From Vibrio echinoideorum (GTDB taxonomy: Bacteria; Pseudomonadota; Gammaproteobacteria; Enterobacterales; Vibrionaceae): a stretch of DNA of 64,000 nucleotides. Made by a program: the position numbers and the translations under genes. The notes beneath the pieces were generated by a model, which worked only from the letters and a program-made list of their open reading frames with translations, ran no database searches and was not told where the DNA came from. The stretch lies in assembly GCF_024347455.1 (NCBI RefSeq), contig NZ_AP025485.1, positions 1 through 64,000 of the forward strand, in the 5' to 3' direction. Positions 1-64,000 of the stretch are shown here, in pieces; position 1 is the first letter of the stretch; every line of letters starts with the position of its first letter.

Positions 1-689
1 CGGGGCGCTTCAGCCTCTTCCTGCCACGAAAAATCGGTGCTATCAAACTGATGCTGAGCAAAGGAGCGCTGCTGGCGTGGGGGGTAAGCCAGCGTGTCGA
101 GGTTGGGGTTGTTGTCTGAGGAAGGCAAAGGCCGAGGAGGGATCCTCGCTTGTCCAAACGTCTCATCGCCACCCACCAGGGGATACGCAGCCTCACCGCC
201 ATCATTGAACCCATCCACAGGCGGTGAAGCCGGGCTTTGCATCGCCTCCATCTTCGCTTTCAGCTCGTCCACCGTGCTTTGCATTTCACGTCGCACCTTG
301 TCTTCCACCAAAGACGCGGTGTCCAACTTGGCGCTGCGGATACGCTGCTCGGTCTCTTTCTTAAACCCTTGCATCTTCCCTTTAAGATCGCGCATCTCTT
401 TGGTGAGCGTGGCAATCAACATCTGTTGCTGAGTGAGGGCCGACTGGTTGTCTTTTTCTGTGAAGCCTTTATCCACGATGGCCCCAAACTCCACCGCTGT
501 CGTGGGCGCCTCTTTGACCGTTTTAGGACGGGTGTACTGGTACACCCCAAGGACGGCCAACACGAGAAACAAGACAATCACGGACGTAATGTGTTGATTA
601 CGTTTGGTGGTCTCGGCGTTGATGTCTCCACCACGGTCAAAATCGCCCTCTTTATCGCTAAAAAAGCGCTCTCTGAATTTATCGAACAT
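1..689 (-). CDS. traB: TraB, F-type T4SS scaffold protein (N-terminal part; gene runs off the left edge)
   Basis: The frame is open from an ATG at 689 to the window edge, giving about 229 residues. It begins MFDKFRERFF, has one inner-membrane segment at about residues 35-55 (SVIVLFLVLAVLG), a coiled coil rich in K, E and Q at about 80-150, then a Pro-rich stretch. This is the known layout of TraB/VirB10 proteins, which span the periplasm and join the inner membrane to the outer-membrane core complex. The start overlaps the end of traK by 11 nt, which suggests coupled translation. The C-terminal VirB10 beta-barrel domain lies outside the window. Identity rests on gene order (A-L-E-K-B) plus topology. 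Confidence 0.85.
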   Translation of the reverse strand, partial: MFDKFRERFFSDKEGDFDRGGDINAETTKRNQHITSVIVLFLVLAVLGVYQYTRPKTVKEAPTTAVEFGAIVDKGFTEKDNQSALTQQQMLIATLTKEMRDLKGKMQGFKKETEQRIRSAKLDTASLVEDKVRREMQSTVDELKAKMEAMQSPASPPVDGFNDGGEAAYPLVGGDETFGQARIPPRPLPSSDNNPNLDTLAYPPRQQRSFAQHQFDSTDFSWQEEAEAP

Positions 690-1422
690 CGCTCACCCCT
701 CCACCCGTGATCAGGTAAAGCTGAGTGCGTTCATTGGGGCCAAGCGTTAAACGGTCGAGCGCCGCACTGCGCGCCGCGTAACTGTAAAACTGCGCCGTGG
801 TCAACGTGACGGTCTCATTCGAGCGGTTTTGGACCTCGTAAATGATCCCCGAGTAGTCTTGCCCGACAAACACCACTTGCGGAATAAGGGGTAAAGCGCC
901 CTCGTCAGGCGGTAACGTTTCAGGGTCGACCGGATGCACCGTGAAACCGGAAATTGGCGTCCCATCGAATTGCCAATGCATCATTTGCTTGGTGAATTCG
1001 GCCAGCGCTGAGGGGTAATCAAACGCACGGTCAAACACTGAGGGTTGTTGGCGCTCTCTGTCCGAGGGCAAAAACTCTGTCACTACCGACGGCGTCGCTT
1101 TCGGGCTCACAAACAGTGAGAAGACCCGCCCCTTACTGGTCGTGACGTGAACATTGAACGGCAATTGAATGTTGATTTTCAGCGACACCGAGCCTGTCTT
1201 ATCCTTTTGATTGGCGGTCGTGGTACAAAAGCCACTGGGGCAGGTGATGTTGACGATTTTATCGTCCTTGACCATCAAACGGTTGATGTTAAGGGAAGAC
1301 AGGGTGACGGGGATGGTGTCCCCATCGTTAAAATCAATTTCTCGTTTCGCCACATTGTCGGCCAGCGATAACGGGCTTGATAAGGCCGCCAGTAACGGCA
1401 CTAAGGTCAGCAGGCGTTTCAC
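679..1422 (-). CDS. traK: TraK, outer-membrane-associated secretin-like T4SS protein
   Basis: 247 aa with a clear Sec signal peptide (MKRLLTLVPLLAALSSPLSLA) and a beta-rich periplasmic body. In F-type systems TraK (VirB9-like) forms the outer-membrane core complex with TraV and TraB. The gene sits between traE (4-nt overlap) and traB (11-nt overlap), exactly where F carries traK. The length matches F TraK (about 242 aa). No anomalies were seen. Confidence 0.88.
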   Translation of the reverse strand: MKRLLTLVPLLAALSSPLSLADNVAKREIDFNDGDTIPVTLSSLNINRLMVKDDKIVNITCPSGFCTTTANQKDKTGSVSLKINIQLPFNVHVTTSKGRVFSLFVSPKATPSVVTEFLPSDRERQQPSVFDRAFDYPSALAEFTKQMMHWQFDGTPISGFTVHPVDPETLPPDEGALPLIPQVVFVGQDYSGIIYEVQNRSNETVTLTTAQFYSYAARSAALDRLTLGPNERTQLYLITGGGVSDVR

Positions 1423-1988
1423 GAGGGTTCTCCTTCTCTTTTAATGCCAATCAGCTCCAGCACCCCATGGGGGTACGCCATTTGCACGACATACGTGACT
1501 TTTTCAGGCGCTAAGTCGCGGTCACCCACAGACTTGTAGAGCGTGCCGGTCTGTTTAAACTGCATCGTTCCCAACGCCACTAAGGCGCCATCTTTATCCG
1601 CCACAAATCGACTGGAGATGTTGCTGGTCGTGATTTGTTGCGCGTCCGACAGCAAGGTCGGTTGGACGGCCGACCAAGACTCAGCGGGCACATAATCGAG
1701 CAGTAACCCGTATTGACGGGAGACGCTGGCGGGGGTGATGTCGTATTTCAGGTGCAAGAAGTAACTGCCCATCAACATCAAATACGATTCATCCACGTCA
1801 CCATTGGACACCGAAAACGCTTGTGAGAGCGTCGGCGGAACCAGCGTTCGGCTCTCTTTGAGTGAGAGATAGGTCAACGCCGCCGCGAGCACCACACAGG
1901 CGAAGCTGGCGGTGAAAAAGCCCACCGCCAAAAACACGTTGAGCATCTTACTCATCGCCAACAGGTCTTTTTTGTTCGAAATTTCCAT
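1419..1988 (-). CDS. traE: TraE, inner-membrane T4SS assembly protein (VirB5/8-like)
   Basis: 189 aa from the ATG at 1988, preceded by an AAGGAG ribosome site 8 nt upstream. Longer in-frame starts exist but overlap traL. One N-terminal transmembrane helix (about residues 17-40) is followed by a periplasmic domain, as in F TraE (188 aa), which contributes to pilus assembly. The gene lies between traL and traK. It ends in a 4-nt overlap with the traK start. Confidence 0.86.
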   Translation of the reverse strand: MEISNKKDLLAMSKMLNVFLAVGFFTASFACVVLAAALTYLSLKESRTLVPPTLSQAFSVSNGDVDESYLMLMGSYFLHLKYDITPASVSRQYGLLLDYVPAESWSAVQPTLLSDAQQITTSNISSRFVADKDGALVALGTMQFKQTGTLYKSVGDRDLAPEKVTYVVQMAYPHGVLELIGIKREGEPS

Positions 1989-1996
1989 ACGACTCC

Positions 1997-2299
1997 TTAA
2001 GACAACCAATAGCGTTTAATCGCCGGTGGGGTATGTTTGAACAGCATTTGATTAATCGAAGCGCTGCCCCACCAATAAAGGGCGTAGGCGACGATGTGTT
2101 CACCGTATTGCGTTTTTATGTACCTCAATCCCATAAACCAAACCGCCGCGAGGACAAAGCCAATCGCGTAGTGTTTGGCAAAAAAGCCAAGCGCAAAGAT
2201 GCACACTGCAGGAAGGAGCTCTTCTCTTGGAAGGCCGCACAGGCGCTTGCCTGAATTGAGGTACTTAGGGATCGCGTAATACTGCGCTTTATTTTCCAT
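1997..2299 (-). CDS. traL: TraL, small membrane pilus-assembly protein
   Basis: 100 aa with two predicted hydrophobic segments (about residues 28-45 and 47-57), a Lys/Tyr-rich N terminus and an amphipathic C terminus. Length and position directly after the pilin gene match F TraL (91 aa), a VirB3-like inner-membrane component. Translation probably starts at the ATG at 2299 behind a weak AAGGCGG site. The gene ends 8 nt before traE. Confidence 0.84.
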   Translation of the reverse strand: MENKAQYYAIPKYLNSGKRLCGLPREELLPAVCIFALGFFAKHYAIGFVLAAVWFMGLRYIKTQYGEHIVAYALYWWGSASINQMLFKHTPPAIKRYWLS

Positions 2300-2317
2300 G
2301 TCATCGCCGCCTTATGA

Positions 2318-2611
2318 TTACGCTAAGCCAACCAGTGGCTTCACCACCTCCCAGAACATCATGCCGCCTGCAAAGCCGCCGACGGCGCCAAACCAGTTGC
2401 GCGAGGTAATACCGACCACCGCCGCGCTGAGCGCGGAAAAGCCGAGCATCGCGGTTTCAATACCCGAATCATCGCCCGCGGTTTCTTTCACCATGTCTTT
2501 ACCCGTGGCAAATAAGTCAGCGGCAAGAGCAGGCTGGGCCAGGGCAGCCGACAGGATGGCCACGCATGCCAGCCATGGCAGGGGTTTAAGAGGTTTTTTT
2601 TTGACTTGCAT
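2318..2611 (-). CDS. traA: TraA, conjugative pilin precursor
   Basis: 97 aa. A long leader (residues 1-30) ends in ALA, a likely signal-peptidase site, leaving a mature pilin of about 67 residues. The mature part has a short acidic N terminus and two hydrophobic helices separated by a short polar loop (SRNWF). That is the F pilin topology (F pro-pilin 121 aa, mature 70). It is the first structural gene of the operon and precedes traL. A 13-base G run (C on the coding strand) lies 118-130 bp upstream of the start. Confidence 0.87.
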   Translation of the reverse strand: MQVKKKPLKPLPWLACVAILSAALAQPALAADLFATGKDMVKETAGDDSGIETAMLGFSALSAAVVGITSRNWFGAVGGFAGGMMFWEVVKPLVGLA

Positions 2612-2728
2612 AGGAAAGTTTCCTTGTTTTTAAGGTACTAGGACACCGCGAGGCGGCGCCAAAAAGCGACCAGCCGAAAGACCGGAAGAGTTTACTCACG
2701 CGGTTAAGCGCAAAAGAGAATAGATAAA

Positions 2729-2741
2729 GGGGGGGGGGGGG
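2729..2741. repeat. 13-bp homopolymeric G tract in the leader upstream of traA
   Basis: Thirteen consecutive G on the plus strand (C in the traA transcript) between the unknown gene at 2789-3157 and traA. Tracts of this length slip during replication, so length heterogeneity may alter pilin expression or may reflect sequencing uncertainty. Confidence 0.8.
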
Positions 2742-2788
2742 AGATTAAGGTCACCGGCCACTGAGGTGACCCGGAAAAACGGATAACT

Positions 2789-3157
2789 CTAAGACACCAA
2801 CGAAGACGTAACGAACTTCAATCCGCGATTACGACTCATGTGTTGTTTCCAGTTTCGAGGGCTTATTTCGGTATTCTTGAGTTTACGATAGCGTTTTTTT
2901 TGAGCATTACAGGATATTGGAGGCGTGAGATGAGCCGAGTACTGGGCTTGTTTTTGAATGGCAACTAAATGAACGCCTTTACAATAAAAAGGAAAAGAAA
3001 GGCGCTCAGTCAGAGGGAGTAAGGCCGCGAACGCCATGTGCTCCCCCCCGACATGACCCAACTTTTTAGCGTCAATAAAATCGCCTTGTTCAACAAAACG
3101 ACCTAACAAATCCGTCGCTTCATCTTCACTACAATACCCATATACAATTTGCATCAT
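2789..3157 (-). CDS. Unknown protein between traY-like gene and traA
   Basis: About 122 aa from an ATG-ATG pair at 3157, behind a good AAGGAG site 5 nt upstream, which supports real translation. The N-terminal half is acidic with few charges repeated. The C-terminal 45 residues are strongly basic (KKRYRKLK, then WKQHMSRNRG), suggesting nucleic-acid contact. No membrane segment or signal peptide is present. I do not recognise the family. Its position at the start of the transfer operon, where F has traJ/traY, suggests a regulatory or relaxosome role, but that is inference. Confidence 0.6.
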   Translation of the reverse strand: MMQIVYGYCSEDEATDLLGRFVEQGDFIDAKKLGHVGGEHMAFAALLPLTERLSFPFYCKGVHLVAIQKQAQYSAHLTPPISCNAQKKRYRKLKNTEISPRNWKQHMSRNRGLKFVTSSLVS

Positions 3158-3163
3158 GCACAC

Positions 3164-3513
3164 TCCTTTTTAGGACATTCTTTTTCTCTTTAACAAAAGA
3201 AAAAGAATGGGCTCTCTTTCAAGAGCCGTGCTACAAACTGGCTTGAGCATTCTTGTAGTAGAATGCGCACATCCAAAGGATGTGAAGTCTGGTATTCCCA
3301 AGTAACTCTGTTTCACCCCTCAACAAGCACGCTTAATTGAGTAGAAAAACAGCCTTGGACGTCGCCCCAGTTATGGCTCCTGAATTTATTAGGCATATTA
3401 CGCACGCCTGCGCCCCTCTGCGGCGCTTTCTGCAATAGTGAAGGCAGCCCACCTTCGAGTCTCATGATGAGACTTCACTCCTAATCTGAACTCACACAAG
3501 GAGCGAGATAAAG
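3164..3513. other. Hairpin-rich leader region without a gene
   Basis: 350 bp holding several consecutive dyads: a 12-bp stem (CATTCTTTTTCT / AGAAAAAGAATG) at 3176-3209; GGCTCT/AGAGCC at about 3211-3227; GCATTCT/AGAATGC at about 3247-3266; CACATCC/GGATGTG at about 3269-3285; and GAGTCTCATGATGAGACT at about 3456-3473. No convincing ORF was found. It lies in the 5' part of the transfer operon and may be a structured leader or a small regulatory RNA; function is unproven. Confidence 0.45.
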
Positions 3514-3714
3514 CTAGATTTTGTCGAGCCCATTATCGGGAGACAAAATGTCATTCTGCTTGTCAGTTGGTAAGCGATAAAACGCACGCAACACAAACAG
3601 AGCTTCAATTCGTTTGCTTCGACCATACGCCGATGCTGACCCTTCCAAGCGAATATTGGTCTCATGATCGAGCGCCACGGTTAGCTGGGTACTTTTGCTA
3701 ATTTCTTGTTTCAT
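3514..3714 (-). CDS. TraY/Arc-like ribbon-helix-helix protein, probable relaxosome/tra regulator
   Basis: 66 aa from the ATG at 3714 (MKQEISKSTQ). An upstream in-frame GTG at 3777 would give 87 aa, but it would place a perfect 16-bp palindrome inside the coding region. A short beta strand (TQLTVAL) followed by two helices with Arg/Lys (YGRSKRIEALFVLRAFY) matches the ribbon-helix-helix fold of TraY, Arc and MetJ. In F, TraY binds oriT and the tra promoter and lies just before traA. The position is equivalent here. Sequence similarity to F TraY itself is not obvious, so the name is tentative. Confidence 0.55.
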   Translation of the reverse strand: MKQEISKSTQLTVALDHETNIRLEGSASAYGRSKRIEALFVLRAFYRLPTDKQNDILSPDNGLDKI

Positions 3715-3731
3715 AAAAACTCTATCCATAC

Positions 3732-3747
3732 CTGATCGTTTGATCAG
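3732..3747. promoter_or_regulatory. Perfect 16-bp palindrome upstream of the traY-like gene
   Basis: CTGATCGTTTGATCAG: 6-bp arms around GTTT, 18 bp upstream of the favoured ATG. It is a plausible operator for the ribbon-helix-helix protein or the neighbouring S24 repressor. It also argues for the shorter protein start. Confidence 0.45.
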
Positions 3748-3777
3748 TGTGATGAATGATAAATCAGTAAAATACAC

Positions 3778-3862
3778 AAATCAAGACAAACGTACCTAAA
3801 ATAAAGACGTATGTACTGAAAACAAATGAGATCATACTTCAAAATATTACGTATGCAGATTA
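3778..3862. promoter_or_regulatory. Divergent promoter/operator region between the traY-like gene and the S24 repressor
   Basis: An 85-bp AT-rich intergenic region with recurring ACGTATG-type motifs: AACGTACC at about 3790, GACGTATGTAC at about 3809, GATCATACTT at about 3831 and TTACGTATGCAG at about 3847. A related site, TACATACG, lies downstream of the repressor at about 4518. The repeated, roughly palindromic core is what a dimeric XRE repressor would bind. Assignment is by pattern only. Confidence 0.45.
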
Positions 3863-4483
3863 ATGATGAATACTGTTGGTAAGAAGATAGAAAAACTAAG
3901 AAACAACGCTAAATTAACAAAAGAAGCCTTAGCGAAAAAAATAAGAGTTTCGCCTGGAGCTATATCCAAATGGGAATTGGAAATTTCAAAACCCAAAGCT
4001 GAGAGCGCTCAAAAACTAGCAGAGTATTTTAAGGTCACCCTCTCGTCTTTGATGACGGATGGCTCAAACCTAAAAACACAACCTCAGATGGTATCGATAC
4101 CTTACTTCAAATACATATCAGCAGCAGCGGGGTCTGGTGATATTCCTTTTTTAGAAGAAGCTGAGGAACTATTCATTCAAGAAAGTTTAATCAAAAAGCC
4201 ACATGACACTATTGCCGTAAAGGTAAGTGGTGATTCAATGGAACCGTCTTACACTAATGGATCTATAGTATTCGTTGATCGATCTATAACAGAGATCTCA
4301 GATGGCAGTGTTTATGTTTTTGTACATGATGGAATGGTTCGGCTCAAAGAACTAGAAAACACTCCTAAAGGGCTAAAATTAAAAAGTCATAATTCAAGGT
4401 ACAAAACAGAAGAGATTGAGTGTGAGTATTCAAACGTAAAAGTAATAGGGGAAGCTTGTGGGAAACTACAAATGTCCTGCTAA
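3863..4483 (+). CDS. XRE-family repressor with S24 (LexA/CI-like) self-cleavage domain
   Basis: 206 aa. The N-terminal helix-turn-helix (residues about 5-60) contains TKEALAKKIRVSPGAISKWE. The C-terminal S24 peptidase domain carries the catalytic serine in SGDSM (about residue 125) and the lysine in VRLKEL (about residue 165). Related proteins (lambda CI, SetR of SXT/R391 elements) are cleaved when RecA is activated by DNA damage. The gene is divergent from the transfer operon across a shared operator-like region, so it may repress transfer and relieve it on SOS induction. Two adjacent ATGs (3863, 3866) are possible starts. Codon use is AT-rich compared with tra. Confidence 0.82.
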   Translation: MMNTVGKKIEKLRNNAKLTKEALAKKIRVSPGAISKWELEISKPKAESAQKLAEYFKVTLSSLMTDGSNLKTQPQMVSIPYFKYISAAAGSGDIPFLEEAEELFIQESLIKKPHDTIAVKVSGDSMEPSYTNGSIVFVDRSITEISDGSVYVFVHDGMVRLKELENTPKGLKLKSHNSRYKTEEIECEYSNVKVIGEACGKLQMSC

Positions 4484-4660
4484 ATAACACTTTTGTACTT
4501 TCATCTAATTAAGTATATACATACGAAAATCTGAAGCCTATAATTACACTAGTTTTGAAGTAAAGTGCATTACATAGCACGTTACTACATAGCCTTTTAT
4601 GTAGTGTATTTTTCAAAATTAGAATGTGTTAGACCTCCAATCTAACTATATAGCATTTGC

Positions 4661-4697
4661 AAAAAAGCTAAATCTCCGCAAGGGTTTAGCTTTTTTT
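4661..4697 (+). terminator. Rho-independent terminator
   Basis: Stem AAAAAAGCTAAA / TTTAGCTTTTTT around a short loop, ending in seven T. It lies about 175 bp after the S24 repressor. Confidence 0.75.
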
Positions 4698-4910
4698 GTA
4701 TCTGAAATAAATGTTTGATCTTCTTATTGAATCTGATTATAGTTAAATCTAGCTTGGAGTGGAATCTAAGCAAACCTTTAACTTGCGGAATCAAAACCAT
4801 GAAAAATCAACCTAGTTGCATTCTGCAACTCATTCAAAATAGACACAGCCAGTATTCACATTCAACCAGTGTTCAAACACATTTATGGTCGGATGTAGAA
4901 GGTATGTGTC

Positions 4911-5414
4911 ATGACCTCATCTAATCAAACCCTAAAGTTTCTCGAACACCACAACCAACTGACTAATGCAGTTGCTTGCGATGAAAGCATCCCAGCAGAT
5001 GAGAAATCCTTATTGATTGCTATATCCACCTTTTACAACCTTTCTAATCAATGCGCGTTCCCAAGCCGAAAGCAGATCGCAGCAAGAATGGGGCGTTGCG
5101 TCAATTACGTCACTGAATTAATCAGTAAAGCAAAAAAATCCGGACGACTAATATCAACCGCTCAATTCATTCTGATTGAAGGCGAGTCTGCACCACGACA
5201 AATTGCTAACAAGTACGAGTTTGTCCTTGAGAAGTTTGGACTGTTCTACAGCAAAGCAAAAGCAATGCTCAACCGTAACCTAAGAAAGAAGAGCAAAGAA
5301 AACAAAGCCACTCAACAAGCAGCTTCTTCTAGAGTTGATCATATCAATCAGCTTCTCGATGAAGCCCAAACTTCTGATATACCAGAATGGGAAGATTACA
5401 CTCCTCCTGAATAA
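4911..5414 (+). CDS. Winged-helix DNA-binding protein, possible replication or regulatory protein
   Basis: 167 aa. The segment at about residues 35-80 (PADEKSLLIAISTFYN, then FPSRKQIAARMGRCVNYVTELI) is a helix-turn-helix typical of phage and plasmid replication or regulatory proteins. The middle is basic (RNLRKKSKENK) and the C terminus is acidic (PEWEDYTPPE). The start ATG at 4911 has a weak AAGG site. It is an isolated gene with no obvious partner. It is the only protein in the window that could plausibly act at an origin, but no iterons were recognised nearby, so function is open. Confidence 0.5.
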   Translation: MTSSNQTLKFLEHHNQLTNAVACDESIPADEKSLLIAISTFYNLSNQCAFPSRKQIAARMGRCVNYVTELISKAKKSGRLISTAQFILIEGESAPRQIANKYEFVLEKFGLFYSKAKAMLNRNLRKKSKENKATQQAASSRVDHINQLLDEAQTSDIPEWEDYTPPE

Positions 5415-6186
5415 CCCCTTTAAATTTCATTCATACCGTTAGTTTGGTAGTACTCAATACACCTGGAATAAATTCAGTGTGATCTTCTTCTCAAAATACG
5501 ATTCATCACCATACCCATTAAGTAAAAATTCCTCTGAAATTCCTATAACAATCGCCAAAAACTCATAGTTCCCCTACCCCCTAAAGATTTTAATAGATGA
5601 ATGCCTAAAGAATTACTGAAAGGGAACCCTACAGATAAACAGGTAAGCAAAACAAGAGAATCAATAGACATAAGAATTAACTAACAAAAGAGCAGTCATA
5701 TCTGATTTGTGTGGGGGGAACTTTCGTGAGGAACGAGCGAATAGTTATCCATCGCCCAAATCCGACAAGCGTAGCGCGTCAGTTCAGTACGTATGTTTAA
5801 CTTGATCGATCTATAAAAGAAGTGGCTTTACAGTGACAGTGCCATAGAAAAAGATTTGCGATATTCCGCTTGCTCACCCTCCGACTGGCTACGCCAGCTA
5901 CGGGATTGCGCCGAGCGGTGAAAGCACTTAAATAGCTAAAAGTTATCCATTCGTTCCAATTCAGTTCGTTGTGAATCTCGATGCCGTATCACGAGGTTAA
6001 TTCAACGGTCTATCAACCTGTTGCAAGCCATTCAATGCTAAGTAGTTGATCATGGTCATCTCTTTTTACAACAAGGTTAATATTAAACTGGTTAACCATA
6101 GGGGGATAACATAATATGTATTCCCTTGAATATGACGTTTATGTTTCATATTAGTATTTTGAAAAATCAACCTTTAGAGGTACCTA
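5415..6186. other. 772-bp AT-rich non-coding stretch
   Basis: No ORF with a ribosome site was found. It holds a GTACGTATGTT motif at about 5798, resembling the S24 operator-like sites, and a GC-rich segment at 5862-5925 (GGATTGCGCCGAGCGGTGAA). That segment recurs in degenerate form at about 8014-8037 (GGCTGCGCCGAGTGGATGAA), so the two copies bracket the kinase/phosphatase pair. The 3' end presumably carries the kinase promoter. Confidence 0.4.
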
Positions 6187-6933
6187 GTGGATCAGGTTGC
6201 AAACTATAGATATAAGACTTTAAATCGAATCGGCAATGGTGGCTTTGGTTACGTAGATAGAATCGAATTGTTCAATCTAAGTGAAACCCATTCGGGCTTT
6301 TATGCTAGAAAAGTACTAGACCCTAAAGTTGATCTGAAGATGTATAAAGAGCGCTTCATAAGGGAAGTGATTAGCCAAAGCAAGTGTCAGCATCACAATA
6401 TAGTCAGTATCTACATTTGTGATCTTTTCAACACAGAAACACCTTCCTTTATTATGGAACTTGCTGAATGCGATTTGCAGTCGCTTCTTTCTACAGACCT
6501 CTCAGAAGATGAAAAAATGAAGATCATTTCAATGGTTTGCGAAGGTGTAGCTCACATTCATAGGTTGGGCTACCTTCATCGTGATATCAAACCATGTAAC
6601 ATCTTGCGCTATGAAAACGGGGTTTATAAGATTTCGGATTTCGGTCTAGTCCGAAAGACTATCCCAAGTGGTGAGTCTGATGTACTAACCTCTTTGAATA
6701 TCAGACTAGGTACCGACAACTTTGTAGCTCCTGAGCTTATGTATATCGGTAGCGATTACACGGAAAAGTCGGACATTTTCGCCATAGGTAAAGTTTTCGA
6801 ACAATTACAAGTCAAAGACCCCGCACTAAAAAAAATCATAGCAACGTGTATAAAAATGGACCCTGAAAACCGCTACTCTTCTGTCGAAGAGCTCAAAACT
6901 GCATTAGAGTCTTTATCTAAGGTGGCTGCTTAA
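6187..6933 (+). CDS. Hanks-type serine/threonine protein kinase
   Basis: 248 aa from a GTG start with AGAGG 7 nt upstream. All core kinase motifs are present: glycine loop GNGGFGYV (about 17-24), catalytic Lys in YARKV (about 42), HRDIKPCN (about 131-138), DFG (about 152) and APE (about 181). It is a bare cytosolic kinase domain without a membrane helix or sensor domain. Its stop overlaps the start of a PP2C phosphatase (TAATG), so the two are a translation-coupled pair. The substrate is unknown. Such pairs occur in signalling and in phage-defence contexts (for example the Stk2 kinase); a toxic-kinase/antidote-phosphatase role is inference. Confidence 0.88.
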   Translation: MDQVANYRYKTLNRIGNGGFGYVDRIELFNLSETHSGFYARKVLDPKVDLKMYKERFIREVISQSKCQHHNIVSIYICDLFNTETPSFIMELAECDLQSLLSTDLSEDEKMKIISMVCEGVAHIHRLGYLHRDIKPCNILRYENGVYKISDFGLVRKTIPSGESDVLTSLNIRLGTDNFVAPELMYIGSDYTEKSDIFAIGKVFEQLQVKDPALKKIIATCIKMDPENRYSSVEELKTALESLSKVAA

Positions 6934-7694
6934 TGATTAAAATTATTGAAAGTTCATGCTTCACTTTTGGGAAGTCTGTAGAAAAAACTAACCAAGATGC
7001 AATGTTAGCCCCTAAAACAATAGCAGGTGGTGTGTTTTTCGCGGTAGCTGACGGTGTTGGTTCATATAAAGGAGCAGAGTTGGCTTCTTTATCAGCTGTA
7101 GAATACCTTAACCAAATCGAATCGGTTGGCCATATAACTGATTATACGACGGTGTTTAAGGATATACTCAATAAAATAAAAGAATTGTCTCAGTACGATT
7201 CTGCTTACGAACGTGCTTCTACTACATTAACTTATTACTTCGTTGAACCACGAGGGCTACATATCGGTCATATCGGAGACTGTAGAGCGTATGTTAAACA
7301 AGGTAAGAAATTAAAGCAGTTGACTAAAGACCATACTCAGCATCAAAAATTCCTTGATGAAAAACTCTTTACCAAGTCTCAACTTAAGAACGTAAAAGGT
7401 AAAAACATTATTACCACTGCTATCTCGCAAGTCGTTTCGATGGACCCGAGTAATTATTTTATTCCTATTGATGACCTCGAATTAGATAACGATACTTTGT
7501 CTCTTTACATAATGAGCGATGGTGCCCATTCATTTTGGGAGCAATCACCAAGGTTTTCAGAAAGAACAATGGATAGTGTTACAAAAATGTCAGCCAGCCT
7601 ACAGCGTAGAATAGAACGTAAAGGACCTGTTGATGATTATACTTTCGTTGCTTGCAAACTTCAGTATGATCGTCCTTTCGAGTCAATGTTTTAA
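6933..7694 (+). CDS. PP2C-family serine/threonine phosphatase
   Basis: 253 aa. Metal-binding motifs of the PPM/PP2C family are visible: NQDA near residue 21, ADGVG at about 38-42, GDCRAYV at about 117 and SDGAHS at about 195. No membrane segment is present. It overlaps the kinase stop by one base and so should be made in proportion to it. Known function of the family: Mg/Mn-dependent removal of phosphate from Ser/Thr, normally reversing the partner kinase. A strong terminator follows 29 nt later, defining a two-gene operon. Confidence 0.88.
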   Translation: MIKIIESSCFTFGKSVEKTNQDAMLAPKTIAGGVFFAVADGVGSYKGAELASLSAVEYLNQIESVGHITDYTTVFKDILNKIKELSQYDSAYERASTTLTYYFVEPRGLHIGHIGDCRAYVKQGKKLKQLTKDHTQHQKFLDEKLFTKSQLKNVKGKNIITTAISQVVSMDPSNYFIPIDDLELDNDTLSLYIMSDGAHSFWEQSPRFSERTMDSVTKMSASLQRRIERKGPVDDYTFVACKLQYDRPFESMF

Positions 7695-7722
7695 CTTTGT
7701 CTATTAAATTATCCTAGTAAAT

Positions 7723-7761
7723 AAAAAAGCCGAACCCTCTCGATAAAGGTTCGGCTTCTTT
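7723..7761 (+). terminator. Rho-independent terminator after the kinase/phosphatase operon
   Basis: AAAAAAGCCGAACC, 11-nt loop, GGTTCGGCTTCTTT. The 8-bp GC-rich stem is flanked by A and T runs, so it may act in both directions. Confidence 0.8.
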
Positions 7762-8221
7762 CTCCTTGATATGACCCAAAAGGAGGACTGGATACTTAAA
7801 CAAGGACTTTCATCGTTCCAGTCACAACCACCATATCAACAAGTATCAGATCATGTTAGCTGGCATCAATTAGCTTTGAACTTGCAATCAGGAAAACCAT
7901 ACTTTTCTCATCCTATTTTTTGATGTGGCTATCGCTCTAGCAAGTCCAAGCAAATGAGTTGAAGTCTTGAGCTCCAATTCAGACTGAATCCCTAATAGCG
8001 CAATCCCTCCGAGGGGCTGCGCCGAGTGGATGAATTGAAACTAATCTTTTTTGATGATATCCAAAAAAGACTACGATACCAGTGCTAACTTATTCAGTAA
8101 AAACAATGAGTAAAGATTCACCCTCTACCTTCTGTCTGGTATGCTCGAAAAATAGCCACAAACTATGAGAGGTTTCTATCTCCATAGCTCTTTTAATATA
8201 AAATATTAAATTGGTAAGAAA
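7762..8221. other. 460-bp non-coding stretch upstream of the OLD module
   Basis: A 50-codon frame at 7771-7923 has no ribosome site before its ATG and is not convincing. A GC-rich motif (GCAATCCCTCCGAGGGGCTGCGCCGAG) at about 8000-8028 echoes one at about 5900. The last 60 bp are AT-rich and probably hold the promoter for the next gene. Confidence 0.35.
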
Positions 8222-8731
8222 ATGCATAACGAGAAATCAATTACACTCGTTTCTGAGGTCATCGAGCGCAGCTTCACGAGCGATTTTCATTGTTTAATTG
8301 CATTGATTCAGCATCTCGGTGCTCATGAAAAGTGGAACAGTAGAACACCAAGAAATATCGCTGATAGTATTGGCTTGGATAAGGTAGATGTAGAGAATGT
8401 TCTTGACGGATATCCTGCATTTTTTAGAAAGTCCTCTAACCTAAGTGCTCAGAAAGAACCTTTGTACTCTCTGCATATCAGGTATGCGAGAAGAACTAAA
8501 AAACAAATTGAAGGAGAGGGAGGCCTCAAGGAATGGTCAGCACCATTATCCTCTGAAGAAATGCAGACACTCCTTAACCTAGTAACAAATATGATTGGTT
8601 TAGAGGCAGAGAATAGACGTCTTAAAGAAGACTCAAGGCACAACAATATGAAGGTTTGGGTTGCGCTGACTGGCGCTTTTGCAACGGCAATTGCGGCAAT
8701 TTTAGCGCAGATTGTCAGTAGTGGCTCTTAA
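8222..8731 (+). CDS. Unknown membrane-anchored protein encoded with an OLD nuclease
   Basis: 169 aa. The N-terminal about 85 residues look like a small winged-helix-type fold (PRNIADSIGLDKVDVENVL). A coiled-coil stretch (about 125-145, LEAENRRLKED) leads to one C-terminal transmembrane helix (about 148-165), so it is probably tail-anchored with its body in the cytoplasm. I do not recognise the family. It ends 11 nt before the OLD-family gene, whose ribosome site lies in the gap, so the two form an operon. A sensor or membrane-recruitment role for the nuclease is inference. Confidence 0.7.
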   Translation: MHNEKSITLVSEVIERSFTSDFHCLIALIQHLGAHEKWNSRTPRNIADSIGLDKVDVENVLDGYPAFFRKSSNLSAQKEPLYSLHIRYARRTKKQIEGEGGLKEWSAPLSSEEMQTLLNLVTNMIGLEAENRRLKEDSRHNNMKVWVALTGAFATAIAAILAQIVSSGS

Positions 8732-8742
8732 AAGGAATAGTT

Positions 8743-10725
8743 ATGAAACTCACAAAATTCCGAGTTAGAAATTTTCGTTCAATCAATGATAGCGGTGAGA
8801 TTACGACAGACAACTTAACTGCAATACTAGGTCGTAATGAAAGTGGCAAGTCTAATATATTACTCGCTCTTCAACACTTAAACCCTTCAGGCGGTATGAC
8901 AGAGATTGAAGCCATAAAGAACTTTCCTCGCCATCGCAGACTTGGAGAACAGGACGAAAATACACGGTTCCTTGATACTGAATGGACGTTGTCGCAACAG
9001 GAAAGAGAGTCCCTGTCTTCTATTTTTCCTAGAGCGTCTGAAGTTTCAACCGTCACGATTGCTCGTCCATATGGAAAAACAAAATACATAGGTTTGGTTG
9101 GCTTAAAAGACCAGAGCTTAGATGTAAAAGCAATAAATAGAATTATTGATAAGATCGTTACGCTCCTAGATGCTCTAAAAAACGAGGATAACGCTGAAAA
9201 TGTCAAAGCCGTAGTACAAGAGGTCGACATGTTGAAAGCAACTGAGGCTCTCTCTGTTGAGACCTGGTTGGAAGCAGTTTTAGGCCGATATGATCATACG
9301 CTTAGAGATGCTGCACAATACACGTTAGAGAGGCAAGACGACTACCTCGACCTTAAAGATGACTTCGCACAAATAGTGACAGCTTTAAATGATGGTGAAC
9401 AAGAGAAAAAAGCTTGTGAATTTATAGTGGAATGCCTCCCTATTTTTGTTTACATCGATGAATACCCACATTTGGATGGACATCAGAACCTCGGCACTCT
9501 TAGTCAGCATCGACAAAATAGCCAGCTGACTGCAGAAGACGAAGGTTTCATTAAATTGTGTAAAGTTGCGGATATAGATCCAATTAAGCTCCAAGAGTTA
9601 GCGTCAGATCCTGAGACACGAAACCAACTAGTTAACAGGGCAGGGGCTGTTGTTACCAGTGAGATTAGACGCTTATGGACAGACCGTGAGTTGAAAGTCC
9701 GTTTCAATTTGGATGGCAACTATTTCGATACGTATATATCCGATCCGACGTCTACTTATGATGTTGAAGTTAATCTGAACGAAAGGAGCCGAGGGTTTAG
9801 GTGGTTTTTTTCATTCTACATTACGTTTTTTGCAGATACACATGGCGGTGATGCAGAGAATGCTATCATTCTTTTGGATGAGCCTGGGCTATACCTACAT
9901 GCAAAATCCCAAAGTGATCTGTTAAAGCATCTTGATGAAGACTTTAGCAATCAGATTATTTATACAACGCACTCACCTTTCCTAGTCCCGACAAAACAAC
10001 TTTCCACAGTCAAGACTGTGAATATATGCCAAGAAAAAGGAACAACAGTTACTAACGACCCCACAGGTGATTCAACTACGCTATTCCCTTTGCAAGCGGC
10101 ACTCGGGTATGAAGTTTCTCAGTCGTTATTTATTGGCTCAAACAATTTGGTTGTCGAGGGGGTTACTGATTTTTGGTATCTGTCATCGATGTCTGAGTAC
10201 CTGAAATCGTTGGGTAGGACAGGTTTGATGGATAAGATAACTATAACTCCAGCTGGCGGAGCTCAAAAAATACCATACCTGGTAAGTTTATTGTCTTCTC
10301 AACATCTTAATTTATTGGTGTTGCTCGATCATGAAAAAGAAGCACTTGCCACTAAAAACGATCTGATAACTAATCACAAACTAACTAAAAGGAACGTCAT
10401 TTTAGTATCTGAAGCAACAGAGAACGACGTTGCTGAATTAGATATTGAAGACCTATTTGGTCCCGAGTACTTCCTTTCTCTGGCAGAAGAAGCCTATAGA
10501 GGCGAGGTAACCGATGACCTCACATACAACGATAAGATTCCAAGGGTCTGCAAACGATTCGAAAAAGCGATGAAAGATTCCGGTATCAAGAAACAATTTG
10601 TGAAAGCAAAGCCTGCGAGATTATTTATGAGTAAACTCTCAGAAGGTAAAGGTAGCAATCTTCCAGAAGAAGTAATTTATAGCTTTGAGTCACTATTCAA
10701 ACTTATCAATAAACGAATGAAATAG
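8743..10725 (+). CDS. OLD-family ATPase/TOPRIM endonuclease
   Basis: 660 aa. The N-terminal ABC/SMC-type ATPase has Walker A GRNESGKS (30-37), Walker B IILLDEPG (about 377-384) and a switch His in YTTHSPF (about 407). The C-terminal TOPRIM domain has the Glu of VVEGVTDFWYL (about 470) and the Asp of LLVLLDHEK (about 526). This is the class 1 OLD layout, in which a nuclease is activated in phage defence (P2 Old and relatives). There is no UvrD-like GajB partner, so it is not Gabija. Its upstream partner is a small membrane protein. AT-rich composition suggests transfer. Confidence 0.88.
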   Translation: MKLTKFRVRNFRSINDSGEITTDNLTAILGRNESGKSNILLALQHLNPSGGMTEIEAIKNFPRHRRLGEQDENTRFLDTEWTLSQQERESLSSIFPRASEVSTVTIARPYGKTKYIGLVGLKDQSLDVKAINRIIDKIVTLLDALKNEDNAENVKAVVQEVDMLKATEALSVETWLEAVLGRYDHTLRDAAQYTLERQDDYLDLKDDFAQIVTALNDGEQEKKACEFIVECLPIFVYIDEYPHLDGHQNLGTLSQHRQNSQLTAEDEGFIKLCKVADIDPIKLQELASDPETRNQLVNRAGAVVTSEIRRLWTDRELKVRFNLDGNYFDTYISDPTSTYDVEVNLNERSRGFRWFFSFYITFFADTHGGDAENAIILLDEPGLYLHAKSQSDLLKHLDEDFSNQIIYTTHSPFLVPTKQLSTVKTVNICQEKGTTVTNDPTGDSTTLFPLQAALGYEVSQSLFIGSNNLVVEGVTDFWYLSSMSEYLKSLGRTGLMDKITITPAGGAQKIPYLVSLLSSQHLNLLVLLDHEKEALATKNDLITNHKLTKRNVILVSEATENDVAELDIEDLFGPEYFLSLAEEAYRGEVTDDLTYNDKIPRVCKRFEKAMKDSGIKKQFVKAKPARLFMSKLSEGKGSNLPEEVIYSFESLFKLINKRMK

Positions 10726-10963
10726 TGAAGGATAGGGGAATTTAAGATTCAGTGGGATATCATTATTTAAATGAATTGACAATTATATGGGATATTTGCC
10801 ATACTGAGTGTGTAGAAGGGTTTGATATGTAATCTGCATCTGGCTTGATTACATATTTGTAAGCTACCTATGGCTAGCCAGAAAGTCATAGTAAGTTGTT
10901 AAGGTTAACCACCTGTCCCGACCCCATAGAGCTAAGGGAACGCCACGAACAACACCTATTAAG

Positions 10964-10993
10964 AAAAAGCCGACACGTAGTGTCGGCTTTTTT
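10964..10993. terminator. Rho-independent terminator between convergent genes
   Basis: AAAAAGCCGACAC / GTGTCGGCTTTTTT: 8-bp stem, 3-nt loop, A and T flanks on both sides. It serves the OLD gene and possibly the convergent toxin-like gene ending at 10998. Confidence 0.8.
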
Positions 10994-10997
10994 CGTT

Positions 10998-11480
10998 CTA
11001 TAACTCTAGATTCCCCATAACATTACCTGGATGAGCTTTCTTATCGTAGGCAGTAATGATGTTGTAAAAAGGCTCTTCGTTTTGAGGCTCTTTTAAATCG
11101 ACGACGACCATACCGGTATTTGATTCGACTATTAATGGCTTGTTGGGGCTCTTTTTAGGGTCAATTATCACCTCTGCCCCTACCTGAAGAACGCTTTCAA
11201 TAAACTTAACCACATCCTCTGCATTTTGAGAGTTTAGTTCATCCCCGTGCTTGTCCCAGATATGCCGTAGCCCAAAAGCTCCTTTAGGTTCGTGATGGTT
11301 ATGGCTATAGAAACCACTATCGCCTAGTTTGAGATGTATTTCCCCTTTTGGGAAATTATCATTCAACTTAGGAATAGTTCCAAAAGACAAATCACCATTA
11401 TTATTCGTAACCCTTGAGTTCTTCATGTTTTTCTTGTCAAGGACGTCATTGTCGATGTCTGTTGGATTGAAAATATTCAT
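10998..11480 (-). CDS. BECR-fold (PBECR-like) nuclease toxin domain, probably a detached C-terminal fragment
   Basis: 160 aa. The conserved-looking core has FGLRHIWDKHGDEL (about 71-84), PLIVESNTGMVVVDL (about 120-134) and FYNIITAYDKKAHPGN (about 138-153). This pattern is shared by barnase/EndoU/ColicinE5/RelE-type domains found at the C termini of phage head proteins and polymorphic toxins. The ATG at 11480 has no ribosome site and overlaps (ATGA) the stop of a short upstream frame with toxin-like sequence, so it may be an orphan toxin module cut from a larger protein. No immunity gene is recognisable. The family call is by motif only. Confidence 0.5.
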   Translation of the reverse strand: MNIFNPTDIDNDVLDKKNMKNSRVTNNNGDLSFGTIPKLNDNFPKGEIHLKLGDSGFYSHNHHEPKGAFGLRHIWDKHGDELNSQNAEDVVKFIESVLQVGAEVIIDPKKSPNKPLIVESNTGMVVVDLKEPQNEEPFYNIITAYDKKAHPGNVMGNLEL

Positions 11481-11593
11481 TTGGTCTTGGATGATGAAGA
11501 ATTATTCAGAATCATATCAACTATTTCAAACGTATGCCCCCATTTATTAGAAGTGTTATATCTACTTTTGACATTATTTGTTAAGGAGTTGCG
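11477..11593 (-). pseudogene. Short toxin-like coding remnant upstream of the BECR-type gene
   Basis: A 38-codon open frame without its own start contains SRYNTSNKWGHTFEIVDMIL, a sequence typical of the linker before C-terminal toxin domains. It ends in TGA overlapping the ATG of the next frame. It stops abruptly close to the dispersed element at 11617-11710, consistent with truncation of a larger toxin gene at a recombination junction. Confidence 0.35.
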
Positions 11594-11616
11594 TTATTGA
11601 CATTCACCATCAAAAC

Positions 11617-11710
11617 TGGACACCAACGTTAATCTTCTTCCCATACTTTTGGTTATTCATTGTTGCAATGATTAATTTTTGAGTCTCTACTTAATTTTAG
11701 TGACTGTCCA
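11617..11710 (-). repeat. Dispersed ~90-bp element, copy E
   Basis: Bounded by TGGACA and TGTCCA. Read on the minus strand it contains the dyad AATCATTG-CAA-CAATGAAT, then AATAACCAAAAGTATGGGAA, then a GGTGTCCAGTTTTG end. It shares the AAGTATGG block and ends with copies at 15274, 18559, 21073 and 52806. Confidence 0.65.
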
Positions 11711-11955
11711 TGACGGTGTACTTTTCGTCGATTCGGTATGTGCTTTGGTTGAATCAAAAAGATGTTAACTCTTGCTGTAAATCGCTCTGAAAGCGTCACA
11801 AACTTACAATGCCTTTTGGATACGTATTGGTGGTTAAGTGTCGTAAATCTTCGCTAAGAGCGTTTGAGACGCTATGAGGTCTGTTTCCGGTGGCTAACTC
11901 GCGGGTTTTACATAATAGGAATAATGAACACCGACTTTTGAGTGGTTTGGTTGCA
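11700..11955 (+). repeat. Long inverted repeat, left copy
   Basis: About 240 bp that match the reverse complement of 55578-55815 at high identity by eye (roughly 90 percent). Shared blocks include GGTGTACTTTTCGTCGATTC, AAATCGCTCTGAAAG and GCGGGTTTTACATAATAGGA. No protein is encoded on either strand. The two copies enclose about 44 kb. Confidence 0.8.
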
Positions 11956-12136
11956 TTTATCTATTGGCTGTAGGTTACAGCTTTATCATAAAAGATAGTA
12001 ATCATTAAAAAACAATGAGATACAGAAAGGTGATGAAATTAAAGTGATTAAAATCAATAGCATAGTTTCTATTATTGTTTAGGTTATCATTGCTTGCTAT
12101 GATTGGTTTTAAATACTTAAATTAAAAGGATCGTTC

Positions 12137-12280
12137 ATGAATATTCAAACTACACAACCAACAACTACAAAGCAGTTTAGCCCTGTGTTATCACGTTTAA
12201 TGGAAGAGGTTAAAAACAATAAGAATAACGTCAATGGCGCTTATGACCGAACTCACAATCGACACAATAGAGGTCAATAA
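12137..12280 (+). CDS. yhhA: YhhA-type triceptide (cyclophane) RiPP precursor peptide
   Basis: A 47-codon gene with an AAAAGGA ribosome site 6-8 nt before its ATG, ending 4 nt before the radical SAM gene. Residues 1-34 form a polar leader; the C-terminal core reads YDRTHNRHNRGQ. The core holds three aromatic-X-Arg triplets, YDR, HNR and HNR. This is the kind of site where three-residue cyclophane-forming radical SAM enzymes join the aromatic ring to the third residue, and the Y-H-H series fits the YhhA family name. Identification rests on the core pattern and on the adjacent maturase and oxygenase. Too short for routine gene callers. Confidence 0.82.
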   Translation: MNIQTTQPTTTKQFSPVLSRLMEEVKNNKNNVNGAYDRTHNRHNRGQ

Positions 12281-12284
12281 TTAA

Positions 12285-13421
12285 ATGCCAGCACGTTTAG
12301 ATACTGTACTGATAAAAACAGCTAGTCGCTGTAACTTGGATTGTACATATTGCTATGTGTATCAAGGTGAAGATACTAGCTGGAAAAATCAGCCTAAAAA
12401 AATGTCGAAAGATACAATTGACGTGCTGGTAGACAGGCTAATAGAACAGTCAATAAATCAAGATGTAGGCTTTGCTATTGTTTTACATGGTGGTGAGCCT
12501 TTACTCATTGGTTTTGAGAGAATGCAGTATCTGCTTACATCTTTAAGAAAAAATCTAAACTCGCTTAATTACCCAATAAGCCTTCAAACGAATGGTGTTC
12601 TTCTAACTAATCCATTTTTAGATTTATTTTCAGAAATGAAAGTGAGTGTATCTGTCAGTATTGATGGTGACAAGATTGCCAATGATATTTCCAGAATCAC
12701 AAGAACAGGAAAAAGTTCATTTGATGACACTGTTAAAGGGATAAAACTACTGAAGAGTCACCATGACAATGAGTTCTTGTTCGCTGGAACTTTATCTGTT
12801 ATTCAACCTAATATATCCCCGAAGGACATTTACCTATTTTTGAAAAGTTTAGGTACTCCAAGTATGGATTTTCTATTTCAAGACGGGAACTATAATAAAT
12901 TACCGATTGGAAAATATTCTTTTGAGTCCACTGAATATGGTCAATGGATGAAAGGAATGTTGGATATGTATCTATCCGACCCTGAACCAGTAAAAATACC
13001 ATGTATTGATGACATATTGAGGCTAACGATGGGTGGTGATTCCATAAAAGAAGGAAAAGGGGATAGTGAGTTTGGGATTCTCATTGTAGAGACCGATGGA
13101 GAGATCAGGAAGAATGATACTCTGAGACTCTCTTATGATGGTGCTGACTTTTTTAAGACCAGAGATAGCGTTAGAGACATTGACTTTCAAACCGTAATTG
13201 ATTCCGAAGAATTTCAATACGTTTCATCAATGCAAAAACCTACCTCAGATAACTGCTTGAATTGTTCAGTAAAAGATATTTGTGGTGGTGGAATGCCTCT
13301 TTACCGATGGAGTGATGAAAATGGTTATAACAATCCATCGGTTTTCTGTAATGACCATTACTACTTCATTGAAAGTGTAAAAAACACACTCAATACATCA
13401 GGGGGGAGTTATGTTTCCTAA
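12285..13421 (+). CDS. yhhB: YhhB-type radical SAM/SPASM peptide maturase (cyclophane-forming)
   Basis: 378 aa. The radical SAM cluster motif CNLDCTYC provides Cys16, Cys20 and Cys23. The GGEP motif (about 69-72) binds SAM. The C-terminal SPASM-like region has further Cys (CLNC at about 324, CGGG at about 335, and FCND near 352) for auxiliary Fe-S binding. Enzymes of this family cleave SAM to a 5'-deoxyadenosyl radical and cross-link aromatic residues to a nearby side chain of the precursor. It lies between the precursor and a 2OG-Fe(II) oxygenase, overlapping the latter by 11 nt. The symbol is assigned by context and recall, not by search. Confidence 0.85.
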   Translation: MPARLDTVLIKTASRCNLDCTYCYVYQGEDTSWKNQPKKMSKDTIDVLVDRLIEQSINQDVGFAIVLHGGEPLLIGFERMQYLLTSLRKNLNSLNYPISLQTNGVLLTNPFLDLFSEMKVSVSVSIDGDKIANDISRITRTGKSSFDDTVKGIKLLKSHHDNEFLFAGTLSVIQPNISPKDIYLFLKSLGTPSMDFLFQDGNYNKLPIGKYSFESTEYGQWMKGMLDMYLSDPEPVKIPCIDDILRLTMGGDSIKEGKGDSEFGILIVETDGEIRKNDTLRLSYDGADFFKTRDSVRDIDFQTVIDSEEFQYVSSMQKPTSDNCLNCSVKDICGGGMPLYRWSDENGYNNPSVFCNDHYYFIESVKNTLNTSGGSYVS

Positions 13422-14001
13422 GTTTAAAAACGTGAAGTTTTACGACACCCCCTACAAGCATTTTACTAGCTCCTCAAACCTTAACGAAAAAACCATACAA
13501 GAGTTACTTTCTTGGCTTGATCTAGAGGCTCCATGGAAGCTTGTCGAAACAGATTTTTATGAGCAATATGAGTTAAGCTTAAATTCGAGCGATAACTTAG
13601 GTGAAGCTAAGTTTCTTATTGATCAAGACACTCTGTCTCAATTGAGAGCTCAAGTCGAAAGTTTATTTAAAGTTAATATCGAAGAAAAAGTTGAAGTTGT
13701 AGCTCATAAACTAGTCAAAGGGCAAACCATTAGGGTTCATAATGATTACCTCCAAGAGGATCATCGAGAGACTCACCGAGTGCTTCTTCAAATAAGTAAG
13801 GAATTTAAAGAAAGCAATGGCGGGTACTTAATGACATTTAACGGGCCTAACTCTGATGACTTAAACTCGGTAATTCCTCCTATCCCAGGATCTATTCAAG
13901 GGTTTGAAATATCGCAAAACTCACACCATGCAGTAAGCACGGTTCATGGTGGAGTAAGATATACTATTATTTATACGTTTAAAGAAAGATCATCGTGTTA
14001 A
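13411..14001 (+). CDS. yhhC: YhhC-type 2-oxoglutarate/Fe(II) oxygenase acting on the cyclophane peptide
   Basis: 196 aa with a GGGGGGAG ribosome site inside the end of yhhB. The Fe(II) facial triad is visible: HND at about 110-112 (His and Asp) and a distal His in NSHHAVST (about 170-172). An Arg about 10 residues later (VRYTIIY) is suited to binding 2-oxoglutarate. This is a jelly-roll hydroxylase pattern. Together with yhhA and yhhB it should hydroxylate the cross-linked peptide. No transporter, protease or immunity gene follows; a strong terminator closes the operon. Confidence 0.83.
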   Translation: MFPKFKNVKFYDTPYKHFTSSSNLNEKTIQELLSWLDLEAPWKLVETDFYEQYELSLNSSDNLGEAKFLIDQDTLSQLRAQVESLFKVNIEEKVEVVAHKLVKGQTIRVHNDYLQEDHRETHRVLLQISKEFKESNGGYLMTFNGPNSDDLNSVIPPIPGSIQGFEISQNSHHAVSTVHGGVRYTIIYTFKERSSC

Positions 14002-14065
14002 TAATGAAGGATTTACCATAACGTCACTTAGTGCGCACCCAAACACAAACCAACCTTTTTGTTAG

Positions 14066-14105
14066 AGCCCCTTAATCATTGTTGCAATGATTAAGGGGCT
14101 TTTTT
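14066..14105 (+). terminator. Strong terminator of the RiPP operon; contains the CATTG-TTG-CAATG dyad
   Basis: AGCCCCTTAATCATTG / CAATGATTAAGGGGCT: 16-bp perfect stem, TTG loop, then T6. The dyad core is the same as the one at 11668 (copy E) and 55840-55860, so the terminator is built on a member of that repeat family. Confidence 0.9.
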
Positions 14106-14179
14106 AATCAATGTTCATTAAGGTGTAACTTTATGGACGTTGCTCACAATCATCTAATAACTGTTCAGTTAGTCTTTAT

Positions 14180-14235
14180 AATTTAAAGTGAACATGTACA
14201 CTTGTGTGTGAATATCTTTAAGTTCACTTTTAGGC
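14180..14235. promoter_or_regulatory. Candidate resolvase binding site (res) upstream of the recombinase gene
   Basis: AAAGTGAACATGTACACT and its partial inverse AAGTTCACTTTT lie within 50 bp just before the recombinase start. Spaced inverted arms next to the gene are typical of Tn3-type res sites, which also hold the promoter. Confidence 0.4.
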
Positions 14236-14241
14236 CATTTT

Positions 14242-14796
14242 ATGAAAATTGGTTATGCTCGTGTTAGCACCCAAGACCAAACGCTCGATGTTCAACTTGA
14301 ACAACTTAAACGTATTGGTTGTGACAAAATTTACCAAGAGCAAGCGAGCGGTAAATCCTCTGATAGAGAACAGCTTAACCTGTTGCTGGATTTTGCAAGG
14401 GAGGGAGATGTTATTCATGTTACCAAAGTCGACCGCATTGCTCGAAATACCATCGATGCTTTGCAAATTGCCGATCAGCTAGCGCAAAAGAAAGCGGGTT
14501 TGGTGTTTCATGACTTGGGGGATTTAGATATCAATAGCGATGTAGGTAGAGTCATTTATACGACCATATCGGCGTTTGCTGAAATGGAAAGAAAACGAAT
14601 ATTACAGCGTTGTAATGAAGGCAGAGAGCGTGCTCGCTCTGAGGGGAGGCATCTTGGCCGATTTCCTAATAAGACGCTTCATACGCGTATTCAAGAGCTT
14701 GCAGGCCAAGGAATGAACAAGCATGCGATCAGTAAAGAGTTAGAGTGCAGTAGGACTACGGTCTATAAGGTTCTAGGAAAAAATATCTCTCTTTAG
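14242..14796 (+). CDS. Serine recombinase, resolvase/invertase family
   Basis: 184 aa. The catalytic domain has YARVST with the nucleophilic serine at about residue 9, Arg-rich KVDRIARN (about 62-69), and the long E helix AEMERKRILQR (about 114-124). A C-terminal helix-turn-helix (NKHAISKELECSRTTVYKVL) completes the Tn3-resolvase/Hin layout at the usual length of 180-190 aa. The gene stands alone, with no transposase nearby. It may resolve plasmid multimers or rearrange the repeats that divide the cargo; the latter is inference. Confidence 0.9.
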   Translation: MKIGYARVSTQDQTLDVQLEQLKRIGCDKIYQEQASGKSSDREQLNLLLDFAREGDVIHVTKVDRIARNTIDALQIADQLAQKKAGLVFHDLGDLDINSDVGRVIYTTISAFAEMERKRILQRCNEGRERARSEGRHLGRFPNKTLHTRIQELAGQGMNKHAISKELECSRTTVYKVLGKNISL

Positions 14797-14980
14797 AATC
14801 GCGAACAAAGCTGTTCTTTAAATGAGTAAAGAGCTGACTGACGTTGCTTCGCTCTGTCGGCTTCATACTGACTCTACATGCAAGCATATAGCAGCCAGCA
14901 CGAACCTATCCCTTGATGAAATAAATAAATTTTCAGAATTTTAATTTAATTATTGTTGCAATGATTAAGAGGCAGAGAGA

Positions 14981-15250
14981 ATGAAAAGAGCAAGAATGAG
15001 CCAGGTTCAAAAAGAGGTCTTAAGATGTTTGGCCAAGGCGTTCATCAAAGGAGTAAAAGAAGGTAAGTCAACCGTCATCAACCTGGCCGTCAATCAAGTG
15101 CTTGGGAGAGATATTCACCCGAACAACTTCCGAGTTTCATGTAAAGCTCTTGAAGAGTGTGGACTGGTTATGCGCAAAAAAGTGGATCTAGATTGGTACA
15201 TCAATATAACGCCAGAGGGGTTTGATAAGGCACTCACCTGGCTTGATTAA
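14981..15250 (+). CDS. Small winged-helix-like protein of unknown function
   Basis: 89 aa with GAGG 8 nt before the ATG. It is predicted mostly helical with a terminal beta hairpin (DLDWYINITPEGFDKALTWL) like a wing, plus a basic N terminus (MKRARMSQVQKE), suggesting a small DNA-binding protein. A TTATTGTTGCAATGATTAAG dyad lies just upstream (about 14948) and may be its operator or a recombination scar. No family recognised. Confidence 0.5.
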   Translation: MKRARMSQVQKEVLRCLAKAFIKGVKEGKSTVINLAVNQVLGRDIHPNNFRVSCKALEECGLVMRKKVDLDWYINITPEGFDKALTWLD

Positions 15251-15273
15251 ACGATGCTTCTGAAACTCATTTT

Positions 15274-15364
15274 TGGACAAAAGCTACTTAGAGTAATCAC
15301 TTAAATTAGAAAATTCGGATAACTTTAAGTATGGGAAAGTCACTTAGCCGTTAGTTAGTGTCCA
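15274..15364 (+). repeat. Dispersed ~90-bp element, copy A
   Basis: TGGACAAAAG ... TTAAATTAGAAAATT ... GGATAACTTTAAGTATGGGA ... AGTGTCCAGTTTTGC. 91 bp between TGGACA and TGTCCA, located at the junction between the resolvase module and the DUF6338 module. Confidence 0.7.
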
Positions 15365-15475
15365 GTTTTGCAAGTGCAGACCAGTTTCATTGCTACGTAA
15401 TTTTGATAAGGTATTGAAGCTGAAAGTTGACCCAAACCTTAGTCCACTCTAATATGGAAGAAAAGGAGGTGACTT

Positions 15476-15664
15476 ATGAAAGCGTTAATGGGCAAGCTCG
15501 CAAGTCATATCAGGGGAGACACCAAAGGGCGAGAGGAATTGCGAAAGGTAATTGCAAGCCAACAGGACAATCAGGAAATCACATTATCAGACGGAACGAC
15601 ATACATCATTTCCAGAACCAACCCAAATACATCCGATAATCGTCAACACACAGAGCCGGTATAA
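15476..15664 (+). CDS. Small hypothetical protein coupled to a DUF6338 gene
   Basis: 62 aa, preceded by a near-ideal AAGGAGGTGA site, so translation is very likely. It is basic at the N terminus and ends in a short beta-type stretch (EITLSDGTTYIISR). Its stop overlaps the next ATG (TAATG). Function unknown; by pairing it may be a partner of the membrane protein that follows. Confidence 0.65.
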   Translation: MKALMGKLASHIRGDTKGREELRKVIASQQDNQEITLSDGTTYIISRTNPNTSDNRQHTEPV

Positions 15665-16383
15665 TGAACATCGCATTTCCGGCTTTCTTCATTCTACTTC
15701 TGATTCTGCCGGGCTACATCTATCTCAATGCTTATGAGCGTCGAGAAAACAACACACTAGAGAAGAAACCCTTTGAAGCGTCATCTGCGACCGCTATTGT
15801 GTGCGCATTTGTTATTCAGTTCGTCTACGCAGGTTTCGTACATAACCTCATCAACCCAATCGATTTCATTCTTTGCTTGAAAATACTATCCGGTACCAAG
15901 CTCACAAGTGATGAAGTGTCGCAGTTAACCCCTGACATTTGGATTGTTGGCCTCTACTTCATTGTCCTGTTCTATGTATCGCATGGAGCTGGTAAATTGA
16001 TGCAATCCCAAGTCTTTAAATATAACCCCTACAAAGACTCAAAGTTCGCATTTGACACGCCTTGGTATTACGAGTTGAAAGGTTTTTTGAGTCGAGAAAA
16101 AGATGCTCAGTTCATTAAGATATCCGCAACCCAAGATACCAGTGAAGGCACGTATCTCTACTATGGGATGTTGCAAGATTTCTACTTAACCAAAGATGGT
16201 CAGCTTGATCGTTTGGTTATCTCTGAAGCTACGCGTCGTCACATCAAAGAAGATAAGACGCCAGTGAAGGTTGACGAAACCTCAGATAATCGATTTTACG
16301 AGATTAAAGGCGATAGACTTATACTCAAGTACGAGAACATCATTAACCTTAACGTCGAGTACTACTACATCACAAAAAAATAG
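15664..16383 (+). CDS. DUF6338-like membrane protein
   Basis: 239 aa. It has three hydrophobic segments in the N-terminal 120 residues (about 4-22, 44-62 and 96-112), starting with FFILLLILPGYIYL, followed by a soluble C-terminal domain rich in beta strand. The N-terminal pattern matches what I recall of DUF6338 proteins, which have no assigned function and often lie in accessory islands. Coupled to the preceding small gene. Confidence 0.55.
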   Translation: MNIAFPAFFILLLILPGYIYLNAYERRENNTLEKKPFEASSATAIVCAFVIQFVYAGFVHNLINPIDFILCLKILSGTKLTSDEVSQLTPDIWIVGLYFIVLFYVSHGAGKLMQSQVFKYNPYKDSKFAFDTPWYYELKGFLSREKDAQFIKISATQDTSEGTYLYYGMLQDFYLTKDGQLDRLVISEATRRHIKEDKTPVKVDETSDNRFYEIKGDRLILKYENIINLNVEYYYITKK

Positions 16384-16498
16384 TGCCAGTTCCGCGTACG
16401 GTGGTCTACCCCCGGTCAGCACAGTTCTGGTCATAAATGAGTTTCAGACGTTAAGATATTAAATTGAATGAACCATGGCAAAGTCGGTTTGAGGCGTA

Positions 16499-17449
16499 TC
16501 ATATTTCCTCAAACTCCAAACTATAGTAGTCACTATTTTTGGTAGTTTTCCATACATCTAGGTAACCCACGGAACTTGCATAACCGCCAAGCACGTCTTG
16601 TTTTTTCAGAGTTGATTTTAAGCCAATAAGACAGTTATTGATGCTACTTGCACATAGCCTCATTAGGAAAATAGTTGATGGTTTTTTGCTAAGCTTCACG
16701 AGAGCTATTGCTGCAGCAACACGCAAACTGTCATCATCAAACTTCCACAAGTCGATGGTGCACCTTTCTGTATCTTGGTCAATATTGACATGTGGGTTTT
16801 TGGCTAATGACTTGCGTATTGTTTCATTTTCAACATCTTGAAGCTTGTCGATAATAACCCTGTCTGCTTGTTCAAGGCGTAATACGACTCTGTGCTCTTG
16901 TTCATAGATCCACTCATCACTTTTTTGCATAAACACTTCGTACAGAATTCGATCGGCACCTTCCACACTAATATTGGAATAGTCATAATCGAACTTGTCA
17001 TGACGGTATCTTAGCCCCTTGCGGTAAGAAACGGGCTTGGCTATGCCATCAAAGGGAGAAAACTCTTCTGCCATTGAAGTATTGAGCAAGGCATCAGCTC
17101 TGAATAGCTTATGAAAGATAGATCTGTCATAGAATTGAGATACACCTGCTATTATTCCTTTATGCTCATTTGCATAATGCGCCCACATCAAAAGGTTTTC
17201 CTTGTTCTCCGAGAAGCTAATCACTCCAATATGATGCATTTTCTTCTGAACATAGTCTGAAAAACTTAACTCACCTAATTCTATGTCGTGAGCATTTTCT
17301 TCATCGAAGTGTGATGATAATTGCTCCAAGCTAGTCATGCAAAATGAAGCTTCAAAAGGGTCATTCAGCGCAACCATCTGCGACAATCGGATGAACCCTT
17401 CTTCAAAAAGATTTCTTGGTTCAGGTAAATATTTAAATAATTGCTTCAT
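16499..17449 (-). CDS. DUF2971-family protein (first of two)
   Basis: 316 aa. The start KYLPEPRNLFEEGFIRLSQM and the motif ALNDPFEASF, then FSENKENLLMWAHYANEHKG, are the typical DUF2971 signatures (xNDPxEx and LMWxHYAxxHxG). The family is found across bacteria in defence-rich islands; its biochemical activity is not known to me. A second DUF2971 gene in the same orientation lies 125 bp upstream. No membrane or signal sequence. Confidence 0.75.
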   Translation of the reverse strand: MKQLFKYLPEPRNLFEEGFIRLSQMVALNDPFEASFCMTSLEQLSSHFDEENAHDIELGELSFSDYVQKKMHHIGVISFSENKENLLMWAHYANEHKGIIAGVSQFYDRSIFHKLFRADALLNTSMAEEFSPFDGIAKPVSYRKGLRYRHDKFDYDYSNISVEGADRILYEVFMQKSDEWIYEQEHRVVLRLEQADRVIIDKLQDVENETIRKSLAKNPHVNIDQDTERCTIDLWKFDDDSLRVAAAIALVKLSKKPSTIFLMRLCASSINNCLIGLKSTLKKQDVLGGYASSVGYLDVWKTTKNSDYYSLEFEEI

Positions 17450-17574
17450 TCGAATTCCATTAAGAAACGTTTGTCAAGCTAGACTATTTTTGTTTAACTA
17501 TATGTATTTCATACTAAACGCTTTAGCTTAACTAGGTTAAAGCAAGTTACAAAGAGATGCTTCGGGCATTTATA

Positions 17575-18360
17575 CTAGCGATAATTGCCGTTGGAGTGCG
17601 CAATCTTTATCGTGTTGTAATCGCCGACACCATGCTTAAACAGCAAATATTTTACATCCTCGATACCCAGAGGGCATTTAGGCCCAAGTCTAATTGACTT
17701 TATGGAAGTTTGAGTTGTGGCACGACAACTGTGCTGGAAATGCAAGTACTTTGTAAGCCCATAAGGAGATACTCTCTCATGGACTGTCTTTTTGTATTGA
17801 TCTTGATATAAACAGCCCCTTTCAAACTTCAAAGGGTTTGGTAATTCTGCTACCAACCTGACTTCACTTTCCTCTTTATAAAAAAGGTCTTTATAAGCAT
17901 ACTGTTCAAACCTCACGAACAAATTTATTTCATCAGGGTTGTCATGAAAATTTTTGTCAGACAAAAATCGGTTGGCGTTTCCGAGAAAATCTTCGTCACC
18001 ATATTTAACATTAACGATTTGCGAAGTGAACGGAACTGTATCGATAGTTGGTGTGATAAACTGGTCTAGCATATCTAAATCAAACCCGATCGATACACCA
18101 GTCCCGTCATTTGCATAGGCTCGCCACTGGCTTAGAACATCATCCTCGAGAGAAAAAGATACTGAGAAGCAATCTAAATCAGGTGTTGAATTGCTGAGAC
18201 AAGTATCGTACTGCTTTTGTATGAGGTTTCTTAACCTATCTAGACCAAAAGCACCCTCATTAGGATCATTCATGTTCCGTAGATTAGCAGCCCAAATATT
18301 CGTACTTTCAAGAATGCTAATAAAAGTATCAATTGACGTGTAATGGTGACCAATTAGCAT
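17575..18360 (-). CDS. DUF2971-family protein (second of two)
   Basis: 261 aa from the ATG at 18360, behind GGAAGGGA; a longer frame begins at 18402. Motifs YTSIDTFISIL, NMNDPNEGAFG and VLSQWRAYANDGTGVSIGFD parallel those of the neighbouring DUF2971 gene, with QWRAYA replacing MWAHYA. Overall similarity between the two is low, so this is an old paralogue pair or a two-component unit rather than a recent duplication. Function unknown. Confidence 0.7.
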   Translation of the reverse strand: MLIGHHYTSIDTFISILESTNIWAANLRNMNDPNEGAFGLDRLRNLIQKQYDTCLSNSTPDLDCFSVSFSLEDDVLSQWRAYANDGTGVSIGFDLDMLDQFITPTIDTVPFTSQIVNVKYGDEDFLGNANRFLSDKNFHDNPDEINLFVRFEQYAYKDLFYKEESEVRLVAELPNPLKFERGCLYQDQYKKTVHERVSPYGLTKYLHFQHSCRATTQTSIKSIRLGPKCPLGIEDVKYLLFKHGVGDYNTIKIAHSNGNYR

Positions 18361-19116
18361 ATATTCCCTTCCTTGTATGCATCTGTAGGTACATTGCAGC
18401 ATGAGAAAAGTTAAGTCAAACCTAACGAAGACATTTGGCGGAGAGCGTCTGTTCTAAGTAACTTTGGGGCAAAGATGAGTCAACAGGTAAGGATTCCTTA
18501 TATGTTGCTAGCATGTTTCGGGGTAAATCTGAGTTAAGTCGCCCCGCCAGCAAGGATCTGGACAGAAATCATTTAGATCTTTTACTTAAATTAGTAAAAT
18601 ACGAATAACTTCAAGTATGGGAAATTACGTAACTCAGTGTCCAAAATTGCTGGAGCGGATCAGTCTCACGCTAGAAACAAAATCGTAGAGGCACCCTAGA
18701 GTTTATATTTACCCTCTAGGGCTTCTATCTTTATGAGATGAGCGTATTCACCCTAAAGCCCAATCTTGAAAATCGTGGAAACATTGCTAGCAAAGAAGCT
18801 CTACCAATGGCCCCTATCCCCCATAAGCCAACTCCAGTAACACTGAATGACTACAAGCCCATAAAAGAATTTCACCTCTAGTAGCGCCGTAAATGAGAAA
18901 GTACATAACCTATTCTTCTCTTGTATTTTTCTCATTCAATACTCCTATCTCCTCACGTCTACAGTCACGTTTTGCATTCAAATTTAAAATGAAACTAATT
19001 GCACATATACAAATAGAGCACTACCTTCTTTATAGTCAGAAAGATCAAATTCTGGCTAATTAATTAGTTTTATATATAAGAAATGTAACGACACCGTTGG
19101 ACTAGGAGAAAAACAC
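18361..19116. other. ~750-bp non-coding junction region
   Basis: It contains CTTTGGGGCA ... TGAGT ... ACAGGTAA at 18459-18493, a pattern echoed at 32541-32598. It also contains TTTCGGGGTAAATC ... GTCGCCCCG at about 18517-18546 and copy B of the dispersed element. A CCCTAGAG/CTCTAGGG dyad lies at about 18693-18721. AT-rich DNA before 19117 is the likely promoter of the next gene. Confidence 0.45.
18559..18643 (+). repeat. Dispersed ~90-bp element, copy B
   Basis: TGGACAGAAA ... TTTTACT-TAAAT-AGTAAAA dyad ... ACGAATAACTTCAAGTATGG ... AGTGTCCAAAATTGC, 85 bp. The dyad occupies the place of the AATCATTG/CAATGA dyad in copy E but has a different sequence, so pairing is kept while bases change. Confidence 0.7.
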
Positions 19117-19764
19117 ATGACAAAAATTCACAACAATGAATTCACTTTCATTATTGAAGGGCTCTCGGAAATTTCTTTTATCGAAAAAGAGCACAAGATA
19201 ACAAAAGGTCAGCCGTATGAAGGGATTAGCTGTAAAGGGAACACGCTTGTCGTGAAAGCAGGACGACACAACTCTGGTGATGTTGCGAAATGGTTTCTAA
19301 ATAGCGCTAAAGAGCGCGGGGTAATAGCGAAAACATTCAATGACGAAAAGCCAGAAGCTCTAAACTTTGCAGTGCGTGGAACACTATTACTTCATATAAA
19401 AGGGGTTACATACACTTTCGATGACTTCGTTATAGGCCAAGGGCATTTTGAGTTTAACAACAACTGGTGGATTGGCTCTAAAGAAATGTTTGGTGTTACA
19501 TGGGACAACGTAAACCAACAATATGCTGAGCAGCTAGTTCAAGACTCGTTAAGTGTAGTATCCAGCATCATTACTGAAGACCCAGTAGGTAGCGTTATTG
19601 ATAGTGCGAAGCTCATCGTCGACGTGCTGAACAAACGTAAAGTGGGCTCTGGAAGCATAGCGGCACGAACGAGTGAATCGACGACCGCTGTTGGGCTATT
19701 CTTGTTCCAAATGGACAATTCTCAAACCAATGTAACCATGACTGGCCGCTATTCACACCCTTAG
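19117..19764 (+). CDS. Unknown protein, partner of a PI-PLC-like enzyme
   Basis: 215 aa with AGGAG 9 nt upstream of the ATG. Many short beta-strand stretches in the first 150 residues (FTFIIEG, NTLVVKAG, GTLLLHIKGVTYTF) are followed by an amphipathic helix (about 150-175) and a polar tail. No signal peptide or membrane helix. It is 140 bp upstream of the phospholipase-like gene, in the same orientation, between copies B and C of the dispersed element, so the two are probably one module. No family recognised. Confidence 0.6.
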   Translation: MTKIHNNEFTFIIEGLSEISFIEKEHKITKGQPYEGISCKGNTLVVKAGRHNSGDVAKWFLNSAKERGVIAKTFNDEKPEALNFAVRGTLLLHIKGVTYTFDDFVIGQGHFEFNNNWWIGSKEMFGVTWDNVNQQYAEQLVQDSLSVVSSIITEDPVGSVIDSAKLIVDVLNKRKVGSGSIAARTSESTTAVGLFLFQMDNSQTNVTMTGRYSHP

Positions 19765-19904
19765 TTTCTCTTCTTGTAGAGTGATGCTTAGCGCTTACCA
19801 CTTCTAGCCATACTCACTCAAACACACAAACCAAAGACGAACAAATGAGCTTTGGTGATTGGTTCATAACCAAAGCTCAAAAATATTCTATATCGGAGAA
19901 CAAC

Positions 19905-20861
19905 ATGGCTGACGTAAGCACAAAAAACTGGATGAGTGCACTAGACAAAAACTTAACACTGGACAGTATTTCCATGCCGGGGACTCATGATTCAGGGACT
20001 CAAAAAGCCCTTAAAGGGGGAGCTAGAACACAAAACTTTGGCATTTATGATCAACTATCAGATGGCATTCGTTTCCTCGACATTCGTGTGAAACCAAACG
20101 GTCCAGAACTTGACCCTCTAAATATTTACCATGGTGACTTTAGTTGCGGCATTTCTTTCGGTGATGTTCTAAATGATTGTTTAAAGTTTCTCTCAGAAAA
20201 CCCAAGTGAATCCGTCGTTATGCTTATGAACGCCGCGACAAACAGTGATAAAGACATTCAAACAAAATTCGATGAATACCTTAAACAAGAGAAGTACAAA
20301 CATCTATTTTACTTAGAGCCACGAATACCAGCATTGCATGAAGCCCAGAGCAAAATTGTTTTGTTAAGACGTTTTGATGGCGATGAAGGTATCGATCTAT
20401 CCAATGGGTGGGAAAAGAATGCAACCTTCACTCTGACAACGCCCGAAAACCAAGTGTTCCGAATAGAAGATGAATACCAGCAGCACGATACTCACAAGAA
20501 AATGGCTACCGTACACTCCTCAATAAACAGAGCTATGGAGACACCAAATGATAACGCTGTGCATATTACATACAATAGCATCTCACTTGGGGGACACTCA
20601 CCTTACCAATACGCTTGGGGTGGCGGTTTCGGTAAAGTAGATCCGAAGATGAATCCAGGACTAACGGAATTCTTGGCTGAGCAACAAAAGGGAAAAAGGT
20701 TTGGTATTGTTGTTCTAGACTTTTACAACAACGAAGAAGGTCATATAGATAACAGAAATGCCGAGCTGATTATCAACGCCAACTCGGGAGTTGACTTGAA
20801 AAATAGCGAGTATGCAAGAAGTTCATCTATCATTAAAGAAGACCATTCTTACTTAGTTTAA
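19905..20861 (+). CDS. PI-PLC X-domain-like phosphodiesterase, no signal peptide
   Basis: 318 aa from the ATG at 19905 with CGGAG 8 nt upstream; an ATG at 19845 lacks a ribosome site. SMPGTHDSGT (first catalytic His), GIRFLDIRV and YHGDF (second His), then VLDFYN near the end, fit bacterial phosphatidylinositol-specific phospholipase C, which cleaves the inositol-phosphate ester of lipids or GPI anchors. Such enzymes are normally secreted, but this one has no Sec signal. It may act inside the cell, or be exported with its unknown partner. The Asp/Arg pattern next to each His is intact. Confidence 0.78.
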   Translation: MADVSTKNWMSALDKNLTLDSISMPGTHDSGTQKALKGGARTQNFGIYDQLSDGIRFLDIRVKPNGPELDPLNIYHGDFSCGISFGDVLNDCLKFLSENPSESVVMLMNAATNSDKDIQTKFDEYLKQEKYKHLFYLEPRIPALHEAQSKIVLLRRFDGDEGIDLSNGWEKNATFTLTTPENQVFRIEDEYQQHDTHKKMATVHSSINRAMETPNDNAVHITYNSISLGGHSPYQYAWGGGFGKVDPKMNPGLTEFLAEQQKGKRFGIVVLDFYNNEEGHIDNRNAELIINANSGVDLKNSEYARSSSIIKEDHSYLV

Positions 20862-20875
20862 AGAATGCATGTCAA

Positions 20876-20966
20876 CTACCTAGGTGGAAACAAATACCTT
20901 ATCCATCTCGTATACTTCTGTTCACCTAGGAGGTCACATCAAGGGGGTGGCTTGTAACCCCCTTGA
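20876..20966 (+). terminator. Tandem hairpins after the PI-PLC gene
   Basis: First a CCTAGGTG ... CACCTAGG stem (about 20879-20930), then TCAAGGGGGT / AACCCCCTTGA (20939-20966). No long T run follows, so termination is likely but not certain. Confidence 0.5.
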
Positions 20967-21072
20967 CCAATATGAATCACATCAACACGATTTAAATCAT
21001 CAGCATATGTTAAGGCCCTATATAACATGTCGGTACAGTTCGAGAATAACACTCTAGTGTCTGACTAATTAT

Positions 21073-21157
21073 TGGACAAAACTGTGCCAGCGGCATTGCT
21101 AATTTAGCAATCAATGAATTAGCCTGGGTATGGAAAAGTTGCTTAACTGAATATCCA
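21073..21157 (+). repeat. Dispersed ~90-bp element, copy C
   Basis: TGGACAAAACTG ... ATTGCTAA-T-TTAGCAAT perfect dyad ... GCCTGGGTATGG ... ATATCCAGC, 85 bp. It sits at the end of the PI-PLC module, 10 bp before the convergent gene ending at 21168. Confidence 0.62.
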
Positions 21158-21167
21158 GCATTCGTTC

Positions 21168-22367
21168 CTAGCGACCTATCTTCTTAAACCCTAGCCCCTT
21201 CGCTAGGTCTTGCGCAGACTTTTTAGCGGCTCTTAATAACTCACTATCTGTGAATTGTTCAGCTTCCGACTTACAGTGCACCAAGTCGTCGCCACCTAAA
21301 TATACTACTTGCAAAGTTGGGTCATTACGCATTGCCTTATGGTTATCCGTTACGGTTGCACCATTTTCACCTGAAAAAACACGATACCCCTGAGCACCTA
21401 ACCCACCTTGAACAAGTGTTAACGGCTCCTTACCGTATGGCTTTTTAATATCCAGTAAATCGATATTAGTTGAGGTGTAAGCAGTTTTATTCATTGGGGA
21501 CAGATATACCACTACAATACGTGGCATTATTGACTTATCTTTGTTTAAGCTCTTCAATGAATGCGGTGCTTTTTCCGTTGGCTTACTTCTGCTTATTGCA
21601 GCTAAAGTATCGAATACCTCGGCATGATGTTCAGCAACAAACGACTCAAAGTAGAAACGTGGGTTATTACTGGTTTTATCTTTAGAGCGATGAGAGCCAA
21701 AAATATAGCTTTCTAGTTGATTCACCTCTACCCCGCACTCTTTTGACCATCTATTCATCCTCAGAACAAAATCGTTGAAAGCGGCACTGCGCGTCGCCGT
21801 TCTTAATTTAACCTCAACGCCTTCTACTCGAGAAATATACTGCCTAGCCAATTGGCCGCTTCCTTCATCAACCAGCAATGCACAGTATGCAAGTTTGGTC
21901 CATTTATCAAAAATCGGTGGGATAATTGTTAAGGTCTCCGCTGCAGCAACGAAGAAAAACAGCTTGGTAAAATACGCATCGCCTAAGCCTTTTAACTTAC
22001 CCTCTCCTTCCATGTAGTTGTACGCTTGAGAGAATGCCTGTTGCGCCAATAAGTGCTTAACAACCAACACGATAGCTTCTAACCGCTCTGGCGTCACATT
22101 TAGTAACTTGGTTAGATTGTCCCCAGTCACACCTCCAGTCGAAACCCCTCCCCAAATCATTGCAGCGAAGAAACCTTTATAATAATGGTGATTTTTAAAA
22201 TACGCTGTCACTTGCTCTCGACCAATATAGCCATCTGAACAATCAGATAAGATGTCATCAATTACTTTATGGTGACGATAATTAAAATAACTATTGGCAA
22301 TTTTAAAGCTTGGTTGCTCTGTTTCTTGAATTTTTTTGAGATTGTTTTTTAAAAATGATGGAGTCAT
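21168..22367 (-). CDS. OGG-fold (8-oxoguanine glycosylase-like, HhH) protein
   Basis: 399 aa. Residues about 60-225 contain WGGVSTGGVTGDN, then GKLKGLGDAYFTKLFFF and IPPIFDKWTKLAY. The helix-hairpin-helix-like GLGDAYFTK and the downstream Asp are in the places expected for OGG-type DNA glycosylases as in the 'OGG fold protein' family. The catalytic Lys/Asp pair cannot be confirmed by eye. The C-terminal about 140 residues are a separate, unrecognised domain. It is the last gene of a three-gene minus-strand set with a DUF559-type nuclease. A role in recognising modified phage DNA is inference. Confidence 0.5.
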   Translation of the reverse strand: MTPSFLKNNLKKIQETEQPSFKIANSYFNYRHHKVIDDILSDCSDGYIGREQVTAYFKNHHYYKGFFAAMIWGGVSTGGVTGDNLTKLLNVTPERLEAIVLVVKHLLAQQAFSQAYNYMEGEGKLKGLGDAYFTKLFFFVAAAETLTIIPPIFDKWTKLAYCALLVDEGSGQLARQYISRVEGVEVKLRTATRSAAFNDFVLRMNRWSKECGVEVNQLESYIFGSHRSKDKTSNNPRFYFESFVAEHHAEVFDTLAAISRSKPTEKAPHSLKSLNKDKSIMPRIVVVYLSPMNKTAYTSTNIDLLDIKKPYGKEPLTLVQGGLGAQGYRVFSGENGATVTDNHKAMRNDPTLQVVYLGGDDLVHCKSEAEQFTDSELLRAAKKSAQDLAKGLGFKKIGR

Positions 22368-22449
22368 TTTGAGCCTTGTTCAATCAATATGTCATGGGTT
22401 GTGGTCATTTAGCCGTCAGCATTTAGTAATGCTTTACACTCGCGGGTTA

Positions 22450-23217
22450 TTAGCGTTTAAGAAGCTGATTTAACGTATTTTTCAAATGCTCAAAGACGTC
22501 ATCACGAGACTTTTGTCCTTTGAAACTTTCAATGACTTTGTATTTATTTCCAGTTGTATTTTTCCAATCTGACAACTCAAGAGATAAATACTCCGGTATA
22601 GTTTCAGCATAATCGGTCACAAGAAGTTTAGGCTTTAGACTTTTAGTCACGATCATGCATAGAGTTAAACCATCGAAGTGAATCATAAAACCTACTTCTC
22701 CATTTGGCGGCGTCAATGGAGTACCAATATGGTTGCGATCAATCTTTATATCCAATTGCTCAAGATCTTCTTGTAAACAATTCAGGAAATCGAATGCTCC
22801 AACTTCTTCTAGCTCTTCTCTTTTTTGCTTAGAGTAGTCGCCCTCTTTTCTTACTTTCGCTTCAATCACCCACTCTGCTGTTGAACAACTTCTTACTTTT
22901 GCTATCAACTGGTCAACTTGCTCATACACGGGCTCTTTCACATCTATCCGATAAAACTCACACCCTAACTCTTTCTGAATGTAAGCTTCTCGAATCCTAT
23001 CATCTTCAATTTGAGAGTCGTGATGTTCTTCATCAATCTCAACCACTAAATTTAGGTCAGGGAAATAACCGTCCACCAAGTACGGACCAATTTTATATTG
23101 TGAACGCAGCTGTACATCCCTTAAGGCAAAATGCAGAGCATACATAACAATAGACTCCCATCTTTTGTGGCTGGTTTTCGTATTCTGATGAATATACTTT
23201 TCTATTTCTGTTGCCAT
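22450..23217 (-). CDS. DUF559-like PD-(D/E)XK endonuclease
   Basis: 255 aa. The nuclease core lies at about residues 20-110: Glu in SIVMYALHFAL..., then YLVDGYFPDLNLVVEIDEEHH and FYRIDV. The D-X(n)-E-I-D pattern with a trailing His is typical of Vsr/DUF559-type nucleases. The C-terminal half is an additional unrecognised domain. It is flanked by an unknown gene (40 bp upstream) and the OGG-fold gene (82 bp downstream), all on one strand. This suggests a DNA-damage-type effector in an operon. Confidence 0.7.
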   Translation of the reverse strand: MATEIEKYIHQNTKTSHKRWESIVMYALHFALRDVQLRSQYKIGPYLVDGYFPDLNLVVEIDEEHHDSQIEDDRIREAYIQKELGCEFYRIDVKEPVYEQVDQLIAKVRSCSTAEWVIEAKVRKEGDYSKQKREELEEVGAFDFLNCLQEDLEQLDIKIDRNHIGTPLTPPNGEVGFMIHFDGLTLCMIVTKSLKPKLLVTDYAETIPEYLSLELSDWKNTTGNKYKVIESFKGQKSRDDVFEHLKNTLNQLLKR

Positions 23218-23257
23218 ACTGCTGTCGGTTAACCTTTTCTACACATAATAATTAGCT

Positions 23258-23818
23258 TCACACTTTCGAAAACGTAAGGAGTAAGTTGTGTCCATCATCT
23301 GGGACGATAAGATTGATCATCTCTTCAATGTTAAAACTACTTCGCCCCAGTTCAGTCACGCGCTGGAAGTCATCAATACTCGCATTGCGATCTCGATGTA
23401 TCAGGTAGCCTAAAGGCCAGCATCGATGCTGGAGTAAAGAGTCTGTGTTACTTGGGACCTGAAAAACCTGAGCCTTAGCATAAGCCTTAACCACGGACTC
23501 TAACTCTGTAAGTGATACGTTAATTACACCATTTCGATGGTATACATCACTGATTAATGGAATGACTTCAGTCGCACAACATTCGGCAATATCCACATAA
23601 CAATGCGCCTTAGGTACTTCAATGGTAGGTTTCCACCACAATGTAGCTTGGTGACGTTTAGAAGCCCATTCCATCACTTCAGGAGTGGGGGTTTGACTAT
23701 CAATGATGACAAAAGCGGGTCCATTCGGGCTTATCGCTCTTATTTGACTTGGAGAACGAAAAATCAATTCATCGCTTTCGTATTGTTGCTCTGGAGTATC
23801 GCTAATCCAAAGTAGCAT
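23258..23818 (-). CDS. Unknown protein heading the DUF559/OGG-fold operon
   Basis: 186 aa. The first 65 residues alternate strand and helix (LLWISDTPEQQ, AFVIIDSQTP, QATLWWKP), faintly like a receiver fold, but the phospho-acceptor pattern is not complete. The rest is helical, with RCWPLGYLIHRDRNASIDDF. No membrane segment. As first gene of the operon it could be a sensor or regulator; I do not recognise it. Confidence 0.6.
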   Translation of the reverse strand: MLLWISDTPEQQYESDELIFRSPSQIRAISPNGPAFVIIDSQTPTPEVMEWASKRHQATLWWKPTIEVPKAHCYVDIAECCATEVIPLISDVYHRNGVINVSLTELESVVKAYAKAQVFQVPSNTDSLLQHRCWPLGYLIHRDRNASIDDFQRVTELGRSSFNIEEMINLIVPDDGHNLLLTFSKV

Positions 23819-23956
23819 GACTCATCGTCCTTACTAATTTAAAGGTCTTTAGTGTAGAACGGTAATGCGTCATGGAGTGTCGTTTTAATTCAAGTCAAAC
23901 AGTGACGCCATGATGTGGAAAATGGCGTCAACACTATCAATCAAGAGAAGGATACA

Positions 23957-24109
23957 ATGAAAGAATACCTGATCACATTCACACTCAACGGTCGCAGAAC
24001 CAAACGCCGAGTATGGGCCTACCATGTGAGCGATGCTTATAAGCGTATCCGTGATGAAGAACCGCCCAAAAGCCAGATTGGCTGGATCAAATCAGAGCAG
24101 ATTAAATAG
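23957..24109 (+). CDS. Small basic protein, unknown function
   Basis: 50 aa from an ATG with AGAAGGA 6 nt upstream. Beta strand at the N terminus (EYLITFTLNG), RRTKRRVW, then a helix (VSDAYKRIRDEEP). Compact and basic, perhaps a DNA- or RNA-binding protein or inhibitor. It stands alone between two minus-strand operons and ends at a bidirectional terminator. Confidence 0.55.
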   Translation: MKEYLITFTLNGRRTKRRVWAYHVSDAYKRIRDEEPPKSQIGWIKSEQIK

Positions 24110-24123
24110 TGATTTCTGCCTTT

Positions 24124-24156
24124 AAAACTAAGGCGTTTGAATAACGCCTTAGTTTT
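24124..24156. terminator. Bidirectional terminator
   Basis: AAAACTAAGGCGTT / AACGCCTTAGTTTT: 14-bp perfect stem with a 5-nt loop. It separates the small plus-strand gene from the convergent WYL gene and overlaps the WYL stop. Confidence 0.85.
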
Positions 24157-25147
24157 ACTGATATTGACGTACTGCTTTTTCTAAACTCTCTGCGAGTTCC
24201 TTTCTTAAAGAAATAGGAGCAATAACCTCACTAATGTCAGAAAGCGACATTAACCACCACTTAAGTTCTTCTGTATAGTTCACTCTTGCTTTTACAATAA
24301 AGTGGTGAGGATCTGGGTAGCTGACTTCTTGCTCAGGATGAATTGGAGTTTCAAGCAAATGGTACCCTTCGACATAGGATATTTTCAATTCTAGTGTGAT
24401 TTTGCTGTCTTTAGGAAAGCTTAGATTACCATTTTCAATATAGGTCGCTAAGTTGAAATCTGGAACCTGGTTTGAGGTAGGGACCATCGATTCTATACCT
24501 TGAATTCGATGCAATACAAAGTGTCGATAATCGCCATTTTCTCGTAATGTCGCAATAAGATAATACACAGACCCACGAGTAACCAGACCTAATGGGTTTA
24601 TTTGATACTTCTTACTATACCTTGGTGGCCGAGGCCGATAATCAATCTCTAAGGGGGTTTGTTGGATCAAAGCACGCTCAACAACTTGCATTACTTTCTC
24701 GTCAATTGAGGGCTTACAAAGCTGAAAACCAGGAGATAGGTTCGCGATACGTGACGGCCAATGGTATAAAGGATTTTCCGGTGCCATAGCGAACTTTTGT
24801 GTAGCCTGCAAGAAGAAGCCTTTTAGATTGTCATGTACTTGCTGAGGTAACAAATAGTGAGACTGTTCACTCAGCATATTAATGGCGAGGGCTGTGCTAG
24901 GCGTCATTTCTAACGATGCATCACTAACCCCTTGAATGCGATACCAATGATGCGGCCTGACGGCATCATCGCAGCTCAAAGGATGCTGACAACATAATAT
25001 TTCAATGTCCCTCTGTAGCATTCGCATATTAATTTCAAAGCCATCATTACTTAGCTTATCGCTTAGCTCTCGCGTCGTCGTATATTGAGGCTCTTGAGGG
25101 ATATAACGCAATATCGCCATGTGGCGCAGTGTTCGGGTATCAGACAT
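24155..25147 (-). CDS. WYL-domain transcriptional regulator (next to Hsp70)
   Basis: 330 aa. N-terminal winged helix (about 1-60; TTRELSDKLSNDGFEINMRMLQRDI), then a WYL domain (about 150-230; LEIDYRPRPP, INPLGLVTRGSVYYLIAT, FVLHRI) and a WCX-like C-terminal domain ending near EELKWWLMSLSD. This is the BrxR/CapW-type layout of regulators that control defence loci and sense nucleic acid or nucleotide ligands. It follows the Hsp70 gene at 146 bp on the same strand. A second WYL gene lies 3 kb away, with only modest similarity. Confidence 0.88.
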   Translation of the reverse strand: MSDTRTLRHMAILRYIPQEPQYTTTRELSDKLSNDGFEINMRMLQRDIEILCCQHPLSCDDAVRPHHWYRIQGVSDASLEMTPSTALAINMLSEQSHYLLPQQVHDNLKGFFLQATQKFAMAPENPLYHWPSRIANLSPGFQLCKPSIDEKVMQVVERALIQQTPLEIDYRPRPPRYSKKYQINPLGLVTRGSVYYLIATLRENGDYRHFVLHRIQGIESMVPTSNQVPDFNLATYIENGNLSFPKDSKITLELKISYVEGYHLLETPIHPEQEVSYPDPHHFIVKARVNYTEELKWWLMSLSDISEVIAPISLRKELAESLEKAVRQYQ

Positions 25148-25293
25148 AGACTTTCCAGGAAAAAGGTAATAGTTGCTTGCTAAACTCTAGAAATATCAAT
25201 GTATTAAATTATGTAATGCGTGAATTTAGATTAGTCAAACTAAACTCATTTCAGAATTAACAAGCGTGCTCGTTGCAATATGGTCGCTTTTAT

Positions 25294-27114
25294 TTACAGT
25301 AAACTATTGGTCGTTTTCTCAACTAGCGCATGTATCTTGTTTAACTCACCACAAACAACCAAAAGCTTAGCTTTTAGCTCTTGGTTATCACTTTTAAGCT
25401 TTTGGATTGTCACGTTCAAATTAGCAATTACCTCGTCTCGCGATAATTCCGAGTCAGTAAAATCTGGGGTTGATTGAAGCTGATTGCTATCGGGTTGAAC
25501 CTCTTGCTGTTTTTCTCCCGGACTTGGTACAACGTCCTGACTATAATATGTTTTTGCGGCCAATAGGGCTCCTTTAGCAACAGAACCAAAAGCGTCGGCT
25601 GTTTCTTGTGGAATATCAGGGAACTTACATAATAAAGCTTCTTGAACTAAAGGTGATAAACTCATGCCTCCAGTCAAAAAGATTACATCCGGAGTCTCTT
25701 GATGGGCCATTATCTCATCAAGAAGTTTCTCAAGAGGTTGATACCAATCTCTAAAGCTTCTATCAAGCTGTGATCTCTTCAGAGGGATCGATAATGTATC
25801 GTCAATATATCTAAGGTTTAGATTGGTAGTTCTTTCCCTACTCAGCTTTTGTTTCGCAATATCAATACTATGCATGACACGATGTGACAAACGATAATTC
25901 TGAATTGTCAGAACACGTTGGAACAACTCTTTATTGTGTGCCTTGTTTAACCAGTCGTATAAAACATCTTTATTTGGTTTACTATAAAATGTAGTTAGTG
26001 TCGGTAAGTTGTCTATGGCAAATATATTAGAAAACACCTCATATGGAATAGGCACTTCTTTATTAGCTAAGGTGGGCTTTCCAAAATAGGGGGCAACAAC
26101 GTAGAAACCTACTTTCTTGTCCAACTCTATACCACCAAATCGGCCACCGCTTACAGCTTTGATATCTGAAGCGCGTTCTACGTTACCAACTTTGGCGGGC
26201 GATAGGGACGCATATGTTAGGTCTGTCGTACCTCCTCCGATATCAACGATTAGTGCATTGAGTTCATTTCTAATCGAGCTTTCATAACTCAGAGCAGCAG
26301 CGATAGGTTCATCAATAAACTCGATATTATCAAAACCAGCCCTCATGGCGGCATGCTTCATTAAGCGAGTTGCTTGCAAATTTCCGACTACTGGGTCGCC
26401 TGTGGAATGGTAGTTAACAGGCTTAGATAATACTACCTCCTTAATATCACAAGCTAAGTATTCATCCACTTTTGCTTTTAGGTATGTTAAAAACTGAGTA
26501 ATAACAACCTCAAATGTCTGAAGTTGTTGCTTACTTAACTTAGCACCTAAGAAGTTCTTAGGACTGTTAAAAAGAAGGCCACTTTCTGGATCTGATAAGA
26601 AAGCTTCAAAAGCTTCCTTACCAAATAAAAGCTCCCCATTTTCAATTTTTTCGGATAAAGATTTCTCGGTAACCTTCTTAGCTGATAAAGCAAGCTTTCG
26701 AGCTTTTACCAAAATTGAGTCGCCATCATTTAGATCGCGCTCTACTCGTTCAATTTTTTTTGCAGAACGTTCTTTAGCGTTCAAAATAAGCCGATAACTT
26801 TCTGGCAAGTCCTCAACAGACTCTCTTGCACCAAAAGTTTTCTCTAGTGAACGAATTTGCTCGGATAAGTGCTGGAAATTTTTCTTTTCTTCGGCAAGCT
26901 CATTCCTAAGCATTGTTTTGATACTCTCTATCTCTGAATCGATCTCGTCGCTACGAACCTCTTCAGAGATCACAATAGTGTCTTTAACGAACATTGTTGT
27001 GCGCATTTTAAGAGAACCGTCAGACTCTAGAGGGACAATGACTTCTTTCCCGTCAATGTAAGCGGCTATAACACAATTGCTGGTACCAAAATCGATACCT
27101 ATAAAGTCAGACAT
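25294..27114 (-). CDS. Hsp70-family ATPase (DnaK/YegD-like) with coiled-coil insertion
   Basis: 606 aa. Actin-like ATPase motifs are present: phosphate-1 IGIDFGTSNCVIA (about 4-16), phosphate-2 LIVDIGGGTTDL (about 280-291) and adenosine motif IFLTGGMSLSP (about 475-485). A charged coiled-coil insertion occupies about residues 55-150, and the usual DnaK substrate-binding domain is replaced by a short coiled-coil tail (about 545-606). It is therefore an atypical Hsp70, more like YegD/HscC relatives. It is transcribed with the first WYL gene, away from the WYL/TerB/membrane operon. A folding or sensor role in that locus is inference. Confidence 0.85.
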   Translation of the reverse strand: MSDFIGIDFGTSNCVIAAYIDGKEVIVPLESDGSLKMRTTMFVKDTIVISEEVRSDEIDSEIESIKTMLRNELAEEKKNFQHLSEQIRSLEKTFGARESVEDLPESYRLILNAKERSAKKIERVERDLNDGDSILVKARKLALSAKKVTEKSLSEKIENGELLFGKEAFEAFLSDPESGLLFNSPKNFLGAKLSKQQLQTFEVVITQFLTYLKAKVDEYLACDIKEVVLSKPVNYHSTGDPVVGNLQATRLMKHAAMRAGFDNIEFIDEPIAAALSYESSIRNELNALIVDIGGGTTDLTYASLSPAKVGNVERASDIKAVSGGRFGGIELDKKVGFYVVAPYFGKPTLANKEVPIPYEVFSNIFAIDNLPTLTTFYSKPNKDVLYDWLNKAHNKELFQRVLTIQNYRLSHRVMHSIDIAKQKLSRERTTNLNLRYIDDTLSIPLKRSQLDRSFRDWYQPLEKLLDEIMAHQETPDVIFLTGGMSLSPLVQEALLCKFPDIPQETADAFGSVAKGALLAAKTYYSQDVVPSPGEKQQEVQPDSNQLQSTPDFTDSELSRDEVIANLNVTIQKLKSDNQELKAKLLVVCGELNKIHALVEKTTNSLL

Positions 27115-27970
27115 TTCACTTTCCAGAGGATAAAAAACAAAATCATAACTGTAACTTATGGATTTTCAACTAAAAATCGAAGAATAATGATAACGACAAT
27201 TATCAGAATAGCTGTGAAAATCAAAAAGTTGGGAGATGAAGCTTTTGACACTGGCGTTATATTTAGAATGAAAACTAACTAGAGTAAGAGGCTGCAAACA
27301 CCAAAGTCACTCATAAAAATCATATGAATACTGTCCGGTTACACTTTGAGGCACTTTCGAGTTAGTGAGTGCCATGGGTAATAAATCAAGCAATCATGAG
27401 CGCCTCTATTGGTCGATTATAATCTTCTTCACTTAAAGCCCACTCTTGAATCTCGACCTCGCTCAAACCATTAGCATGAGCCCCAGAAGTATGTAAGCCT
27501 TTAAGTACTTCTTGTTCAGCCCCCCCTTTTCTTGTTCATTGTTGGAATTAGATATTTGAAATTTACATTGCCTCAATTTTAGCAAAACCAGTTTGTACAC
27601 TTTTAGGAATATATCTTGCCGACAGGGAATGACAGAACCTTGTTACAAATTTCAGGAGGTTGAAAGATTTCGGATAACTTCAGCTGATGAAAATCATTCA
27701 AATTATCTACAATGTAACGACAAACTGTACTTATCTACTACATAGCTCACCTAAGAAAACATCACGTTTCAAGATCTCTCGGTCCATACAAACTAACAAG
27801 TAGAAATACTCATCTAGCGAACACTCCTGCGACGCAATTTGTCGCAACCACCAAATATAGTTTGTGTGCATTAGCGCACATGAAGAGGAGCTTGATAATG
27901 TGTAATATGGTCACCAAAGATCATGGAATTAAGATCTCATATCTAATTAAAACAACGGAATAGTCTAGCT
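27115..27970. other. 856-bp intergenic region between the divergent Hsp70 and WYL2 operons
   Basis: It contains a frameshifted small coding frame (27386-27539, listed separately) and a fragment TTTCGGATAACTTCA at about 27668, reminiscent of the dispersed element. Two divergent promoters are expected here. Otherwise nothing recognisable. Confidence 0.4.
27386..27539 (-). pseudogene. Small frame interrupted at a G7 tract
   Basis: Downstream of a run of seven G (minus strand), an open frame reads AEQEVLKGLHTSGAHANGLS and continues to a stop at 27386. The only nearby ATG (27539, MNKKR) is one base out of frame; six G would give a 50-residue protein. No ribosome site is seen. It is either a decayed gene, a slippage switch or a sequence error. 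Confidence 0.35.
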
Positions 27971-28951
27971 TTGTCAAACAGAAAAAGTACGCAAGATTCA
28001 TTGGCTATTGCGCTTGAAATCTTAAAAAGAATACCGAGACACAGAAAGATCACCGCCCTAGAGTTACGTGAACAACTCGAAGCAATTGGTCTCTCGAGAG
28101 ATATTCGCACAATACAGCGCAATTTGGAGATGTTAAGTGAACACTTTGCCATCGATAGAGATACACGCTCTAAACCCTATGGTTATCGTTTTAGAAGCAG
28201 TAGCCATGCTTTAGGCGCTAGTTCACTCAATGCACACGAGTCCCTACTTCTGGCTTTAGCTGAAAGACACCTAAAATTTTTGCTGCCAAAAGACGTGTTG
28301 AGCTCATTACGACCCCATTTTAACGAGGCGAACTACAATCTAGAGTTTGATCCTAATAATCACAAAGATCGAGTTTGGAAAGACAAAATAAAAATAGTTA
28401 GAGAGACTCAACCTCTTTTGGCACCAAAAATTGATAAAACGGTCATAGAAAACATAAGCAAAGCGCTCTATGAAGATCGCCTACTGACTGTCACTTATCA
28501 CAATGCCAATAAGCAGACGAGAAAAGCCACGATAATGCCTCTCGGGCTCGCACAGCAAGGTATTAGATTATATCTGGTTTGTCGCTTTGAAGGTTTCGAC
28601 AATGAAAGAAGCTTAGCCATACACCGTATAAATGATGCGACAGTATCGTCATTTAACTTCAAGAGACCGGAAGGGTTTTCTTTAGCAAAATACGACTCCG
28701 ATGGCAGGTTTGCCTTTGGCGAAGGCGAATACTGTAACCTCCAGTTCGAAATCAACAAGCAGTCCGGATACCACCTCCTTGAAACTCCGTTATCAGAAGA
28801 TCAAGTCGTAGAAGAACTTGAAAATAGCTACAAAATTTCAGCCATCGTAATCGACTCATTCATACTCGATAAATGGCTAAAGAGCTTTGGCTCTGATGTT
28901 TTTAATATTCACAAAAAGAAAGGAACCCACAATGTTTATTCAGCACCTTAA
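27971..28951 (+). CDS. WYL-domain transcriptional regulator heading the TerB/membrane operon
   Basis: 326 aa from a TTG start (no better start in frame). N-terminal winged helix (about 10-65; TALELREQLEAIGLSRDIRTIQRNLEML), WYL core (about 175-240; LTVTYHNANKQ, IMPLGLAQQGIRLYLVCRF, LAIHRI) and a C-terminal WCX-like domain. It overlaps the TerB-like gene by 20 nt and is the first gene of a five-gene operon. It probably autoregulates the locus, a common role of WYL proteins in defence islands. Confidence 0.87.
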   Translation: MSNRKSTQDSLAIALEILKRIPRHRKITALELREQLEAIGLSRDIRTIQRNLEMLSEHFAIDRDTRSKPYGYRFRSSSHALGASSLNAHESLLLALAERHLKFLLPKDVLSSLRPHFNEANYNLEFDPNNHKDRVWKDKIKIVRETQPLLAPKIDKTVIENISKALYEDRLLTVTYHNANKQTRKATIMPLGLAQQGIRLYLVCRFEGFDNERSLAIHRINDATVSSFNFKRPEGFSLAKYDSDGRFAFGEGEYCNLQFEINKQSGYHLLETPLSEDQVVEELENSYKISAIVIDSFILDKWLKSFGSDVFNIHKKKGTHNVYSAP

Positions 28952-29324
28952 CCTTGATCAGCAATCAGCGCTGTATCATTTTTCAAAACAACTTATTGCT
29001 GCAGATGGCCACATCGATGATCGTGAAACCTTGCTGCTGGAGACCATCGTGGCTCAATGCAGCGACAGTGTTGATTTAAGTAGAATATTCGACTTAATTG
29101 AACTATCTGCGTTGTTTTCAGAAACCCCTCAGAAAATGGCCTTCCTAATTGAGCTTGTCGGTGTTGGCTATGCTGATCAAGTTTTTGATGAAAGTGAAGA
29201 CAATTTCATTAGGCACATCGCAGAAGTAATCGGCGTTGACTTACCACGTCTGGAAAAACTGAAAGATTGGGTCCAGCGCCAGATGACACTTGTAACAGAA
29301 GCACAGCAATTTTTGGAGAAATAG
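28932..29324 (+). CDS. TerB-like protein
   Basis: 130 aa, all-helical. The segment LIAADGHIDDRETLLLETIV (about 18-37) has the Asp-rich DGxIDxxE metal-binding pattern of TerB/TerB-like domains, and a second DESEDNFIRHIAEVIG stretch (about 80-95) gives the second half of the repeat. Family role: membrane-linked stress and defence complexes, metal-dependent. The start has AAAGGAAC 8 nt upstream inside the WYL gene, and the stop is 2 nt before the next start. Confidence 0.75.
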   Translation: MFIQHLNLDQQSALYHFSKQLIAADGHIDDRETLLLETIVAQCSDSVDLSRIFDLIELSALFSETPQKMAFLIELVGVGYADQVFDESEDNFIRHIAEVIGVDLPRLEKLKDWVQRQMTLVTEAQQFLEK

Positions 29325-29326
29325 AC

Positions 29327-30391
29327 ATGCCACTACCATTTATTTTAGCGGGTGCGGCGGTAGCAGCAGCAGGTTTCGGAGCCAAAAAAGGCTATGATGG
29401 CTACCAGGATAAATCTGAAGCGAACGATATTATCGACGCCTCTAAAAGAAAGTATGACAACGAGATTTCAATCTTCGACAAGCAGAATGAGCAAACAACC
29501 CAAAGCTTAACCCAACTTGGCGAGCTTCAATTAAATGTCGGTAATGATTTTAAGGAATTCAGAACGATTGCAGACAAGCTCTTAGACAAGCTAAACCAAG
29601 CTAACTCCAAAGATCTTGAGATCGACTTCCCACAGCATAAACTCGACGAAATCGATGGACTAGCACTCTCCACCACCGCTTACATGGGCAAAATTGCAGG
29701 CGCTGGTGCAGCCGGTGCAGCTGCTGCATATGCCGTTTATGGGGGCGTAATGGCTGTCGCTGCCGCTTCAACAGGTACACCCATCGCTGCTTTATCGGGG
29801 GCTGCGGCCTATAACGCAACGATGGCTGCAATCGGTGGGGGCTCCATTGCTACTGGCGGATTTGGAATGGCCGGAGGGGCGATGGTGCTTGGTGGTGTCG
29901 TGGCAGCTCCCATTATGGCAATCGCTGGCTGGGCTTTTGCCTCACACGCAGAAGAAGCGTTAAGTGATGCGAGAAAAGCCCGAGTAGAAGTTAATGAAGC
30001 CGTTGACAAGATGGTAAAAGGACGTAAACAGCTAAGCAAAACAAAGCTCTACGTCGATAGGATCTACGCCGAAACAGACCGCCTGTATGCTGTATTCAAA
30101 GAATATTTTGACAGCTTGAAAGCCTTTGACCAGCTTATTGCAGCAAAAACTGACATTTCAAAATTTGAAGATGACGTTATCCGCCTGATTCAAAACGGTT
30201 ACCAAATCGCAGCAATACTGACAGATATCATCACGACACCCTTGTTCAAACCTAAAAAGGACGAAAAAGGTAAAGTAGTCTTCAGTGAGGAAAATATTGT
30301 TGAAATAGAAACTGACAGTGAAGGTATGCAAGTGATTAACGAATCAGCAATCGATGCTGCACTCGTTAAATCCAGTAGCACACAAAACTAG
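29327..30391 (+). CDS. Glycine-zipper membrane protein of the TerB/Hsp70 locus
   Basis: 354 aa. A short hydrophobic Ala/Gly N terminus (FILAGAAVAAAGFGAKKGY) is followed by a coiled-coil segment (about 30-105). A long Gly/Ala-rich hydrophobic stretch (about 115-205) contains GAGAAGAAAAYAVYGG and GGGSIATGGFGMAGG, then a helical cytoplasmic part. Such glycine zippers pack as membrane oligomers or pores. It lies between TerB-like and HNH-like genes in a tightly packed operon. Family not named by me; a pore-type function is inference. Confidence 0.65.
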   Translation: MPLPFILAGAAVAAAGFGAKKGYDGYQDKSEANDIIDASKRKYDNEISIFDKQNEQTTQSLTQLGELQLNVGNDFKEFRTIADKLLDKLNQANSKDLEIDFPQHKLDEIDGLALSTTAYMGKIAGAGAAGAAAAYAVYGGVMAVAAASTGTPIAALSGAAAYNATMAAIGGGSIATGGFGMAGGAMVLGGVVAAPIMAIAGWAFASHAEEALSDARKARVEVNEAVDKMVKGRKQLSKTKLYVDRIYAETDRLYAVFKEYFDSLKAFDQLIAAKTDISKFEDDVIRLIQNGYQIAAILTDIITTPLFKPKKDEKGKVVFSEENIVEIETDSEGMQVINESAIDAALVKSSSTQN

Positions 30392-30416
30392 CATCGCCTT
30401 ATTGAAATATGAATGG

Positions 30417-30440
30417 AAGGGAGGTACACCTCCCTCCTAC
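30417..30440 (+). promoter_or_regulatory. Hairpin covering GGAGG just before the HNH-like gene
   Basis: GGGAGGT-AC-ACCTCCC, a near-perfect dyad 14 bp upstream of the ATG at 30454. It pairs a Shine-Dalgarno-like GGGAGG with CCTCCC and could modulate translation of the downstream gene. Confidence 0.4.
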
Positions 30441-30453
30441 GGAACGGTATAAT

Positions 30454-32160
30454 ATGTCAGGAACTAATACACAAAACTTCCAGTTAGTCGATGAGCTAAA
30501 CAAAACCATCACTAAAAGCTTGGTAACCACATTCGGCCTTGATTTTTTACTTTTCGAAGATAAAAAAGGGGGAGATGTCGCGACGATCCATAACGCTCGA
30601 CAGCACCAAAAAGGCGAAACGGACATATACATGTCCGATAGCGTTCAACAAGACTATGCCAATAGAGGTGATTACAAGCCCATCAAGCGTGATGCTAATG
30701 GTAACATCATGACCGATGGAAATGGCAAAACCAAGAAGGAAGATCTTTACCACTCACACCAGAATTATAAGGCCAAAGGCAAGGAAGACAAAAAGCAGCA
30801 AAGAAATGGTGATTTATTTGATGAGTACCGCGGGAAAACTATGTCCGCTGACGAACAGCGACAACTCGACCATATCATCTCATCCCATGAAGCCCACGAC
30901 GATGCAGGAAGAGTACTCGCGGACCTCAGTGGCGTTGAGCTTGCCAACCAAGATTCTAACTTTCAGTCGACCCATTACTACATCAACAACCTAAAGTCAG
31001 ATCATTCTATGGATGATTTTCTGACAGCTGTCGTGCCAAAGACAATCGAAAACAAGCGAAAAAGCATAGAAAAAGACAAGCAGCGTTTAGAATCTATGCC
31101 AACAGAAACTAAACAACAACGACATGAAAGACGTCAATTAGAGAGCAAAATTGCTAAACATAACGAACAAGTCGAGGTTCTCGAGAGTATTGACGAAACA
31201 AAAATGCGTGAAGCCGATAAGAAGGCAAGACAAGAGTACGATCAGCAGATAAATTTCAGCTATTACACCAGCAGTAAGTTCTTTAAGGGTACAGCAATTG
31301 AATCTGGCCAAGCTGGCTTAAAAATGGGGGTGAGACAAGCATTAGGTCTTGTTCTTGCTGAGGTCTGGTTTGAACTAAAAGATGCAATTCCTCAGGCCTT
31401 TAAAGATGCAGAAGATAACTTCACCCTTGAAAATTTTCTCGAAAAGTTAAAAGCCACGGCGAAAAACATTTGGGACAGAGTGAAAGTTCGATTCAAAGAT
31501 ATTTTGGATGAATTTAAAAATGGAGCCTTAGCTGGGGCTTTATCTAGCTTAAGCACAACCATAATGAACATCTTTTTCACCACTCAAAAGTTGATTGGCA
31601 AGCTCTTGAGAGAAACCTGGTCTAGCTTGGTCTCGGCAGCCAAGATATTGTTCTTTAACCCAGAAAACCTTGGCGCAGGCGCATTAGCACGTGAAGTAAC
31701 ACGAATTTTATCAACTGGTGTAGCCGTTGCCATGGGAGTTATGCTTAACCAACAACTTGCTTCTTTGATGACTTTCCCTATGGGCACCGAACTAGCCTCT
31801 TTCGTTAGCGCTGTCGCAACGGGTTTAATGACTATCGGTATCACCTACTTTTTAGATCACAGTCAGTTAATGCAAAAGGTATGGGATTACCTCGATCAGT
31901 TTAAATCAGAAGCCAAAAGAACGTTAGAGTACTTTCAGAAAGTGAACGTTGAGCTCGACCGATATTTAATTGAGCTTTCCAGGCTTGAGTTCAACCTTTC
32001 GCCAGAAGAGTTGACGAGGTTTACCAGCAGCCTGGAATCCATCGATTGCGAACACGAAAGAAGTCTCATGCTGGCGGAAGAAGTAAGTAAACGAGAGATA
32101 GAGCTACCATTCGAGTCAAACAACCTCGATAGCACTAGAGCTTGGTTAATGAGCTTATGA
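30454..32160 (+). CDS. Membrane protein with HNH-like nuclease motif, candidate effector
   Basis: 568 aa from the ATG at 30454. Residues about 138-185 read RQLDHIISSHEAHDD, then GVELANQDSNFQSTHYYINN; the DH...N...H spacing resembles HNH (beta-beta-alpha metal) nucleases. A coiled coil follows (about 195-260), then several hydrophobic segments (about 295-310, 360-380, 420-470) and a polar helical tail. The stop overlaps the YkgJ-like start (ATGA). A membrane-tethered nuclease activated on infection would fit the locus, but the nuclease assignment is by motif only. Confidence 0.55.
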   Translation: MSGTNTQNFQLVDELNKTITKSLVTTFGLDFLLFEDKKGGDVATIHNARQHQKGETDIYMSDSVQQDYANRGDYKPIKRDANGNIMTDGNGKTKKEDLYHSHQNYKAKGKEDKKQQRNGDLFDEYRGKTMSADEQRQLDHIISSHEAHDDAGRVLADLSGVELANQDSNFQSTHYYINNLKSDHSMDDFLTAVVPKTIENKRKSIEKDKQRLESMPTETKQQRHERRQLESKIAKHNEQVEVLESIDETKMREADKKARQEYDQQINFSYYTSSKFFKGTAIESGQAGLKMGVRQALGLVLAEVWFELKDAIPQAFKDAEDNFTLENFLEKLKATAKNIWDRVKVRFKDILDEFKNGALAGALSSLSTTIMNIFFTTQKLIGKLLRETWSSLVSAAKILFFNPENLGAGALAREVTRILSTGVAVAMGVMLNQQLASLMTFPMGTELASFVSAVATGLMTIGITYFLDHSQLMQKVWDYLDQFKSEAKRTLEYFQKVNVELDRYLIELSRLEFNLSPEELTRFTSSLESIDCEHERSLMLAEEVSKREIELPFESNNLDSTRAWLMSL

Positions 32161-32429
32161 AGCAGGAGGCCCTTTCCCCCTTTCCCTGCTACTCGTGTGG
32201 CAAGTGCTGTTCGAACGTACATTTATCACAAGAGACAGAAAGGTTGGATCGAGGTGATGGCATTTGCCGTCACCTCAATATCGAAAATAAGCAATGCAAC
32301 ATCTATGATACGAGGCCTGATATCTGTCGAGTGGAACTACAGTATCGAAAACACTATTCATCCACTTACACATGGAAGGCATTCGTCGAGATAAACCTCT
32401 CAATCTGTGAGCACTTACCAGTTAGATAA
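32157..32429 (+). CDS. YkgJ-like cysteine-cluster protein
   Basis: 90 aa. CYSCGKCCSNV near the N terminus, then CRHL, CNIYDTRPDICR and a late Cys form the YkgJ/Fe-S (or zinc) cluster signature. The family is of uncertain biochemical function, though members bind metal and are linked to oxygenase or redox modification. Starts by 4-nt overlap with the preceding stop. Last gene of the WYL-TerB operon; the following terminator at 32693 closes the unit. Confidence 0.78.
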   Translation: MKQEALSPFPCYSCGKCCSNVHLSQETERLDRGDGICRHLNIENKQCNIYDTRPDICRVELQYRKHYSSTYTWKAFVEINLSICEHLPVR

Positions 32430-32562
32430 AGGTAGGTGCAGTGGATCAGCAAATTTGACCACATAGTCAACGCTCTAGACATAAGGAAAAGTAAGTCAAA
32501 TTGCGAGTCTTGAAATTAGCCTCAATCTTGCTCTAGCTTGCTTTGGGGCATTTCTGAGGTAG

Positions 32563-32598
32563 AACGTGCCACAGGTAATCACAACGTGCCACAGGTAA
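32563..32598. repeat. Two direct copies of a 16-bp sequence
   Basis: AACGTGCCACAGGTAA repeated with a 20-bp period, about 330 bp from the parB stop. Possible binding sites (partition or replication) or a recombination end. Confidence 0.5.
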
Positions 32599-32692
32599 AA
32601 GTTCAGCCTGTGATGGTTTTGGACAATTATCATTTGAAGAAAATGCTCTAATCGCTGTTATCACCAAGCGACTTTGTCGTTTTTAAGAGCAA

Positions 32693-32716
32693 AAACGCCT
32701 CACATCTGAGGCGTTT
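32693..32716 (+). terminator. Hairpin terminator after the WYL-TerB-YkgJ operon
   Basis: AAACGCCTC / GAGGCGTTT with a 6-nt loop, A-rich before. The T run is short. Confidence 0.6.
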
Positions 32717-32845
32717 CACAGCTAATATATAAACTGAGGATTTATTTGAGTTTTATATGTTTGTAGGTCTATCAGTAATTCTTCACCTTAAATGTAAGGC
32801 TGAGTATTGTTGGCATTTTGAACGTCTTATTTTTGTGATGATTGC

Positions 32846-32868
32846 GGGGAAAAACCCCCCTTTTTTTT
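32846..32868 (+). terminator. GGGGAAAAACCCC terminator downstream of parB (plus-strand reading)
   Basis: 4-bp GGGG/CCCC stem, AAAAA loop, then T8. Nearly identical to 35270-35291, so parAB is bracketed by two copies. Confidence 0.6.
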
Positions 32869-32932
32869 CTGTCCCTTTCCCATAAACCCTTATGCTAAAA
32901 GGGGAGAGGAATCTTTTTGCTTTGGGGAGCTT

Positions 32933-33904
32933 TCAACTGTTTTTACTCAGTTTTTGCCGGATGTACGACTCTATATCCTCGGTTAGTTCTTTCGGTAAGC
33001 GGGAAAATTCAAATGATTTTTTACGCCCGTCAGCACTGGTTTTTAATCGAGCATAAGTATTCTTGTTTCCGTAAATCGCTAACTCCTCAACTTTCTGCTG
33101 AGGCTTAGACTCATCATCAACCAAATGTTCTAATTTCGTCTCATAATACTCAAGTAACTTAGCTTGAATATCAGAAACATCGGTAGCTTTGGTGTTGAAT
33201 GAGGCAAGTTCATTCTCAACAAAGGTTTCAACGCTGAGTTTCGTTTTGGCGAGGGTTCGTTCAATCTTTCCAAGTCTGGTATAGAACGTAGTCGGAATAC
33301 CTTCGCAATCAGGGAATGATTCGATTAGTGCTTTGTTTAGTTTTGCAGCATTGAGTTTTTTTCGAATAGTGACAATGCTGACACCAAACTCTTTTCCTAT
33401 TTGAACCAAATCATCAGAACTAATACCTTGTTCTTCTGCATAATTTAGGTATTTCATACCTACCTCACGCCATGAAAAAAATCTAACCTTTTGCGTCAGT
33501 TCAACATAGGCCGCAATGTCTTTCGCACTTGGCAGTTCATCCAAGACCCATAGTGGTAAATCTCGTCCTGCCTTGATCCCACAAAAACGACGACGTGTCG
33601 CATCAAAAAGTTCATACCGTTCTAGTTCTTTGTTGAAGTACGCTACACCCTCTTGTTTGATACCCTCTGCCAATACTTCTGGGTAAATGTCTCTTACGGC
33701 CTCCAATGTCAAAGACTCTTGGTGGCGGGTGTTTAGAGGGTGAGCTATGGTCTTACTCTCAAGCTCTGCGGCCGGAATGATTACATGACGAGCTTTATAG
33801 TCAGTCTGGCCAAACTTAATTGTTTTTATCATTGGTGCATTTTGATTCGATAAACTTAAACCAGAACCGATCGATAGATTGCCTTTCTTATTTGGACGTT
33901 TCAT
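32933..33904 (-). CDS. parB: ParB partition protein (Vibrio chromosome-II-like)
   Basis: 323 aa. N-terminal ParB/Srx-type region (about 50-130; residues HPLNTRHQESL, YFNKELERYELFDATRRRFC), then a central helix-turn-helix (about 150-200; EEQGISSDDLVQIGKEFGVSIVTIRKKL). It starts 8 nt after parA with GCAGAG upstream. ParB binds centromere parS sites and works with ParA to segregate plasmid copies. Length and layout match ParB2-type proteins of vibrios. Confidence 0.88.
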   Translation of the reverse strand: MKRPNKKGNLSIGSGLSLSNQNAPMIKTIKFGQTDYKARHVIIPAAELESKTIAHPLNTRHQESLTLEAVRDIYPEVLAEGIKQEGVAYFNKELERYELFDATRRRFCGIKAGRDLPLWVLDELPSAKDIAAYVELTQKVRFFSWREVGMKYLNYAEEQGISSDDLVQIGKEFGVSIVTIRKKLNAAKLNKALIESFPDCEGIPTTFYTRLGKIERTLAKTKLSVETFVENELASFNTKATDVSDIQAKLLEYYETKLEHLVDDESKPQQKVEELAIYGNKNTYARLKTSADGRKKSFEFSRLPKELTEDIESYIRQKLSKNS

Positions 33905-33912
33905 AGCTCTGC

Positions 33913-35163
33913 CTATTTAATTGCTAATTGAATCAATTCATTCTTGAACTGTTTATAAAATAAATTCACTGAGCTCACTGCCACATCAAATTGCTTGCTG
34001 GTACAGACTTCTTCTGACTTTTTTATATCTAAGACAGTTCGTCCAATGTTAGCTGTAGCGGTAAACGCATCACTGTGTGCAATGGTCGACGTCATCAGGT
34101 TGTTACGCACAGAGCGCATGAGTTTTTGGAACGTGTCGTATTCGGGTTTGCTTGATTCTTGATAGTTTACTGCTGCCAGTTTATACCACTGTAAATTACT
34201 ACCCATAGATGGGAGTGACTCTAGACGATCTGAAAGGTTGCTCATGAAATTCGTGGTTGAAGCATAGTCATAGTAGCGAGGTGTCACCGGAACAAGCAGC
34301 ATTTCGGCTGCTTCTAATGCTGACCATGTGATAGGGCTATCTTGGGGTGGCATATCTACAAAGATAACATCAAATACTTCTTTTAGGATTGGCAGTACAA
34401 CCTCTGAAAACTTACGTAATAAGCGTACTTGCTCATTTTCATCAAGCTGCCAATAAGTATCTACAAAGCGTTCATCGCTTGGGAAAGCGGTAATCACAGA
34501 TAAATTACTAAGGTGTGTAGAAAACGCGCACTGCTTAATTATCTCTTCAATCGTATAGCCATTTTTCAATAGTGCATTCACAGCATTATCTTCATTGTCT
34601 GGCTCAAACTCTGCTAGAAGAATATCTGTCATGGTAACGTAAATACTGTCTTCTGCGATTTGCATTGTGCCTTGTCCCGCAGAGCCTTGGGGATCAAGAT
34701 CAAGTATTAATACGCGAGCATTTAGATCTAAATCCAATGCGGTGGCCGTTGCTAAGGCTAAAGTCGTACTCGTTTTACCGGTACCGCCTTTGTGGTTCGT
34801 GACAACGATTAGTTTACTGTCGTGGTGCTCGTGAAATTTAGGAACGCCAAAGTGTTCCATGAGTATGTGTACTTGATCATTAGTGTAAAGGTGCGCTTTT
34901 CCTTGTGATGTGTGCTCTCCAATTAATCCAAGTTCTTCTGCCTCAGTCAGCTTCTTTTTGAACGTCGGTTTAGTGGTGCGAAGCTGCTTTATAACTTCTG
35001 TTTTATTCAAACTGTGGTTGTAAATTAGACGGTCAACACCATCCACCAAGTCCTCATCTGTCACGTTAATTCTTAGTTGCGTTTTAAGCGCTTCTTCTAA
35101 GTGCGATTGCTCTTGGTTCATGTTTATTGCGGTTTGTCTAATTGACTGTAGGACGACGTTCAT
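33913..35163 (-). CDS. parA: ParA partition ATPase, type Ia with N-terminal HTH
   Basis: 416 aa. The N-terminal helix-turn-helix (about 50-105; KTEVIKQLRTTKPTFKKKLTEAEELG) precedes the Walker ATPase: deviant Walker A NHKGGTGKTSTT (about 124-135), A' LILDLDPQGSAG (about 153-164) and B FVDMPPQ (about 254). Type Ia ParA proteins also repress their own promoter, and dyads TTTACC/GGTAAA lie just upstream. The best guide to family is Vibrio ParA2. Confidence 0.92.
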   Translation of the reverse strand: MNVVLQSIRQTAINMNQEQSHLEEALKTQLRINVTDEDLVDGVDRLIYNHSLNKTEVIKQLRTTKPTFKKKLTEAEELGLIGEHTSQGKAHLYTNDQVHILMEHFGVPKFHEHHDSKLIVVTNHKGGTGKTSTTLALATATALDLDLNARVLILDLDPQGSAGQGTMQIAEDSIYVTMTDILLAEFEPDNEDNAVNALLKNGYTIEEIIKQCAFSTHLSNLSVITAFPSDERFVDTYWQLDENEQVRLLRKFSEVVLPILKEVFDVIFVDMPPQDSPITWSALEAAEMLLVPVTPRYYDYASTTNFMSNLSDRLESLPSMGSNLQWYKLAAVNYQESSKPEYDTFQKLMRSVRNNLMTSTIAHSDAFTATANIGRTVLDIKKSEEVCTSKQFDVAVSSVNLFYKQFKNELIQLAIK

Positions 35164-35210
35164 ATCTATAACTCCATGAAAGATAAATCTCTATACATAT
35201 TAACAGTGGC

Positions 35211-35249
35211 TTTACCAATGTAAAGGTCATTTTACCATTTTTGGGTAAA
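35211..35249. promoter_or_regulatory. Likely parA operator / parS-like dyads
   Basis: TTTACCAATGTAAA (35211-35224) and TTTACC-N7-GGTAAA (35231-35249), 47-86 bp upstream of the parA start. The first resembles the vibrio parS2 consensus TTTACANTGTAAA with one extra central base. These are plausible sites for ParA autorepression or ParB. Confidence 0.55.
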
Positions 35250-35269
35250 TTATTTCTTTTGGTGTTTGT

Positions 35270-35291
35270 GGGGAAAAACCCCCCTTTTTTT
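35270..35291 (+). terminator. Second GGGGAAAAACCCC terminator, upstream of parA
   Basis: GGGG/CCCC stem, AAAAA loop, T7, reading on the plus strand toward the leading region. Confidence 0.55.
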
Positions 35292-35328
35292 ATTTTTTAG
35301 CAATTCACTATCTTAAAAACTGTGGTGG

Positions 35329-35725
35329 ACCTGGGCGTTACCCTTTGGGCAAGGCTTTTCGCTTGTATCTTTTCATCTATGGCCTAAGAGTGGCATCACC
35401 CTGATGAGTCACTCCGTGCCGCCCCAGGGTGTGCCTCTCTACAGTCCCTATCTAAAAGGATATCGCTGCAATCCTGAACGCCAGCGCCTCGTCATTCTTC
35501 CTCGTTGCCGTTCGTCGTACCTTCTCACTCCTTTCACTGACATCCATTAAGTTCGAGTAAGGGCTTGTGTCTTATGTGCCAGTTTCCCTTTCGACTCGCA
35601 TCATTTGATGGGGCTCGCAGGCTGTTGACCCTCCTAAATCAGAACCTTCTCTGCAAGGGTAAATGAACGCTTCGCGCCCCTGCAGAGAAGAACCCTGTTT
35701 GAGGTAGGGACAGCCAAGCGGCTCC
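35329..35725 (+). promoter_or_regulatory. Frpo-like leading-region element L1
   Basis: A 5' block conserved with L2 and L3 (about 35329-35545; TGGGCGTTACCC, CTATGGCCTAAGAGTG, CTATCTAAAAGGATATCGC) is followed by a long multi-tier hairpin. Its inner stem CTTCTCTGCA / TGCAGAGAAG (35646-35690) has loop AAATGAACGCTTCGCG; the outer arms pair GGCTGTT with GACAGCC. It ends 35 bp before the gene at 35761. A stem that keeps pairing while its sequence differs among copies suggests a single-stranded promoter as in F Frpo. Confidence 0.65.
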
Positions 35726-35760
35726 ATAAAAGTGATACTCAAACAGAAAGGAAACTCCTC

Positions 35761-36192
35761 ATGGCACAACGACACTCAAGCCCAACTCTCTCTAAATCGA
35801 TGTTCAGCGACCAGCGTTTCGCCGCTGGGCACGAAAGCTCACCAAAAAATGATATCTCTAGTCCGATCGTTGAACGTGCAGTTCGTTCGACCGTTTCAGC
35901 GACGGTTTCAAAAGGACTTATCTGGGTGAATTCCACTGACTTTAATTCGAGCGTTCGAGCGGTCAAAGTGCATGAGATTTTACTTAAGGAGTTTGGTTAT
36001 ACCGACTCTTTGATCTTGGAGGAAAGCCAGAAAGGCAAAGGGGTGAGCATTAGCGTATGTGACCGAGTGACGACGGTAAAACAGATGCGAGAAGATTACG
36101 CCTACGCGAAAAAAGAAGAGAGAAACGTTGAAACGACCGCTAAGCATCAAGCAATAGCGAAAGACCTTCTAACTAGTTTGTATGGCCAATAA
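35761..36192 (+). CDS. Leading-region protein of unknown function (after L1)
   Basis: 143 aa with GAAAGGAAACTC before the ATG. The N-terminal about 35 residues (HESSPKNDIS at about 25-34) are shared with the protein at 40206; beyond that the two diverge completely. The C-terminal part is charged (KQMREDYAYAKKEERN). Not recognised. Its place as first leading-region gene suggests early expression in the recipient, where anti-defence or SOS-control proteins are usual; that is inference. Confidence 0.65.
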   Translation: MAQRHSSPTLSKSMFSDQRFAAGHESSPKNDISSPIVERAVRSTVSATVSKGLIWVNSTDFNSSVRAVKVHEILLKEFGYTDSLILEESQKGKGVSISVCDRVTTVKQMREDYAYAKKEERNVETTAKHQAIAKDLLTSLYGQ

Positions 36193-36243
36193 CACGGACT
36201 GAGCGCCGCCCATCACGACTTTAAATATTAAAAGGGATCTATT

Positions 36244-36729
36244 ATGTCTGTACTTGCTAACTACTCTAATCACAGCCTTTTCTCAGTCGAAGAAAAAGAT
36301 ATATTGAGCCATGCCGCGAGCATTTTAAAATCTAAGTTGTTTGTGTCAGAGCAGACGCCACTCAATTCCCCTGAATTGGTGAAGTCATTTTGTCAGACTT
36401 CACTCGCCTCCAATGAAAGCGAAGTGTTTGGGGTGATCTTTCTTGATAGTCAGCATCGGGTTTTACGCACAAAAGAGATGTTTAGCGGAACCATTGACGC
36501 CGCATCCGTTTACCCTCGTGAAGTGGTCAAAGAGTCACTGGCCACAAACGCAAGTGCAGTCATTTTTTATCATAATCATCCCAGCGGTGATGCCACACCC
36601 AGCCAAGCCGATCGACGTATTACTCGACGACTGACTGACGCGTTAGCCTTGGTTGATATTCGAGTACTCGATCACTTCGTGGTGTCTTTTGAAGATGTGG
36701 TGTCGTTTGCGGAGCGTGGTTGGATATAA
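36244..36729 (+). CDS. radC: RadC-like JAB/MPN+ protein
   Basis: 161 aa. The MPN+ metal site is complete: [14 protein letters not shown] (about 117-130; His-x-His and Asp), with an upstream Glu in [16 protein letters not shown]. It lacks the N-terminal HhH domain of chromosomal RadC, a short form common on plasmids and phages. The activity is not established (a deubiquitinase-like zinc protease fold). It lies 51 bp after the first leading-region gene. Confidence 0.85.
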
Positions 36730-36753
36730 CCATTAGTTAGTGAAAAATGTCTC

Positions 36754-36781
36754 TCATTCACGCCTATTCTGGCGTGAATGA
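36754..36781 (+). terminator. Hairpin after radC
   Basis: TCATTCACGCC / GGCGTGAATGA, 11-bp perfect stem with a 6-nt loop but no T run. Confidence 0.5.
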
Positions 36782-36832
36782 CTTCGGTAACGTAATGCAG
36801 TAAACTAAAGACAATTAAATAAGGTTTCTATT

Positions 36833-37084
36833 ATGTCTGAATCAAGCAAAGTCACATTAAGCGTTGAAGAGCTGATCAACCTAACCGCTCATGCTGCCAC
36901 TCAAGAGCAGTTAAATGATACGCGTAAAGAACTCGATCAGAAGATCGAAGCGGTTCGGAATGAGGTCCTGGGGGTTCGTAATGAAGTGAGTTCCCTTAAA
37001 AACCTCATTATTGCAACAGCCTTCGCGATGATTGCGACGGTAGCCGGTGCCGCGTTTTGGGTTGGTAGTCATATCAACGTTTAA
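36833..37084 (+). CDS. Small coiled-coil, tail-anchored membrane protein
   Basis: 83 aa. Coiled coil at about 20-55 (EQLNDTRKELDQKIEAVRNE, then VLGVRNEVSSLKN) followed by one C-terminal transmembrane helix (about 58-76). Resembles DUF1640/bdr-type proteins. It is in the leading region, followed by a strong terminator. Role unknown; a membrane-docked protein made early in the recipient is plausible. Confidence 0.6.
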   Translation: MSESSKVTLSVEELINLTAHAATQEQLNDTRKELDQKIEAVRNEVLGVRNEVSSLKNLIIATAFAMIATVAGAAFWVGSHINV

Positions 37085-37103
37085 TGTTCAAATATGTTTT
37101 CTG

Positions 37104-37134
37104 AAATGCCTCTTATCCTAGAGGCATTTTTTTT
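37104..37134 (+). terminator. Rho-independent terminator
   Basis: AAATGCCTCT / AGAGGCATTT stem, loop TATCCT, then T8. A related hairpin follows the next gene at 39515. Confidence 0.85.
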
Positions 37135-37149
37135 GTCCTCGTTATGTCC

Positions 37150-37770
37150 TTCGATCGCTTCAACGCTCGCGCTAAAAGACGTTGAGCCAAAGGCTCGACC
37201 GCAAGCGGTCGTCAAGCTGGCTCTCAGTAGGGCTGTAGGCCCATTGGCTCGGTGCTTGATTGTATTGCTGTGTATTGATGTCAATTTGTGGTTACGTGGC
37301 TGATAGGGCTTAATTGGCGAGTTTTTTATGATGATCGTTTAAAGCGGATTTGAAGCACAGCGTCGTGATAAGGGCTTAACTTGGGCGTTACCCCTACGGG
37401 GCAAGGCTTTTCGCTTGTATCTTTCATCTATGGCCTAAGAGTGGCATCACCCTGGTGAGTCACTGCGTGCCGCCCCAGAATGTGCCTATCTAAGTCCCTA
37501 TCTAAAAGGATATCGCTGCAATCCTGAACGCCTGCGCCTCGTCATTCTTCCTCGTTGCCGCTCGTCGTGCCTCCTCACTCCTTTCACTGACTGAACGAAA
37601 GAATCTGTAAGATGGATTTTGTTTTTCGCCTGTCTTTTTTCCTTTGATTTCTCATTACCGTGTCGCGGTCTTCCTGCTTAACGTCCCAAATCAGAACCCC
37701 CAAAACAAGGGTATATGAACGCTTCGCGCCCTTGTTTTGATGAACCGTGATTTTGGGTCGAGCAGTCAGG
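37150..37770 (+). promoter_or_regulatory. Frpo-like leading-region element L2 with upstream repeat
   Basis: 37150-37376 (CTAAAAGACGTTGAGCCAAA, CTGATAGGGCTTAATTG) is duplicated at 39577-39782. 37377-37600 is the block shared with L1 and L3. The hairpin at 37685-37757 has inner stem CAAAACAAGGG / CCCTTGTTTTG (37701-37739), outer stem CCCAAATCA / TGATTTTGGG, and conserved loop TATATGAACGCTTCGCG. It ends 39 bp before the DUF3560 gene. Confidence 0.65.
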
Positions 37771-37808
37771 CGACAACGGGAATGAAAAATTAATCAAAGG
37801 AAAAACTT

Positions 37809-39506
37809 ATGACAGACTCAATCCTTAATCCATCAACAGCTTCTAACGTTCAATCCGCGACAAACGTATCCCCGTTTGAGCCGTCAGGCTCATCCAAGAA
37901 TGAATTTTTGAAGCGCTTCTCTGGTCATAAGTTGCGTAAAAATGCGAAGGCTAAAATTACGAAGCTGTTGGAATATGCTGACACGTTGATCTTAAAAACT
38001 CAGTCAATGGGGATGGATGATTGCTTTAGAAGTAATGAGCCTGTCACGATGGATAAATCCGAATTTTGGGATTGGTACGAAAAGAACTACAGCGACATGG
38101 TTATTTTATTAACCATCCGTGAAGGCGCTCTAGTGAAAGTGCAGGTCTGTGACTGTATCTATCATTTTTCTAATGATGTGGTGATGACGTTCTCTTTGGA
38201 TGGAGAGGAGGCGCAAAGCACTATTATTGAGGGGGAATGCTCAGAAGTGGAGGGCACCGAAGAAGTGAAAGAGCCGGTGCAGCTTGCCCCGTTCGACCAA
38301 TACGTACACCTGGAAAAGACCGCCGTTGTGAAGCAAGTGATTATTGATTGGAGTGAATCCAATTTATTATCTGATGGCAATGCGTACACCCTTGATGATT
38401 ACAACAAAAAAGCAAGTCAAGAAGCTATGGAAGTGGGCCGCAATAACGGTTACACCAAGACGATGATGTATATCGAGTTTGATAATGGTGACTTGGAGCG
38501 ATTTAGACATGATATTGATGCGGATCACCCAACGCTGAACCACTATTACGCTGCTGTGACTGAGACAAAATTGATGGGCTTGTCTAAAGTGCGCTTTACG
38601 TTTGAGCAAGTGACAAAGGCATTGATTGACGGTTATCTTTCCCCGCTTAACAGTGATGAGAAAAAGCCAACACCGCCACCACAAGATAACACCCGAAAAG
38701 TGGTAGCGCTGGGAGACTATCAAGAGCGACAAGAAGCGAAGCGCGATAGATTAGAAGAGCGTGCCGCTAAAGCTGAAGCGGTCTCTAATGAGCGATTTAA
38801 TACCGCGAGTACATTAGGGAAAATGTTACCGTTCGGTCAGCCAATCCTGGTTGGTCACCATTCAGAAGCGAAGCACCGTAAACACGCGGAGAGCATCAAT
38901 ACCAACATGCGTAAAAGCGTAGAGGCTCAGGATAAAGCGGAATATCTGAGCCGTCGCGCTGATAGTGTAGGCTCTGCCGGTATCGCGTCAGACGACCCAG
39001 AAGCGGTTGAAAAATTGAAGAAAAAGCTCGAGGGTTTGATTAAAAGTCATGAACTCATGAAAGCCGTTAATAAGATCGTTCGCTCTAGTCATATGACCGA
39101 GGAAGACAAGATCGAATATTTGGTTAATACACACGGACAGACAGAAGAAAGAGCAAAAAAATTATTACGCCCGTGTGAGTTTTTTGGAAAGTTTGGCTTT
39201 GATGCATACGCACTACAGAATAGTAATGCCAATATCCGAACAACTAGAAAGCGTTTAGAGCACTTGGAAGCGTTGCACAACGAAGCGCCATTACAGGGTA
39301 ACGGCGAGGCAATGGGGACGGCTTGGGAGCTGTACGAAGAAGAGGGCCGCATTAAGTTTTTATTTGACGGTATTCCAGCCGAAGAGGTGCGCAAAAAATT
39401 AAAAAGTAACGGTTTTAAATGGTCACGATACTCTAAAGCGTGGGTGCGTAAACTGACGCCCAACGCGGTCTTTGTGACAAAACGACTCATTACTTTATTC
39501 GCTTAA
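37809..39506 (+). CDS. DUF3560-domain leading-region protein
   Basis: 565 aa with AAAGGAAAAACTT upstream of the ATG. The central region at about 300-395 (YQERQEAKRDRLEERA; FGQPILVGHHSEAKHRKHAE; AQDKAEYLSRRA) is the characteristic DUF3560 motif set, seen in large leading-region proteins of conjugative plasmids. The final 45 residues (IRKKLKSNGFKWSRYSKAWV-like) are a common C-terminal module. The N terminus shares VSPFE...SSKNE with its two neighbours downstream of L1 and L3. Function not established. Confidence 0.78.
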   Translation: MTDSILNPSTASNVQSATNVSPFEPSGSSKNEFLKRFSGHKLRKNAKAKITKLLEYADTLILKTQSMGMDDCFRSNEPVTMDKSEFWDWYEKNYSDMVILLTIREGALVKVQVCDCIYHFSNDVVMTFSLDGEEAQSTIIEGECSEVEGTEEVKEPVQLAPFDQYVHLEKTAVVKQVIIDWSESNLLSDGNAYTLDDYNKKASQEAMEVGRNNGYTKTMMYIEFDNGDLERFRHDIDADHPTLNHYYAAVTETKLMGLSKVRFTFEQVTKALIDGYLSPLNSDEKKPTPPPQDNTRKVVALGDYQERQEAKRDRLEERAAKAEAVSNERFNTASTLGKMLPFGQPILVGHHSEAKHRKHAESINTNMRKSVEAQDKAEYLSRRADSVGSAGIASDDPEAVEKLKKKLEGLIKSHELMKAVNKIVRSSHMTEEDKIEYLVNTHGQTEERAKKLLRPCEFFGKFGFDAYALQNSNANIRTTRKRLEHLEALHNEAPLQGNGEAMGTAWELYEEEGRIKFLFDGIPAEEVRKKLKSNGFKWSRYSKAWVRKLTPNAVFVTKRLITLFA

Positions 39507-39514
39507 AACCGAAT

Positions 39515-39545
39515 GAGATGCCTCTTAGTCTGGAGGCATCATTTT
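39515..39545 (+). terminator. Terminator after the DUF3560 gene
   Basis: GATGCCTC / GAGGCATC stem followed by ATTTTCCTTT; degenerate copy of the 37104 terminator. Confidence 0.65.
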
Positions 39546-39576
39546 CCTTTGTGATTTCCGTGAACGCTGTGATCGC

Positions 39577-40175
39577 GCTAAAAGACGTTGAGCCAAAGGC
39601 TCGACCGCAAGCGGTCGCCAAACTGGCTCTCAGGAGGACTGTAGACCCATTAAATTGATGTTTGATTGTATTACAGTGTATTGGTATCAATTTGTGGTTG
39701 CGTGGCTGATAGGGCTTAATTGACGAGTTTTTTATGATGATAGTTTAAAGCGGATTTGAAGCACAGCGTCGTGATAAGGGCTTAACTTGGGCGTTACCCT
39801 TCGGGCAAGGCTTTTCGCTTGTATCTTTTATCTATGGCCTAAGAGTGACATCACCCTGGTGAGTCACTGCGTGCCGCCCCAGGATGTGCCTCTCTACAGC
39901 CCCTATCTAAAAGGATATCGCTGCAATCCTGAACGCACTCCTCTCACTTCGTTCGCTACGCCTCGTCGTACCTCCTCGTTGCTTTCCCTACCTTTGAATA
40001 AGTTCGAGTAAGGCTTGTTTTCTTATGCGCCGATTTCCTTTCACTCGCATCATTTACGGGCTCGCAGGCTGTTAACCGTCTCTCCCCACAACCTGATTTG
40101 CAAGGGTAAATGAACGCTGCGCGCCCTTGCAAAGCAGAACGATGGTGAGAGAGCGGACAGCCAAGCGGCTCCGAA
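39577..40175 (+). promoter_or_regulatory. Frpo-like leading-region element L3 with upstream repeat
   Basis: The upstream repeat and core match L2. Core from about 39783 (ACTTGGGCGTTACCC). The hairpin has inner stem TTTGCAAGGG / CCCTTGCAAA (40097-40133), conserved loop TAAATGAACGCTGCGCG, outer CTCTC.CCAC / GGTGAGAGAG, and the outermost GGCTGTT / GGACAGCC. It ends about 30 bp before the gene at 40206. Confidence 0.65.
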
Positions 40176-40205
40176 AAGTGATACTCAAACAAAAGGAAAA
40201 TCCTC

Positions 40206-40589
40206 ATGGCGCAACAAAATTCAAACCTAACTCTCTCTAATTCAAATTCAGTGACCAGCGTTTCGCCGCTGGAGCACGAAAGCTCACCAAAAAATGATAT
40301 CTCTAAGCGCGTGCACCCAGTAGGGCTAAGTCGTGATGTTGTCCTATCAGGAACAACATCTGTGGAAAATATTATCGTGATTGCCGCTCATGTAAAAGCA
40401 AGAGCCAGGCATTCCAGTGTTTGGCTAGAACTGACGGTTTTATTCCCAGAAACAGAACTCAATAAGCCGTACTGGGGGCAAGGCATTGCGAGAGGTCATG
40501 TGATTACTGAGACGAATAAAGTAGGGCTGAATAGTCGTGCTGTCGTCATGGGGTGGGTGACAGATAGCCATCAATATATCGAAGTATAA
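40206..40589 (+). CDS. Leading-region protein of unknown function (after L3)
   Basis: 127 aa with AAAAGGAAAATCC upstream. The first about 33 residues parallel those at 35761, with VSPLEHESSPKNDIS; the remainder is a beta-rich domain (VWLELTVLFPETEL, GIARGHVITETNKVG). Not recognised. Its N-terminal DNA is conserved with 35761 through a region read in a different frame, so the DNA rather than the protein appears to be under constraint there. Confidence 0.6.
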   Translation: MAQQNSNLTLSNSNSVTSVSPLEHESSPKNDISKRVHPVGLSRDVVLSGTTSVENIIVIAAHVKARARHSSVWLELTVLFPETELNKPYWGQGIARGHVITETNKVGLNSRAVVMGWVTDSHQYIEV

Positions 40590-40629
40590 AGACTTGATAC
40601 CCCTTAGTTATAAAATGGAGACTTAAATA

Positions 40630-41016
40630 ATGAAATATCTCTCACACTATATTCAAGACAAACAAACTCAGGCTTTTAATGATGCTGGGGCGTTCTTTGC
40701 TTTTTCTAATCAACAGTTCGATGAGGCAAAAAAAGATAGCGTGAAATACGCATCACTAGGCATGGGGTTAATTTGCCCAGTTGATAATGCCAAGCAATTA
40801 ATGACTCGTTTAGATTCCATCGCTCAAGAAGGGATCGCCGAAGATATCAAAGAGAACGGGAAAAAGGCGATCATTCGTCGTGAGTTATTTAATCACGAAT
40901 GTTTCTACACCAATGATATTTGTGATTGTGTGGAAAAGCTCGAAGGGTATGGCATCACTTACGATGAAATTTATGAAGTGTTTAATCATATTCGTAAAAC
41001 GGAAGACGTTTATTAG
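40630..41016 (+). CDS. Conserved plasmid leading-region protein, unknown
   Basis: 128 aa. The N-terminal TQAFNDAGAFFAFSNQQFDE (about 14-33) is a pattern I associate with small proteins on conjugative plasmids (DUF7659-like), with a repeated helix and Cys pair later (CFYTNDICDC). GGAG lies 11 nt before the ATG. Possibly an early-expressed anti-defence or regulatory factor, but no activity is known to me. Confidence 0.6.
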   Translation: MKYLSHYIQDKQTQAFNDAGAFFAFSNQQFDEAKKDSVKYASLGMGLICPVDNAKQLMTRLDSIAQEGIAEDIKENGKKAIIRRELFNHECFYTNDICDCVEKLEGYGITYDEIYEVFNHIRKTEDVY

Positions 41017-41032
41017 GCGTTAACATTAAAGC

Positions 41033-41064
41033 GCCTTGATATTTGTTCCATCAAATATCAAGGC
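41033..41064 (+). terminator. 13-bp hairpin between leading-region genes
   Basis: GCCTTGATATTTG / CAAATATCAAGGC with loop TTCCAT. No T run; may stabilise mRNA or attenuate. Confidence 0.5.
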
Positions 41065-41092
41065 ATGTTCAATTACATCGGAGTTAGATTTA

Positions 41093-41428
41093 ATGAACAT
41101 TCTGAATGCTACACAAGATAGAGAAGAAACGAAAGCAAAATGTTACTTTTGTACGGCCGTGCCGTTCTCGCTGGGTAAAGTGGTCTATACGCAAGGTATT
41201 GAGCAGTTATTAGATAATAATGTCGGTGCTAACTTGTCGATTTATTTGCAGCGTCACCAAAGTGGAGATTGGGGAGAGACTTGCATTGAAGATAAAATCA
41301 CCAATGACGAAGCAACCAAAACAGGCGAGAGAGTGATATCGAATTATACGATTTGTGATCAATCGGTTTGGATAATAACTGAACGTGACCGCAGCGTGAC
41401 CACAATTTTATTACCTTGTGAATATTGA
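41093..41428 (+). CDS. Conserved plasmid-associated small protein
   Basis: 111 aa from the ATG at 41093 (CGGAG 10 nt upstream). Pattern FSLGKVVYTQGIEQLLDNN and LQRHQSGDWGE (about 25-65) matches a family of plasmid-borne proteins often mislabelled as restriction subunits. No catalytic motif is visible. Ends near the start of the lytic transglycosylase gene. Confidence 0.65.
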   Translation: MNILNATQDREETKAKCYFCTAVPFSLGKVVYTQGIEQLLDNNVGANLSIYLQRHQSGDWGETCIEDKITNDEATKTGERVISNYTICDQSVWIITERDRSVTTILLPCEY

Positions 41429-41450
41429 TATCTCAATGGGATGGCATAAA

Positions 41451-41927
41451 ATGAGAGTCCTATTATTAGGGCTCTTTTTTATGATGAAACCATTACTTTA
41501 TCTTTCGTTGTTATCGCCGTGTTTCAGTTGGGCTTTTTGCTTTGATGAGGCAGGGCGATTTTATAATGTCGATCCACAGCTTTTAAAATCCATCGCCACG
41601 GTAGAGAGCAGCTTAAAACCGAACGCGTACAATGAAAATAAAAATAGAGTCGGTGAGGTGGTTAGTCGTGACTTTGGATTGATGCAAATTAATTCCCATT
41701 GGTTTGATCGACTATCCGAATTTAATGTGAATGAAACAAATATCTATAATCCTTGCTTTAATGTTCATCTTGGCGCGTGGGTATTAAGTTCTAATTTTTC
41801 TAGTCATGGTTATAACTGGAACAGCGTCGGCGCGTATAATGCGGGTTTTTCCAAACGCACTGAGAACGCCAGGAAAATATACATCCAAAAAGTCCAATCG
41901 GTTTATTTTAAGATGAACGTTCAATAA
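41451..41927 (+). CDS. Lytic transglycosylase, orf169/VirB1-like
   Basis: 158 aa from the ATG at 41451. The hydrophobic N terminus (about 1-31) works as a signal peptide. The SLT domain has the catalytic Glu in IATVESSLKP (about 56), then DFGLMQINSHWF and GAYNAGF. Enzymes of this family cut peptidoglycan so the transfer channel can pass. In F the homologous gene X/orf169 lies directly beside oriT, and the same place is occupied here. Confidence 0.88.
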   Translation: MRVLLLGLFFMMKPLLYLSLLSPCFSWAFCFDEAGRFYNVDPQLLKSIATVESSLKPNAYNENKNRVGEVVSRDFGLMQINSHWFDRLSEFNVNETNIYNPCFNVHLGAWVLSSNFSSHGYNWNSVGAYNAGFSKRTENARKIYIQKVQSVYFKMNVQ

Positions 41928-41958
41928 AAGACCTTGCACCATAACGGTGCAAGGTCTT
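41928..41958 (+). terminator. 13-bp hairpin after the lytic transglycosylase gene
   Basis: AAGACCTTGCACC / GGTGCAAGGTCTT with a 5-nt loop; the first structure on the leading side of oriT. Confidence 0.6.
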
Positions 41959-41959
41959 C

Positions 41960-42516
41960 AGCTTTTCCTCTCGCTTTCTTCCTTCAATTTCCAGATCCCC
42001 CGCATCCCTCGTTCGTCAGATTCATTCGCCACCAGGTCGGCTTTTGTCTTTCGCTGTCAGTTTTTCCCGTCGCTTTGATTAGGAACTCAGATCATTCGTT
42101 CTGAGTTGTTGGTTAGTTGAGTTGGTGACCACACACCACGGCACATTGATTTCAATGTGAACGGTTGTCTGTGAGAAATATAAAGGCAATAAAAACAATA
42201 GCTTACAGTTGGTATTGGAGGCAAAGTAGAGCGTGAAAAAATTTTCAAAATCTCAACTAATTAGCCGCTAAAATCCCAGTGTAAAAATATGTAATCACAT
42301 TGAATTGTCATTGACGCCTTTCTGTGTAAGGGATTGTGGTGATTTCAATCTAAATTCAATGGGATTTAATTAAATTGTTATTTAACCCTTTAGCAGTAAG
42401 GTTGTAGCGGTTTTTTTGAAACTAAGTACAATGGGTTTACATTGAGAATTTATTGGATTTCATTGGGGCTTAAAGGTGGGCTTCATTGACATTCATTGAG
42501 GAGAAAAAGCTAAATC
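41960..42516. other. oriT: Probable oriT region
   Basis: A 557-bp gene-free region between the orf169-like gene and a relaxosome protein gene, as in F. It has an 18-bp dyad CACATTGATTTCAATGTG (42142-42159) and at least seven CATTGA-like hexamers (about 42299, 42309, 42354, 42440, 42460, 42484, 42492), which would suit a ribbon-helix-helix accessory protein. GGGATTGTGGTGATTT (42331-42346) resembles the F nic context GGGGTGTGGTGCTTT. Nick position not proved. Confidence 0.65.
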
Positions 42517-42876
42517 ATGTCACGTTCTTACCCTTTACAAAGCTCCCTTCGAGGGAAGCTAGAGCAAGATTTTAAGAAATTCAGAGACAGAGAAAAGTTA
42601 AGTGATGCCGAGGCAACTCGTCAGCTTTTTACCTTGGCGTTGCGCATCAAACTGAATGACAGTGACGATGAGCGGCCGTCGAACCGTGAGTTGATGGAAG
42701 AAACGTATCGTAGGGTTAGGCAGGTACAAGGCGTGCTAAATTTAAATTTGGCGCATAGCTTTGATGGGGAGGGATATTATAAGAATAAAGCGGATTCGAT
42801 TGAGCAAAGAAAATCCAACACCGCTTTGGTTGATAAAAGCGTCGACGAGTATCTTGAAGGCGAAAAAAAAGGGTAG
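42517..42876 (+). CDS. Relaxosome accessory protein, ribbon-helix-helix type
   Basis: 119 aa with GAGGAG 12 nt before the ATG. The N terminus (YPLQSSLRGKLEQDFKKFRD) and SDAEATRQLFTLALRIK suggest an RHH or MobC-like fold; the rest is charged, without membrane segments. Position directly at oriT matches TraM in F, and the repeated CATTGA motifs just upstream are its likely sites. Convergent with traI over a shared terminator. Confidence 0.65.
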   Translation: MSRSYPLQSSLRGKLEQDFKKFRDREKLSDAEATRQLFTLALRIKLNDSDDERPSNRELMEETYRRVRQVQGVLNLNLAHSFDGEGYYKNKADSIEQRKSNTALVDKSVDEYLEGEKKG

Positions 42877-42891
42877 CCACTGGCTACCCTT
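42869..42891. terminator. Bidirectional terminator between the relaxosome gene and traI
   Basis: AAGGGTAGCC / GGCTACCCTT, 10-bp perfect stem with a 3-nt loop, preceded by A8 so that it works for traI on the minus strand. Confidence 0.85.
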
Positions 42892-42894
42892 ATA

Positions 42895-45800
42895 TTATCG
42901 CTCTAACTCTCTGTCGATTTCTCTGTCTTCCCAATGGCTCTCTTTCTCTGAGTGATTCAATGCCATCTCTTGTTGAGGTGAATATTCTTTTGGCTCAAAG
43001 TGGTCGAGCGATTGGCTGTCGGTTTCTTTTTTCTCATTATAGTTGAGGGTGTCTAGTTCGCTCTCTTGATGAGAAGTGTGCGTCTCATTTAATTCAAGGC
43101 TATGTGCGCTGTTATCTCGATCTAGTTTATCAATGCACGATTTAATGTCCTCTTTAAGATTATCATCTGACATGAATTGAATGTCTCGACCATTAAAGTT
43201 CTCGACGATTTTCTCAATGTTGTTCGGGTTTAAATCGTGGTTGCCGTGATTTAATACAATAATGATGTTCTGTCTCAGTTCATCGGTAGAGATGTTTTGA
43301 ATATCGTTCTTATGATTGACATTGATAATATCAATCTGTCCTTGGGTTTGGTCTCGAATTAAGAAAGAGTTCTCAATCGAGGTACTGATGATGGTGGTGT
43401 TTAAATTCTCTCCTTGATGGAATTGGGTTAATTGTTTGGACTTTGTGCCTAGGGTTCTTGGGTTAATATCTAGGGAGGTGTCTTTATTTCCTTGAGTGTC
43501 TAAATAGGTCACTTCAATGGCTTTAGTTTCACCTTCTTTATTGTGGATGTTGGTTAACATCGCAGGATGAAGAGATCTATCTTCGGATGAATAGACCGCT
43601 GGGTGGAACTTAACCTGGTTATTTTCAATGTTATTGACACCGAGCTTGTTTAAGTACGTTTGGGCCAACGTGTTATCCATCGGTAAGCTTTGATTGATAT
43701 AATCTTTAGCCCGCTCTTCAAACTGCGCAATATGCCTTGGGGTGGTGTTCAGTAATTTGTCGTGTTTATTGTTTTCCTCCAATTGATATTTATCTGGCTC
43801 ATTGAGCATCTTGTGCGCTTCATTCATCGCGGCTTTATAATTCATTTCATTATGACTCATGATTAGGTTAATCAATGCGCCTTTTTCGCCCGTGGTGTAG
43901 TCTTTAAAATACCCTCGATGCTCTCCGGTTAAGGTCACTTTAATGGCGGATTTACCAATGCCAAAGGTTAAATAATCCCGGTCTGATTTGGATTGATTCG
44001 GCTGGCCTAATAACTGAATGGCGAGGCTTTCGGTGTATTTGGGTAGTTGCGTATTGATGTGCTCCTTAAATGTGTTGTAGTCAAAGTCACCGCTTTTATT
44101 TTGGAATCGGACGTCCTCGTGAGGGAGGGCATTACGGTTAAAGTAAGTGGTGTCTTTGGGTGGGATTTGGTTAAGGGTTTCTATCGCACTGGCTTTATGG
44201 CTCTCTTTAGAAAGCCAGCTTTTGACCAGTTGTTTTGTGTTGTCGGTATAGAGCCGAATGTGCTGACTGGCACGAGTCACATCGATACCGGCGCGTCTTA
44301 AGTTGGTCAGTGCGCCTTTGCTTTGTATCGCGCTAATGACGTGTTGATAGGTGGACCCTTGCGCCATGTCTGCGGTTCGACTGTAGGCATAGTCCCAGTG
44401 CCCGTCTTTAAGCGCATTAGGGTTAAGGTTGAGTGTTTGTCCTGTCTTAGATTGAGCGATAACACGGTCTGTAGTCGCTTGCGTGATGCGGTACTCCACG
44501 TTGGCTTTAATGCTGCGCTCTTTATCGGTAAAACGGGTGATGATTTTATCGCCGGTTGAAAGTGGCTTTTCTGACGTAGAGAACAGGGTGGTGAAACGGT
44601 GATCACGGTTACGCGGTAAGAACGGCCTTGTCTTACCTGTACTCGCGTCTTGAAGTGTTACTACGCCATGCTCAGAATCTACGTGAGTGATTGCCGCGTA
44701 CTCACCGGGCTTGGTGCTCAGTATCAAGCCTTTTTGATACGGCATCATGGTGGTGAGCTCTTCCCCGGTCGCGCCGATTGAGCGTAGCCTCGTTGCGATG
44801 ACGTTCTCTTTGCCTAGCTCACTCTTTTTCATCAAGCCGACACGGATGTGTTCGGTGATGGTGTCTCGCTCCTGGTTGGTGTACGCGATAATCAGTGTGT
44901 TGTCTCGCGTTTCAGGGGTGCGCTCTAAATAGTCTTTGGCGACCACATAAGGCAGCTTCTCTGTGGCGGTGAGCTGCGCTCTGCGTCGGTCTTTGTCGTT
45001 TTCATCCAGCGTAGAAATGACATGCTGGCGGTTGCCTTGGGTATCAGGGGCTTGCTGCTGGAGTTTATCTAGGGCGCTGAGCGGCTGTTTATCAATGGTG
45101 TTTTGCTGTGCGTTGTGCAAGGTGTCATTTTGTGGACGTACCATATCGGTCATGTAAGCGGTATCGATGCGGCCTTGGCTTATGGCCAGATCAAAGGGTT
45201 TACCGGCACTGAGTGATAAAAGCTGCTCTTTATCGCCCAATTTGGCTGTTTTGGACTGACTGTCATTGACCAGCTTTGTGAACTCATCGGCTTGCTTGTT
45301 GCTGACCATGGAGCTTTCATCGAGAAAGAACAAGGTGTGTTGGTAGTCGCTGGCATCGCGGTTTCCTTGTCGGATGTCAGAGAGTAAACTTTCCAGGGTT
45401 TGCGCTTTCACGCCTTTGCTTTCGAGCTCTGCTACCGCAGCGTGAGTGGGCGCAAGCCCAATCACGTTTTGCTCTGGTTGCTGGCTGGCTTCTTTCACTA
45501 ACTGGATAAGTTCCATGTTGGATTCAAGCATGGTGGATTTACCTGTACCGGCTAACCCTTGGATGGCCACAAAGCTGTCTTTGGTGGTTGAGATAAGGGT
45601 GATGGCGTCCTTTTGCCCTTGAGTTAGGCGAGGCTTGGTGTCGAGAAAGTCTTGCACCTGCTTAGGCGTTGCAAAAGGTTGATGTTGGTCTTTACCATCA
45701 TCGATGTTTTGCAAGATGCGCTTTTCAGTCTCCAGCGCGGCTTGCGTCGTCCAGCGTGTGCCGTCACTGTACTCTGCAGAGAGGGTGTCGCTGCGTTTAG

Positions 45801-48672
45801 TCAGCTCTGTTTCAACCTGCTCTTTGGTAATAGAGCCTCCGGCTTCTTCAAAGGCGTAACGCACCGCTTCCACTACTAAGGCTTTTTGGCTAAACGCCGC
45901 TTCTCGCTCTGAGAGGTGGTTCAGGGCAAAGCTGACCGCTTTTTCGATGAGTGGGGCGTTTTGCGATTTGGCCAGTGCTGACAGCGCCTGACTGACATCC
46001 TGCTTTAGTAAATCTTGGGTGGCGTCGTTTAGGTAGCGGTCGTTGACGTTTTGCGTCTGCAGTACGCGCTCAATGGCTGACGGGGAAACCTGCTCTTTTT
46101 CAAGTGCGCTTTGGGCTTTGTCCTGTTTGTCGGTGAAGATATCAAGGCGCTCTGTTTTTTCAGTCAGGTCGTTTATCAGGGGCTTAGATAGGGTAAATGC
46201 TTTGCCTGACAGTAAAGTATGGGCTTTTGGCTCAATATGGTGGGCGCCGTGAACGTAGTCGTATTGCAGCGGCGCGTCTTTTAGGCTCTCTAAGTTGACG
46301 CGCTGCGTTTCCCCTTTGCTCTCAAGCGTGAGGCTTTCTTTGTCAAGGTGAGTGACAAGGTAGCTTTGGTTCGCGTCCAAGCCCGCAGGGAAGTGTTTGC
46401 CTAGCGTTTGAAGGCGTTCGCCTTGGGCGATATTGAGACTTTGCGGTTTATTGATTTGCATCTTCATGTGCCTAAAGGCGCGACTGGACGGGTCAAAGGT
46501 GTGTGATTGTCCATCGCGTTGACTGAGTGCGGTCATGGTGTTGCTCTCTTTGTCGATACTGGCGATGACAAAACTCTGAGGTTTGTTTTTCTCCCAGTGG
46601 GTGAGTGTCATGCCTGGTTTGTAGTGTTGAACGAGGGGTTGTTGCGCTTTAGAGAGGTAGTGAGGTACTTGAGTAAATAGGGTGGTTTCGTGTCTGGCGA
46701 GGGCGCCGGTATTTTTCAGTTGGCCCCGTATCGCTTCGGTTAACCGCCGCTGCTCGACGCTGGAAGTGGCAATCACTTGCGTGTTGGCTTTATCGGGGAG
46801 GCCTGAGTACACCCGCGCTATCCTATCGGTATCATTGTCATGCAGTTTCACGTGGGTATGGCTGGCTCGCTTGCCAACCCAAGAGTGACTCTCCACATTG
46901 CCTTTTTGATACAGCGAGATAGCGTTATTGGCTTTAAATCCCTGGCGGCTTGATACGCGGTTAAGCATCACTACTTTACTGCTCGATTGTTTGGCTTTAT
47001 CGGTGAGGGCCAACAATTCATTGGCGCTCATCTTATTGGCGCCATCGATGAGCAAGACGTCTTTATTGGTCAGCGGCGTATCGCTTTGCAATAAGCTGTG
47101 GGTGGTGTGGCGCTGCTCTGGTGAAAAGAGCTGACCAACCCAAGCGCTGAGTGTTTGACTCTTACGCTGTACGCTCTCCATGCCCTCTGTCTTGGCTTTC
47201 ACGCTTTGGGAGACCAATTGGACACGCTTACCGCTGTGATTGCCTACATTGAGTAGCTGCTGCGCAATGCTTTGTGATGAGCCGTGTACATTCACCACAT
47301 GGAACTGTTTGGTGGAGTGGTACAGGTCAGTCAATAGGCGCTGCTGGCTTTCAGGGATAGCGAGCTTGTTGAGCGTGTTGGATTCAACGTGTTTACGCAT
47401 GTGATGCGCCCGTCCTTGTGTGCTGTCGATAAGCGCTTTCTCGTTATCAATTAAGCCTTTGGTGGTGTATTGCCCTTTTTGACTGAGTCCTATCAAGTCG
47501 CCTTGTTTAATCATTTCATCCGCGACTTTTTTGATATCAAGGGCGTTGAGTTGCACGCCGCCTTTGGTGAACTCTGAGGCGGTGAGTTCAATGATTTTTT
47601 CAAGGTGTAACGCGGTGCTGTATTGCCCTAGATGGTCAATGGCTCTGCTGATGGCGGCTTTGGTTTCACCAAGTGGTGGGGTGTTTTGCGCTTCTTTTAC
47701 TTGTTGCGCCATGGTGACAAGCTCTTCGGGCTCATACCCTTGCTCTTTTACGGTGCTTTGCCACTGTTTGTTGAGGCTGTCACTGCTCTGGTAGGTTTTG
47801 CTTTTACGAGTATCGAGGTTGGCTACGTCTTTCGCCGCGCGCGAGTCAAAGCCTAAATCGAGTGTGCGTTGGTCAATTTGTTGTTTGCGAGTGGACGACG
47901 CATCAAGAATAGGCTGAGGGACACCGCTGATTTCGAACTGACCGTTGCCGACGCCTCGCGTGGAATAACCGAGTGTTTCTGCCTCTTTAGCTAATTGGCT
48001 CTGGTACAAGATACCGTAGTATTTTTGGAAGTTGTAAATGCGCTCGCCAGTGCCGTTAATCACGCCCCCTTTTTGTTTTAGGCTGGATGCAAGCGTGCGA
48101 AGTTTTCCTTCTTGATCGCGCGTCATGTTAGCGGCTAGCGCGTGAGAGTGGACCTGTGGGTCGTTTTCACGGCTGGTCTTATGGCGCACGACTGCGAATA
48201 TCATCGAGTCGGTGTTGTGAAACTCGCGTGCTCCCTCTTTGTTGATGGTAGTTAATTGTGCCACGTCTTTTTCTAGTTCTGTTAAGGCGAACTTCACTGC
48301 GTTATTGTGCGCTTCAATAAGTCGATGGTCGCCACTTACAAGCGCAAGAACGCTGACGGTTTTAGGTGCAGAAAAGGTCAGGTCGAAGCCCGATTTATGA
48401 TCATTTCGTTTCCCTTTAATGGTTTCACCACCCAGGTTGCCAGAGAGCACCGACTCTAGGGGGGCTTGCTCTACGGGCTTTCCCGCCAGTCCCGCTTCGA
48501 TGGCCAGCTTGCCATGCCAGAAGGTGTTTTCTCCCTGGCCTTTTTCCTTGAGGTAATAGTTATCGCCCACGTCTTTTTCTAAAGAGACGTCAGGTAGGTC
48601 TTTGGGGGTTTCTTCGGTGAGGTAATATTTGGCAGCGCCAGAAGCGGATTTCAATGGGCTAATAGAAAGCAT
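42895..48672 (-). CDS. traI: TraI, MOBF relaxase-helicase with extra primase-like C-terminal module
   Basis: 1925 aa from the ATG at 48672 (AAGGAAA upstream). Relaxase domain: tyrosines Tyr16-Tyr17 (AAKYYLTE), HUH histidines in DPQVHSHALAAN and the KSGFDLTFSAPKTVS segment (about residues 90-165). A vestigial helicase-like region spans about 450-850. An active SF1 helicase has Walker A GLAGTGKST (about 1040), FFLDESSM and later motifs to about 1500. Then, unlike F TraI (1756 aa), residues about 1545-1900 contain LTFGIGKSAIKV, YFKDYTTGEKGALINLIM, and a TOPRIM-like YLNKLGV ... PAML region resembling plasmid primases (DUF3991/Toprim_2 type). Cuts oriT and unwinds the T strand. Confidence 0.93.
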   Translation of the reverse strand: MLSISPLKSASGAAKYYLTEETPKDLPDVSLEKDVGDNYYLKEKGQGENTFWHGKLAIEAGLAGKPVEQAPLESVLSGNLGGETIKGKRNDHKSGFDLTFSAPKTVSVLALVSGDHRLIEAHNNAVKFALTELEKDVAQLTTINKEGAREFHNTDSMIFAVVRHKTSRENDPQVHSHALAANMTRDQEGKLRTLASSLKQKGGVINGTGERIYNFQKYYGILYQSQLAKEAETLGYSTRGVGNGQFEISGVPQPILDASSTRKQQIDQRTLDLGFDSRAAKDVANLDTRKSKTYQSSDSLNKQWQSTVKEQGYEPEELVTMAQQVKEAQNTPPLGETKAAISRAIDHLGQYSTALHLEKIIELTASEFTKGGVQLNALDIKKVADEMIKQGDLIGLSQKGQYTTKGLIDNEKALIDSTQGRAHHMRKHVESNTLNKLAIPESQQRLLTDLYHSTKQFHVVNVHGSSQSIAQQLLNVGNHSGKRVQLVSQSVKAKTEGMESVQRKSQTLSAWVGQLFSPEQRHTTHSLLQSDTPLTNKDVLLIDGANKMSANELLALTDKAKQSSSKVVMLNRVSSRQGFKANNAISLYQKGNVESHSWVGKRASHTHVKLHDNDTDRIARVYSGLPDKANTQVIATSSVEQRRLTEAIRGQLKNTGALARHETTLFTQVPHYLSKAQQPLVQHYKPGMTLTHWEKNKPQSFVIASIDKESNTMTALSQRDGQSHTFDPSSRAFRHMKMQINKPQSLNIAQGERLQTLGKHFPAGLDANQSYLVTHLDKESLTLESKGETQRVNLESLKDAPLQYDYVHGAHHIEPKAHTLLSGKAFTLSKPLINDLTEKTERLDIFTDKQDKAQSALEKEQVSPSAIERVLQTQNVNDRYLNDATQDLLKQDVSQALSALAKSQNAPLIEKAVSFALNHLSEREAAFSQKALVVEAVRYAFEEAGGSITKEQVETELTKRSDTLSAEYSDGTRWTTQAALETEKRILQNIDDGKDQHQPFATPKQVQDFLDTKPRLTQGQKDAITLISTTKDSFVAIQGLAGTGKSTMLESNMELIQLVKEASQQPEQNVIGLAPTHAAVAELESKGVKAQTLESLLSDIRQGNRDASDYQHTLFFLDESSMVSNKQADEFTKLVNDSQSKTAKLGDKEQLLSLSAGKPFDLAISQGRIDTAYMTDMVRPQNDTLHNAQQNTIDKQPLSALDKLQQQAPDTQGNRQHVISTLDENDKDRRRAQLTATEKLPYVVAKDYLERTPETRDNTLIIAYTNQERDTITEHIRVGLMKKSELGKENVIATRLRSIGATGEELTTMMPYQKGLILSTKPGEYAAITHVDSEHGVVTLQDASTGKTRPFLPRNRDHRFTTLFSTSEKPLSTGDKIITRFTDKERSIKANVEYRITQATTDRVIAQSKTGQTLNLNPNALKDGHWDYAYSRTADMAQGSTYQHVISAIQSKGALTNLRRAGIDVTRASQHIRLYTDNTKQLVKSWLSKESHKASAIETLNQIPPKDTTYFNRNALPHEDVRFQNKSGDFDYNTFKEHINTQLPKYTESLAIQLLGQPNQSKSDRDYLTFGIGKSAIKVTLTGEHRGYFKDYTTGEKGALINLIMSHNEMNYKAAMNEAHKMLNEPDKYQLEENNKHDKLLNTTPRHIAQFEERAKDYINQSLPMDNTLAQTYLNKLGVNNIENNQVKFHPAVYSSEDRSLHPAMLTNIHNKEGETKAIEVTYLDTQGNKDTSLDINPRTLGTKSKQLTQFHQGENLNTTIISTSIENSFLIRDQTQGQIDIINVNHKNDIQNISTDELRQNIIIVLNHGNHDLNPNNIEKIVENFNGRDIQFMSDDNLKEDIKSCIDKLDRDNSAHSLELNETHTSHQESELDTLNYNEKKETDSQSLDHFEPKEYSPQQEMALNHSEKESHWEDREIDRELER

Positions 48673-48972
48673 GAGTATTTTCCTTGTGCAACGCAAATCG
48701 CCGCTAGCAGCAAAACTGAGCGGTGGTAATAACGGGAGACGGAATTACAAAGCCTTGCCATTGCAAGGCTTTGAATAGTGATGATTCGAGATGATAAGGC
48801 TCTATGTACGTTTTTAGTGCACTATAACTAAATGTTTAGTAGTAACTAAGATTGAGTCAGTGCACTTTTTGACACGATGAATCTAGACAAACTCGGTAAC
48901 ATGAAAATATCTAATAGACTTGGGATGCAATGACCTATTTCTGTCTTGTGTGGCTATCGACTATTTGGTGCG

Positions 48973-51066
48973 CTATTCAACCATATCGCCCGCTTCCATC
49001 TCTATTTCCGGCGAGATGGCTTGCTCTTCAATGGTGCGTTGCGCTTGCGCTTGCTCCTGGTACTCGTGATTGTCTTGAGCTTTTGACTCGACCATCGCTT
49101 GCACGGTGTCACTTTGCATCACTTCTTTCATTTGGCTTGCCTCGTTGAGCATCTCTTCTTTTGAATCGAACTTGGCTTGTTGCAGGTCGAGAAGGGGTTG
49201 CCGCTCTTCTTTAGATAGGTGAAGGCTCGGTGCGACGCTTTCGTAGTAGGTGGCTTGGGCATAGGCCTCCTGCATAGGCTGTGACAATGTCACGCTACGT
49301 TTTTTGAAAGAAGGGCAGATGTCTTTCATGACATCGAACTCCAAATCCAGTTTAGTGATGAGATCGACACCTGGCGTGCGTAAGTAACACTGCAAATCAT
49401 CCAAAGCTTGGATTTCACTCGGCGAGACCACCGGTCTTGTGACCGTTTGATGGCCCAATGACACGCCATCACGCAGCGTGTTCGCACCGTACGACACGTT
49501 TTCTTTAGAAATATCGACTTCTTGCTCCCCCAAGTCTTTGGAAGAGATTTGCGCCATTTGTGCGGAAGGAGCACGAAAGAAAAAGCGCGTGTTCAACAAA
49601 TCAAACATCTCATCGGCGGCGTTCTTGCCATAGGTTTTCACCAACTGCGCGTACGATTGGATACCAATTAAGTAGCACCCGCCAAATTTTCGCACTTCGG
49701 CTATGATGGACCCCAATTCTGGCAGTTTGTGAAGGCTGGGCATTTCATCCATCAAGACCCAAATGCGGCGGTCTTCATCGGCTTCTAATCCTAAAATGGC
49801 GTTGGACGCGATAGCCAACCACATGGAGATGAGCGGCCTAAGTGACGCATGCTGCTGCGCGTTACTCGATAAGAACAAAAACCCGGTCTGCTTATCGTCT
49901 TGCACCCAGTCTGTAATAGAAAACTTCTTCTGCAGCGCTTGGTCTCGATGCTTATCATCAAGACCGTCTAAAAAACGCATGCTTTTCATGTAGGTGGCCA
50001 ACACCGATTTAATGGAAATCGCGGTTTTCTTGATGTCCTTCGATGCCAGGGCGGCCGCCTCGGTGCCTTCAAGAAAATTACCTAACGCTTCAAGCTCACT
50101 GGTCAAAATTAAACTCAATAGGCGTGCGGTCGTCGCGGGTTTATTGTCCTGGCTCATGCGAAAGGCGGTGGATGAAAAAATGGTGCGCGCTGAGTCAACC
50201 CAAAATGGATCGCCATCGCCGTGTTGTGGGATGAGGGCCGCCGCCATGTTCTCAAAGTCGGGGGCGTCTTTCGCGTCGCACCACACGTCCCAATTCGCGC
50301 ATCGAGCATCAAACGGATTCAATATGACGTCGGTCTCAGGGCGATAAAACTTACTGGTGAACACACACCCTTTGTCGTAAATGATGGCTTTGTCGCCACG
50401 CGCTCGTATCCATCGCACCAGTTTGCGGATCATCACTGATTTACCCGAGCCCGTGGTGCCATCGATGAGCAGATGTTGCACCTCAAACGATTGTTTGAGC
50501 AGCGCATGGCCATCAATCTTAAATTTAGAAATGGTGCCATCGCCATAACCGCGTTTACGGTTCACTTTCGCGCGCTTAATTTGCATCTTAGTTAAGACTT
50601 GTGGCTCAACCAGGCGAAAACCACGCACATGAAAGTCTTCACTCTGTTTCTCGCCTTGCTCTTTGAAAAAACGCTGCAGCAGATAAAAGATGAAGAATCC
50701 GACCAACATCGAAATGAGGTAATAGACTTGGAAGTTTCGCCACACCTCGGCGTGAATATCGAGAAGCACGACATTTTCAAGCTGAGACGCGAGCGTGGAC
50801 TGGTAGCGCTCACCGTCCCACACTGTGGTCACCAAGCTGTCTAATGGTTTGCCGAACTTAGCGTATAAAATGTTCCGCCAGTAATAGAACTCCCCCCAAA
50901 AGGCGTGACGCGGAGCTTGCCACAGTGTCAGGGCGAGGGTAGCCAATAACATCCCAAAACCAATGAACTTGATGAGGGTGTTGTTGACTTGAAATAACAT
51001 TCGAATGGAATGGAAGGTGACTTGGCCACCTCGGGTAAAATGGTTACTTTTCTTACGGGTACGCAT
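48973..51066 (-). CDS. traD: TraD, type IV coupling protein
   Basis: 697 aa. Two N-terminal transmembrane segments (about 30-50 and 110-130), Walker A GTTGSGKSVMI (about 199-209), Walker B WVLMDEMP (about 430), and conserved QSYAQL further on. The acidic, Gln-rich C-terminal tail (about 620-697) is the part that contacts TraM in F. TraD passes the relaxase-DNA complex to the channel. It precedes traI by 300 bp on the same strand, in the usual order; F TraD is 717 aa. Confidence 0.92.
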   Translation of the reverse strand: MRTRKKSNHFTRGGQVTFHSIRMLFQVNNTLIKFIGFGMLLATLALTLWQAPRHAFWGEFYYWRNILYAKFGKPLDSLVTTVWDGERYQSTLASQLENVVLLDIHAEVWRNFQVYYLISMLVGFFIFYLLQRFFKEQGEKQSEDFHVRGFRLVEPQVLTKMQIKRAKVNRKRGYGDGTISKFKIDGHALLKQSFEVQHLLIDGTTGSGKSVMIRKLVRWIRARGDKAIIYDKGCVFTSKFYRPETDVILNPFDARCANWDVWCDAKDAPDFENMAAALIPQHGDGDPFWVDSARTIFSSTAFRMSQDNKPATTARLLSLILTSELEALGNFLEGTEAAALASKDIKKTAISIKSVLATYMKSMRFLDGLDDKHRDQALQKKFSITDWVQDDKQTGFLFLSSNAQQHASLRPLISMWLAIASNAILGLEADEDRRIWVLMDEMPSLHKLPELGSIIAEVRKFGGCYLIGIQSYAQLVKTYGKNAADEMFDLLNTRFFFRAPSAQMAQISSKDLGEQEVDISKENVSYGANTLRDGVSLGHQTVTRPVVSPSEIQALDDLQCYLRTPGVDLITKLDLEFDVMKDICPSFKKRSVTLSQPMQEAYAQATYYESVAPSLHLSKEERQPLLDLQQAKFDSKEEMLNEASQMKEVMQSDTVQAMVESKAQDNHEYQEQAQAQRTIEEQAISPEIEMEAGDMVE

Positions 51067-51215
51067 CGTCGCTCCTTATTTAAGAGTTGGCGTTGAAGGT
51101 AAAGTGGTGAAATGAACGTGTTCACTGCCATTCAAAGGAAAGGCTGTGCTTACGCCATGATTTTCATTGGGGATTTGATACACTGTGCGACTGATTGGAT
51201 AAACAGAGCGCTTTG

Positions 51216-51815
51216 ATGAGTCAAAATTTAAAACACTACCTAGCTCTGGATGAGCTGGTTACCCATTCACTGCTGACGCTCTATTGCACCATGAGTCAGC
51301 AAGGCGGGTTTTGGACGGTCAAGAAACGCAATGCCTTCTTGGTGAAATACCTCAAACCGAAAGTAAAGCAGGCTCATTTCTCTGTGTGCAAAAACGACCT
51401 AAAAACCATGCTCACTATTGGTCGCCAAACCAGAGGCAATCTTGAGCAAAAGTTGTGGACGGTCAATCAACTGAACCTTGAGTATCAGGCTCGATTGTCA
51501 CAGGCGGATGAACTCTATCTCATGCTGACAGACCTCAATGAGCAGCACCAGTTTCCTTCCAAGCTCGACCATCCCGACAAAGCGAGCGAAGAGGAGATCT
51601 TGTACATGACCCAGTCAGAAATTGAAGAAGGGTTTGATAAAGACAATAACCAAATCAAACCCTTGGTGATGACTGTCAAAACGACGCGCCTCAAAGCGCT
51701 GATTGAGGCCGTGCAAGCCCAAGGTGTCTATCGCGTAGAAATCGAGCATGTGGATGATCATGAAGTGATTCACTTACTCTTGCATCGCATTTCCTCCCCC
51801 AAAAGTGAGTGGTAA
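51216..51815 (+). CDS. Unknown protein between traD and the H-NS gene
   Basis: 199 aa from the ATG at 51216; a TTG start at 51195 is less likely. Predicted mostly helical with coiled-coil potential (LEQKLWTVNQLNLEYQARL) and a terminal beta-rich stretch. No signal peptide or membrane segment. It is the first plus-strand gene of the insertion between traD and traG, 176 bp before H-NS. Not recognised. Confidence 0.55.
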   Translation: MSQNLKHYLALDELVTHSLLTLYCTMSQQGGFWTVKKRNAFLVKYLKPKVKQAHFSVCKNDLKTMLTIGRQTRGNLEQKLWTVNQLNLEYQARLSQADELYLMLTDLNEQHQFPSKLDHPDKASEEEILYMTQSEIEEGFDKDNNQIKPLVMTVKTTRLKALIEAVQAQGVYRVEIEHVDDHEVIHLLLHRISSPKSEW

Positions 51816-51991
51816 GCGCGTTGTTGGACAATGACCTCTTTATTTCTCCCCCTCTGTGCCATCTAAGCTTTTATATGAGACCCAGTTAACAAAGCATCAC
51901 TACTTTCAAATGAATTTTGACACACACTTCGACAAGCATTATATATGCAGCCGCTTAGTCATATAAAAACTCAACAATAAATAGGCTTAAC

Positions 51992-52399
51992 ATGAACCCA
52001 ATGATTAAAACGTTACTGAACATTCGCACTTTGCGAGCATTCTCTCGAGAATTAACTTTTGAGCAGCTTGAAGACGCACTGGATAAATTAACAACCGTGT
52101 ATCTGGAACGCCAGGAAAGCGAAGAAGCTGAACGTGAAGCGCGCGCAGAAAAAGAGGCCAAAGTGGCTGAAATGGCAAAACAAATGTCAGAGAGTGGAAT
52201 AGGGGTAGAGGACTTACTGGCAGCGCTCTCTGGACAGCCAAAAACAAAAAAAATTCGTCAATCAAGACCCGCGAAATACCAATACACTGATGAGAGCGGC
52301 ACTGAAAAAACATGGACAGGACAAGGTCGCACACCTGCGGCCATTCAAACGAAATTAGATGCGGGTCAATCCATTGATGATTTTTTGATTAAGCGCTAG
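51992..52399 (+). CDS. hns: H-NS-family nucleoid protein
   Basis: 135 aa. N-terminal dimerisation helices (about 1-50) and a charged coiled-coil linker (about 45-75). The C-terminal DNA-binding motif has KYQYTDESGTEKTWTGQGR (about 91-109), where the QGR core inserts in AT-rich minor grooves. Plasmid H-NS proteins silence AT-rich cargo and reduce the fitness cost of transfer. That fits this element's AT-rich accessory block. Confidence 0.9.
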   Translation: MNPMIKTLLNIRTLRAFSRELTFEQLEDALDKLTTVYLERQESEEAEREARAEKEAKVAEMAKQMSESGIGVEDLLAALSGQPKTKKIRQSRPAKYQYTDESGTEKTWTGQGRTPAAIQTKLDAGQSIDDFLIKR

Positions 52400-52979
52400 T
52401 TTCCTTTTACTCAAACAATGGCTTACTTATCATAGCCAGGCCTGCTGGGCTTATTTATCACGAGAGATAAGCCCACAATGACCCAACATTTCGACGAGAA
52501 TGATACCTTACTGAAGTCAGAGACGGTATTTATGAAAGGGCTCGGAGACGCCAAAAAAAGCGCCGAAATATGACCATAATACGAATAAAATACCATTAAT
52601 GAGCTTCTAGCATTTAAACGAATAGGGGGGCTGTACCTATTTCAGAGGAAAGTCCAATGTGAGTCGCCACCCCTTTATTTCTAAGGGCTGAATGTTGAAG
52701 GCTGTTTCTTAGGCCATCTCTTATGGCGTCATGTTACTTGGTAATTAAGGTACGACAGAATCGCTTGGTGATCACACTTGAAGCCAATCATCTGAAACAC
52801 GTTTTTGGACAAAACCTTGCAAGTTCTTTTGCTAAATTAGAAAACCATCAATAACTACAGGTATGGCAAATTTACTTGTGAAGAGCTAGTGCGATGAGTA
52901 ACATCGCACTAGCAAAAGTATTGGTTTAGGTGCGTATTAAGTGACGTTACGTTAAATGCTCACCTAATCCATCAGTACG
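52400..52979. other. ~580-bp non-coding region after hns
   Basis: It holds a GGGCTTAT / ATAAGCCC hairpin (52447-52474), likely the hns terminator, and copy D of the dispersed element (52806-52890). A CGCACTAG dyad-like motif at about 52880-52912 follows. No ORF seen. Confidence 0.5.
52806..52890 (+). repeat. Dispersed ~90-bp element, copy D
   Basis: TGGACAAAAC ... TTTTGCTAAATTAGAAAAC ... CAATAACTACAGGTATGGCA ... TTTACTTG. The right end (TGTCCA) is degenerate. It marks the left border of the Ig-like/barrel module. Confidence 0.6.
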
Positions 52980-54878
52980 CTAAACTATCACATAAGGACT
53001 TGAGACGCAGGATGCGTAGCGCTTGGAGCTCGAAAAGCTAGAGACAACGACGCCTTCGCCCAGGTTTACGTCGTAATGGATACCAGCAGCATAAGTAGTC
53101 GCCGACCAATAGCTGAGGATGGTCGGCCAACCGCGCGCGGTAAACATATTACCAGATACGTCGGATAGCTCATTTTTTAACTCGTCTCTTTTTGCTAAAT
53201 GCCAGTTCGTTCGTCCGCCGAGTTTATAGGTGTTATAGCTATCGCACAGTAGAGATGCATTATTCTGGTCGAATTGGTAAAAACTACCCTCAGGGCCGTA
53301 AGTGTCGTCTGTAGATAAAATACCGTTATTAGCACTACCGCCAATGCTGTCTAGGTAAGCCACTGATGGTGAACTGGTAAATAACTTACCATTACCTGTA
53401 TCGAAGATATCAATACATGCACCCGCCAAATCAGCACATATACTCACACCCACCGGACTACTGGTCACACCATCTTTGCTGGCTGTGAGTGTCGTACTGC
53501 CCTCCTCAACACCTGTCAATAAACCATCTGATGACACGGTAGCCTTATCCGTATCGATAGATGTCCACGTCGCTGAGCTAGAGATGTCAAAAGTCGTCAC
53601 ATCACTGAATGTCGCCATTGCCACCAACTGCTGAGTTTGACCTTTCTGAATATTCACAGGCGAAGGCGTTACTTGAATCGATGTGATAAAGGCAAGCCTG
53701 ACGGTTACGTTAACCGGACTACTGGTCTTACCATCCTTACTGGCCGTGAGTGTCGTATTACCCGCTTCAACTGCAGATAATAAACCGGTTGGTGACACGG
53801 TAGCCGTATCCGTATCGATAGATGTCCACGTCGCTGAGCTAGAGATGTCAAAAGTCGTCATATCACTGAATGTCGCCATCGCCACCAACTGCTGAGTCTG
53901 ACCTTTCGGAATATTCACAGACGAAGGCGTTACTTGAATCGATGTGATAAAGCCAGGCGTGATGGTTACGTTAACGGTATTACTGGAATAACCACCTTTG
54001 CTGGCCGTGAGTGTCGTATTACCCGCTTCAACTGCAGATAATAAACCGGTTGGTGACACGGTAGCCGCATCCGTATCGATAGGTGTCCACGTCACTGAGC
54101 TAGAGATGTCAGATGAAGTCATATCACTGTACGTCGCTGTTGCAGTTAACTGTTGAGTCTGACCTTTCGTAATACTCACAGACGAAGGCGTCACTTGAAT
54201 GGCAGTAATGACCGCCCCAGTAACATTTACCATCACCATGTTACTGGTCACACTATCCTTCGTGGCCGTGAGTGTAGTATTACCCGCTTCAACCGCAGAT
54301 AATAAACCGGTTGGTGACACGGTAGCCGCATCCGTATCGATAGGTGTCCACGTCACTGAGCTAGAGATGTCAGATGAAGTCATATCACTGTACGTCGCTG
54401 TTGCGGTTAACTGTTGAGTCTGACCTTTCGCAATATTCACAGGCGAAGGGGTTACTTGAATGGCAGTAATGAACGCTGCCGAAACATTCACGTCCACCGT
54501 ATTACTGGTGATGCCATCTTTGGTGGCCATAAGTGTAGTATTACCCACTTCAACCGCAGATAATAAACCGGTTGGTGACACGGTAGCCGTATCCGTATCG
54601 ATAGGTGTCCACGTCACTGAGCTAGAGATGTCAGATGAAGTCATATCACTGTACGTCGCTGTTGCGGTTAACTGTTGAGTCTGACCTTTCGCAATATTCA
54701 CAGGCGAAGGGGTTACTTGAATGGCAGTAATGAACGCTGCCGAAACATTCACGTCCACCGTATTACTGGTGCTGCCATCTTTGGTGGCCATAAACGCACC
54801 TTCTGAATTACAGCCGCTTAATAGAATTAGTAGCGGTAAAACCACAAGGGCAAGAAAACCTTTAAAAAATGGATTCAT
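52980..54878 (-). CDS. Lipoprotein with five Ig-like (BIG_2) repeats and DUF1566-like C-terminal domain
   Basis: 632 aa. Lipoprotein signal with lipobox LLSGC (Cys23). Five tandem about 87-residue repeats (each with ITxIQVTP and KGQTQQL) are followed by a C-terminal domain whose motifs NWHLAKRDEL, LSYWSATTYA and YASCV are those of DUF1566-type surface lectin domains. It is probably displayed on the cell surface and may aid adhesion or mating-pair contact. Together with the barrel gene upstream it occupies the place where F has traS/traT. Confidence 0.78.
   Translation of the reverse strand: MNPFFKGFLALVVLPLLILLSGCNSEGAFMATKDGSTSNTVDVNVSAAFITAIQVTPSPVNIAKGQTQQLTATATYSDMTSSDISSSVTWTPIDTDTATVSPTGLLSAVEVGNTTLMATKDGITSNTVDVNVSAAFITAIQVTPSPVNIAKGQTQQLTATATYSDMTSSDISSSVTWTPIDTDAATVSPTGLLSAVEAGNTTLTATKDSVTSNMVMVNVTGAVITAIQVTPSSVSITKGQTQQLTATATYSDMTSSDISSSVTWTPIDTDAATVSPTGLLSAVEAGNTTLTASKGGYSSNTVNVTITPGFITSIQVTPSSVNIPKGQTQQLVAMATFSDMTTFDISSSATWTSIDTDTATVSPTGLLSAVEAGNTTLTASKDGKTSSPVNVTVRLAFITSIQVTPSPVNIQKGQTQQLVAMATFSDVTTFDISSSATWTSIDTDKATVSSDGLLTGVEEGSTTLTASKDGVTSSPVGVSICADLAGACIDIFDTGNGKLFTSSPSVAYLDSIGGSANNGILSTDDTYGPEGSFYQFDQNNASLLCDSYNTYKLGGRTNWHLAKRDELKNELSDVSGNMFTARGWPTILSYWSATTYAAGIHYDVNLGEGVVVSSFSSSKRYASCVSSPYVIV
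53440..54790. repeat. 261-bp tandem DNA repeats within the Ig-like protein gene
   Basis: Near-identical repeats at 261-bp spacing (for example 54454 and 54715 share CTTGAATGGCAGTAATGAAC). High DNA identity between adjacent units suggests recent expansion or recombination, so repeat number may vary among strains. Confidence 0.8.
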
Positions 54879-54889
54879 AACAATACGAC

Positions 54890-55483
54890 CTAGTCTTGAA
54901 ACTGAACGTTGGAGGAATCAACTCGCGCGGGTTGAGTAGTCTGCCCAAAGGTATAAGCAAGGCTTACCAACGCTGCGTGGCTATCGTATTTTCCGGTGTT
55001 TGATTTACCTAGACCATCAATGTACTGATAGCCGACGGATAAACTGAAACTCGGCGTAAAGACATAACTCACCCCGACCTCACCTAAAGGAGAGAAACCG
55101 GTCGCACTGAGCTTATCTGACGAAAGCGACTTTTTTTCCATATCCCAATAGGATGCACCAAGTCTCCCGTACAGACTCACGTTGTCTTGCAGATACCAAT
55201 CGTAACGTAAGGCACTTTCAATTAACCACGTTTTAACATTGACCGATGTGGCATCCGCCTTTAAGTCATCATGATATTGATAGCCGACATCCCAACGCCA
55301 AGCTGGAGATAGCTGCAACCCACCATAAATCCCCCCAATCGCTCCATTTGGGTCTGAGTGTTGATAAGTATCATCGGAAGCCCATTGATACCCCCCTTGC
55401 ACACCAATAAAAAACTGAGTAGACCCCGTATCGGCAAACACAGGAACACTCAACAAACTCGTCAGTAATATTATTTTTCTCAT
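54890..55483 (-). CDS. Outer-membrane beta-barrel protein (OmpA/AcfA-like)
   Basis: 197 aa from the ATG at 55483 (GAAGG 4 nt upstream). The signal peptide ends at VFA (about residue 17). Alternating aromatic strands (FFIGVQGGYQW, IYGGLQLSPAWRWDVGYQY, PLGEVGVSYVF, LSLAYTFG) form an 8-strand barrel pattern. Related barrels include AcfA and OmpA transmembrane domains. It is 12 nt from the Ig-like lipoprotein, so they are a likely operon. Five copies of an 8-bp repeat lie 10 bp upstream of the start. Confidence 0.72.
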   Translation of the reverse strand: MRKIILLTSLLSVPVFADTGSTQFFIGVQGGYQWASDDTYQHSDPNGAIGGIYGGLQLSPAWRWDVGYQYHDDLKADATSVNVKTWLIESALRYDWYLQDNVSLYGRLGASYWDMEKKSLSSDKLSATGFSPLGEVGVSYVFTPSFSLSVGYQYIDGLGKSNTGKYDSHAALVSLAYTFGQTTQPARVDSSNVQFQD

Positions 55484-55492
55484 CGCCTTCAC

Positions 55493-55532
55493 GTTATTAA
55501 GTTATTAAGTTATTAAGTTATTAAGTTATTAA
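55493..55532 (-). repeat. Tandem 8-bp simple-sequence repeat before the barrel gene
   Basis: Five perfect GTTATTAA units (plus strand), ending 9 bp from the ATG and next to the ribosome site. Octamer arrays in this position change promoter or leader spacing when they slip, a known phase-variation mechanism. Confidence 0.85.
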
Positions 55533-55577
55533 GTTGTATCACTTTTAGTGATGATTTTGCAACTAAATGATGTGCAA

Positions 55578-55815
55578 CCTTTCAAAAACGGGTGTTCATT
55601 ATTCCTATTATGTAAAACCCGCGAGTTAGCCACCAGAAACAGACCTCATAGCGCCTCAAACGCTCTTAGCGAAAATTTACGACACTTAACCAAGGCAATG
55701 CACATCCAAAAGGCATTGTAAGTTTGTGACACTTTCAGAGCGATTTACAGCAAGAATTGACATCTTTTTGATTCAACCAAAGTTCATACCGAATCGACGA
55801 AAAGTACACCTTAAT
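55578..55815 (-). repeat. Long inverted repeat, right copy
   Basis: Reverse complement of the copy at 11700-11955, with shared blocks such as CCGAATCGACGAAAAGTACA and GTGTTCATTATTCCTATTAT. It is followed at 55839-55861 by the same CATTG/CAATG dyad that lies within copy E at the other end. Confidence 0.8.
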
Positions 55816-56115
55816 GGACGGTCATAAAGCAAACCAACTAAATCATTGCAACAATGATTTAGGGTTTAAGACCTACGGAGTAAGACCGAGATTGAATGAT
55901 ATTTGGACATAAATCGTTTAGAGCCGATGATCTAACTCTTGCGTTCCACATGCCCTGATATTGCGCAAAAACGATCAATCTTTATTGGAATCGACAACGA
56001 CGGTATCTTGCATTGGTTTTCTCCAAGCGTAATCAAGCAAGCTTGGCGCCTCTTCAGTCGCCTAACTTGGGTGCCAGTGGCGGGGGGAAGAATATCTTCG
56101 TTGTTATCACCCATG

Positions 56116-56145
56116 AAAAAGGCACTCCGTGTGGCGTGCCTTTTT
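56116..56145. terminator. Bidirectional terminator
   Basis: AAAAAGGCAC ... GTGCCTTTTT, ending the periplasmic gene at 56170 on the minus strand. Confidence 0.85.
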
Positions 56146-56169
56146 AGAGTGTGGTTGGCGTTAAGGAGG

Positions 56170-56724
56170 CTAGTATTTAAAGCCCACCAAACGGTGCGAT
56201 TGCGGCACTTGGTCGTAACACGGGTATTTGTTTTGTAAGCCATACATAATCAAGCCTGTTGTATAACTAAACGCAGCAACACCATCAAACTCATCGAAAG
56301 CTTTTGGATCGTGTTTTAAATCTCTTTCTAATGCCTCCCAAATGATGTTCTCTATGAACTCGGTCGGGTTTTTCGCGTTGTGACTGACCGTTTTCAAGCT
56401 GCCGCCTGCTGGACAAAACCACGGCACCACATTGGTCTGGATTTGTTGGTTAATACTGCCGATGTGCGCGGCTTGCATTCCCCACAAAAACGCTTTGAGC
56501 TTAGCGTTCTGTTCGGTGCCAGGTTGGTCAAGGTAGCGGATGAAATAGGACAGGTTGTCGACCTGTTCCATCTTCTCTTGCTTATATTTTGATAAGTCAT
56601 CCGATTGGTACTTGGTGTTCAGTTTCACGATAAGCTGCTCTAACGCGGGGCTTTTGTGCCACGGCTGCGCCATAGCCGGTAGGCTCACCAACACACTGAG
56701 TAAACCGCCTATTATCCATTTCAT
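56170..56724 (-). CDS. Periplasmic protein downstream of traG, unknown
   Basis: 184 aa with a Sec signal (MKWIIGGLLSVLVSLPAMA). The mature part is helical, with WGMQAAHIG, WFCPAGG and a conserved-looking Cys pair (WFCP, YPCYD). The pattern faintly recalls Rap1a/Tai-type immunity folds. Position directly after traG, where F encodes the exclusion proteins TraS and TraT, suggests entry exclusion; unproved. 78 bp from traG. Confidence 0.6.
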   Translation of the reverse strand: MKWIIGGLLSVLVSLPAMAQPWHKSPALEQLIVKLNTKYQSDDLSKYKQEKMEQVDNLSYFIRYLDQPGTEQNAKLKAFLWGMQAAHIGSINQQIQTNVVPWFCPAGGSLKTVSHNAKNPTEFIENIIWEALERDLKHDPKAFDEFDGVAAFSYTTGLIMYGLQNKYPCYDQVPQSHRLVGFKY

Positions 56725-56802
56725 ATGTCACTCCAACCCTCACCAATATAGGCACCATATTAACACAGTTTACTATGTGTTTAAATATACAGCGCTGTGT
56801 TT

Positions 56803-59607
56803 TTAACCATTATCTTTAGGCGGCATGAGGGGATAGCCCGCAACGGGATAATTGGCCACTTCAGTCGATTTAATGGGTGTAGTATCGACTTCCGCCTCGA
56901 CTTTATTTTGCACCCCATGATTGCCTTCGACGGTCGGGGTTGGGGCCGTCTGCACCTCATTTTGCAAATGTCCCGCGTAGAGTAAAGCATTCCCTTTCAC
57001 GTTATGGTAAGCACTGTCGACAAACAACTCGCCACTCTCATTGACCTTAAACATATCAGCGGCCACCTCCTGTGTTTGGGCTAACGATTGTTCAGCGCCT
57101 GTATTAGCCAGCGTTTTTTGCTCAGGCGTGAGCGTTGGCGTTTGCCCTAAGTCCTTGGGCTGATACAAAGATTTGAGCTCATTGAGTGACGTTTTTGAGG
57201 TGTTGACGCCGTATTGCTCCTGAAAGCCATCGGTACGGGTGTAGTCCTCAAAAGCGCGCCTAACGTCTTGCATGTCTTCCGGTTGACTGGCGTTCATCAA
57301 GCGGGCCATTTTTTCTGTGTCTCCACGTGTCGATTTCTCTAAATATTGCTGGAAACCGGTGATGGCACTGGCACTGAAATTCACCGTGTCGTTTTTCAAT
57401 CTCGATTGCATGTGGCTTAGGCTGTCGACCTGTGCGTTCGATTCATTGACCGCGGCCGCGGTTTGTTGAGTGCGCTGCGCATTGATCGCAAAGTCGTGCG
57501 CGTATTGCTCAGCTTCACTGCGATTTTCTTTCGCATCGAGTGTGCGGCCTGCACGCTGCATCTCCGTCGCCCCTTCACTGTATTGCGAAGTCGCTTGGGC
57601 TAAGGCTTGTTTCTGCTCTGCGTTCATGTGATTGAATGACTCTCTATCCTCCTCACTCCAACTGGCACCGGCTTTGGCGCTCGTCCCAAAGAATTTCGGG
57701 GTGCCCACTTCAACGCCGGCATTTTTCGCCGCCACATACGCCTGCGCTTGATCATGCGTCCAGCCCATGGTCTCAGACACACTCTGAATCGCCGAGTCCA
57801 TTTTCGAGTGGGATTGACTGATTTGCCCTTCGGTCGACATCGTTTGACCGTCGCCATAAGAGCGGTTTTTACTCCAGTTGTCGTTCCAACGGTCACTTTG
57901 CTGGAAGCCTTTCGAGAAGCTGTCGTTGAAACTGTTCATATTCTGCGTCTGCGCGGTTTTTGCGTCCGAATATTGGTCGTTGACGCTGTTTTGCAGCATG
58001 TTCGAGGCTTGCGCTTGCCATAAGGGTTTGGATTCCGCTTCCTGCGCGTTATACAGCCTGCGGCCATCTTCATTTTGTAAGCTCGTGATGCTTGACCCAT
58101 CCCGCTGCTGCGCGGTGTTCATCCCGGTTCTGAGCAGCATGTTGTCATCAAACTTGTTGGCTGAGGTGTTATTGAGGCTGTGGTTTTGCATTTGCAGATT
58201 ACCAAAGTCCATGTTACCGGTGGAAGACGCCGCAGAGACGCGGGCGTTGGTACTGTTGATCATCCCCGCCAGTTGGTAGTTCATGGCTTGCGCCGCGGCC
58301 ACGCCCCCTTGCAATATTTTCCCCGCAAGCACTGGAATGGTCATCATCAAAAATCCGGCCATGTAGCCGTAGCGCATGTGCAGCTCATCAATCGCATTGC
58401 TGTTCGATAATGAGAGTCCTCGCATTGGATTCGCGGTCGCGCTTGAGTGCGACTCAAGTGTCCACGTCATGATCGCATTGAGTATCGCAAACAGGGCCGG
58501 CCAAGTGGCGAGGTAGGCGAACGTCTTGATGTAGTTGGTCAGAACCATCTTGGTGAGCGCCGGAATGAGCGCCGCCGCAGCGACCATGAACCCTAAACAG
58601 CTAAACAGGGTAAAGAGCATCGTATGCAACATCGGGATAAACTCTCTGGCCTGCATGCCAAGGGTCGCCCACATCGAGGTTTGTTGCATCTTGTTCGAGG
58701 TGTACGCGTAATTCATCGCACTGGCGGACGGGTCGAGGGTGTTGATGCTGTAACGCATCGCGTTCATCGCCATGTTGTGCTTGAGGACATCGACCGCGTT
58801 GTTGCTGATACCAATGAATTTCTGATAACTGTTCGACATCGCATTTTTTACGTGCGCCTTATAGGTCGACGCTTTGTCGCCGTGCAGGTAGGTCGCAATC
58901 AAATCGAGCTCAATCGCCGCGGAGGTGGTGAATTGGGCCTTGATGTCAGGGTACACCTCTTCGCAGGTTTTAAAGGTTTGGTTGAGGTCGTTGAGTATCA
59001 CACCGCGCAGTGGGCTCATGTTTTTGGTATCTAAGAAAGCAAACGTGTCCGGCGCGTTCATGAGTGCGTTCCAGGTGTACTTTTTATTGATTTGGATGTC
59101 GCCAATAATGCAGTTTTGGAAAAAGTCATTCCATAACCGGCGCAGCGCCACGTCTTTTAAATCACTTTGACGCGACAACTGATACAACTCGGACCCAAAC
59201 ATCATGCCGGTGCGACCGTAACGCTCATCGTCGGTGGTGGTAAAAATGGACTCGATGGCGTCGGCTGTACCGACCATCATGGTCGAAAAGAACCACGTCG
59301 GCAGGGCAATGAGATAGGGCACGTTGGCCACCGAATACCCCGCCGTTGGCTCGGTCTTATCGATGACTTGCATGGTGACGGTTTGTTTTATCAACATCGA
59401 AGGCACCAGGGCGAACACAATGGCCCAAATGTAGATGTGTTTGGGGTTACGTGTCGCCACAAAGTACGCGTATGTCATCGCGGCGCCTATCATCAAAGAG
59501 ATGGACATCATTGAGGCGAACGATTGGCTGACAAAAAAAGTGGCGATGGCATTGAGCGCCTTTTGTATCGCCGCGCCTTGGGTGTAAGTGTAATATTCGA
59601 GTGTCAC
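56803..59607 (-). CDS. traG: TraG, mating-pair stabilisation / pilus assembly protein
   Basis: 934 aa from a GTG at 59607, with GGAGG 5 nt upstream inside the end of traH. The N-terminal part (about 1-450) has several transmembrane segments (about 40-60, 320-345, 355-375, 425-445) for pilus assembly. The large periplasmic C-terminal domain (about 470-930) is rich in Gln and Asn. In F, TraG stabilises mating pairs and its C terminus recognises TraS of the recipient. F TraG is 938 aa. Confidence 0.9.
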   Translation of the reverse strand: MTLEYYTYTQGAAIQKALNAIATFFVSQSFASMMSISLMIGAAMTYAYFVATRNPKHIYIWAIVFALVPSMLIKQTVTMQVIDKTEPTAGYSVANVPYLIALPTWFFSTMMVGTADAIESIFTTTDDERYGRTGMMFGSELYQLSRQSDLKDVALRRLWNDFFQNCIIGDIQINKKYTWNALMNAPDTFAFLDTKNMSPLRGVILNDLNQTFKTCEEVYPDIKAQFTTSAAIELDLIATYLHGDKASTYKAHVKNAMSNSYQKFIGISNNAVDVLKHNMAMNAMRYSINTLDPSASAMNYAYTSNKMQQTSMWATLGMQAREFIPMLHTMLFTLFSCLGFMVAAAALIPALTKMVLTNYIKTFAYLATWPALFAILNAIMTWTLESHSSATANPMRGLSLSNSNAIDELHMRYGYMAGFLMMTIPVLAGKILQGGVAAAQAMNYQLAGMINSTNARVSAASSTGNMDFGNLQMQNHSLNNTSANKFDDNMLLRTGMNTAQQRDGSSITSLQNEDGRRLYNAQEAESKPLWQAQASNMLQNSVNDQYSDAKTAQTQNMNSFNDSFSKGFQQSDRWNDNWSKNRSYGDGQTMSTEGQISQSHSKMDSAIQSVSETMGWTHDQAQAYVAAKNAGVEVGTPKFFGTSAKAGASWSEEDRESFNHMNAEQKQALAQATSQYSEGATEMQRAGRTLDAKENRSEAEQYAHDFAINAQRTQQTAAAVNESNAQVDSLSHMQSRLKNDTVNFSASAITGFQQYLEKSTRGDTEKMARLMNASQPEDMQDVRRAFEDYTRTDGFQEQYGVNTSKTSLNELKSLYQPKDLGQTPTLTPEQKTLANTGAEQSLAQTQEVAADMFKVNESGELFVDSAYHNVKGNALLYAGHLQNEVQTAPTPTVEGNHGVQNKVEAEVDTTPIKSTEVANYPVAGYPLMPPKDNG

Positions 59608-59608
59608 A

Positions 59609-61015
59609 TTAGCCTCCAAAGGACAGGTTCTGCAGCAGTTGTTTGTTGATTTTGCTCATCGCTTCCGAGTCGCTCTCTTTATACGCCTGCGTCAATTGCT
59701 CTTGGGTCAATATCACACGTTTCGCTTTGTCTGAGAGTCCATTGGTGAAGTCGCGAGCGCGGTCGATGTCTGACATGATTAAAGCGATGTCCTTGCTGTC
59801 CACTTGCGTGTGGTTCAGTGACGTGGTCACCACCGTCAGCATGTTTCTGAGGTAGCGGGTCAGCAACTCAACCGAGATGACGCGCGCGTACGCCGAAAAG
59901 TTCGGGTAACGGTTGCTTCTGACTGAGCCGATGAACACCGCCAGCACCGGCGTGTCGGTGTACTCCAAAAAGCTTTTTTGATTGTCGGTGAGCCCCGTAT
60001 CATTGGCGACACTGATGTATAAGGCTTCTAACGTTTGACGAATACGCACTTCGAGCCCTTTGTCTTGCGCTAAAGTCAGCTCTTTTTTCTGCGGAGACAA
60101 ACAGGCTTTCTCATCGGTGTTATCACACTTGTAATACTCAATCTTCCCCCCTTTGAGCATCGCGTCCACCAAGTTATTGTTGTCCGCTAACAAGGAGGCG
60201 TAGTATTTGGGGCGACCGTTTGCGTCATAAATATACGTCCCTGACAGGCTCATCAAAAATTCAGCCAGCGCTTTATCTCCCGCTAACCAGCCATTTTTAA
60301 GCGCCGCTGACCAAACGATGTTGTGGCTGGTCTTGGCGATGTCTTCCAACCCAGCACTGCCATCCGCGCGAGCGCGTGCGACCTGTGCGTTCGACTGACC
60401 GCCCACACCACACTCCACTTGCGCGCCGACCCAATCATCAAACACGTTGCCTTTGGTGCCGATGGTGGCGCAGACGTGCTTTTTCGCCGCCGGACCGCCA
60501 AAGGTAGCGGCCAGTCCACTGACCCCCGCCTGCGCCGCTTCACAAGAGTTGATCGACTGATTGAGAAACTTATCGGCAATGTTTTGCAGGTTGTCACGAA
60601 TTTGTTTGATTTGTGGCGCCCAGACTTGAAGCGCTAAGTCGACCGCAAACGGCGCCGCGTTTTGCACCACCGCTTTGCCAAATTGCACGAGACCGTCGGC
60701 GTTGATATGAGAAAATCCCCCCATGAAGGCGTCAATCCCGCCACAACCCATTGAGACCTCGGGCAAGTGCACGCTCATGAGCTGCGCACTTTTTATGGGG
60801 GTGCGAGCATACAAAGAGCCGCCATTGTAATAATTCGCGGCTTGGCCTTTGAAAGCATTGGGGTGGGTGACATTGGCGTTGTAACCGAGACCATTAAAAA
60901 AACCGTCTAACGACGAATTGACGCCGCCGGCGTAGGAAGCGCCAGTGAGTAACCCGCTGAGCATCAAGGCGATAAGACGGGCTCGCCCTGGTGGGGTGTG
61001 GTGGGGTCGGATCAT
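59609..61015 (-). CDS. traH: TraH, pilus assembly protein
   Basis: 468 aa. The signal peptide ends ASYAGG. Periplasmic body with conserved GGIDAFMGGFSHINADGLV and several Cys. TraH is part of the F pilus extension/retraction set with TraF, TraW and TrbB. The start overlaps trbB by 4 nt and the stop is 1-2 nt from traG. F TraH is 458 aa. Confidence 0.9.
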   Translation of the reverse strand: MIRPHHTPPGRARLIALMLSGLLTGASYAGGVNSSLDGFFNGLGYNANVTHPNAFKGQAANYYNGGSLYARTPIKSAQLMSVHLPEVSMGCGGIDAFMGGFSHINADGLVQFGKAVVQNAAPFAVDLALQVWAPQIKQIRDNLQNIADKFLNQSINSCEAAQAGVSGLAATFGGPAAKKHVCATIGTKGNVFDDWVGAQVECGVGGQSNAQVARARADGSAGLEDIAKTSHNIVWSAALKNGWLAGDKALAEFLMSLSGTYIYDANGRPKYYASLLADNNNLVDAMLKGGKIEYYKCDNTDEKACLSPQKKELTLAQDKGLEVRIRQTLEALYISVANDTGLTDNQKSFLEYTDTPVLAVFIGSVRSNRYPNFSAYARVISVELLTRYLRNMLTVVTTSLNHTQVDSKDIALIMSDIDRARDFTNGLSDKAKRVILTQEQLTQAYKESDSEAMSKINKQLLQNLSFGG

Positions 61016-61428
61016 CGTATGGCCTCTAAGGTGTCGGCATCGCTTAAAATGTGGCGAATGCTGGTTTCTAACTGCACCTCCGACACATCGCCAATAGACA
61101 CGCGCACAAATTTCTGAGAATTGACGTTTATCAAAAACGTCGCGGGCACCGTGATGTTGCGGGGATTGTCAAAAAACATCTGACTCACCGCGGGCGTCGC
61201 CGGAATAGGGACGGGGTAATGAGGAACGGCTTGGCCATCCAGCGAAAAGGCGTACGTCTGCAGTTGTTGCCGATGGGTCACTCGTTTGAGTTTCGGTGCA
61301 AAACGGTGGCAATAAGGGCAATCACTGCGAAAGAAGAACACCATCGCGTAATCGTCATTGGGCGCAGCCTGCACCGTAGCGAAAGGCGAAAGCAGCAAAA
61401 AGAGTAAAGTAAGGGTGCGTATCAACAT
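61012..61428 (-). CDS. trbB: TrbB, periplasmic thiol-redox protein of the T4SS
   Basis: 138 aa from the ATG at 61428. Signal peptide (about 1-20) and thioredoxin fold with a CPYC active site (FFFRSDCPYCHRFAP). TrbB proteins isomerise disulfides in TraH, TraU and other Cys-rich transfer proteins. It sits between traF and traH as in F and is the active-site-bearing partner of the CXXC-less TraF. Confidence 0.86.
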   Translation of the reverse strand: MLIRTLTLLFLLLSPFATVQAAPNDDYAMVFFFRSDCPYCHRFAPKLKRVTHRQQLQTYAFSLDGQAVPHYPVPIPATPAVSQMFFDNPRNITVPATFLINVNSQKFVRVSIGDVSEVQLETSIRHILSDADTLEAIR

Positions 61429-61512
61429 GATGATGTTCTCTTGGTTTACCGTCACTCAAGGACGTGAAGGCGCAAAACAGGGGAGAGATTTGAAGCAGCA
61501 AGACTCTGCGCG

Positions 61513-62292
61513 CTAAAAATCGGGCGTTTGATAGTCATTGGCGACGTTGTAGAAACGACCCAACAACGCGGTTTGTGAAATAAACCCGTAAGCGAGCGGC
61601 TTCATCTCACCCGTATTGGGGTTGACTAAAATCAGGGCAGGCGCATAAGGCACCTCGACTTTGTTGTCGTTATTGCGGTTATCTCGAATACCGGAGACAA
61701 AGGTCTTATCACGCGATAATCCTAAAATCTCAATCCCGTGCGTATCGGAAAAGGCTTGCAGCGACGGGGCCAATTGCTGACTGAGACTGTCTTGGCCGTC
61801 ATACACAAAGAAAAACCCCCAACCTTCGTCGCGCATGTGCGCCACGGCGTCGATTTTCTTCTCTCGTTCGAGCTTATGATAGGTGCCGCGCGCCGCAAAT
61901 TCAGCCGGGCGATCTTTGAGGTAAGAGAGCTCAGGGTGTTGGAGTAACACCTTTTTGAACGTCATGCCCGTTTCACTGGTGCGCTCACCAATGTATTGGT
62001 GAAGTTGCATGACTGTCTTGAGCTTGTCCTCGTCTTTCGAATGGATGGTGGCGTCGTTGAGCGCTTCCTTGTACGTCTCATGAAACCAGTCCATCTGTTC
62101 GGTAGCGCTCATGATCCTCTTGGTGGTATTGGGCTCAAGGGGTTTTGGGGGCGGCGGGGTTAAAGTTGGGGCCGCATGGGGCTCGTTATACCACTTCCAA
62201 CCTTGCGGGTTAGACGAGGCTTGGGCGCTGAACGCGCCCATCACTCCCAACATCAGGGCGACCCTCACCAAAGGGGTCGAAAAAGAGGGCAT
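61513..62292 (-). CDS. traF: TraF, thioredoxin-fold pilus assembly protein lacking CXXC
   Basis: 259 aa (ATG at 62292; GTG at 62295 is equally possible). Signal peptide to SAQA (about 25). In the thioredoxin-like domain, the residues equivalent to the CXXC are FVYDGQDSLSQQLAP, so no active cysteines, as in F TraF (247 aa). It follows traN by a few bases, consistent with operon order N-F-B-H-G. Confidence 0.86.
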   Translation of the reverse strand: MPSFSTPLVRVALMLGVMGAFSAQASSNPQGWKWYNEPHAAPTLTPPPPKPLEPNTTKRIMSATEQMDWFHETYKEALNDATIHSKDEDKLKTVMQLHQYIGERTSETGMTFKKVLLQHPELSYLKDRPAEFAARGTYHKLEREKKIDAVAHMRDEGWGFFFVYDGQDSLSQQLAPSLQAFSDTHGIEILGLSRDKTFVSGIRDNRNNDNKVEVPYAPALILVNPNTGEMKPLAYGFISQTALLGRFYNVANDYQTPDF

Positions 62293-62296
62293 CACG

Positions 62297-63994
62297 TTAT
62301 GGATCTCCTAAAGCACTGGATAACCGATGTTGAATTTCTTGGCTAGACGGCAAGTGGGTGTTGCTGTTCATCTCACCAAAGAAATCCGAGAAATCGATAT
62401 CTTCAAAGTTAATTTGCTGCATCTGCTCTGGGGTGATCGCCCCGCATATGGGCACCTTAGCGGTGCCCAAGCTCAATCCCAGTTGGTCGCGCGTTCCTTG
62501 CTCTTGAATAATGCGCGCCAATAAGCTGTCGAACACGCAATAGGTTCTCTTCTTGCGTAAGCATTGCCCGAGCACTTTTTCTGCGCAGTAACTGCCGAGA
62601 TAAATGGTCAATTTGTCATCTTTCGCTTTACCCAGGGCTTTTTCTTCTTCGCTGCACTGCGCGAGCCCCACATCGGTGCCCCAGCCGCCATCTTTGCAGC
62701 AGTCCGAAATGCCGAGCATTTTTTTGGTGCACTTCTGACCTTGCCCAGTAAAGATGAGAGGCGGATCACCGAGCCCTTCTGCCGCTTTGGCCAGCGCCGC
62801 TAAAGCCGCCGCCGATTCATTAAAATCACTGGAGGGCTCAGGCGTGCCCGCATAGCAATCACCGTCGAGACAAAAACTTTCTTCGCCACAGGTTAAGTTG
62901 GTGGCGCTGCAGCGCTTCTCTGGGCAGGATTTTTTGAGCTCTTCCTCGATGCACACGCCTTTTTGTTTGGCACTACAATGCGTCGCGGTGGTGGTGCAAT
63001 CGGTCGGCAGCGCATTACACGTATTGTCCCGCGTGCATTGGTGGTTAACTTGGTACTTCCAGCAATCGAGCGTGGTGGGCACGCCATTAATACGGCGTGT
63101 GCCTCGCCCCTCTACACAGGTTTGGGACACGACTTGACACTCACTTAATAGGTTGCAATGAGTGGTCCAACGCACGGTATTTTTGATGCAGTTTCCGCCT
63201 GAAAGCGTGAAGTCAGAGCTACAACTCAGTGTCGCAGCAACAGTGGTGTTAACAAGTTTACAAGCCTGTCTTCCTTGTCCTGGCTTTAAATAATGGCCTC
63301 CGTAATTAGCCCAAGTTGAAGTGCGAAGGTGGTAACGGGTACCCTCCCAGAAAATGAAGGCAGAGCCTTGCGTACCTACTTGGAAGCCATACTTGATTCG
63401 TCCATAAAAACTCTCATAACGGCAATCTTCAGTTGGTATCACGCATAACCTCCCTTGAAGAGTTCCTCTTGAGCAACTGTAAATCACCGGAGACGTGACC
63501 GCGGTGAACGTCGGCATTTTAGTGCAAGGCACGGTGTTATTGGTCGGTTGACGACACACTTTGGGGATGTCATCGATGACGCATTGCGTCGCGTTATCAC
63601 AATCGACGTATTGATTGGACAAGCCATGAGATATCTCATAAGCATTATCCTGGACCATGAGAGCAAATTCATACGCCGGATCGCTTTTCACATCCGGCTG
63701 GCCTTTATCGAAACGGGTTTGCACGGCTTGCGCCTTATCATTGGATTGATAATGAGTGCGCGCGTTCGCGTCCATATTGCCGTCGTTCAACTGAGCCTGC
63801 TCTGGGTTACGCAGATCATTGTCACACCCTTGCCCCGCGCAGTAATCCCCCACATCGAGCTTCCCCTTCGCCGTTGAAGGGATATTTTTCTGCGCGCTTT
63901 TCACCCAATCCACATTGTCGTAATAATGGTCGCCTTGGCTTGCGAATGCGCCGCTAACGATGGCCAGGCTCGCGATCAATAGAACGTGTTTCAC
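62297..63994 (-). CDS. traN: TraN, Cys-rich outer-membrane mating-pair adhesin (start near window edge)
   Basis: 565 aa as read from a GTG at 63994; the true start could be upstream beyond the window. Signal-like MKHVLLIASLAIVSGAFA. More than 30 Cys residues, many spaced as in disulfide-rich TraN (LSECQVVSQTCVEG, CSATNLTCGEES). TraN binds recipient outer-membrane proteins in F-type systems and sets conjugation specificity. F TraN is 602 aa. Confidence 0.85.
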   Translation of the reverse strand: MKHVLLIASLAIVSGAFASQGDHYYDNVDWVKSAQKNIPSTAKGKLDVGDYCAGQGCDNDLRNPEQAQLNDGNMDANARTHYQSNDKAQAVQTRFDKGQPDVKSDPAYEFALMVQDNAYEISHGLSNQYVDCDNATQCVIDDIPKVCRQPTNNTVPCTKMPTFTAVTSPVIYSCSRGTLQGRLCVIPTEDCRYESFYGRIKYGFQVGTQGSAFIFWEGTRYHLRTSTWANYGGHYLKPGQGRQACKLVNTTVAATLSCSSDFTLSGGNCIKNTVRWTTHCNLLSECQVVSQTCVEGRGTRRINGVPTTLDCWKYQVNHQCTRDNTCNALPTDCTTTATHCSAKQKGVCIEEELKKSCPEKRCSATNLTCGEESFCLDGDCYAGTPEPSSDFNESAAALAALAKAAEGLGDPPLIFTGQGQKCTKKMLGISDCCKDGGWGTDVGLAQCSEEEKALGKAKDDKLTIYLGSYCAEKVLGQCLRKKRTYCVFDSLLARIIQEQGTRDQLGLSLGTAKVPICGAITPEQMQQINFEDIDFSDFFGEMNSNTHLPSSQEIQHRLSSALGDP

Positions 63995-64000
63995 GGCTGC

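Follow-up and report, generated by a model that had tools for sequence, protein, structure and literature searches.

A YhhABC-type triceptide operon in an exchanged block of a Vibrio echinoideorum conjugative plasmid, with relatives that often adjoin Septu-type PtuAB genes

An operon of the YhhABC triceptide type is carried on a conjugative plasmid of Vibrio echinoideorum within an exchanged block whose place is taken by other genes on a related Vibrio plasmid. The precursor core is nearly invariant among relatives of several phyla, and about half of these relatives lie beside a Septu-type PtuA-PtuB pair. Taken together, these data lead us to favour, with moderate confidence, the reading of a minimal YhhABC triceptide operon that travels as exchangeable plasmid cargo and whose peptide is not exported and serves in phage defence; intracellular action and the defence role are suggested by gene content and context. 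An earlier note made from the DNA letters had described the cluster as hidden; the family proved to be already named, modelled and chemically studied, and what is new here is its context, namely the core across phyla and the linkage to PtuAB. Beyond that note, the analysis adds the association with defence genes, the aKG-HExxH hydroxylase of relatives, the exchange of the cassette and the near-invariance of the core.

The operon and the block that carries it

The window is the whole stretch of 64,000 nucleotides that was analysed. Features in and around the operon are listed below in window coordinates.

8222..10725, + strand: two-gene module of a 169-aa protein and an OLD-type AAA/TOPRIM ATPase of 660 aa (PADLOC Old, E 6.5e-24)
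11945..14111, no strand: exchangeable block of 2.17 kb holding yhhABC (blastn of the window against Vibrio sp. J383 plasmid p.J383, L045)
12137..12280, + strand: yhhA, precursor peptide of 47 aa (open reading frame; NCBIfam NF041705, 61.1 bits, cut-off 36)
12182..12211, + strand: conserved leader block PVLSRLMEEV of YhhA (similar blocks in the precursors of relatives)
12242..12271, + strand: YhhA core YDR-T-HNR-HNR, three aromatic-X-Arg triplets (tabulated precursors), singly at 12242-12250, 12254-12262 and 12263-12271
12285..13421, + strand: yhhB, radical SAM/SPASM cyclophane-forming maturase of 378 aa (NF041707, 521.8 bits, cut-off 445)
12330..12353, + strand: YhhB radical-SAM cluster motif CNLDCTYC (C16, C20, C23; cysteines invariant in 20 of 20 aligned YhhB)
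13254..13349, + strand: YhhB C-terminal (SPASM) cysteines C324, C327, C333 and C355 (invariant in 20 of 20 aligned YhhB)
13411..14001, + strand: yhhC, 2OG-Fe(II) oxygenase of 196 aa (NF041706, 253.3 bits, cut-off 150)
14067..14105, + strand: terminator-like hairpin and T-tract 3' of yhhC (by eye; not among the sites listed by the terminator scan)
14242..14796, + strand: serine resolvase gene bordering the block, outside the RiPP operon (Pfam Resolvase, E 5e-36)

The gene layout set out in the earlier note was present as described. yhhA is an ATG open reading frame of 47 codons in the ORF list, with an AAGGA-type ribosome site closely upstream as judged by eye, and its product ends in YDRTHNRHNRGQ. 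The core stands immediately 5' of yhhB, whose ATG follows the yhhA stop after a gap of four bases and whose product contains HGGEP besides CNLDCTYC, while yhhC overlaps yhhB by 11 nt. The HxD...H pattern of YhhC corresponds to the predicted metal ligands H110, D112 (as H110-N-D112) and H173, which together with R183 were invariant in 24 of 24 aligned YhhC.

All three products scored above their NCBIfam cut-offs, so the operon is not a chance pattern and its assignment to the YhhABC type holds. With respect to other maturase families, YhhB fell below the cut-offs for FxsB (308.8 bits against 370), XyeB (176.5 against 450) and GrrM-OscB (119.7 against 310), and these were rejected. In its account of YhhB, a review (PMC11002830) credits the characterised enzyme with C3(Tyr)-Cb(Arg) and C2(His)-Cb(Arg) cross-links, and refers to work on YhhB WP_013448981.1 by Sugiyama et al. 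2022. The joining of first to third residue proposed earlier for each triplet agrees with that account, and the predicted YDR, HNR and HNR rings match the published chemistry; in the plasmid's own YhhA peptide the closure of all three triplets is predicted by analogy with the characterised YhhB, and hydroxylation is likewise a prediction.

The conjugative nature of the plasmid was borne out by a TraI/MobF relaxase, an F-type TraD, TraF and TrbB above cut-offs; TraG and TraH also matched on the contig, but under theirs. The two ends of this 72,315-bp contig share no overlap. On its two sides the block is bordered by sequence with 98.3% and 97.6% identity to p.J383, where different genes fill the interval; the two plasmids further have in common a 58-bp piece at 14070-14126 (89.7%). 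The OLD-type ATPase gene (8743-10725) lies on the yhhABC strand 1.4 kb upstream of the operon; a similar 169-aa and OLD pair is found on Enterobacter plasmids, and the module is probably independent of yhhABC.

The core and gene content of relatives

The core of three aromatic-X-Arg triplets was found at 29 loci of five phyla (26 from a discovery set and three from a later set); as these were chosen for having the core, a figure of 29 of 29 would be circular. Within the 36 scanned loci, the core was present in all 23 with at least 42% identity to the plasmid YhhB over most of its length, and it was also present in 3/3 further genome-search loci whose YhhB exceeded the NCBIfam threshold (L074, L075 and L082). 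It was found in none of the 11 scorable loci with YhhB identity of 33% or less and in none of five genome-search loci below the cut-off (L059, L060, L076-L078). L006, with a fused YhhB of 35% identity, is the exception to the identity split; L042 (a 30-residue match of 63% at the edge of a contig) was left out of the 42% count, and L041 and L042, which had no YhhB match in the locus scan, were not counted. A conserved precursor next to homologous maturases, on which the earlier note had staked its proposal, is thus what the closer relatives hold.

The scan pattern presupposes Arg and aromatic residues; a pattern-free listing of small ORFs before yhhB, which was read first, gave the same cores except at L022, where the precursor gene lies 3' of yhhB. 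A word-based search returned the core in 103 of 103 proteins (one with YDW for YDR) from a biased sample, and the conservation figures therefore rest on loci found through YhhB. Among 34 tabulated precursors, which come from 28 of the 29 core loci (all except L082) and include six second copies, position 1 of the core was Tyr and position 8 His in every case, and Arg occupied positions 3, 7 and 10 in 34/34, as the scan pattern itself required. Position 5 was His, Tyr or Phe (20, 12 and 2 precursors, respectively) while the Arg two residues later stayed, which fits ring and Arg being the joined residues.

With respect to distribution, the V. echinoideorum genome was the only match in its genus (1 of 196 at E 1e-100) and the only one of 369 above the cut-off in the wider class sample, and a sister copy of its operon is that of a Colwellia (L007). 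No YhhB relative was found in 50,697 phage records at E 1e-30, none of 16 pattern matches in viral contigs was a YhhB relative, and a single plasmid record, from Rhizobium, carried YhhB at E 1e-60 (35% identity). In E. coli a match was found in 45 genomes; the three examined stand for a single locus in the counts.

The aKG-HExxH beta-hydroxylase YhhD was present in 20 of the 26 discovery loci, and YhhB and the HExxH domain were in one open frame at L006, L075 and L082; a search of the complete V. echinoideorum genome with TIGR04267, the model for YhhD, gave nothing at E 0.001. Over distances of up to 10 kb around the operons no exporter or protease family recurred, and beyond the yhh and Ptu families no family occurred in more than three of 25 loci. 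This result strengthens the suggestion in the earlier note that a product with no visible exporter or protease may work intracellularly.

PtuAB beside the operon

A Septu-type PtuA-PtuB pair adjoined the operon or lay one gene away at 14 of the 29 core loci, that is, at 13 of 26 discovery loci (one as PtuB alone at a contig end) and one of three later loci. None of the 11 distant YhhB homologues that lack the core had such a pair; six of these have a side of less than 3 kb. Restricting the comparison to loci with 3 kb on each side gave 11 of 20 core loci versus none of five distant ones. The five coreless genome-search loci below the cut-off, which likewise had no PtuAB, were left out of both counts. 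Three arrangements were seen, differing in side and orientation (L009; L010 and L025; the remainder). In most positive loci, which belong to Bacteroidota, Nitrospirota, Acidobacteriota and Pseudomonadota, the pair abuts the operon, and in seven (L015, L016, L018, L019, L020, L022 and L028) the yhh and ptu ends converge within 50 bp, with overlapping 3' ends in five.

PtuAB was absent at 15 of the 29 core loci; nine of these, including E. coli and L007, had at least 3 kb on both sides, and absence is uncertain at L008, L023, L024, L026, L027 and L029, where one side is shorter than 3 kb. Other defence genes were found near some copies without PtuAB: a Shedu gene and an AAA_15 fragment at L023, methyltransferase and restriction-like genes at L007, and an AAA_15 ATPase near yhh at L008, where a TonB-receptor-like gene is also nearby. 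Profiles for PtuA and PtuB had no match in positions 1-26000 of the window, and in the V. echinoideorum genome only weak ATPase matches were obtained, the best being the OLD gene (E 4.5e-10).

The L009 pair matched PADLOC PDLC00304 and PDLC00339, and with the NCBIfam retron Ec78 models the tested pairs scored about 130-136 bits against a cut-off of 500 and 52-56 bits against one of 150; being far under those cut-offs, the PtuAB of relatives are Septu-like by PADLOC only. PtuA and YhhB distances were correlated (Mantel r 0.77, p 1e-4, 12 loci), a value raised by three near-identical sphingomonad loci, and the PtuAB label showed only weak clustering when placed on the YhhB tree (an equally low value in 70 of 500 shuffles). 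L017 and L018 have YhhB 77% identical but PtuA only 37% identical, which places different PtuAB lineages beside near kin of one operon. Whole-genome searches of the two PtuA-bearing yhh genomes examined in this way each gave a single PtuA at E 1e-50, the one at the yhh locus. PtuA of the same subfamily was rare elsewhere (two of 398 genomes at E 1e-80), and no yhh was found up to about 9 kb from either of these two genes; an obligate linkage was rejected on these grounds.

Possible roles and comparison with known systems

In the reading we favour, YhhB would bind the YhhA leader, in which the conserved block is likely the maturase recognition element to judge from its conservation, and then carry out radical chemistry on the core. 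A ring carbon of Tyr36, His40 and His43 would in this way be bonded to the beta-carbon of Arg38, Arg42 and Arg45, respectively. The predicted result is three adjacent three-residue cyclophanes, within or close to which YhhC may next hydroxylate residues. The rigid, Arg-rich product would stay in the cell, meet a target that is identical across very different bacteria and serve in phage defence, either by itself or jointly with ATPase-nuclease effectors; the partner most often seen in relatives is PtuA-PtuB. A bolder version, which we put forward only tentatively and hold rather unlikely, is that YhhABC(D) is a chemical arm of immunity, in which a non-exported, Arg-rich tri-cyclophane peptide meets a single intracellular target common to all bacteria, perhaps RNA or some component of translation. 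It would arm or guard PtuAB-like effectors or work together with them, the modified peptide taking the part of msDNA in retrons and plasmids like this one spreading the peptide half alone.

The linkage could also stem from common residence in defence islands. The operon would then be a stand-alone peptide system with an unrelated role, for example in metal or redox chemistry, brought near defence genes on shared islands or plasmids; half of the core loci without PtuAB, PtuA of the same subfamily without yhh, and the mixed cargo around the V. echinoideorum and E. coli copies all speak for this. We nevertheless think it unlikely, if still a serious contender, given the abutting pairs and overlapping 3' ends across four phyla and a PtuA subfamily so rare in the genomes searched yet beside about half of yhh operons. 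An exported antimicrobial or signal, released through a host transporter and protease, is considerably less probable: some radical-SAM cyclophane peptides are secreted antibiotics, darobactin being an active example, and L008 has its TonB-receptor-like neighbor, but the lack of a recurring exporter or protease family and a core that is nearly invariant, unlike those of diversifying bacteriocins, argue against it.

A special case of the defence reading, improbable though ahead of export, makes the peptide an antitoxin or trigger that binds PtuA and, when a phage infects, either keeps the ATPase-nuclease inactive or activates it, in place of the msDNA of retron Ec78/Eco7. It draws on the adjacency in relatives and on retron Eco7, in which PtuAB toxicity is reported to be neutralised by the msDNA genes and RT (PMC11555353); same-subfamily PtuAB also occurs without yhh, however, and the core does not differ where PtuAB is missing, which points to some other target than PtuAB. 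Least probable of all is that on the V. echinoideorum plasmid the peptide works with the OLD-type ATPase in parallel to the PtuAB pairing. The two share a strand at short distance, the OLD protein resembles PtuA weakly, and AAA_15 sequences lie near yhh at L008 and L023; the OLD gene is outside the exchanged block, however, with a segment shared with p.J383 in between, a similar pair occurs on Enterobacter plasmids, and no Enterobacter plasmid matched YhhB at E 1e-60. For these reasons it was set aside as the main effector partner.

The account of YhhB in PMC11002830 gives chemistry and no biological role, and no link of the family to phage defence appeared among the literature matches listed, most subscription journals being outside their scope. 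The near-invariant core, the lack of a recurring exporter and the repeated Septu pairing give this orphan natural-product family a testable role in phage defence. If that role is true, another RiPP class would join the lanthipeptides in intracellular immunity, and radical SAM peptide chemistry would be tied to a nuclease defence system.

The anti-phage lanthipeptides described in review PMC12360287 are likewise RiPP operons near defence genes and are said to act intracellularly; their enzymes and chemistry are different, and protection is reported for them. Septu and retron Ec78 (Eco7) have in common with relatives of the operon a PtuA-PtuB pair, which is absent at the V. echinoideorum copy; two PtuAB systems are reported to act on tRNA-Tyr. 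The nearest solved structure to the YhhB profile is ChlB, a fused radical SAM and aKG-HExxH protein whose radical SAM domain (9gm3) was matched by the profile of YhhB alignment A1 at E 4.8e-77; the YhhB of the plasmid is unfused, and in contrast to ChlB and most YhhABC relatives this copy is without the aKG-HExxH hydroxylase. With the YhhABC triceptides (NF041705/NF041707/NF041706) the plasmid operon shares the Tyr/His-X-Arg logic and, with the annotated E. coli yhh genes, the same gene order, but it is carried on a conjugative-plasmid cassette.

Identity of the operon and its core peptide

The three genes under study are as follows:

12137..12280, forward strand: yhhA, precursor peptide
12285..13421, forward strand: yhhB, radical SAM/SPASM maturase
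13411..14001, forward strand: yhhC, 2OG-Fe(II) oxygenase

The earlier note had described them as a cyclophane RiPP cluster, and the coordinates, spacing and motifs which it gave were all found in the sequence as stated. When analyzed against NCBIfam, YhhA scored 61.1 bits (cut-off 36), YhhB 521.8 bits (cut-off 445) and YhhC 253.3 bits (cut-off 150). The assignment of YhhB is specific, since it fell below the NCBIfam cut-offs of the other triceptide maturase families FxsB, XyeB and GrrM/OscB. The closest solved structure to the YhhB profile was the ChlB radical SAM domain (9gm3). Residues H110, D112, H173 and R183, common to all 24 aligned homologues, are present in the YhhC of the window. As a find in itself the operon is unremarkable, being securely placed in a family already known.

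According to the review PMC11002830, the links formed by a characterised YhhB run from Tyr C3 to Arg Cb and from His C2 to Arg Cb, and the window core, YDR-T-HNR-HNR, has three triplets of this Tyr/His-to-Arg kind. Throughout the 34 precursors tabulated, which came from 28 loci and include second copies from six of these, core position 1 was Tyr, position 8 was His and Arg was constant at positions 3, 7 and 10, while position 5 was occupied by His (20), Tyr (12) or Phe (2). Such an aromatic swap with Arg kept is what putative cross-linking at position 5 predicts, short of proof because the scan pattern itself demanded aromatic and Arg residues; a small-ORF list made without the core filter gave the same core picture.

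Distribution of the family and a second hydroxylase

Scanning a single genome for each species yielded 36 loci. A YhhA-type core was present in all 23 whose product was at least 42% identical to the window YhhB over most of its length (loci L007-L029) and in none of the 11 scorable among the other 13. Together with the window, one Rhizobium plasmid and E. coli, these 23 made up a discovery set of 26 core-bearing loci from Pseudomonadota, Bacteroidota, Nitrospirota, Acidobacteriota and Actinomycetota. Later loci drawn from other genome samples followed the NCBIfam cut-off, with a core in 3/3 above it (L074, L075, L082) and in 0/5 beneath it. Two YhhA genes were observed in L017-L020, L028 and L074, the second (core YNRTYHRHNR) sitting between yhhB and yhhC; in L022 the sole precursor found was located there.

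Many relatives carried an ORF of about 250-350 aa 3' of yhhC, and five of five tested scored above the cut-off of TIGR04267 (aKG-HExxH-type peptide beta-hydroxylase), which is also the RefSeq name of the E. coli ORF. We name this post-yhhC gene YhhD. Using its own profile it was detected in 20/26 discovery loci, lying beyond PtuAB (a Septu-type PtuA-PtuB pair) on the far side in L013 and fused to YhhB in L006. YhhB and the HExxH hydroxylase occupied one open frame in L006 (7992-10142), L075 and L082, the frames of the latter two (705 and 718 aa) holding matches to both YhhB and YhhD. All three loci had the core YDRMHHRHNRS, with no yhhC and no PtuAB at the locus, and this fused variant is a separate sub-type. 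No TIGR04267 match was found in the window's whole genome, and no YhhD at the locus of either the Colwellia sister (L007) or Marinospirillum (L011); the window operon is a minimal form.

Pairing with PtuAB

Neighbour-gene clustering around 25 loci, with the yhh genes set aside, produced two families common to 12/25 and 13/25 loci, an AAA ATPase and a companion. At L009 the pair matched the PADLOC models for PtuA (PDLC00304, E 1.3e-133) and PtuB (PDLC00339, E 4.3e-86) and is, as judged by these profiles, Septu; in three PtuAB pairs tested, matches to NCBIfam retron Ec78 PtuA/PtuB were well under the cut-offs. By profile search PtuAB adjoined the operon in 13/26 discovery loci (L012, at a contig end, being counted on PtuB alone), in one of the three later loci (L074) and in 0/11 YhhB homologues without the core. 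When restricted to loci with 3 kb each side of yhhB, the pair was present in 11/20 with the core versus 0/5 without.

Arrangement of PtuAB at yhh loci
Convergent, after yhhD: L015-L020, L022, L028, L074 (one gene between in L017)
PtuB facing yhhC: L012, L013
Divergent, upstream of yhhA: L010, L025
Upstream, same strand: L009

Seven convergent pairs lay no more than 50 bp from yhhD, five of them overlapping it. YhhB of L017 and L018 was 77% identical and PtuA 37%, and distinct PtuAB lineages therefore stand beside near kin of one operon. Over 12 loci PtuA and YhhB distances were correlated (r 0.77, p 1e-4), a value raised by three near-copies.

With respect to the limits of this pairing, PtuA of this kind (E 1e-80) occurred in only 2/398 genomes, in both of which no yhh was found within about 9 kb; thus PtuAB needs no yhh. 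No PtuAB was seen at 15/29 yhh loci, nine of these having at least 3 kb on both sides, and ten PtuAB-less yhh genomes searched whole gave no PtuAB at E 1e-50. The PtuAB label was only weakly clustered on the tree (70/500 shuffles as low). All in all, PtuAB is a frequent partner and not a defining part.

Matches to yhhA-yhhB were found in 45/5426 complete E. coli genomes. In the three genomes opened, yhhABC and the HExxH gene lay together in one genomic island, with annotated PtuAB in 0/3 and a profile scan of one also negative. Several kb from yhh, this island had an annotated HNH endonuclease in one strain (L062) and an AAA ATPase with RloB in another (L064). Defence genes of other kinds were present at some further PtuAB-less loci, namely Shedu and an AAA_15 fragment (L023), an AAA_15 ATPase (L008), or a type I methyltransferase with restriction-like genes (L007). 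A TonB-receptor-like gene was noted near the L008 operon.

Plasmid setting and proposed role

F-type transfer genes are present on the window contig. The plasmid p.J383 of Vibrio sp. J383, which is typed as conjugative, MOBF and MPF_F, was 98.3% identical over 10726-11944 and 97.6% over 14112-15295; where the window has 11945-14111, p.J383 has a RelE/Phd pair and a gene related to nucleases. This block has 35.5% G+C versus 45.0% for the contig, and among 196 congeneric genomes yhhABC occurred in the window's own genome only; we take yhhABC to be a recent cargo unit. A stretch of 254 bp by the left edge of the exchange block (11696-11947) recurs in inverted orientation at 55576-55828 (91% identical), and this copy at 55.6 kb points to another site of exchange on the plasmid.

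Further cargo included a methyl-directed-restriction-enzyme-like protein and the following:

6187-7694: kinase-like gene resembling the mad6 and PD-T4-6 models, with a 253-aa protein, unmatched in PADLOC, immediately after it; a possible defence pair
8222-10725: 169-aa protein and OLD-type AAA/TOPRIM ATPase, the DNA matching pairs from plasmids of Enterobacter at about 70% identity in two separate pieces; apparently a defence module in its own right
16499-18402: two adjacent DUF2971 proteins, the one tested resembling PADLOC candidate PDC-S31

Elsewhere, a long tandem-like repeat block (53444-54793) lies inside a 632-aa ORF which matches no NCBIfam model and adjoins an OmpA-like gene (below its cut-off), and at 35329-40305 a 565-aa ORF without NCBIfam match is surrounded by direct repeats, 85-93% identical and about 215-540 bp long.

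The value of the family survey lies in its additions, namely the conserved core, the second hydroxylase and the repeated Septu pairing, the last having no report among the literature matches listed, from a library covering few subscription journals. The yhh product would be a peptide whose tail is rigid, bears positive charge and hardly varies. Beyond yhh and Ptu, neighbour clustering (neighbours partly annotated one by one) gave no family in more than 3/25 loci, and therefore no exporter or protease recurs. The same tail is found with or without PtuAB, which argues for a target that would be universal and intracellular rather than PtuAB itself. Two PtuAB systems are reported to deplete or cleave tRNA-Tyr (PMC11555353, PMC13096335), another to have nicked DNA as target, and PtuAB of retron Eco7 to be neutralised by the msDNA genes together with RT (both PMC11555353). 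Given these reports, the constant tail and the lack of a recurring exporter, an intracellular defence peptide is favoured, which would act alone or with ATPase-nuclease effectors; precedent for a RiPP in immunity comes from the anti-phage lanthipeptides, described in the review PMC12360287 as intracellular and near defence islands.
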